Virus record (IMG/VR): IMGVR_UViG_3300025138_000482
Location: 1 to 20,638 of that record
DNA length: 20,638 bases
Reading direction: 5' to 3' (one strand)
From: a virus
Part shown: positions 1 to 20,638 of the stretch, in pieces
How positions within the stretch are numbered: the first letter of the stretch is position 1
Layout of the letters: each line of letters begins with the position of its first letter
The notes under the pieces: generated by a model
What the model was told of the DNA's origin: nothing
The model's database searches: none
The model's input: only the letters and a program-made list of their open reading frames with translations
Position numbers and translations under genes: made by a program

Positions 1-3000
1 GAAGCTGATTTTGCTAGGTATAATGACAAAAATAATCTTCCTAAAGATAAAAGAAGTAGAACGTGGAAATTTATTAGCAAGCCTGTTAAAGATTCGTTAG
101 GTAGAGAAACAAATATGGGTGGAGAAGGTTTTGATAATATGATAGAAAATATTGCTGAGGAAAGTGGGCAAACTTTTCAGGATGTATTAGATGAATACTT
201 TGATTATATTCTTTCTGAGAAAGAACCAAAAAGAAATCCTAGAGCTATTCTCAATGCTTTAAAAGACAGGTTTAAGAAGGTTGCAGGAGTAAGGCCAACA
301 AAATCAAATGTAAAAGCGGCAATAAACAAAAAGGTAGACTCAACACAAAGCCAGGTTGCTCAAGAGGAGGCTAAATTAAAAGACAAAGAAAGGGAAAATG
401 TAGAGTTGCAAAACGAAATATCCGAAACTATATTTAAGCGTTTAACTGATATGGATTTTTCAAAAGGATTTAAATCTATAAGAGATTATCTAAAAACATT
501 AAGAGAAGACGATAAAATTTCTTTTAAACAAATGTCTTTAATTATGGATCAAATTGAAAAAACTTCGTTTGACAATGAAAAATCAAAAGACAAAACTGTT
601 AATTATATAAAGAAAGTATTAAGTGAGATATCTGAAAAGTCAGAACAAAAAACATTAAGAAAATTAGCGGCACAAGCTGGAAAAAATATTAAGAAACTTA
701 TAGGTAGAATGTTAGCTGGTAAAGAAGATGGTGCAACTATATCGTTAGAAGAACAATTATCATCATTGGTAAATATAGACCCATCTGTTATTCCAAATAA
801 AGTATATAAAACTTATAAATCTATTATAGAACAAATAGGGCAGCGTACTAAAGCTTTTGATAATGTAGAGGAGGCTGGAATTATGGCTGAAAAAGTTCAA
901 GAGGTATTAGCAGCTGTAGCAGAACAGGAACAAACTCTTCCACAGCTTACTCAGGCTTTTAATAATTTTGAGGGAAAAGTATTATATAAAAACGGTAAGG
1001 TTAATTATTTAGACACCATAGCTAAAATGCTTAAAGAAAATATTATTACAGAGGAGGATGCCGCTTTGATGAAAAAATATAAAAAAGACATTAATAGTAA
1101 GCCAGATGCTCAACCTAAAACAGAAGAAGAAATAGCTGAAGAAAAAAAGGTTTTAATTAATGAGATTGATAATATTAAAGTAGATAACGACAGAACTGCC
1201 CCAGCAAGCCCTAAAAGTTTTCCTTCTGAAATATCACGAAGAGCAGCTTATGCCTTTAATAAATTAATAAAAGATATATCGGCTTTAGAAGGAATGTCTG
1301 TGGATGATTTAAAATTAATTATACGAACAGTAGACTCTTTGAATAAAGGTTATATGCCAGTTTCATTAATCAGTAACTTAAGTTCAAAACTAAATGCTAA
1401 TAAAAATGTGGCTAAAGTGGCTGATAAATTTAGCAAATTTGATTTTCTAAGCGTTTCAAAATTATACGCAAAAGTTACGTCTTTGTTCAACAAGAAAGAC
1501 AACTTCGCTTTAAACGCTATAAAAAGAAACACCTTATATGGTATTGATCAGTTGTTAAATAATTTTGGATCTATGGATCTTTATAATTCACTATTTAAAC
1601 CTATGGCTAAAGCTTATTCCTCTTTTAAGACTGCAAACCAGCAGGATGGAAACTTAAGAGAAAAGGCGGCTAAACTTTTAAATAGACAGTTTTTGAAAAA
1701 TCCAAACAAAATTATTGAGTCTAAATATAAGCAAATGCTTTACCGTATTCAGTTAGAATACATCTCTAATCCAGAGTTGCGAGATAAAAAATTACAAAGT
1801 GCTGATAAGTGGCTTGATGAGAGTATAAGAGATTATGAGAAAGGAACAGAGAATCCAGACAAAAGAGTATTAAATTTATTAAAAAAATTACAAGAAGATT
1901 TTGTTGAAGACGGAGAGTTGAATAATGATAAACTTTTTGATAGTTTTAGCAAAAGAGAAAAAGAAGCATTAAAAATTTTACAAGACATAGATACTAAAAA
2001 CCAGGAGAAGGCTCAATTTGCAGCAGAAAGAAGGGGGGAAGGTTTTATCCCTAGAGTAAATTATGTTCATATTGCTGTTAAACCTAGTATAAGCGATAAG
2101 GTTTCTGATCCCAACAAAGATATTATAGAAAACTTTATGAGTTCTTCGTCTGTTAACAGGCCTTCTACAAAGTCTAAAGCTGGTATAGAGCGTACAGGAG
2201 CTGTTAGTCCTATATACTGGGATTCTTTCCAGGCCTCAGCAAGAGGTTCTAAGTTTACCAATTTAGATTATTATATGACTGACGGTGTTAAGGAGTCTAA
2301 CTACGCTGTAAATAAATTAATAAGTACAGTAAATGAAAAAAATCCTGCTGGTGTTAATGAAAACACTCAAAGAATATTGACAGCGTTAGCTGACGCTCAA
2401 AAAGAAGTTATTAATAATGTATTGGTAGATAGCTACACAGATAATACTTTTGCAGATGAAATTGTAAGTAATATACAAAAACTAGGTTACAGAACTATGC
2501 TGGCTGGTGCGAAAAGATTTAGTGCTGAGGTTATAGCCAATATGCAATTTGCCATTACACACCCTGTTCTTTTTGCTCAAGGTATTAGCAAAGCAAATAG
2601 TCTTCCAAATGCCACTTCTTTATCTACTATAATGAAGAACTTAGGATCTTCAGTAACAACAAGGGTAACAGGATCAGGATTAAATTCTTCTAAAATTGAC
2701 ACTGGTTTATTAAACACTAGAGAAACAGCAGCAGACACTTTAAGTAGTAAAATGGGTAACAAGATTATGCAAATATGGAGGTTGTCTGGAAAAAACTGGG
2801 GTAAAGGTGTTGCTATAATAGCAGACTCTATTATTAGTGCACCTGATAAGATGATTACTCAGCCATTCTGGAAAGCTACTTTTGCAAACACTTTTAAAAA
2901 AGAAACTGGTAAAAACCCTGATTGGACAAAAATTGAAGCTAATGATGAGGTTTATATGACAGAAAACAAAGATGCTTTAGACGCATCAACTGACGCCGCT

Positions 3001-3966
3001 GATAGATGGACTAATACTGTTGGGTCTTCTGACAATCCTTTTATGAGGTCTATAAAAGATGCTAATCCTAAAACAGTTCTTGGAGCAGTTTTTGCTAATT
3101 ATAATAGTTTTATGTTAAACTTCTTGAAACAAGAATTTATATCAGCTCGTCAAGGTACTTATGAGTTAATGGGTAAAGGAGATAGAACAAGAGGTCAAGG
3201 AGCACAACTTTTAGCCGCAGTTAGTTTAAGAATGACAGCTTATACTTTTGTATTAAAGGTAATGAATGACGCATTGTTTGATGCGTTAGGCCTGGATGAT
3301 GAGGATGAAGATCCTAAAGCAATAGAGCAGCAACTAGCCCAGTCTCTTGCAACTTCCTTTACAAGTTTATTTTTAGGAAGAAACTTTGGTAACTTAAATA
3401 GAGCTGCACAAGCATATTTTATAGAACTAGGTAATGAAGGTTTTGGTCAAGATTTAAGAGACGGAGAATATGATCGTTATAGAGACGCAATTCAATACGA
3501 TGTGTTAGGTAATGCGGCTGATGGAGACAAGTTTCTTACAAGTTTTTTAGGGGCGTACACTCCCCTAGCAAATTCTGTACTTTTTGGTATAAAAAAATAT
3601 AGTGAAAAAGATTTTAAAGAAGCTGAAAGTAGAGAAAGACAAAAAAGAGAAAAGACCGAAAGAGTTCCTATTGAAATACTTGGTAATGTAGGTATGGTTC
3701 CTTTATATAAAGATGTTAGAGAATTACTTATTAAGGATATATATAAAGATATGGGTAAAAATGATGTTACCTATACAAAAGATGAGCTAAAAAAACTAAA
3801 AAGAAACAACCCTAATACATATAAAAATTACATATTTAAAAAGAGATCAGAAAAATACAACAGAGATTTAACAAAGTATCAGGAATATATAAGAAACAAA
3901 AGAAAATGGAGAAAGGACAACCCTAGAAAATCAAAACCTTCAAAACCGAAAAAACCTAGAAGATGA
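1..3966 (+). CDS. Very large phage protein, 5' end outside window (probable virion/internal protein)
   Basis: The reading frame is open from the first base of the window, so the ATG at 115 is probably internal and the protein is longer than 1,283 residues. Numbering from that Met, the N-terminal half is charged and helical with a coiled-coil-like stretch near 70-105. The C-terminal half has alanine-rich, partly hydrophobic helices near 793-830, 989-1008 and 1030-1066, the last followed by an acidic DDEDED patch. The last 80 or so residues are extremely Lys/Arg-rich. No catalytic motif was recognised. Size, helical make-up and lack of enzyme motifs resemble the large internal or ejected proteins and 'large polyvalent proteins' of podovirus-like and crAss-like phages; this is inference from character, not a domain match. 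It lies at the end of a rightward transcription unit and overlaps the next gene by ATGA. Confidence 0.85.
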   Translation, partial: EADFARYNDKNNLPKDKRSRTWKFISKPVKDSLGRETNMGGEGFDNMIENIAEESGQTFQDVLDEYFDYILSEKEPKRNPRAILNALKDRFKKVAGVRPTKSNVKAAINKKVDSTQSQVAQEEAKLKDKERENVELQNEISETIFKRLTDMDFSKGFKSIRDYLKTLREDDKISFKQMSLIMDQIEKTSFDNEKSKDKTVNYIKKVLSEISEKSEQKTLRKLAAQAGKNIKKLIGRMLAGKEDGATISLEEQLSSLVNIDPSVIPNKVYKTYKSIIEQIGQRTKAFDNVEEAGIMAEKVQEVLAAVAEQEQTLPQLTQAFNNFEGKVLYKNGKVNYLDTIAKMLKENIITEEDAALMKKYKKDINSKPDAQPKTEEEIAEEKKVLINEIDNIKVDNDRTAPASPKSFPSEISRRAAYAFNKLIKDISALEGMSVDDLKLIIRTVDSLNKGYMPVSLISNLSSKLNANKNVAKVADKFSKFDFLSVSKLYAKVTSLFNKKDNFALNAIKRNTLYGIDQLLNNFGSMDLYNSLFKPMAKAYSSFKTANQQDGNLREKAAKLLNRQFLKNPNKIIESKYKQMLYRIQLEYISNPELRDKKLQSADKWLDESIRDYEKGTENPDKRVLNLLKKLQEDFVEDGELNNDKLFDSFSKREKEALKILQDIDTKNQEKAQFAAERRGEGFIPRVNYVHIAVKPSISDKVSDPNKDIIENFMSSSSVNRPSTKSKAGIERTGAVSPIYWDSFQASARGSKFTNLDYYMTDGVKESNYAVNKLISTVNEKNPAGVNENTQRILTALADAQKEVINNVLVDSYTDNTFADEIVSNIQKLGYRTMLAGAKRFSAEVIANMQFAITHPVLFAQGISKANSLPNATSLSTIMKNLGSSVTTRVTGSGLNSSKIDTGLLNTRETAADTLSSKMGNKIMQIWRLSGKNWGKGVAIIADSIISAPDKMITQPFWKATFANTFKKETGKNPDWTKIEANDEVYMTENKDALDASTDAADRWTNTVGSSDNPFMRSIKDANPKTVLGAVFANYNSFMLNFLKQEFISARQGTYELMGKGDRTRGQGAQLLAAVSLRMTAYTFVLKVMNDALFDALGLDDEDEDPKAIEQQLAQSLATSFTSLFLGRNFGNLNRAAQAYFIELGNEGFGQDLRDGEYDRYRDAIQYDVLGNAADGDKFLTSFLGAYTPLANSVLFGIKKYSEKDFKEAESRERQKREKTERVPIEILGNVGMVPLYKDVRELLIKDIYKDMGKNDVTYTKDELKKLKRNNPNTYKNYIFKKRSEKYNRDLTKYQEYIRNKRKWRKDNPRKSKPSKPKKPRR

Positions 3967-4211
3967 TATTTGACGAAGACAAATGTATGAACAATACATA
4001 TTATATTGTAACTGGAAAAAAAACTGTTAATGACTTTTTAAACGAAGAAGATGAGCTTTATTTTCTTCACGATCCAAAGAAAAGTACCTTTGCTCCTAAC
4101 GATCCACTTTACGATACTCTTATTGATTACTTTATATACACAGAAGAATACGAAAAATGTGCAGAAATTTTAGAAATAAAAGAGCTGGTTAATATGAAGA
4201 TTTTAAATTAA
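3963..4211 (+). CDS. Small acidic protein of unknown function
   Basis: 82 residues, rich in Asp, Glu and Tyr, probably helical in its second half (two short helices around residues 45-76). No family recognised. Its ATG overlaps the stop of the large upstream gene (ATGA), which points to translational coupling and favours this start over the in-frame Met at residue 9. It is the last gene of the rightward unit. Its stop codon at 4209-4211 lies inside the end of the opposing small gene at 4203-4346, so the two units overlap tail-to-tail. Confidence 0.75.
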   Translation: MIFDEDKCMNNTYYIVTGKKTVNDFLNEEDELYFLHDPKKSTFAPNDPLYDTLIDYFIYTEEYEKCAEILEIKELVNMKILN

Positions 4212-4346
4212 TTGTATTAAGTCCCAGCTAGCAACATCTCTATTTCTTTCGTATTGAAACAATGTGTTAAATAGATCGTTAGTCTCTAGCGTAACAGTTT
4301 CTTTTTTACCGTCCCTTAAAGTATATTTTATTAAATAAGTTTTCAA
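4203..4346 (-). CDS. Small protein with TTG start, end of the leftward operon
   Basis: A 47-codon frame that begins with TTG at 4346-4344, overlapping the TGA stop of the metallophosphatase gene (TTGA), and ends with TAA at 4203-4205. The sequence reads like a real small protein: an N-terminal strand-rich part (KTYLIKYTLRDGKKETVTL) followed by an amphipathic helix ending WDLIQLI. Coupling by a stop-start overlap and sensible amino acid composition are the evidence. Use of TTG and the small size keep confidence moderate. It overlaps the opposing plus-strand gene by 9 bases, which leaves no free DNA for a terminator between the convergent units. Confidence 0.55.
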   Translation of the reverse strand: MKTYLIKYTLRDGKKETVTLETNDLFNTLFQYERNRDVASWDLIQLI

Positions 4347-5446
4347 AAGTAATGCGTTAAACGAGCTACCTGACCTGTTAGTCTACTATGAATAAATCCT
4401 TCACAGGCTAATGGTGCTCCAGTAAAGCCTTTTCTTGAATGCCAACTATCAGCAGACGACGGACTTCTCATGTATTCAACAGTAACGCCAATATAATCTT
4501 TAGCGTCTAACCATTTGTGTTTTACTTTGTGATGAATATGATGTAAGTACCAATACCTATGAGTAGTTTCTGACCAGAGTAATGGTTTCTCTTGTGCCAT
4601 CAACAAGGGTAAATTTACCATCTTTGCCCCGTCTCCATGCTCCAGGCCTAGCAAATTCGTTCCATACTTGTAATACTTACGATGAGCCACGCTAATATCA
4701 AAAGTAACATCAGCCGCTTTTCTAAACCAACTTTTTAAAGTATGAGCCAGGTGGTATCCAGACTGGTAGTCATGATTACTCATGCTATGAAGAACGTCTA
4801 CTGGAGCAATCTTTCTTAGCATTTCTACACATTTAACGTATAACATTAGTGCTATTTCGTAGTGTTGCCACCATTTGCCGTCAGTGTCTTGATATGTCCC
4901 TTTAGTGGTAGTTGAGTATACGTTGTCAATATGGAGTACATCGTTTCCTATACAAAATAAAACCCTATCTATATCAAACCCTTTAGCCTTATCTATAAGT
5001 CCTTTAACGCCCTCTATAACCCTTGCTACAGCAATATCATTATTGTAATCCTGGTTAGTTTCTTTTTCGTCAGCATATTTACCAATGTGTATATCAGCTG
5101 GATTTATTACTAAAAGATGAGCGTTTTTTCTTTCTCTTGTAGTTTTTAAAGGAATGTAATCAGGAGAGTAATTTGAAATAAAATCATTTACTTTACCAAA
5201 TATTTGCTCTTCGTCTAACCCTAAGTTTTCTTTGGTAACTATTGAGAACCGATAGTCTCCGCTACCGCTTTGCCAGTGTTTAACACTAACTATATCTTTT
5301 TTATCTATACCTCGCTCCTCACAGTGCACATCTAAAGCTGAATTATTATTTATATTATCTAAATTAGTAGCTCTTTTTTGTAATATATAATCAACTTCTT
5401 CGGGAGAAAGTCTTAATCTTTTGCCGTACTCTTTGTTAGATTTCAT
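4343..5446 (-). CDS. Calcineurin-like metallophosphoesterase
   Basis: 367 residues. The metal-binding signature of the calcineurin-like phosphoesterase superfamily is visible in order: D118-I-H120, G167-N-D169, N224-H225-D226, H270-G-D and a histidine cluster around 302-306 (HHIHH). The first 100 residues are an extra N-terminal region beginning with a helix-turn-helix-like segment (RLSPEEVDYILQKR). The superfamily includes phosphatases, nucleotidases and Mre11/SbcD-type nucleases. The setting, at the end of a replication and recombination operon, favours a nuclease or DNA-end role, but the substrate cannot be read from sequence. It overlaps the upstream 63-residue gene by 11 bases. Copies of this type of gene are common in tailed phages of marine bacteria. 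Confidence 0.85.
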   Translation of the reverse strand: MKSNKEYGKRLRLSPEEVDYILQKRATNLDNINNNSALDVHCEERGIDKKDIVSVKHWQSGSGDYRFSIVTKENLGLDEEQIFGKVNDFISNYSPDYIPLKTTRERKNAHLLVINPADIHIGKYADEKETNQDYNNDIAVARVIEGVKGLIDKAKGFDIDRVLFCIGNDVLHIDNVYSTTTKGTYQDTDGKWWQHYEIALMLYVKCVEMLRKIAPVDVLHSMSNHDYQSGYHLAHTLKSWFRKAADVTFDISVAHRKYYKYGTNLLGLEHGDGAKMVNLPLLMAQEKPLLWSETTHRYWYLHHIHHKVKHKWLDAKDYIGVTVEYMRSPSSADSWHSRKGFTGAPLACEGFIHSRLTGQVARLTHYF

Positions 5447-5627
5447 CAGAAAGGGATTGAATTAAATCAGCCAAAACTTTTATTAGTTTTTGTGCTCTTT
5501 TTTTCGCAGCATCATGCTCTCTCTCCATTAAGTCCTCATATAGCTCGTCTCCAAAGGTGTGTATATTAGTTGTTACATAATTAATATGACTAATAGTTGA
5601 GACGTCTTCAGGGGCTACTCTTGGCAT
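5436..5627 (-). CDS. Small charged helical protein, unknown
   Basis: 63 residues; the second half is a long, Lys/Arg/Glu/Ala-rich helix (EREHDAAKKRAQKLIKVL) that could form a coiled coil. No family recognised. It is the first gene after an internal promoter-like box at 5644-5651 and its end overlaps the metallophosphatase start by 11 bases, so the two are probably made together. A DNA- or partner-binding accessory for the phosphoesterase is possible but is only inference. Confidence 0.7.
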   Translation of the reverse strand: MPRVAPEDVSTISHINYVTTNIHTFGDELYEDLMEREHDAAKKRAQKLIKVLADLIQSLSDEI

Positions 5628-5643
5628 TTATACTTGGTTTTAT

Positions 5644-5651
5644 CAAATATA
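5644..5651 (-). promoter_or_regulatory. Bacteroidota-type -7 box (TATATTTG), internal promoter
   Basis: The minus strand reads TATATTTG, matching the TAnnTTTG consensus of the primary sigma factor of Bacteroidota, 16 bases before the ATG at 5627. It sits in one of the few short non-coding gaps of the operon. No TTG is present at the usual -33 spacing, so this is a moderate call. It would give separate expression of the 63-residue gene, the metallophosphatase and the TTG-start gene. Confidence 0.5.
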
Positions 5652-5665
5652 AAAAAAATAACGAC

Positions 5666-6007
5666 TTATCCTAATTTTTCAGAATTTTTTATATAACAAT
5701 TTAACAGCATCAAATCTAAATACTCATCCATAGATATTAAAGCTATGTCTGTTAAGGTAGTGTAGCAGTTTTTTTTACGAACCATTTCTATCACAAAAGT
5801 TATAGGATCTCCAACGGTATGAACAACGCAACCTCCCAAAACTACAGATCCTAGCCTTGTAACTGGTATGCTTTGTAAATTTTTTTCTATAAAAGTTGCA
5901 ATTTTAAGAGCGGTGTAAAGATCTAATTCAGAAAGGTTATCCATGAAATAATCTTCCACATCATAACCCTTAGCCTCTATATACTTCTGTCTTACATCCA
6001 TGATCAT
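5666..6007 (-). CDS. Unknown 113-residue phage protein
   Basis: No family recognised. The protein has a helical N-terminal part, a hydrophobic glycine/valine-rich centre (residues about 53-75, including VVLGGCVVHTVGDPITFVIE) that looks like beta strands of a small domain, and a leucine-rich C-terminal helix. It overlaps the preceding VRR-NUC gene by 38 bases; using the Met at residue 3 would cut this only slightly, so a real overlap is likely. It is followed by a promoter-like box. Confidence 0.7.
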   Translation of the reverse strand: MIMDVRQKYIEAKGYDVEDYFMDNLSELDLYTALKIATFIEKNLQSIPVTRLGSVVLGGCVVHTVGDPITFVIEMVRKKNCYTTLTDIALISMDEYLDLMLLNCYIKNSEKLG

Positions 6008-6209
6008 TTAACTGTTTTAGTCTAAACTCTTGTAACCTGGAAAGTTTTCCATCAGGTTTTTTTATTTCAGAAAACAAAACGTCAGAGCCAGGGGGTATGG
6101 CCAGTAAATCTGGTATACCATTTTTATTTGTCAAAGTTAATTTAATAACAAAATATCCTTTTGCCTCCAGCTCTCCAATTCTTTTTTCTTGAATTTTTTG
6201 CTCTGTCAT
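5970..6209 (-). CDS. VRR-NUC domain nuclease
   Basis: 79 residues, the usual length of a stand-alone VRR-NUC (virus-type replication-repair nuclease) domain, a member of the PD-(D/E)XK nuclease fold. The core is visible: G31-I-P-D34, then E48-I-K50 on the next strand, then Q60 in the following helix. An N-terminal helix (QEKRIGELEAKGYFVIK) fits the family. It follows the SNF2-type helicase gene by one base; VRR-NUC and SNF2/DEAD-type helicase genes are often neighbours in phages, which suggests joint action on branched or recombining DNA. The exact substrate is not known from sequence. Confidence 0.9.
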   Translation of the reverse strand: MTEQKIQEKRIGELEAKGYFVIKLTLTNKNGIPDLLAIPPGSDVLFSEIKKPDGKLSRLQEFRLKQLNDHGCKTEVYRG

Positions 6210-6210
6210 A

Positions 6211-7443
6211 TTACAAATCTAACAAATCTCTTTTAAAATGAGCAAGGGTGTAATCTTTCTTTTTAACCACCGCTTTGTATATATCTTTTTCAATTCCGTC
6301 TCTGCTAAAAATCCAATAAACATTATTAACGAGTCTATTTTTAGTAGTCATTCTGTCTCTGCTTTGCCAGTATGATGTAGCTGAAAAATCTATATTATAA
6401 TAAACCAATGCATTAGCTTCTTTTAAACTTATCCCCTCTCTTCCTGATACTATTTGCAACGCAATACTTTTGTTAGAGTTTTTAAACTCTTCTAAGTCAT
6501 TAGTAATTAAGTCTTTGTAGATCTCTTTTAAAGCATTATATTCCTGGGTAAACTTATAAAAAATTGCTATTTTTTGACGTTTAAATTTATTTAGTATAAA
6601 CTCTGCTTTTGAGTAGTCTAAAATTATTGAGTTACCGCTTTCAAATTTGATTGTTCCAGAACAAAGTTGATGTGTTTTAATCATAAGTTTAGCTGGTGTG
6701 TCTGCTAATAATAATTCTTCTTTACCTTCTATAACTCTGTCTTTTTTTAACTGATTTATAATTTTTATAGTTGATTTTTTTAAATCTACATATAACACTT
6801 TTTCAGTTGTTTCTGTTTTAAAACCTGCCAATTTTTGCGTATAATTAATAATGTAAGGGTTTATTTTTTGTAATATCTTGTCGGTACCCCTTGAGTAATC
6901 ATTAATAAACATACTATTAATTTTTCTTTGCTTTACATCAACATAAGACTTTGCAAAAGCGTAAAAGTTTTTACAATTAGAAAAAGGATTACCAGGTATA
7001 CCATAAACTTGATGAAACATTTGGCTAAAAGATTCAGGAGTTGGAGTTCCAGACAACAATATTACATAAGGATTACAATACATAATTAATTCTTTAACTT
7101 GCCTTGCTCTTTTACTTGGCTTAGGAAATGCACCCATAGAATGAGCCTCATCACACACTACTAAACCCCATTTGTTTTTAGGTAATTTATGAATACTTTC
7201 GTAATTAATTACAGTCAAATCATACCCTGGTTTTAATAAATTATGATCATCTACTATACTTGATATGGCTTTTTTCTTTGTTATAAACAAAACAGAAGAG
7301 ACACTAAGACGACTAGCTATCCCCAGACTTGTAAGAGTTTTACCTGTTCTAACCTCCATAGCTAAATAAACGAAACGATTTAAGTTTAAAATATTTAAAG
7401 ATTTCTCTATAATTTCAGATTGATATTCTCTAAACTTAATCAT
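6211..7443 (-). CDS. SNF2-like DEAH-box helicase/translocase
   Basis: 410 residues, a compact superfamily 2 enzyme. Motifs in order: Q-like N-terminus (FREYQSEIIEKS), motif I R32-T-G-K-T36, motif Ia near 51-57, NYES at 80-83, motif II D98-E-A-H101, motif III S131-G-T-P-T135, motif V around 332-340 (VSGREGISL) and motif VI Q360-S-R-D-R364. Both RecA-like lobes are therefore present and the enzyme should be active as an ATP-driven DNA translocase or helicase. The first lobe is typical of short phage SNF2 proteins without extra domains. Its start overlaps the primase gene end by 8 bases, and the VRR-NUC gene follows by one base, so the three genes look translationally linked and act in replication or repair. 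Confidence 0.9.
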   Translation of the reverse strand: MIKFREYQSEIIEKSLNILNLNRFVYLAMEVRTGKTLTSLGIASRLSVSSVLFITKKKAISSIVDDHNLLKPGYDLTVINYESIHKLPKNKWGLVVCDEAHSMGAFPKPSKRARQVKELIMYCNPYVILLSGTPTPESFSQMFHQVYGIPGNPFSNCKNFYAFAKSYVDVKQRKINSMFINDYSRGTDKILQKINPYIINYTQKLAGFKTETTEKVLYVDLKKSTIKIINQLKKDRVIEGKEELLLADTPAKLMIKTHQLCSGTIKFESGNSIILDYSKAEFILNKFKRQKIAIFYKFTQEYNALKEIYKDLITNDLEEFKNSNKSIALQIVSGREGISLKEANALVYYNIDFSATSYWQSRDRMTTKNRLVNNVYWIFSRDGIEKDIYKAVVKKKDYTLAHFKRDLLDL

Positions 7444-9817
7444 TAGTTTTAAACATAAAATATCTACCGCCTAAATCTCTACCCTCTTCGGGTAAACTAT
7501 TGTATTCGTAAGCCGAGTAAGCCTTTATCCAATTATAAAACCTTCTGCGGGGGACGGTAAACTTTGATTTAGGAGCGAAATCAGGATATTCGCTAATAAA
7601 CTCATCATACAAGTCTTGCTTATACATTCTGCTATTTGGTTTAATTTTTTCATTTATCTGTGAGTCTCCTACTAAACCGCACCACTCTATAAATTCATGA
7701 CAAGTCTCGCTAGACAAATCTTTTATTTTTTTGTTTACAAAATTACCCTTAATTAATCCATTGTTAAGATATAACTGCAAGTTAGTCATCATATAATTAT
7801 CAAACTGACACCATTCAGTATCGTCCCACTCTCCAAACATAAGTTTTCCAAACTCTACCAAAGGAGTAAAGTCTTTCGTGTAAAAATGTGCTAATTCAAG
7901 ATCCCACTTTCTTCTTTCAAAAGAAGATCCCTTTCCTTTTAAAGCATAATTTGTTGTTAAAGAAACTTTAGGAGATTTACTAAAAGGAATTTTCACTGCA
8001 TCCTTGTTTTTACGCTCAAGCGTTATCCCCTCTGTTATTATGCTAAATAATCTTTCAAAATCAAAAGATTTCTTTACATCATCAAAACACAATATTTGTG
8101 TATCAGCCGAAACTAATTGATATGCAAATGATCTTTCAAACGTAAAACTCTTTCCGTCTATGGTTACACATTTCTTCATTTTAGCTAATGCGTTCATAAA
8201 CAACCCCTTACCAGTACCACCCTCAGGATTGTCTGATATAATTTCATCATTAAGTATAACAGCTGGACAGTATGATAAATTTTTCCAACCATGCAGCAAA
8301 TAACCAATGGTAGACTCCATAGAGTTTACTCGGCTATCGTCTTCGCCACAAATATTTGAAATAAAAACTTTATAATCGCAACTACCCACTTTACATAAAG
8401 TAAAAGTCCTATCTATAACATGATCTCTCCATACATAACCACCTAAATCTAAATAATCAATTAGTATAATATCAGTTTTTGTAATTTTAACAGCACAATT
8501 CATATAGTACAAGTATGCTACGTCTTTAGTGTCGGCTATAAAAAAAACATTTATTGAAGCCATTAATGTTAGAAACTCTTCCCTAAAATATCTAGTTTGT
8601 TCAGCAAAATAATTGTAGACAGAAAGATCATCAACTGTAAGTAAATAATTTAAAACAAAATCTTTGATTTCTTTTTCAGACGTATGATCTATTAAATTGT
8701 TGGTTACTCTAACGAATACATAATTTTTACTACCCTCTGGGCTAAACTTATAAAAACCATTGTCTTCCAGGTAGTTCTTAAATAATATATGTACTATTTT
8801 TATTACTCCTTTTTCATTTTTAGTCCAAAACTTATGATTAGTTTGCTCTTCCTCTATTCTTACTATAACGTTTTCTATGTCACCGATATCAATTTTTTCG
8901 TCCTCTAATTGACATCGGATCTCTTTTTTTGAGACGCCACGCCTGAGTTGTTGTTTTACCAGGTTTACCCTGTCTTGATCTTCATAATACTTAGTTCCAA
9001 AATTTTGAACTTGTGCGTATGCGGAATTTATTGTTCTTCTAATTTCGTTTATATTAAAATCTTTTGAATCAAAATTACCCATAACATATTCAGCTAAATT
9101 TTTAGGAACTCCAAAATCATTAAAGGCTGATGCTAAAATAAAAACATTATTATTTCTCTCTCCGTTTACCAGCCCATATTTATTCTCCCACCACTTCATA
9201 AGAATATCTACAATTTTATTTTCATCTGTAACAGGTATTGTTGGCTTGTCTTTATACTTGTTTAATTCAACAAACTCCACTTCCTCTATTTTATCCCAAA
9301 GGCTTGACGTCAAATTTATATGAACTAAAGGATCATAAGACTCGTAACAGACTCTAGAAACATTTTTTGAGGTTGTGTCAAAGTATGGTGAATTAAAATA
9401 TTTGTTTAATGATGAGAAATAATTTTTATGGTTATCTACGTCTTTTGGAACTTTAACTAAAACTTTTAAACCTTTACCACTAGGAGATATAAAAACAGAA
9501 AAAACAAATTTATTTTTAGTTAATTTTTCTTTTTCCTGGAGCAAATCTTTACTTGATTTGTATCCGTCAAAATCTAAACAAATTAAGCCGCTATGCTCTG
9601 TTAGAGAGGCGTCGTTTCTTTTAGTAAAGTTTCCGCTAAAACATATTGCTGGTAATTGTTTTTTTAAATCGTTTCTTTCTTCTTTGTTTTTTGTAAGTCT
9701 TATTTTTTTTACTATATCTTTTGAGTTCCCTTGCTCTATTCTTTCCAGCACTACCATAACATTTCTGTAAAATGGTTGTGATGTGTCTTTTATGTCTTTA
9801 AAAATTGTTATTTGCAT
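7436..9817 (-). CDS. Primase-helicase fusion (VirE-N/BT4734-like primase with SF3-type helicase)
   Basis: 793 residues. The N-terminal 170 residues look like the BT4734/VirE N-terminal domain, a relative of archaeo-eukaryotic primases: hhhDhD motif L81-D82-F-D84, SPSGKG at 111-116 and the S-R-V-C-Y segment at 154-158. A PriCT-like helical region follows (about 200-275). The C-terminal half is a D5/SF3-like helicase: Walker A G533-G-T-G-K537-G, Walker B I575-L-C-F-D579-D580, a sensor-type T-T-N at 621-623 and an arginine-finger candidate R635-R636. It is the likely replicative primase and helicase of the phage. The start is the only good one and lies 112 bases after the SSB-like gene, downstream of a hairpin-rich leader. 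No DNA polymerase is encoded in the window. Confidence 0.9.
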   Translation of the reverse strand: MQITIFKDIKDTSQPFYRNVMVVLERIEQGNSKDIVKKIRLTKNKEERNDLKKQLPAICFSGNFTKRNDASLTEHSGLICLDFDGYKSSKDLLQEKEKLTKNKFVFSVFISPSGKGLKVLVKVPKDVDNHKNYFSSLNKYFNSPYFDTTSKNVSRVCYESYDPLVHINLTSSLWDKIEEVEFVELNKYKDKPTIPVTDENKIVDILMKWWENKYGLVNGERNNNVFILASAFNDFGVPKNLAEYVMGNFDSKDFNINEIRRTINSAYAQVQNFGTKYYEDQDRVNLVKQQLRRGVSKKEIRCQLEDEKIDIGDIENVIVRIEEEQTNHKFWTKNEKGVIKIVHILFKNYLEDNGFYKFSPEGSKNYVFVRVTNNLIDHTSEKEIKDFVLNYLLTVDDLSVYNYFAEQTRYFREEFLTLMASINVFFIADTKDVAYLYYMNCAVKITKTDIILIDYLDLGGYVWRDHVIDRTFTLCKVGSCDYKVFISNICGEDDSRVNSMESTIGYLLHGWKNLSYCPAVILNDEIISDNPEGGTGKGLFMNALAKMKKCVTIDGKSFTFERSFAYQLVSADTQILCFDDVKKSFDFERLFSIITEGITLERKNKDAVKIPFSKSPKVSLTTNYALKGKGSSFERRKWDLELAHFYTKDFTPLVEFGKLMFGEWDDTEWCQFDNYMMTNLQLYLNNGLIKGNFVNKKIKDLSSETCHEFIEWCGLVGDSQINEKIKPNSRMYKQDLYDEFISEYPDFAPKSKFTVPRRRFYNWIKAYSAYEYNSLPEEGRDLGGRYFMFKTND

Positions 9818-9828
9818 TATATTAAATT

Positions 9829-9884
9829 AAAAAAAGGGGGTAGATATAAAAATTTAATTAAAACTGGAAGCTCTTAAACCCCCT
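9829..9884 (-). terminator. Attenuator-like hairpin plus T-run before the primase gene
   Basis: On the minus strand AGGGGGT (9884-9878) can pair with ACCCCCT (9841-9835), and the stem is followed at once by seven T residues (9835-9829), the layout of an intrinsic terminator. The loop is long (about 36 bases, AT-rich). The stem ends 11 bases before the primase ATG, so it would either stop transcription before the primase or, if the RNA continues, lie over its ribosome entry site. Confidence 0.5.
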
Positions 9885-9893
9885 GTTATTGTT

Positions 9894-9920
9894 GGGTGGC
9901 AAAACGCCGTTCGTCCACCC
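9894..9920 (-). promoter_or_regulatory. GC-rich hairpin between SSB-like and primase genes
   Basis: GGGTGG (9894-9899) and CCACCC (9915-9920) form a six-base GC stem with a 15-base loop just after the SSB-like gene. The neighbouring tract AAAGGGGGT (minus strand, 9925-9917) is a perfect nine-base partner of ACCCCCTTT (9841-9833), the same C-tract used by the terminator-like stem. The leader can therefore fold in at least two mutually exclusive ways. Confidence 0.5.
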
Positions 9921-9929
9921 CCTTTATGG

Positions 9930-10217
9930 TTAAAACGGCAAATCTGGATCGTTGTCTGGAGTAACCTTCATACTTTCCAGTTTTGCTGAAAGGTCTTCTT
10001 TCTTAGGCTCTGGCTTCCAAGTGTCAATAGATACAGAATGTGATTTACCATACTGATCTACTTCTTTTTTCTTTTGGACATTCAGTTTTATGTATTTCTT
10101 AGAATTGTACTCAAATATATGTTCTGATGGTAAATCAGAAAGACATATACTACAAGACACAAGATTTCCTTCAAACTTTGATATACCTGATCCAACAAAA
10201 ATTTTTTTATCTTCCAT
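9930..10217 (-). CDS. SSB-like single-stranded DNA-binding protein
   Basis: 95 residues, strand-rich, with a Lys-rich linker and ending in DNDPDLPF. An acidic tail that closes with Pro-Phe is the hallmark of bacterial and phage single-stranded DNA-binding proteins, where it recruits replication and repair partners. The body (residues 1-65) is short for a classical OB fold and was not recognised on its own; the two CxxC-like cysteines at 22 and 25 are noted but have no other pair. Position between the exonuclease/annealing genes and the primase supports the role. The start follows the stop of the 57-residue gene by two bases. Confidence 0.55.
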   Translation of the reverse strand: MEDKKIFVGSGISKFEGNLVSCSICLSDLPSEHIFEYNSKKYIKLNVQKKKEVDQYGKSHSVSIDTWKPEPKKEDLSAKLESMKVTPDNDPDLPF

Positions 10218-10219
10218 TT

Positions 10220-10393
10220 TTAATGTATTTTAACTTGATGCTCCAAAATTTCTAAAACGTCAGCCATAAGCTGTTGCTTTTGCTGTTCGCTCTCCATAGT
10301 AGTTGGAACTTCTACTATAAATATTTCTCTTTCCCAGGACAACTTAGAAAGATAGTGTTTTAATACTTGATAAGCTATTTTATAATGTTTCAT
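10220..10393 (-). CDS. Small 57-residue protein between exonuclease and SSB-like genes
   Basis: An ATG frame from 10393 to a TAA at 10222-10220. It overlaps the end of the exonuclease gene by 14 bases and stops two bases before the SSB-like ATG, so it fills an otherwise 162-base gap exactly. The protein has an N-terminal basic helix, a short strand (EIFIVEVP) and a Gln-rich C-terminal helix. No family recognised. The fit between its two neighbours and balanced composition make it a likely real gene. Confidence 0.7.
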   Translation of the reverse strand: MKHYKIAYQVLKHYLSKLSWEREIFIVEVPTTMESEQQKQQLMADVLEILEHQVKIH

Positions 10394-11132
10394 AATGTAT
10401 GAATTGTTCTATGTCTTCTGCAAACAAACCATCACAAAAGAACTTGTCGTGTACTTGCAACGCCTCTAAAACCTTTAATGATCCTCTGTGAATAAAATCT
10501 TCGCTCGGGGTGTAGATAGCTAATTGATGCGTATTTTTATCTATAACATAAAACTCCATAGGTAGTCCAAACAACTCTTGATATATAAACGCCTGGCTAT
10601 CATAGTTATACTTTGAAGCTGAGTATGAAAACTTAGAAATATCTGACGTAGTTTTTAAATCAATTATTTTTTCGGTAGTTACAATATCCGCTTTACCTTT
10701 CCAGAATTTGCCATGGATATTTTTTATCATAGGCAATTCATATTGATTTGATTCCTCATAAATATCTCCATGCATTTGCATATTTGCTTTCATAGAGTCA
10801 ACTAATTTAAATATTTTTTCAGCTTCATGAACTAATAAACACATTTTATTATCTTCACTATTTACAGCCTCTTTATACGCCTTAGTATTACGACTAGAGG
10901 CGTCTATTAAAATAAAATCATCTAGCTTTTCTTTTTCTAACATGGCTGTATGAAAAAATCTACCCTCTAGCATAGCTTTTGTTTCTGCTTGAGGTTTGCC
11001 AAATTCTTTTGGATTGTTTAGTAAAGTATATATGTCTGAATTAGACAACCATTGTTTACCAAACTTTCCATAATATTTTTTATCGTCTTTTAGTTGATCT
11101 AAAACTTCTTTATTATTATCGCTAACTATCAT
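10380..11132 (-). CDS. PD-(D/E)XK exonuclease (RecE/ExoVIII-like, DUF3799 type)
   Basis: 250 residues. The nuclease core is visible: the helical G57-R-F-F-H61 motif, the strand with GKAD149, D158-L-K160 (the D-x-K of the active site) and the Y177/Q180 helix (NYDSQAFIYQ). This pattern is that of the PD-(D/E)XK exonucleases related to RecE/ExoVIII and DUF3799. It should resect double-stranded DNA ends to give 3' single strands for the annealing protein encoded two bases upstream. Together they form a two-gene homologous recombination module as in lambda Red or RecET. The 57-residue gene overlaps its end. Confidence 0.85.
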   Translation of the reverse strand: MIVSDNNKEVLDQLKDDKKYYGKFGKQWLSNSDIYTLLNNPKEFGKPQAETKAMLEGRFFHTAMLEKEKLDDFILIDASSRNTKAYKEAVNSEDNKMCLLVHEAEKIFKLVDSMKANMQMHGDIYEESNQYELPMIKNIHGKFWKGKADIVTTEKIIDLKTTSDISKFSYSASKYNYDSQAFIYQELFGLPMEFYVIDKNTHQLAIYTPSEDFIHRGSLKVLEALQVHDKFFCDGLFAEDIEQFIHYETL

Positions 11133-11134
11133 GG

Positions 11135-11665
11135 CTATTCTATTATAATGTTAGCAATCTCCTTTTTTACTTTTGCAGTAATTTTATATTTCTGCTCTAA
11201 AGTTTTGACAATCTTAGGTAATCCCATAGATTTATTTGACGCTATCCAGTCTAATGTTTTTTTCATATCAGCATCTCCCAAGTCAAGAACAACGCTAGTA
11301 GGTTTTGTCGGCTCTTTTCTCTCATTTAAAATAGCATTCTTTACCTCGTCTGCTGATGCAACTGATGTGTCTAGCCCTATTCCAAAGTTACCCAAAGCCC
11401 TACCCCATGCTGATGTTTCGCAATTCTCAACATAAGATGTTTTATTTATAAAAGAAGATCCGTTTCTTTCCTTAGCCGTTCCCGACGCTAGAAGACGTCC
11501 CTCTTCGTTAAGTATAAATGCTTTCATTGTGATAGTGTCCTCTGTGATTTCTATTATACTTGTGTCTAAAGTATACTGAGGATATGTCTCTCTAAAGTAT
11601 TGTATCCTGGTATGCACTTCAACATACTCTTTACCTTTAATATTTACCGTTTTTAATTTTTTCAT
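11135..11665 (-). CDS. Putative single-strand annealing protein (Sak/Erf/Rad52-like)
   Basis: 176 residues. The strand-rich N-terminal part runs from about 12 to 75 and ends in the segment NCETSAWGRALGNFGIGLD (81-99), followed by SVASADEV (101-108). Helical E-T-S-A-x-G-R-A-L motifs of this kind are typical of phage annealing-type recombinases and related 'DNA repair' proteins. The basic C-terminal region (130-176) may be a small helical domain. Its exonuclease partner follows by two bases, which is the strongest support for a recombinase role. I cannot assign it firmly to Sak, Erf or another annealing family by eye. Confidence 0.65.
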   Translation of the reverse strand: MKKLKTVNIKGKEYVEVHTRIQYFRETYPQYTLDTSIIEITEDTITMKAFILNEEGRLLASGTAKERNGSSFINKTSYVENCETSAWGRALGNFGIGLDTSVASADEVKNAILNERKEPTKPTSVVLDLGDADMKKTLDWIASNKSMGLPKIVKTLEQKYKITAKVKKEIANIIIE

Positions 11666-12059
11666 ATTTATTTAGTTTAATTAGTTTTTGACTGTAATAA
11701 GAATATCTGTTCATTACAAACTCCCGTTTTGTTTTTAAATTCTTAATATATTTATCATTCTTCCTGGTGTTAACCTCCTCCTTCATGCTTTTTTGTATCA
11801 TTTTCAGCTTTCTAATGCAGTTGTTTATAGCTATTGTTACGCATCCAACAACCCAGCCCTTAGTAAAAAAAATTTTATACTCTTCCAGGCTTAACTCTTG
11901 AAAGTAATCTCCATTTTTTGCACAATTAAGTATTTCTGTTTTACTAGGAAACTTTTGTATCTTTACTCCTAGATTGATCATGCTTACCGATCCATTCCTT
12001 TGTATATTTAGTGTTTCATCATCTACTGCTTGTTTATATATATCAGAAAGGGTATACAT
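11637..12059 (-). CDS. Unknown 140-residue basic helical protein
   Basis: No family recognised. The N-terminal 60 residues are mixed, followed by a hydrophobic segment around GWVVGCVTIAINNCIRKL (68-85) and a very basic C-terminal helical tail that could be a coiled coil or bind nucleic acid. It overlaps the annealing-protein gene by 29 bases and lies one base after the DnaA-like gene, so it is part of the replication and recombination cluster. Confidence 0.75.
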   Translation of the reverse strand: MYTLSDIYKQAVDDETLNIQRNGSVSMINLGVKIQKFPSKTEILNCAKNGDYFQELSLEEYKIFFTKGWVVGCVTIAINNCIRKLKMIQKSMKEEVNTRKNDKYIKNLKTKREFVMNRYSYYSQKLIKLNKYEKIKNGKY

Positions 12060-12060
12060 T

Positions 12061-12363
12061 TTAGCTTACTGAATTTTTTAAAATACTATCTACAACCTCT
12101 TTATAGTCAGGATCACTATCTACAAACTTTTTTGCTTTGTTATATCCGTAAATAATGGTAGAATGTGTTACGGGGTGTCCGTTATCTTCCATGAATTTTT
12201 GAATATAAGAAAACCTTATTGGACGTTCTCTTGACAAAAAGTATAGCATTTGTCTTGCTTCTACGACTTCTCTTTTTTTAGTTTTTGTAAACATTTCATC
12301 TAATGTTACATGAAATCTATCTGCTATTGCAGTTGCATACTTATCAAATATTTCTCTTTTCAT
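12061..12363 (-). CDS. Stand-alone DnaA domain IV-like DNA-binding protein
   Basis: 100 residues. Residues about 10-95 resemble the C-terminal DNA-binding domain (domain IV) of the initiator DnaA: the helix R31-E-V-V-E-A-R-Q-M-L-Y, then the helix-turn-helix with V65-T-H-S-T-I-I-Y-G-Y (matching the position of the DnaA signature D-H-T-T-V-x-x-A) and a closing helix. The AAA+ ATPase and the other domains are absent, so this is a binding module alone. It could mark the phage origin, act as a repressor, or compete with host DnaA. No clear DnaA-box cluster was seen in the window. It lies one base after the DUF3310-like gene. Confidence 0.8.
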   Translation of the reverse strand: MKREIFDKYATAIADRFHVTLDEMFTKTKKREVVEARQMLYFLSRERPIRFSYIQKFMEDNGHPVTHSTIIYGYNKAKKFVDSDPDYKEVVDSILKNSVS

Positions 12364-12364
12364 T

Positions 12365-12628
12365 TTATTTTTTTTTATTTAATTTTTCTAATCTTTCTAT
12401 CTCAAACTTGAGATGATTTATAGATTTTTGTAAACATTCTATGGGGCTTTCGTGCTTTCTAGAACTACGGAGACAATATGTAACAACGTTACCTATGTTC
12501 CATGTACAATTAAAGTCTTCCACCACATATCTTGCTTGATAGTACCCCTCTCTGTATGTGTCTCCTACATAATAGTTAGGTACTTCAATAGTGTGAGACG
12601 GAACATATAATTTAGGATCTTTACTCAT
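12365..12628 (-). CDS. DUF3310 (SaV-like) family protein
   Basis: 87 residues. The segment from about 22 to 82 fits DUF3310: an N-terminal Y-Y-x-x-x-Y-x-x-x-Y part, then F39-N-C-x-W-N-I-G-N-V-V-T-Y-C-L-R54 (the conserved 'F-x-x-G-N-x-x-K-Y-x-x-R' helix) and a C-terminal helix CLQKSINHLKFEIERL. Family members are common phage genes close to replication functions and have been annotated as nucleotide-kinase-like, but their biochemical role is not settled. It overlaps the preceding gene by four bases (ATGA). Confidence 0.75.
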   Translation of the reverse strand: MSKDPKLYVPSHTIEVPNYYVGDTYREGYYQARYVVEDFNCTWNIGNVVTYCLRSSRKHESPIECLQKSINHLKFEIERLEKLNKKK

Positions 12629-12864
12629 TTTCTGTAATTTTTTAATTTATACTTACTCATATCATTTCTTTCCCATTGAAATTGAGGGGGAGTAATATTG
12701 GAATAGTAGCTACAAGCTACAAATTTATTATTTAATTCTTGTTTACCACTATTTTTAAAAAAATTATTCATTTCTATATAATTTAGTCTATTTTTTATAT
12801 CGTATTTTTTCTTTTCCTGGGCTTTCTTACATTGATTTACCAGGTATGTAGACAATTCTTTCAT
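12625..12864 (-). CDS. Small basic Asn/Lys-rich protein, unknown
   Basis: 79 residues, rich in Lys, Asn and Tyr, with a basic helical N-terminal half. No family recognised. Its ATG lies 21 bases after the second of two structured RNA elements (12886-12944), so its translation may depend on that structure. Its end overlaps the DUF3310-like start by ATGA, supporting both frames. Confidence 0.65.
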   Translation of the reverse strand: MKELSTYLVNQCKKAQEKKKYDIKNRLNYIEMNNFFKNSGKQELNNKFVACSYYSNITPPQFQWERNDMSKYKLKNYRK

Positions 12865-12885
12865 ATTATTTTATTTTATTTATAT

Positions 12886-12944
12886 AAAGGGACAGTTAAG
12901 AGTATTAACTTATCGTTGGCTTATGCCTTTATAACTGCCCCTTT
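12886..12944 (-). ncRNA. Structured RNA element 2 (13-bp stem with inner ATAA-loop hairpin)
   Basis: On the minus strand AAAGGGGCAGTTA (12944-12932) pairs along its full length with TAACTGTCCCTTT (12898-12886). The one non-Watson-Crick position is G-U in this strand but A-C in the opposite strand, so the RNA acts on the transcribed strand. Inside lies GGC-ATAA-GCC (12927-12918). The element starts 6 bases after element 1 and ends 21 bases before the ATG at 12864. It may be a cis-acting leader, a processing site or a small RNA; nothing known was recognised. Confidence 0.5.
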
Positions 12945-12949
12945 ACATT

Positions 12950-13019
12950 ATAAGAGGTAAACATTTAATATTAAGGTATCTTACACCTATAAAATTATGG
13001 GATTATTCCCACCTCTTAT
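12950..13019 (-). ncRNA. Structured RNA element 1 (multi-branched, outer stem AAGAGGT/ACCTCTT)
   Basis: On the minus strand ATAAGAGGT (13019-13011) pairs with ACCTCTTAT (12958-12950); two further inner positions become G-U pairs on this strand only. Inside are GGGA-ATAA-TCCC (13010-12999) and an arm AGGTGT-AAG-ATACCT with one G-U pair. The layout recalls a cloverleaf, but there is no T-loop and the anticodon arm is poor, so it is not a tRNA. The TAA stop of the 43-residue gene lies inside the first outer strand, so ribosomes ending there would melt the stem. Confidence 0.5.
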
Positions 13020-13147
13020 TTCTTATAATTATTTAAAATTATTTGCTTTAGTATGGTTTGGTTTAACTTCTGCAACCATTGTATAAATTTTCTGTTTGGC
13101 TTTTCCTTTAGTTTTTCCTTAAGGATCATTTCTTGCACCTCTCTCAT
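13016..13147 (-). CDS. Small 43-residue basic helical protein
   Basis: An ATG frame from 13147 to TAA at 13018-13016. Its ATG overlaps the stop of the zinc-ribbon gene (ATGA), the same coupling seen elsewhere in the operon. The peptide is a very basic, probably helical chain (Lys, Gln, Leu, Ile). No family recognised. Its stop codon lies inside the outer stem of RNA element 1, so it may matter for that element as well as for its product. Confidence 0.55.
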   Translation of the reverse strand: MREVQEMILKEKLKEKPNRKFIQWLQKLNQTILKQIILNNYKK

Positions 13148-13350
13148 CTTCCTAAGTCTCTACGCTCATCAGCTTCCATCTCTGCTATTTGATCAAGTCT
13201 CATTTGCCTGTACTCGTAATCTTCTGTAATCTCACAATAGTCTTGACAAGAATTACAAACATAATATTCAAAAGAATCAATCTCTAATTCAGCATCAATA
13301 GAGTCTACCCAATCACTTCCACAGCACTTACTAACCATTTCTACCCCCAT
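13144..13350 (-). CDS. Small zinc-ribbon-like acidic protein
   Basis: 68 residues. Cysteines C9, C10 and then C32-x-x-C35 with C39 give a K-C-C-G-S plus C-N-S-C-x-x-x-C pattern, like small zinc ribbons of phage proteins. The C-terminal third is a charged helix. Binding of zinc is inferred from spacing; the function is not known. The first Met is used because its ATG overlaps the preceding stop (TAATG); Met 5 is an alternative that would remove only four residues. Confidence 0.7.
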   Translation of the reverse strand: MGVEMVSKCCGSDWVDSIDAELEIDSFEYYVCNSCQDYCEITEDYEYRQMRLDQIAEMEADERRDLGR

Positions 13351-13610
13351 TACCAGTTAAAGTTTATAGGGGTTTCTTTAACTTGTTCTCTTTGTTTTTT
13401 TATTTTCTTCTCTAAATTTTTAGATCTCAAGTTTTTATGTTCTTTTACTATATAGTCTATCCAGTCATTATAATCTAATGCCCTGTATTTATACTTGTTA
13501 AAGTATTTTTTATAGTCTTTATCCATTTTCTTATGTATTAAGTTAATAAAAAAGAGAAAGAAACACGCCGAACAGCTTCTAATTACATTGTTGATTTCGC
13601 CTAACATCAA
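13350..13610 (-). CDS. Small Lys/Tyr-rich protein, start uncertain
   Basis: 86 residues from the first ATG, but the first 28 (hydrophobic and cysteine-containing, about SCSACFFLFFINLIHKK) differ sharply from the rest. The Met at residue 29 (ATG at 13526-13524, preceded by an A-rich leader) gives a 58-residue soluble, strongly charged protein and is the better start in my view. If the long form is real, it is a single-pass membrane protein with a basic cytoplasmic tail. No family recognised. Its stop overlaps the next ATG by one base. Confidence 0.6.
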   Translation of the reverse strand: MMLGEINNVIRSCSACFFLFFINLIHKKMDKDYKKYFNKYKYRALDYNDWIDYIVKEHKNLRSKNLEKKIKKQREQVKETPINFNW

Positions 13611-13678
13611 CTCTTTGTATGTTTATATAAAATTCAATTAGTGTGTAATATTACAATATTTTTACTTCAAATCAAAAT

Positions 13679-14449
13679 TTAGCTAAATAAATCTTGCATA
13701 TCTGTTTCTGATCTTACAAGAACAGCTAACAAATTACTTTCTAATTGTTTATTTTGAGCATAGTCCAGGAGAGTATACTCAATTACCTCTCCGCTATTCA
13801 TATCATAATCGTTATAATCTAAGTATTCAGCATTAAAATAATATGATATAACATCATGATCATACGAATTAGTAGTTTTTTGATATTTTTTTGTCCATAA
13901 CGTAGCCAAATGATCGTTCCAATCCTGGTTGGTGTACGGAGATTGAGTTAAGGGGTTAAGCGGATCTTCTTTTCTTTTATTTATCTCGTACAACTGCGTT
14001 ACTTTCCACAAGTTATCTAATAAATTAATTGTACTCTGTTGGTTTAAACAATACAGATTATGAGACAACAAAGGAGAGACAATCATGCAATCATCATCTT
14101 TTAATTCTTTTACCTTTACAGATACCCTTTGTATTCTTCCATGCACCAGGTACCATACATCAGTAGAATTATCATAGTCTATTATAAAACCTAAGTGTAA
14201 AGATCTGCTTATTCTATAAAAAGACGCATTAATATAGTCTTCGTCAATTATCCAATCTGTTTTACTTACTTTAATAATACTATTGAAATCAAAGCTACAT
14301 ACCTGGTTAATGTACTGCTGTATATTATCTTGAACTTTCTTGATAGGAAAGTCTTTAGCATCAATAAAACTAATAGAATTAGTAACTAACTCTACGTTCT
14401 TGTCAAAATTTAACTTGCTTAATTCAATAGATATAACAAATTTTTTCAT
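13679..14449 (-). CDS. Unknown 256-residue protein
   Basis: The largest of the unknown early genes. No motif recognised. The N-terminal half (1-135) has alternating strands with a Trp/Tyr/His-rich stretch around VWYLVHGRIQRVSVKV; the C-terminal half is acidic and Tyr/Asn/Asp-rich. No membrane segment and no zinc motif. It ends 68 bases before the next gene and begins 12 bases after the MGYRS-family gene. Confidence 0.8.
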   Translation of the reverse strand: MKKFVISIELSKLNFDKNVELVTNSISFIDAKDFPIKKVQDNIQQYINQVCSFDFNSIIKVSKTDWIIDEDYINASFYRISRSLHLGFIIDYDNSTDVWYLVHGRIQRVSVKVKELKDDDCMIVSPLLSHNLYCLNQQSTINLLDNLWKVTQLYEINKRKEDPLNPLTQSPYTNQDWNDHLATLWTKKYQKTTNSYDHDVISYYFNAEYLDYNDYDMNSGEVIEYTLLDYAQNKQLESNLLAVLVRSETDMQDLFS

Positions 14450-14461
14450 TTTATTACAAAG

Positions 14462-14803
14462 TTAATCGTTTTCTCCATATATTTCGTGAGTAGTAAATAT
14501 TCCAACAAAATCGTAGTAATGCCCATGTTCTGTGTGAATATTTCCGTCTTCTCCTATGCCTACAATGAACGCATCTTCGTCGTCTTCTTCAATAAGGTGT
14601 AATATATATTTATTTATAGCATTAACATCTTCAAAACTATCATACCATTTTAAATATTCTCCTCTATAAATTACCATAGATAATGATCTTGCTTCGTTAA
14701 AACTTTGATCAACTTTTTTAAACATAGAATTTTTGTTTAACGCTTTTAAATCTTTTTCATATTTTTTATTTACCCCTATTATAATTGTGCTTCTATATCC
14801 CAT
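14462..14803 (-). CDS. MGYRS-type small phage protein
   Basis: 113 residues. It begins with M-G-Y-R-S and contains the segment EYLKWYDSFEDVNAINKYI (about 49-67) followed by an acidic region and a strand with a G-E-D-G motif (85-88). Proteins starting MGYRS with a W-Y-x-S-F-x-D-V helix are a recurrent phage family of unknown function, usually in early-gene clusters. The match is by memory of this pattern. No catalytic residues are evident. Confidence 0.75.
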   Translation of the reverse strand: MGYRSTIIIGVNKKYEKDLKALNKNSMFKKVDQSFNEARSLSMVIYRGEYLKWYDSFEDVNAINKYILHLIEEDDEDAFIVGIGEDGNIHTEHGHYYDFVGIFTTHEIYGEND

Positions 14804-14819
14804 AATTAATGTATTATAT

Positions 14820-15086
14820 TTATAAATGTCCTCCGTAATTTTTACCTACAATATCATATCTACATTCACTATCTCCCCTTTCATTCATTCCATCATACTC
14901 ATCTACTCCACAAGATCCATACTCAAAAGGGGCTTTAGAACACGCTTTATCTATTTTATCAACAAATAACTCTTCATTTTCCTGTAAATATTCTAAAACA
15001 TCTTTATCTTTAATATCATTAGGTACTTCAATCTCTACTTCAGCATATTTATGATATACTGATCTTTGCATAATTTTTACTTTCAT
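14820..15086 (-). CDS. Small acidic phage protein, unknown
   Basis: 88 residues. An N-terminal strand pair (KVKIMQRSVYHKYAEVEIEV) is followed by a helix (KDVLEYLQENEELFVDKI) and an acidic, Gly/Tyr-rich C-terminal half. Such strand-helix small proteins are frequent in early regions of tailed phages. No family assigned. It starts 5 bases after the neighbouring gene with an A-rich leader and no Shine-Dalgarno sequence. Confidence 0.7.
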   Translation of the reverse strand: MKVKIMQRSVYHKYAEVEIEVPNDIKDKDVLEYLQENEELFVDKIDKACSKAPFEYGSCGVDEYDGMNERGDSECRYDIVGKNYGGHL

Positions 15087-15091
15087 TTTAT

Positions 15092-15301
15092 TTAATTTAT
15101 TGGTTTATGATTTTCATCTAATTCGGTTATTATACTTGTAAACAAAGTAATGCTTTCATCTCCATCATTCCATATTTCAATATTATTAAATATAATATCA
15201 AAATCCTCATCTTCTCCATTAGTTCTGTTTCCTAATAAGTGTATGTATTTATCTTTGTTTTCTATTTTTTGCAGTTCTGCAATCAATTCTTTTACTATCA
15301 T
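15092..15301 (-). CDS. Small acidic protein with IWNDG motif (a)
   Basis: 69 residues: an N-terminal helix V-K-E-L-I-A-E-L-Q-K typical of a small phage family, then strands, with I43-W-N-D-G47 followed by D-E-S. The neighbouring gene product at 15321-15548 carries the same I-W-N-D-G in a similar strand context. Function unknown; the shared motif suggests related folds. Confidence 0.7.
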   Translation of the reverse strand: MIVKELIAELQKIENKDKYIHLLGNRTNGEDEDFDIIFNNIEIWNDGDESITLFTSIITELDENHKPIN

Positions 15302-15320
15302 TTTATTTAATAATTTTTAA

Positions 15321-15548
15321 TTATAATTCTTCTTCGTATTTGGTAATTAAGTCTTCAAGATCCCATTCTGACAATTCTTCATACTTTTTTGGGTTAAAAG
15401 ATTCGTCTCTTAAATCAAAGTTAAGATAGGTTTGTCCTCCATTTCCATCATTCCAAATAGATACACCTTTGAAATTTGTTTTGCATTCATACCCTACGCC
15501 TCTCCTGGTGTTGTATGTTCTTATGCTAGTTACTCTTAAATCAGTCAT
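15321..15548 (-). CDS. Small protein with IWNDG motif (b)
   Basis: 75 residues. Strand-rich front half with I31-W-N-D-G35 followed by N-G-G-Q-T-Y-L, and an acidic helical C-terminus (SEWDLEDLITKYEEEL). It shares IWNDG with its neighbour at 15092-15301 but is otherwise different. Function unknown. Its ATG overlaps the stop of the 56-residue gene before it (ATGA). Confidence 0.7.
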   Translation of the reverse strand: MTDLRVTSIRTYNTRRGVGYECKTNFKGVSIWNDGNGGQTYLNFDLRDESFNPKKYEELSEWDLEDLITKYEEEL

Positions 15549-15715
15549 GATTCATCTAATTTTAACAAAGAGTTTGCCTCTTTCATTACTAAATAGTTAT
15601 ATCTACTTACCTTAAGAGGATATTGTGGATCTACCAATATGCTCCATGTCTGATCTTCAAATAATTCTTTTTTTAAGTTTTCTTTTTCTTGTTTCTCTTC
15701 TTTAGTTAAATTCAT
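15545..15715 (-). CDS. Small 56-residue charged protein
   Basis: An ATG frame from 15715 to TGA at 15547-15545. It starts two bases after the stop of the 130-residue gene and its TGA overlaps the next ATG (ATGA), filling the gap exactly. An N-terminal Lys/Glu-rich helix is followed by a short W-S-I-L-V-D-P-Q-Y-P-L segment and a second helix. No family recognised. Exact junctions on both sides make it convincing. Confidence 0.75.
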   Translation of the reverse strand: MNLTKEEKQEKENLKKELFEDQTWSILVDPQYPLKVSRYNYLVMKEANSLLKLDES

Positions 15716-15717
15716 AA

Positions 15718-16110
15718 TTATTTATTTTTAAAGGTTTCTATATGTATATCGGTTAATGTGTAACTACTAATATCTTCCTCCTCTTCTCCATCAGCAATTC
15801 TATCTTCGTTTAATCTTTTTAAGTATTTTTTTGGATCGTTTGTGCAAACATCATGAAATACCTTTCCATAACTATCTTTATAAGTCATTAATGTAAAAGG
15901 TTTATTATAATCAGACTGAATTATATTTAATTTACTTTCTAATGTATTTAACACTATTAGTTTTGAATATATATCTTCCATCGTAGCTTTTTGTTTATCT
16001 ACGTTCATGCTTATATCATCTCTCATATCGTAATACAAGTAAGATTCTATTGCTCTTGTTATAAGTTCTAATTCTTCTTTATTTATTGATAGTTCTGTTG
16101 CTATTTTCAT
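15718..16110 (-). CDS. Unknown 130-residue protein
   Basis: A helical N-terminal half (residues 8-65, including KEELELITRAIESYLYYD) that could dimerise, then a strand-rich part (TLMTYKDSYGKVFHDVC) and an acidic patch EEEED near 109-113. No family recognised and no zinc, nucleotide or membrane motif. Packed one base from the following upstream gene in the early operon. Confidence 0.75.
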   Translation of the reverse strand: MKIATELSINKEELELITRAIESYLYYDMRDDISMNVDKQKATMEDIYSKLIVLNTLESKLNIIQSDYNKPFTLMTYKDSYGKVFHDVCTNDPKKYLKRLNEDRIADGEEEEDISSYTLTDIHIETFKNK

Positions 16111-16111
16111 A

Positions 16112-16390
16112 TTATTTATTATTTTGATTAAAATTGATCATTTCTATTTTTTCTATTAATTTATCTAATTCATTAATATCATCATCTACCCTACAATCGT
16201 ATTCGCTCTCCATTAGGGCGTTTATTAATTCATTTCTAGAATACTTGTTGTCAGTATCTATCAGATAATTCTCTGGTTTATCAGCAAACCAAGAAATGTA
16301 TTCTTTTGATAGTTGTGCAAAATTTAAATTGACATAATATTCAAATTGTACTTGTTCCCATATTTTTAGCAGTTGTTTTTTACTTTTCAT
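16112..16390 (-). CDS. Unknown 92-residue helical protein
   Basis: Mostly helical: a basic N-terminal helix (KSKKQLLKIWEQVQFEYYV), a central segment with a W-F-A-D-K-P motif (34-39) and an acidic C-terminal helix rich in Glu, Asp and Ile. No family recognised. It follows the 160-residue gene by two bases, with A-rich leader. Confidence 0.7.
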   Translation of the reverse strand: MKSKKQLLKIWEQVQFEYYVNLNFAQLSKEYISWFADKPENYLIDTDNKYSRNELINALMESEYDCRVDDDINELDKLIEKIEMINFNQNNK

Positions 16391-16392
16391 AA

Positions 16393-16875
16393 TTATTGTG
16401 TTAATTCATATTCGTCAAACCTTTCCATCTCCCAACTTTCTCCAATTTCTTTTTTTATGTCTTCTAATCCTGGAAATTCAACATCATCAACAGAAATAAC
16501 GCATCTGTTTACTACTCTACTATGCCCTGAAGAGAGCATTTCTATCGTCTCTATTAAATAATCGTTTTTATGTGTATAAGTTTTCTCTAGTATTTTTTTA
16601 AGATTTTCTACTTTTTCTACTTCTCCATTATAATAGATTTGGAATTTTGCATATTCTCCCTGGACATAACCTATTGCTTCTGCCGTTATACTATTAGAAA
16701 ATTGATCGGGTAGTGTATCTTGGTTTTTCAAAAGTTGTTCCATAAAGAACCAATGCTTATCTTTTGTCCATACATTAACATCTAATTGTTCAAGTTCATT
16801 TCTTAAATCATCTCTCCATCTTTCTACGCTCAGTTGAGAATCGTAATCTCTTGTAATTTTTGCTATTATTTTCAT
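16393..16875 (-). CDS. Unknown 160-residue acidic protein
   Basis: No family recognised. The N-terminal 60 residues start with a strand (KIIAKITRDY), then a helix and a W-T-K-D-K-H-W-F-F motif. The middle holds a G-Y-V-Q-G-E-Y-A-K-F-Q-I-Y-Y-N-G strand pair (about 89-104), and the C-terminus is acidic. It has one of the conserved A-rich initiation leaders (16881-16897), five bases before its ATG. Confidence 0.75.
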   Translation of the reverse strand: MKIIAKITRDYDSQLSVERWRDDLRNELEQLDVNVWTKDKHWFFMEQLLKNQDTLPDQFSNSITAEAIGYVQGEYAKFQIYYNGEVEKVENLKKILEKTYTHKNDYLIETIEMLSSGHSRVVNRCVISVDDVEFPGLEDIKKEIGESWEMERFDEYELTQ

Positions 16876-16880
16876 TTTGT

Positions 16881-16897
16881 TTAATTGTTTTTAGTTA
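16881..16897 (-). promoter_or_regulatory. Initiation leader repeat, copy in front of the 160-residue gene
   Basis: The minus strand reads TAACTAAAAACAATTAA, five bases before the ATG at 16875. The core recurs in front of two other genes (17090-17105, 17783-17798). Here it overlaps the 3' end of the upstream gene and its closing TAA is that gene's stop. Confidence 0.45.
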
Positions 16898-17084
16898 TTT
16901 CGTATGCTTTATTATAGCATTTTTTTCTATTAATATCATTCCAATTACCATTATCATATAAGTGATTATCCTCTCCTATTTGTATTGCTAATTCTATTAT
17001 ATCAAATGTATCTGCTTGTTTCTCATCATTTACATCTATATGTTTTGCAATAACCTTAGAATATTCTGATATTATTATTTTCAT
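16881..17084 (-). CDS. Small 67-residue protein, unknown
   Basis: Begins with a strand-like KIIISEYSKVIAKHI and continues with an acidic helix and a basic Tyr-rich C-terminus (RKKCYNKAYEITKNN). No family recognised. Its end supplies the initiation leader of the next gene, and its own start has the same leader (17090-17105), so both are likely expressed to similar levels. Confidence 0.7.
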   Translation of the reverse strand: MKIIISEYSKVIAKHIDVNDEKQADTFDIIELAIQIGEDNHLYDNGNWNDINRKKCYNKAYEITKNN

Positions 17085-17089
17085 TTTGC

Positions 17090-17105
17090 TTAATTGTTTT
17101 AGTTA
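17090..17105 (-). promoter_or_regulatory. Initiation leader repeat, copy in non-coding DNA
   Basis: TAACTAAAACAATTAA on the minus strand, five bases before the ATG at 17084. This copy lies in a 65-base non-coding gap, so it is not explained by coding constraint. A looser version (AACTAAAATAAATTAA) precedes the ATG at 17359. Confidence 0.5.
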
Positions 17106-17149
17106 GCTAATATAAGTATTAATTATTATATACACAAGTTTTAGACAAG

Positions 17150-17359
17150 TTATCTGTAATAATCTTTTATTTCATAAACTAAAGTTGTTCCAAATTTCTT
17201 TGCTACCCTTTCTAGTTGTGTTTTGGCGTGAACGTACTCTGTCCAGGAGAAAGGAAAACTATCTACATCATTAAGAATTTCTTTTTCTTGTTGGTGTACT
17301 ATTTTCTTCCATAAATTAATATTGTATTCTAGCTGATCAAATTCTGTTTTAATTTTCAT
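17150..17359 (-). CDS. Small 69-residue helical protein, unknown
   Basis: Predicted to be mainly helical (EFDQLEYNINLWKKIVHQQE, then a second helix HAKTQLERVAKKFG after an F-P-F-S-W-T-E turn). Such two-helix proteins can form helical hairpins. No family recognised. It starts one base after the gene at 17361-17558. Confidence 0.7.
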   Translation of the reverse strand: MKIKTEFDQLEYNINLWKKIVHQQEKEILNDVDSFPFSWTEYVHAKTQLERVAKKFGTTLVYEIKDYYR

Positions 17360-17360
17360 T

Positions 17361-17558
17361 TTAATTTATTTTAGTTATTTTTATTTCAAAATTGTCATCT
17401 ATATCTATTCCTAATACTTTATTTATTTCATCTTGTATTATGTCTTGTATTTCAAAATGATGTTCATCAGCAGTTAATGAAGCAAATAACTGGGAATCTA
17501 TTAATTTATTTATACATCTTATAGATATATCTCTTGTATCATCATAAGTTACTTTCAT
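17361..17558 (-). CDS. Small 65-residue strand/helix protein, unknown
   Basis: I chose the Met at 17558 because it begins one base after the stop of the previous gene (TAA-T-ATG); an upstream Met at 17576 would add six residues but overlap that gene by 17 bases. The protein has a strand M-K-V-T-Y-D-D, helices in the middle and a C-terminal strand with D-I-D-D-N-F-E-I-K-I-T. No family recognised. Confidence 0.7.
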   Translation of the reverse strand: MKVTYDDTRDISIRCINKLIDSQLFASLTADEHHFEIQDIIQDEINKVLGIDIDDNFEIKITKIN

Positions 17559-17559
17559 A

Positions 17560-17778
17560 TTATACGATTTTTTCAAGATCTGTTAACCTTTTTAGTTTTA
17601 CTTTATCCGTCAAAGTATCCCAATCAGAAGGCATTTCCCAGTCTGGAATTAGTTTTCTCATTGTTGCAAAGACAATTCTCTGTTTAGATATAACTTTGTC
17701 TTTTATACTTGTATTTTCTCTTTGTGTCATTGTGTTCATAGTAAGGAACATTTTCATAAAATTTAAATCGTTTTCCAT
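17560..17778 (-). CDS. Small 72-residue protein, unknown
   Basis: N-terminal Met-rich helix, then an S-I-K-D-K-V-I-S-K-Q-R helix and the compact segment LIPDWEMPSDWDTLTDKV (residues 43-60), which has two Trp and looks like a conserved small domain. No family recognised. It is preceded by the third copy of the initiation leader (17783-17798). Confidence 0.7.
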   Translation of the reverse strand: MENDLNFMKMFLTMNTMTQRENTSIKDKVISKQRIVFATMRKLIPDWEMPSDWDTLTDKVKLKRLTDLEKIV

Positions 17779-17782
17779 TGTT

Positions 17783-17798
17783 TTAATTGTTTTAGTTA
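17783..17798 (-). promoter_or_regulatory. Initiation leader repeat, third copy
   Basis: TAACTAAAACAATTAA on the minus strand, four bases before the ATG at 17778 and identical to the copy at 17090-17105. Here the first TAA of the motif is the stop codon of the upstream gene. Confidence 0.5.
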
Positions 17799-18095
17799 AT
17801 AATTTTTTAAATAATATCCATCTTCTTCTTCAATACTCCAGTTCTTTTCTTTCTCGCTGCTTTGCATTCCAAGATCTGTTTTTATTGTTAGGTTTAATTC
17901 ATTTGCTACATAATTAATGTATTTTGTAGTTGTTGGGCTAGTGTTTATTGTTTCTTCTTTTCCTTTCCATATTCTTTTTATCTCCCAATCTTCAAGTATT
18001 AAATTGTTTCCTTTTATTGTTGCAATATGCGTATTGTATGCAATAATTTTGTTGTTCTCTCGGTGTAAGTTTTGCTTGTATTTTTTGAATGTCAT
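17796..18095 (-). CDS. Small 99-residue phage protein (possible DUF8033-like)
   Basis: The N-terminal half carries strands (IAYNTHIATIKGNNLILEDW), and residues 53-71 (SPTTTKYINYVANELNLTI) form the conserved 'S/P-T-T-x-H/Y-I-N-Y-V-A' helix seen in a recurrent family of small Bacteroidota phage proteins. I recall this pattern as DUF8033 but could not check it. The C-terminal third is acidic. Function unknown. Confidence 0.65.
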   Translation of the reverse strand: MTFKKYKQNLHRENNKIIAYNTHIATIKGNNLILEDWEIKRIWKGKEETINTSPTTTKYINYVANELNLTIKTDLGMQSSEKEKNWSIEEEDGYYLKNY

Positions 18096-18098
18096 AGT

Positions 18099-18263
18099 TT
18101 ATTTTTTTGCGTTATTGTAGTCAATTAATATTTCTTTTGTTAGTTGTGCATTTTTTATCCTCATATCCTGGTATTTTAAAAACGTATTTGATAGTATACA
18201 AACAATCAATACGATAAATAAATATTTTATTAATTCTAATAGTAATTCTGTTTTAGTTTTCAT
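18099..18263 (-). CDS. Small single-pass membrane protein (54 residues)
   Basis: An ATG frame from 18263 to TAA at 18101-18099. Residues about 7-29 are a hydrophobic segment (LLLELIKYLFIVLIVCILSN) after a basic K-T-K-T start, followed by a charged helical tail (KYQDMRIKNAQLTKEILIDY). It is an N-anchored inner-membrane protein with a short cytoplasmic or periplasmic tail. A spanin, superinfection-exclusion or lysis-timing protein are possibilities, but the gene lies in the early region and nothing specific is seen. It fills the gap between neighbours (3 and 8 bases). Confidence 0.65.
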   Translation of the reverse strand: MKTKTELLLELIKYLFIVLIVCILSNTFLKYQDMRIKNAQLTKEILIDYNNAKK

Positions 18264-18271
18264 AAGTTATT

Positions 18272-18532
18272 TTATAAATGTGTTAGACAATTATTACAAA
18301 AAATGTAATTTTCTTTCTCTTCGTTTTCTGCATTACATTTCCAACATTTAACAATCTTTTTTTTGTCTTCTTCTAATATTTCTAAAGCCGCGATACAATG
18401 CTCTAATTTTTCTTCGTCGTCCCAGTACATAACACCTTTTTGAAATTGTATGTTTGCTAATGTGGTTTGTAATCTTTCTTTTATTGCTTTTATATTGCAG
18501 TCAATAAGTAAATTTTGTCTTTCTATTATCAT
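18272..18532 (-). CDS. Small protein with C-terminal zinc ribbon
   Basis: 86 residues. The first 60 are a long helix (IKERLQTTLANIQF and EKLEHCIAALEILEEDKKK) that could form a coiled coil. The end is a zinc ribbon: C63-W-K-C66 and C79-N-N-C82. Its start lies downstream of a promoter-like box within a 35-bp repeat shared with the first gene of the operon. Function unknown; a transcription- or translation-related binding role is possible. Confidence 0.75.
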   Translation of the reverse strand: MIIERQNLLIDCNIKAIKERLQTTLANIQFQKGVMYWDDEEKLEHCIAALEILEEDKKKIVKCWKCNAENEEKENYIFCNNCLTHL

Positions 18533-18563
18533 AATATAAGTTTAATTAATGTTCAAATATAGT
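18529..18563 (-). repeat. 35-bp direct repeat, copy 1 (leader plus -7 box)
   Basis: Identical over 35 bases to 19142-19176. It contains the ATG (18532-18530), the untranslated leader and, on the minus strand, TATATTTG (18561-18554), a Bacteroidota -7 box 21 bases before the ATG. It is an internal promoter of the early operon. No TTG stands at -33 here, so this promoter may be weaker than the other copy. Confidence 0.75.
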
Positions 18564-18572
18564 TAAATTTAT

Positions 18573-18974
18573 TTAATATGTATTATATTTATTATAATTT
18601 TTGTTAAATATCTTTACTATTAATTTTTTGCTTATTCCTGGGTAGTCTCTTAAATTTTCTACGCAGTCGGAAATATCTCCAGTATAAAAACATTCATAAT
18701 TGGCTAATTCTCTTAATACTATTCTATTTATGGTGTGAAGTTTTATGTCTTCTAGTATTGAATCATTGTAAATCTTTTCAAGCCCCTGGCTTAGTGTCTC
18801 GGCGTTTTCTTTTGGGCATATCATACCGCCTCCCATTGAAACAAGTTTGGTGTTTTTAATATTATGTTTCTTTTTTCCCTCTTCTAGTTGTTCATTAGAA
18901 AAAGCAAAGAATGTTTTTGTTTTATTAAATAATAGTGTTTGTTTGTCTTCCATTAATTCCGATAGATATTTCAT
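18573..18974 (-). CDS. Unknown 133-residue protein (possible DUF7659-like)
   Basis: The segment FFAFSNEQL (22-30) followed by V45-S-M-G-G-G-M-I-C-P-K-E-N (45-57) and R84-I-V-L-R-E-L-A-N-Y-E-C-F-Y-T-G-D (84-100) is a distinctive pattern I associate with a small family of phage proteins (DUF7659, from memory). The conserved Cys residues C53 and C95 do not form a standard zinc motif. Function unknown. It ends 40 bases before the internal promoter of the zinc-ribbon gene. Confidence 0.7.
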   Translation of the reverse strand: MKYLSELMEDKQTLLFNKTKTFFAFSNEQLEEGKKKHNIKNTKLVSMGGGMICPKENAETLSQGLEKIYNDSILEDIKLHTINRIVLRELANYECFYTGDISDCVENLRDYPGISKKLIVKIFNKNYNKYNTY

Positions 18975-18977
18975 TTA

Positions 18978-19145
18978 TTAGTAATTTTTAGTTAAGAATT
19001 TAACAAGATCTTTTCTTGTCATTTTTGTAGTTGGTTTTACTTTAAAAAATGCATTTGCGAACACCTGGAAATTTTCCGATTGTCTCACTATTTCGGCGTC
19101 AATTAAGTGTTCGTTGCATATTGTTACAAATTCCGTGTATGTCAT
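18978..19145 (-). CDS. First gene of the leftward operon, 55 residues
   Basis: An ATG frame from 19145 to TAA at 18980-18978. Its start is fixed by the 35-bp repeat and a full promoter. The peptide begins M-T-Y-T-E-F-V-T-I-C-N and ends with a basic M-T-R-K-D-L-V-K-F-L-T-K-N-Y segment, probably all helical. No family recognised. As the first product of the early block it would be made soonest after infection, so a role in host takeover or early regulation is possible, but this is only position-based. Confidence 0.75.
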   Translation of the reverse strand: MTYTEFVTICNEHLIDAEIVRQSENFQVFANAFFKVKPTTKMTRKDLVKFLTKNY

Positions 19146-19176
19146 AATATAAGTTTAATTAATGTTCAAATATAGT
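19142..19176 (-). repeat. 35-bp direct repeat, copy 2
   Basis: Exact copy of 18529-18563 in front of the first gene of the leftward operon. It includes the ATG, the leader and the -7 box. The copies are 613 bases apart and the coding sequences behind them are unrelated, so the repeat is regulatory. Confidence 0.8.
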
Positions 19177-19196
19177 ATAATTTATTTACATAACAA
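19167..19196 (-). promoter_or_regulatory. Main early promoter, TTG-N19-TATATTTG
   Basis: On the minus strand TTG (19196-19194), a 19-base spacer and TATATTTG (19174-19167). This matches the Bacteroidota primary promoter (TTG near -33, TAnnTTTG near -7) including spacing, and the ATG at 19145 is 21 bases beyond the -7 box. It would drive the long leftward operon. Confidence 0.75.
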
Positions 19197-19596
19197 TACA
19201 AAAAGATGATTTATTTTGTATTAATATTTTAAACCTTTGTAAGTTGTTGACGTTCAAGCGTTTACATTCTTTTTATCTGTATGTTTTATTTATGGTTTGT
19301 TTAGTTCGTGCAGTTATAACGCGAAGCGTTGCGTTGTCTCTTGTTATCCTGGAACAAGTAACAAGCAAATAAGTAGTAATACTTACGGCATATAGTAGAC
19401 GCCTAAGCCCTGGACAAGCTGCAACAAAGCCAAAAAAACCAGGTGGTACCGCGTACCCTAAACAAAAAGCCAAAAAAGTCAAAGGGAAAAAAGTCAAACT
19501 TTTTTTTTGCGTTTTAAATTTTCGTTTTCTAAAATCTCAGCGTGTGCGTGTGGTGGTGTATTATACAAATGCCCAGGGTGTGTAAAAAATTTTTAT

Positions 19597-19604
19597 TATA
19601 TTTG
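19597..19604 (+). promoter_or_regulatory. -7 box TATATTTG of the rightward small gene
   Basis: TATATTTG, 14 bases before the ATG at 19619, in an A/T-rich leader ending in nine A residues. No TTG at -33, but GTG-TGT lies near that distance. With the terminator behind the gene it makes a single-gene unit. Confidence 0.55.
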
Positions 19605-19618
19605 TTAAAAAAAAAGAC

Positions 19619-19834
19619 ATGGACATTAATAACAAAACTTCAGATTACGTTAACGGCTTATTCGTAAAGAATGGTAGACTAATAAATGATCGTATGGATT
19701 CTGTTACTGGAATAGAGCAGGCGTCAATGTATAGAAAGCAAATGAAGAAACAATATAAGATAGACTGTATCGCAGATGGTATTGAAAGAGCTAAGATGCG
19801 TATGGACGGAAGCAAAAATATGTTTAACTATTAA
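19619..19834 (+). CDS. Small 71-residue basic protein, monocistronic
   Basis: Residues 1-30 are mixed (DINNKTSDYVNGLFVKNGRL), followed by a Met-, Lys- and Arg-rich helical part (ASMYRKQMKKQYKIDCIADG) and a basic end with several Met. No family recognised. It has its own promoter box and an intrinsic terminator, so it is set apart from the chaperonin gene. Such separately controlled small basic genes next to an origin or early promoter can be regulators, but there is no recognisable DNA-binding motif. Confidence 0.75.
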   Translation: MDINNKTSDYVNGLFVKNGRLINDRMDSVTGIEQASMYRKQMKKQYKIDCIADGIERAKMRMDGSKNMFNY

Positions 19835-19868
19835 GACATCCCGTTGTTTAGTTTGATTAGTTGTGAAG

Positions 19869-19899
19869 AGAGGATTCCTAAGGGTTTCCTCTTTTTTTT
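19869..19899 (+). terminator. Intrinsic terminator after the small gene
   Basis: AGAGGA (19869-19874) pairs with TCCTCT (19887-19892), with inner CCT/AGG pairs, and the stem is followed by seven T (19893-19899). A clear rho-independent terminator that separates the small gene from the chaperonin gene. Confidence 0.85.
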
Positions 19900-20128
19900 A
19901 TACAGATGACAGCTTGTTGCCAGGTTTAATCCAGCTTATTACCAGGAGAATAACTTTACATAACTTTTCTTAACTTATTGATTTCTAACTACTTATATTT
20001 TATATTTTATTTTACTCCAGGTTTAAAGTAATAAAAAAGAATATATATAAAATAAATATATTTAAAAAAATTTAATAAGTTATAAATTGCAATATCACTT
20101 CTGGATACTGTCATGTTGAATTTTTTGT

Positions 20129-20136
20129 TATATTTG
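20129..20136 (+). promoter_or_regulatory. -7 box TATATTTG of the chaperonin gene
   Basis: TATATTTG, 28 bases before the ATG at 20165. A TTG at 20116-20118 is only 10 bases before it, too close for a standard -33, so the strength of this promoter is uncertain. Confidence 0.55.
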
Positions 20137-20164
20137 CACTAATTAAATTAAATTCAATACTAAT

Positions 20165-20638
20165 ATGGAAACTCAAGGATACATACCTAAGCAGTTATCT
20201 TTTGATGATGAAGCTCGTCAAAAATTAATCAAAGGAATAACGTCAATCTCTAAAGCAGTAAAAAGTACACTAGGCCCTTTGGGTAAAACCGTTCTAATAG
20301 AATCGCCTAATCATACAGCAGGAATAACAATAACTAAAGACGGTGTTACTGTTGCTCAATCTGTATTTTTAGATGATCCTATAGAAAACCTTGCAATACA
20401 AATGATGAAAGATGCGGCTAGTAGAACGGCTAATACAGCTGGAGACGGAACAACTACGGCTATTGTATTAACTGAAGCTCTAGTTATGGCAGGGCAAGAT
20501 ACTTTGTCTGAGAAAACAAATCATACTGAGGTTATAAAATACATTAACACTTTAACTAAGACTGTTATAAAGAACTTAAAGAAGAGTTCTAAGGCGGTTA
20601 CACAAGCTAGGTTATTAGATGTTGCCTGTATCTCTGCT
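20165..20638 (+). CDS. groEL: Phage-encoded GroEL chaperonin, 3' end outside window
   Basis: 158 codons, running off the right edge. The equatorial ATP-binding elements of the 60-kDa chaperonin are all present: T35-L-G-P38, K58-D-G60 and G93-D-G-T-T-T98 (TLGP, KDG and GDGTTT lie at 30-33, 51-53 and 86-91 in Escherichia coli). The N-terminal extension is five residues longer, and the segment between TLGP and KDG differs (E-S-P-N-H-T-A instead of D-K-S-F-G-A-P). Nothing is broken. Chaperonin genes are known from several large phages, where they are thought to fold viral proteins. No GroES-like gene lies in the window. Confidence 0.95.
   Translation, partial: METQGYIPKQLSFDDEARQKLIKGITSISKAVKSTLGPLGKTVLIESPNHTAGITITKDGVTVAQSVFLDDPIENLAIQMMKDAASRTANTAGDGTTTAIVLTEALVMAGQDTLSEKTNHTEVIKYINTLTKTVIKNLKKSSKAVTQARLLDVACISA

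Follow-up and report, generated by a model that had tools for sequence, protein, structure and literature searches.

Structured intergenic RNA elements with covarying helices in the replication operons of marine phages, and a possible role in mRNA punctuation

The sites at which RNase III processes T7 early mRNA are irregular hairpins and have no conserved multi-helix core in common between phage lineages, and the small self-cleaving ribozymes (twister, pistol and hammerhead) consist of compact helices around an invariant loop, with no fixed gene association. The put RNA of HK022, which is about 70 nt long and forms two stem-loops, requires no dedicated protein; it lies just downstream of the early promoters and acts on RNA polymerase (PMC9378689). 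The L17 downstream element, by comparison, is a 3'-UTR structured RNA tied to one gene (PMC2864571).

Two elements, A and B, from the window (i.e., the whole 20,638-nt stretch of viral DNA that was analysed) share features with each of these. Like the T7 sites, they are intercistronic structures in a phage early operon, where any processing would be putative; like put, they measure about 70 nt, form two stem-loops and belong to a phage early transcript, but they differ from put in position, sequence and architecture. As with the L17 downstream element and other 3'-UTR RNAs, they are located behind a gene, but A, B and a third element, C, follow many different genes. Among known systems, their closest functional analogues would seem to be structured intergenic elements for processing or termination. 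The features of the A-B region are as follows.

12950..13019, minus strand: element A, identified by its fold and by covariation among its homologues
13011-13019/12950-12958, minus strand: stem P1 of A, 9 bp
12999-13010, minus strand: hairpin P2 of A, GGGA-AUAA-UCCC
12974-12988, minus strand: hairpin P3 of A, AGGUGU..AUACCU
about 12959-12973, minus strand: conserved single strand of A, ..AUAUUAAAUGUUU
12882..12948, minus strand: element B, identified by its fold and by covariation among its homologues
12932-12948/12882-12898, minus strand: stem P1 of B, 17 bp
12928-12931, minus strand: core UAAA of B
12918-12927, minus strand: hairpin P2 of B, GGC-AUAA-GCC
12901-12909, minus strand: core GUUAAUACU of B
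13016..13147, minus strand: ORF of 43 aa that precedes A and has its stop codon within A P1; homologues occupy the same place in relatives
12625..12864, minus strand: 79-aa ORF downstream of B, its start codon about 17 nt past B P1; family searches gave no match

The original prediction had placed two structures, each with a long outer stem, at 12886-13019, and both are present: on the minus strand A and B lie side by side and together span 12882-13019, with outer stems of 17 bp in B and of just 9 bp in A. The minimum free energy of the minus strand across 12865-13024 is -46.5 kcal/mol, compared with -24.3 +/- 3.6 for 200 dinucleotide shuffles (z = -6.2), and since none of the 200 folded as well, the proposed comparison with shuffled sequence came out in favour of a structure. 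The plus strand of the same interval is clearly poorer (-37.2 kcal/mol, z = -4.4); taken singly, the minus-strand folds of B and A have z-scores of -5.7 and -3.5. The inner hairpins GGGA-AUAA-UCCC and GGC-AUAA-GCC were found as claimed, and a second inner hairpin of A, AGGUGU-AAG-AUACCU, had been missing from the earlier list. Four G-U pairs had been expected on the minus strand; such pairs do occur, but the minimum-energy fold contains three, two in the outer stem of B and one in the second inner hairpin of A. The first stem had been correctly said to contain the 43-residue gene's stop codon, which occupies 13016-13018 in the 5' strand of the A outer stem. This arrangement, through which translation of the gene might, as had been suggested, influence folding, is seen again across much of the window's clade, but because A and B follow unrelated genes elsewhere, the overlap of a stop codon with the base of A does not define the element.

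Using as seed the annealing-protein gene that lies about 1.3 kb downstream of the elements, we collected 80 IMG/VR loci, of which about 29 have all or most of the tandem A-B pair at the corresponding position. Motif scans reach far outside the window's clade, with 39 and 57 stretches that match one or the other form of the B core and 94 that match A (counts prior to structural filtering). Two covariance models (R1, built for B, and R2, built for A) gathered 66 different sequences of B and 45 of A, and two-sided (i.e., compensatory) changes occur in these homologues at 15 of the 17 pairs of B and at 12 of the 15 pairs of A. The number of cells with two-sided changes was 221 in B, against 73 when shuffled, and 176 in A, against 55; covariation was equally high in 0 of 500 shuffles for either element. 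When the 3' partners were slid by 1-3 columns, the covariation score fell from 0.62 to about 0.13-0.15 in B and from 0.71 to 0.10-0.23 in A. Although these alignments were fitted to the models, an unfitted MAFFT alignment of 20 tandem loci is in agreement, showing two-sided changes at 17 of 28 RNAalifold pair positions, and RNAalifold finds B P1 unprompted in the model-fitted alignment too. Compensatory changes beyond the controls, which are the general mark of a structured RNA element, are thus found in A and in B, and the covariation that had been proposed as a check among related phages is strong in both; together with the slide controls, it bears out the claim that these are structured RNAs.

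The homologues also identify the strand. Across the alignments, G-U outnumbers A-C in the outer stems by 132:0 in B and 41:0 in A, and therefore the molecule under selection is RNA with the same sense as the neighbouring genes, as anticipated from the window when the minus (transcribed) strand was named as the active form. Structure, strand and covariation are thus matters of observation for both elements.

It had also been stated that the elements belong to no recognised class. This holds for Rfam 15, which gave 0 matches at the gathering threshold in the window and 13 other loci; looser scans returned only chance miRNA- or plastid-like matches below threshold, and nothing credible. We regard A and B as new families of phage structured intergenic RNA, absent from Rfam 15, that may already stand in phage RNA-structure catalogues. 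Fremin, Bhatt and Kyrpides are said to have assembled in 2023 a catalogue of predicted phage structured RNAs, which could already list A or B.

Each family is organised around a conserved core. In the 66 homologues of B, the closing pair of P1 is an invariant A-U, followed by UAAA and the short P2 (GGC..GCC), which is replaced by a longer hairpin in four loci (L466, L471, L486 and L326); the 3' part consists of a variable linker, GUUAAUAC, which may resemble 16S rRNA, and UU, and then P1'. Homologues of A have the layout P1, P2, linker, P3, (A)UAUUAAAUG and P1', with P2 missing in some copies (e.g., L496). A hidden start codon in A (AAAUGUUU) was considered and rejected, as the reading frames are conserved neither in length nor in sequence.

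A block of unpaired, (nearly) invariant nucleotides between two helices is what one would expect if B, and perhaps A and C, were a small ribozyme that cleaves itself and so cuts the polycistronic transcript, and the variable flanks, the tandem occurrence and the lack of a fixed gene association fit the same idea. The likeness to twister, pistol and hammerhead extends to compact helices and an invariant loop, but the elements match none of the Rfam ribozyme families, cleavage is putative, and we consider such an activity very improbable.

A and B are two separable families and not a single unit. One contig of 107.9 kb (G007) has B at position 30173 and A at position 48879, on another (G012) they are about 700 bp apart, and many contigs have A alone or B alone, such that the two behave as independent modules. 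A composite A-B RNA, held together by pairing of UAUUAA with UUAAUA, was rejected because both strings are conserved where only A or only B was detected. In two loci (L486 and L455), behind a DNA polymerase gene, A and B are separated by an additional hairpin (GATAAGAGAGAG..CTCTCTCTTATT).

None of the contigs, which may be fragments, contains a second strong copy of the same class (A or B). That a genome has no more than one strong A and one strong B, among unrelated genes, is reminiscent of mobile RNA genes, and the elements might be trans-acting noncoding RNAs, one A and one B for each phage, cut out of the operon transcript. Promoters and terminators of their own, and targets of their conserved loops, would be hypothetical, and A, B and C swap with each other and with plain terminators after the same kinds of genes; we judge a role in trans distinctly unlikely.

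The elements are intergenic and placed with some regularity. The distance from the preceding stop codon to P1 has a median of 5.5 nt (58 of 84 within 15 nt), and that from P1 to the next ATG a median of 18 nt (73 of 86 within 10-30 nt). DNA polymerase A (Pfam PF00476; 25 elements), SSB-like proteins (11), GroEL and exonuclease VIII often precede them, and although such preceding genes recur, the following genes differ among copies. The steady distance of about 18 nt to the next ATG, and the riboswitch-like layout of helices around an invariant core, could indicate a regulatory operator or aptamer in which a ligand, or a protein from the phage or its host, binds the core and so controls translation of the next gene. 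Yet the constant link to functionally related downstream genes that characterizes riboswitches is not seen, the downstream genes being unrelated among copies, and A also occurs where its strand has no downstream gene: in four loci (L178, L260, L441 and L465) it stands at the end of an operon, facing a convergent gene, so A need not regulate a downstream gene. An operator or aptamer is therefore rather unlikely.

The same positions bear on the comparison with put. By analogy, consecutive stem-loops of about that size in an early operon of a phage could be antiterminators that modify the RNA polymerase that has just transcribed them. But put is found just downstream of early promoters (PMC9378689), ahead of the genes that it serves, while these elements appear to be mid-operon, and at the operon ends where A also occurs there is little for antitermination to act on; we view a put-like activity as highly improbable. 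Whatever their role, the elements are unlikely to be idle, because a 58-kb relative has very little noncoding sequence.

A third element stands at another junction, likewise on the minus strand of the window.

9833..9925, minus strand: element C, an A-like third element at the SSB-like/primase junction, identified by stem scan; fold z-score -3.0; U7 after it
9930..10217, minus strand: 95-aa SSB-like ORF upstream of C, tail DPDLPF
7436..9817, minus strand: primase/helicase gene downstream of C, with Pfam BT4734-like_N, PriCT_1 and DUF5906

In C, P1 encloses P2 and P3, there is also a AAUUAAAUUUUU strand, and the U-tract (U7) comes after the element. A near-identical C core, with a different P1, is present in three other phage contigs (L640, L642 and L644), where it is preceded by SSB-like, 389-aa and GroEL genes; one C-preceding gene outside the window encodes another protein with an SSB-like acidic tail. 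The covariance model of A did not detect C, which is probably a third class related to A. The 95-aa ORF has no match in Pfam or PHROGs, and its DLPF-type tail and its position suggest that it is an SSB.

It is at this junction that the relationship with terminators is most apparent. Where the window has C and U7, many close relatives have a compact GC-rich hairpin and a U-tract at the same spot, and a few have other A-like elements; interchange with terminator hairpins at one junction is thus observed. B and C, moreover, occur in different phages behind the same two kinds of gene, one for GroEL and one for another type of protein that has an SSB-like tail. Runs of at least five U follow P1 in 13/38 lone A and 3/36 lone B, but in 0/30 tandem A and 2/30 tandem B. 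C (with its U7) and 13 of the 38 lone A therefore resemble intrinsic terminators with a long structured loop, in that they have a GC-rich stem and a U-tract, usually close behind a stop codon; A and B of the window have no U-tract. The elements differ from such terminators by their highly conserved loop core, and B and the tandem A-B pair by the missing U-tract.

One locus (L072) has an element that keeps P1, P2 and U8 and, compared with the A of another locus (L069), appears to have lost the 3' half of P3 and the conserved strand. It looks like a natural deletion derivative of that A, and the apparent deletion offers a natural test of the need for the A core. The sites of the intact A and of the apparent deletion are L069 1129-1216 and the region of L072 before the DnaA-like ORF (5660), respectively. 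In the window, a stand-alone 100-aa protein (12061-12363, minus strand) matches only the DnaA C-terminal helix-turn-helix (PF08299); its gene is in the same operon in nearly all relatives, with A directly ahead of it in two loci (L076 and L498).

Most simply, A, B, C and plain terminators can all be read as alternative solutions to a single task at gene ends. We tentatively propose, at a little under even confidence, that A and B, with the related C, are interchangeable intercistronic mRNA punctuation elements in the replication operons of marine Bacteroidota phages. The elements would fold in the nascent transcript just behind the stop codon, and the folded element would define the 3' end of the preceding message or shield it. 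Copies with a U-tract after them (C and roughly one in three lone A) would act by termination, and those without one (B and the tandem A-B pair) by processing or by blocking exonucleases. Because B and the tandem pair have no U-tract, termination is not the whole story. The invariant cores would presumably bind a host or phage factor. As speculation, phages may use different classes instead of repeats of one in order to avoid recombination.

Other points also run counter to punctuation: simple termination or protection needs no such strongly conserved cores, and a distance of about 18 nt to the following start codon would suit a role in downstream translation as well. A bolder form, which we think unlikely, is that A, B and C are new functional classes of phage RNA whose invariant cores would themselves be active (by self-cleavage, or by directly modifying RNA polymerase or the ribosome) and which interchangeably cut or end messages, with different classes at different junctions.

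Sequence affinities indicate which phages use these elements. The window's primase (BT4734-like domain) has its best annotated match in Podoviridae sp. ctfjg026 (66%) and, at a distance, its next matches in phages of Flavobacterium, Maribacter, Polaribacter and Cellulophaga; the TerL of G007 has about 25% identity to Crassvirales terminases. The hosts are likely Bacteroidota, and probably marine Flavobacteriia. Covariance-model searches found nothing convincing in ctfjg026 or in the initial 50 kb of an Elemovirus and of Maribacter phage Panino; nor was a similar element seen by eye in ctfjg026, a freshwater relative, and hence the function is dispensable or replaceable. A nucleotide search of named phages gave no match beyond chance ones. 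An element of host genomes was considered and rejected: among 80 pattern matches in bacterial and archaeal genomes, none ranks with true copies once the outer stem is required. Both models found no match in 397 genomes (the family of one Flavobacteriaceae MAG), a set without a positive control.

Other sequences in these phages deserve mention. Positions 1-15875 of the window are 99.8% identical to the start of a 58.3-kb contig (G001), in which the last 4.8 kb (15876-20638) have no match, reflecting either a contig break or a variable region. A nested inverted repeat, ATATACGAATTAGATTA..AGC(A/G)AAACGCT..TAATTTAATTCGTATAT, is conserved in related phage contigs (G001 47572-47626, minus strand; G009 27558-27606, minus strand; G003 17465-17513, minus strand; G011 48000-48048) and may be an origin, attachment or terminator element. 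The window also encodes an 82-aa protein (3963-4211, plus strand; ..TEEYEKCAE..) that is as widespread as the terminase among 19 diverse phage contigs, 16 of which have a relative of it.

Message-level control within the long replication operons of such phages is, to our knowledge, little studied. Here, RNA families backed by covariation recur across diverse marine phages, some of them distantly related to Crassvirales, and the presence of different structured RNAs at corresponding junctions, where they sometimes replace plain terminators, leads to a testable hypothesis of phage mRNA punctuation.
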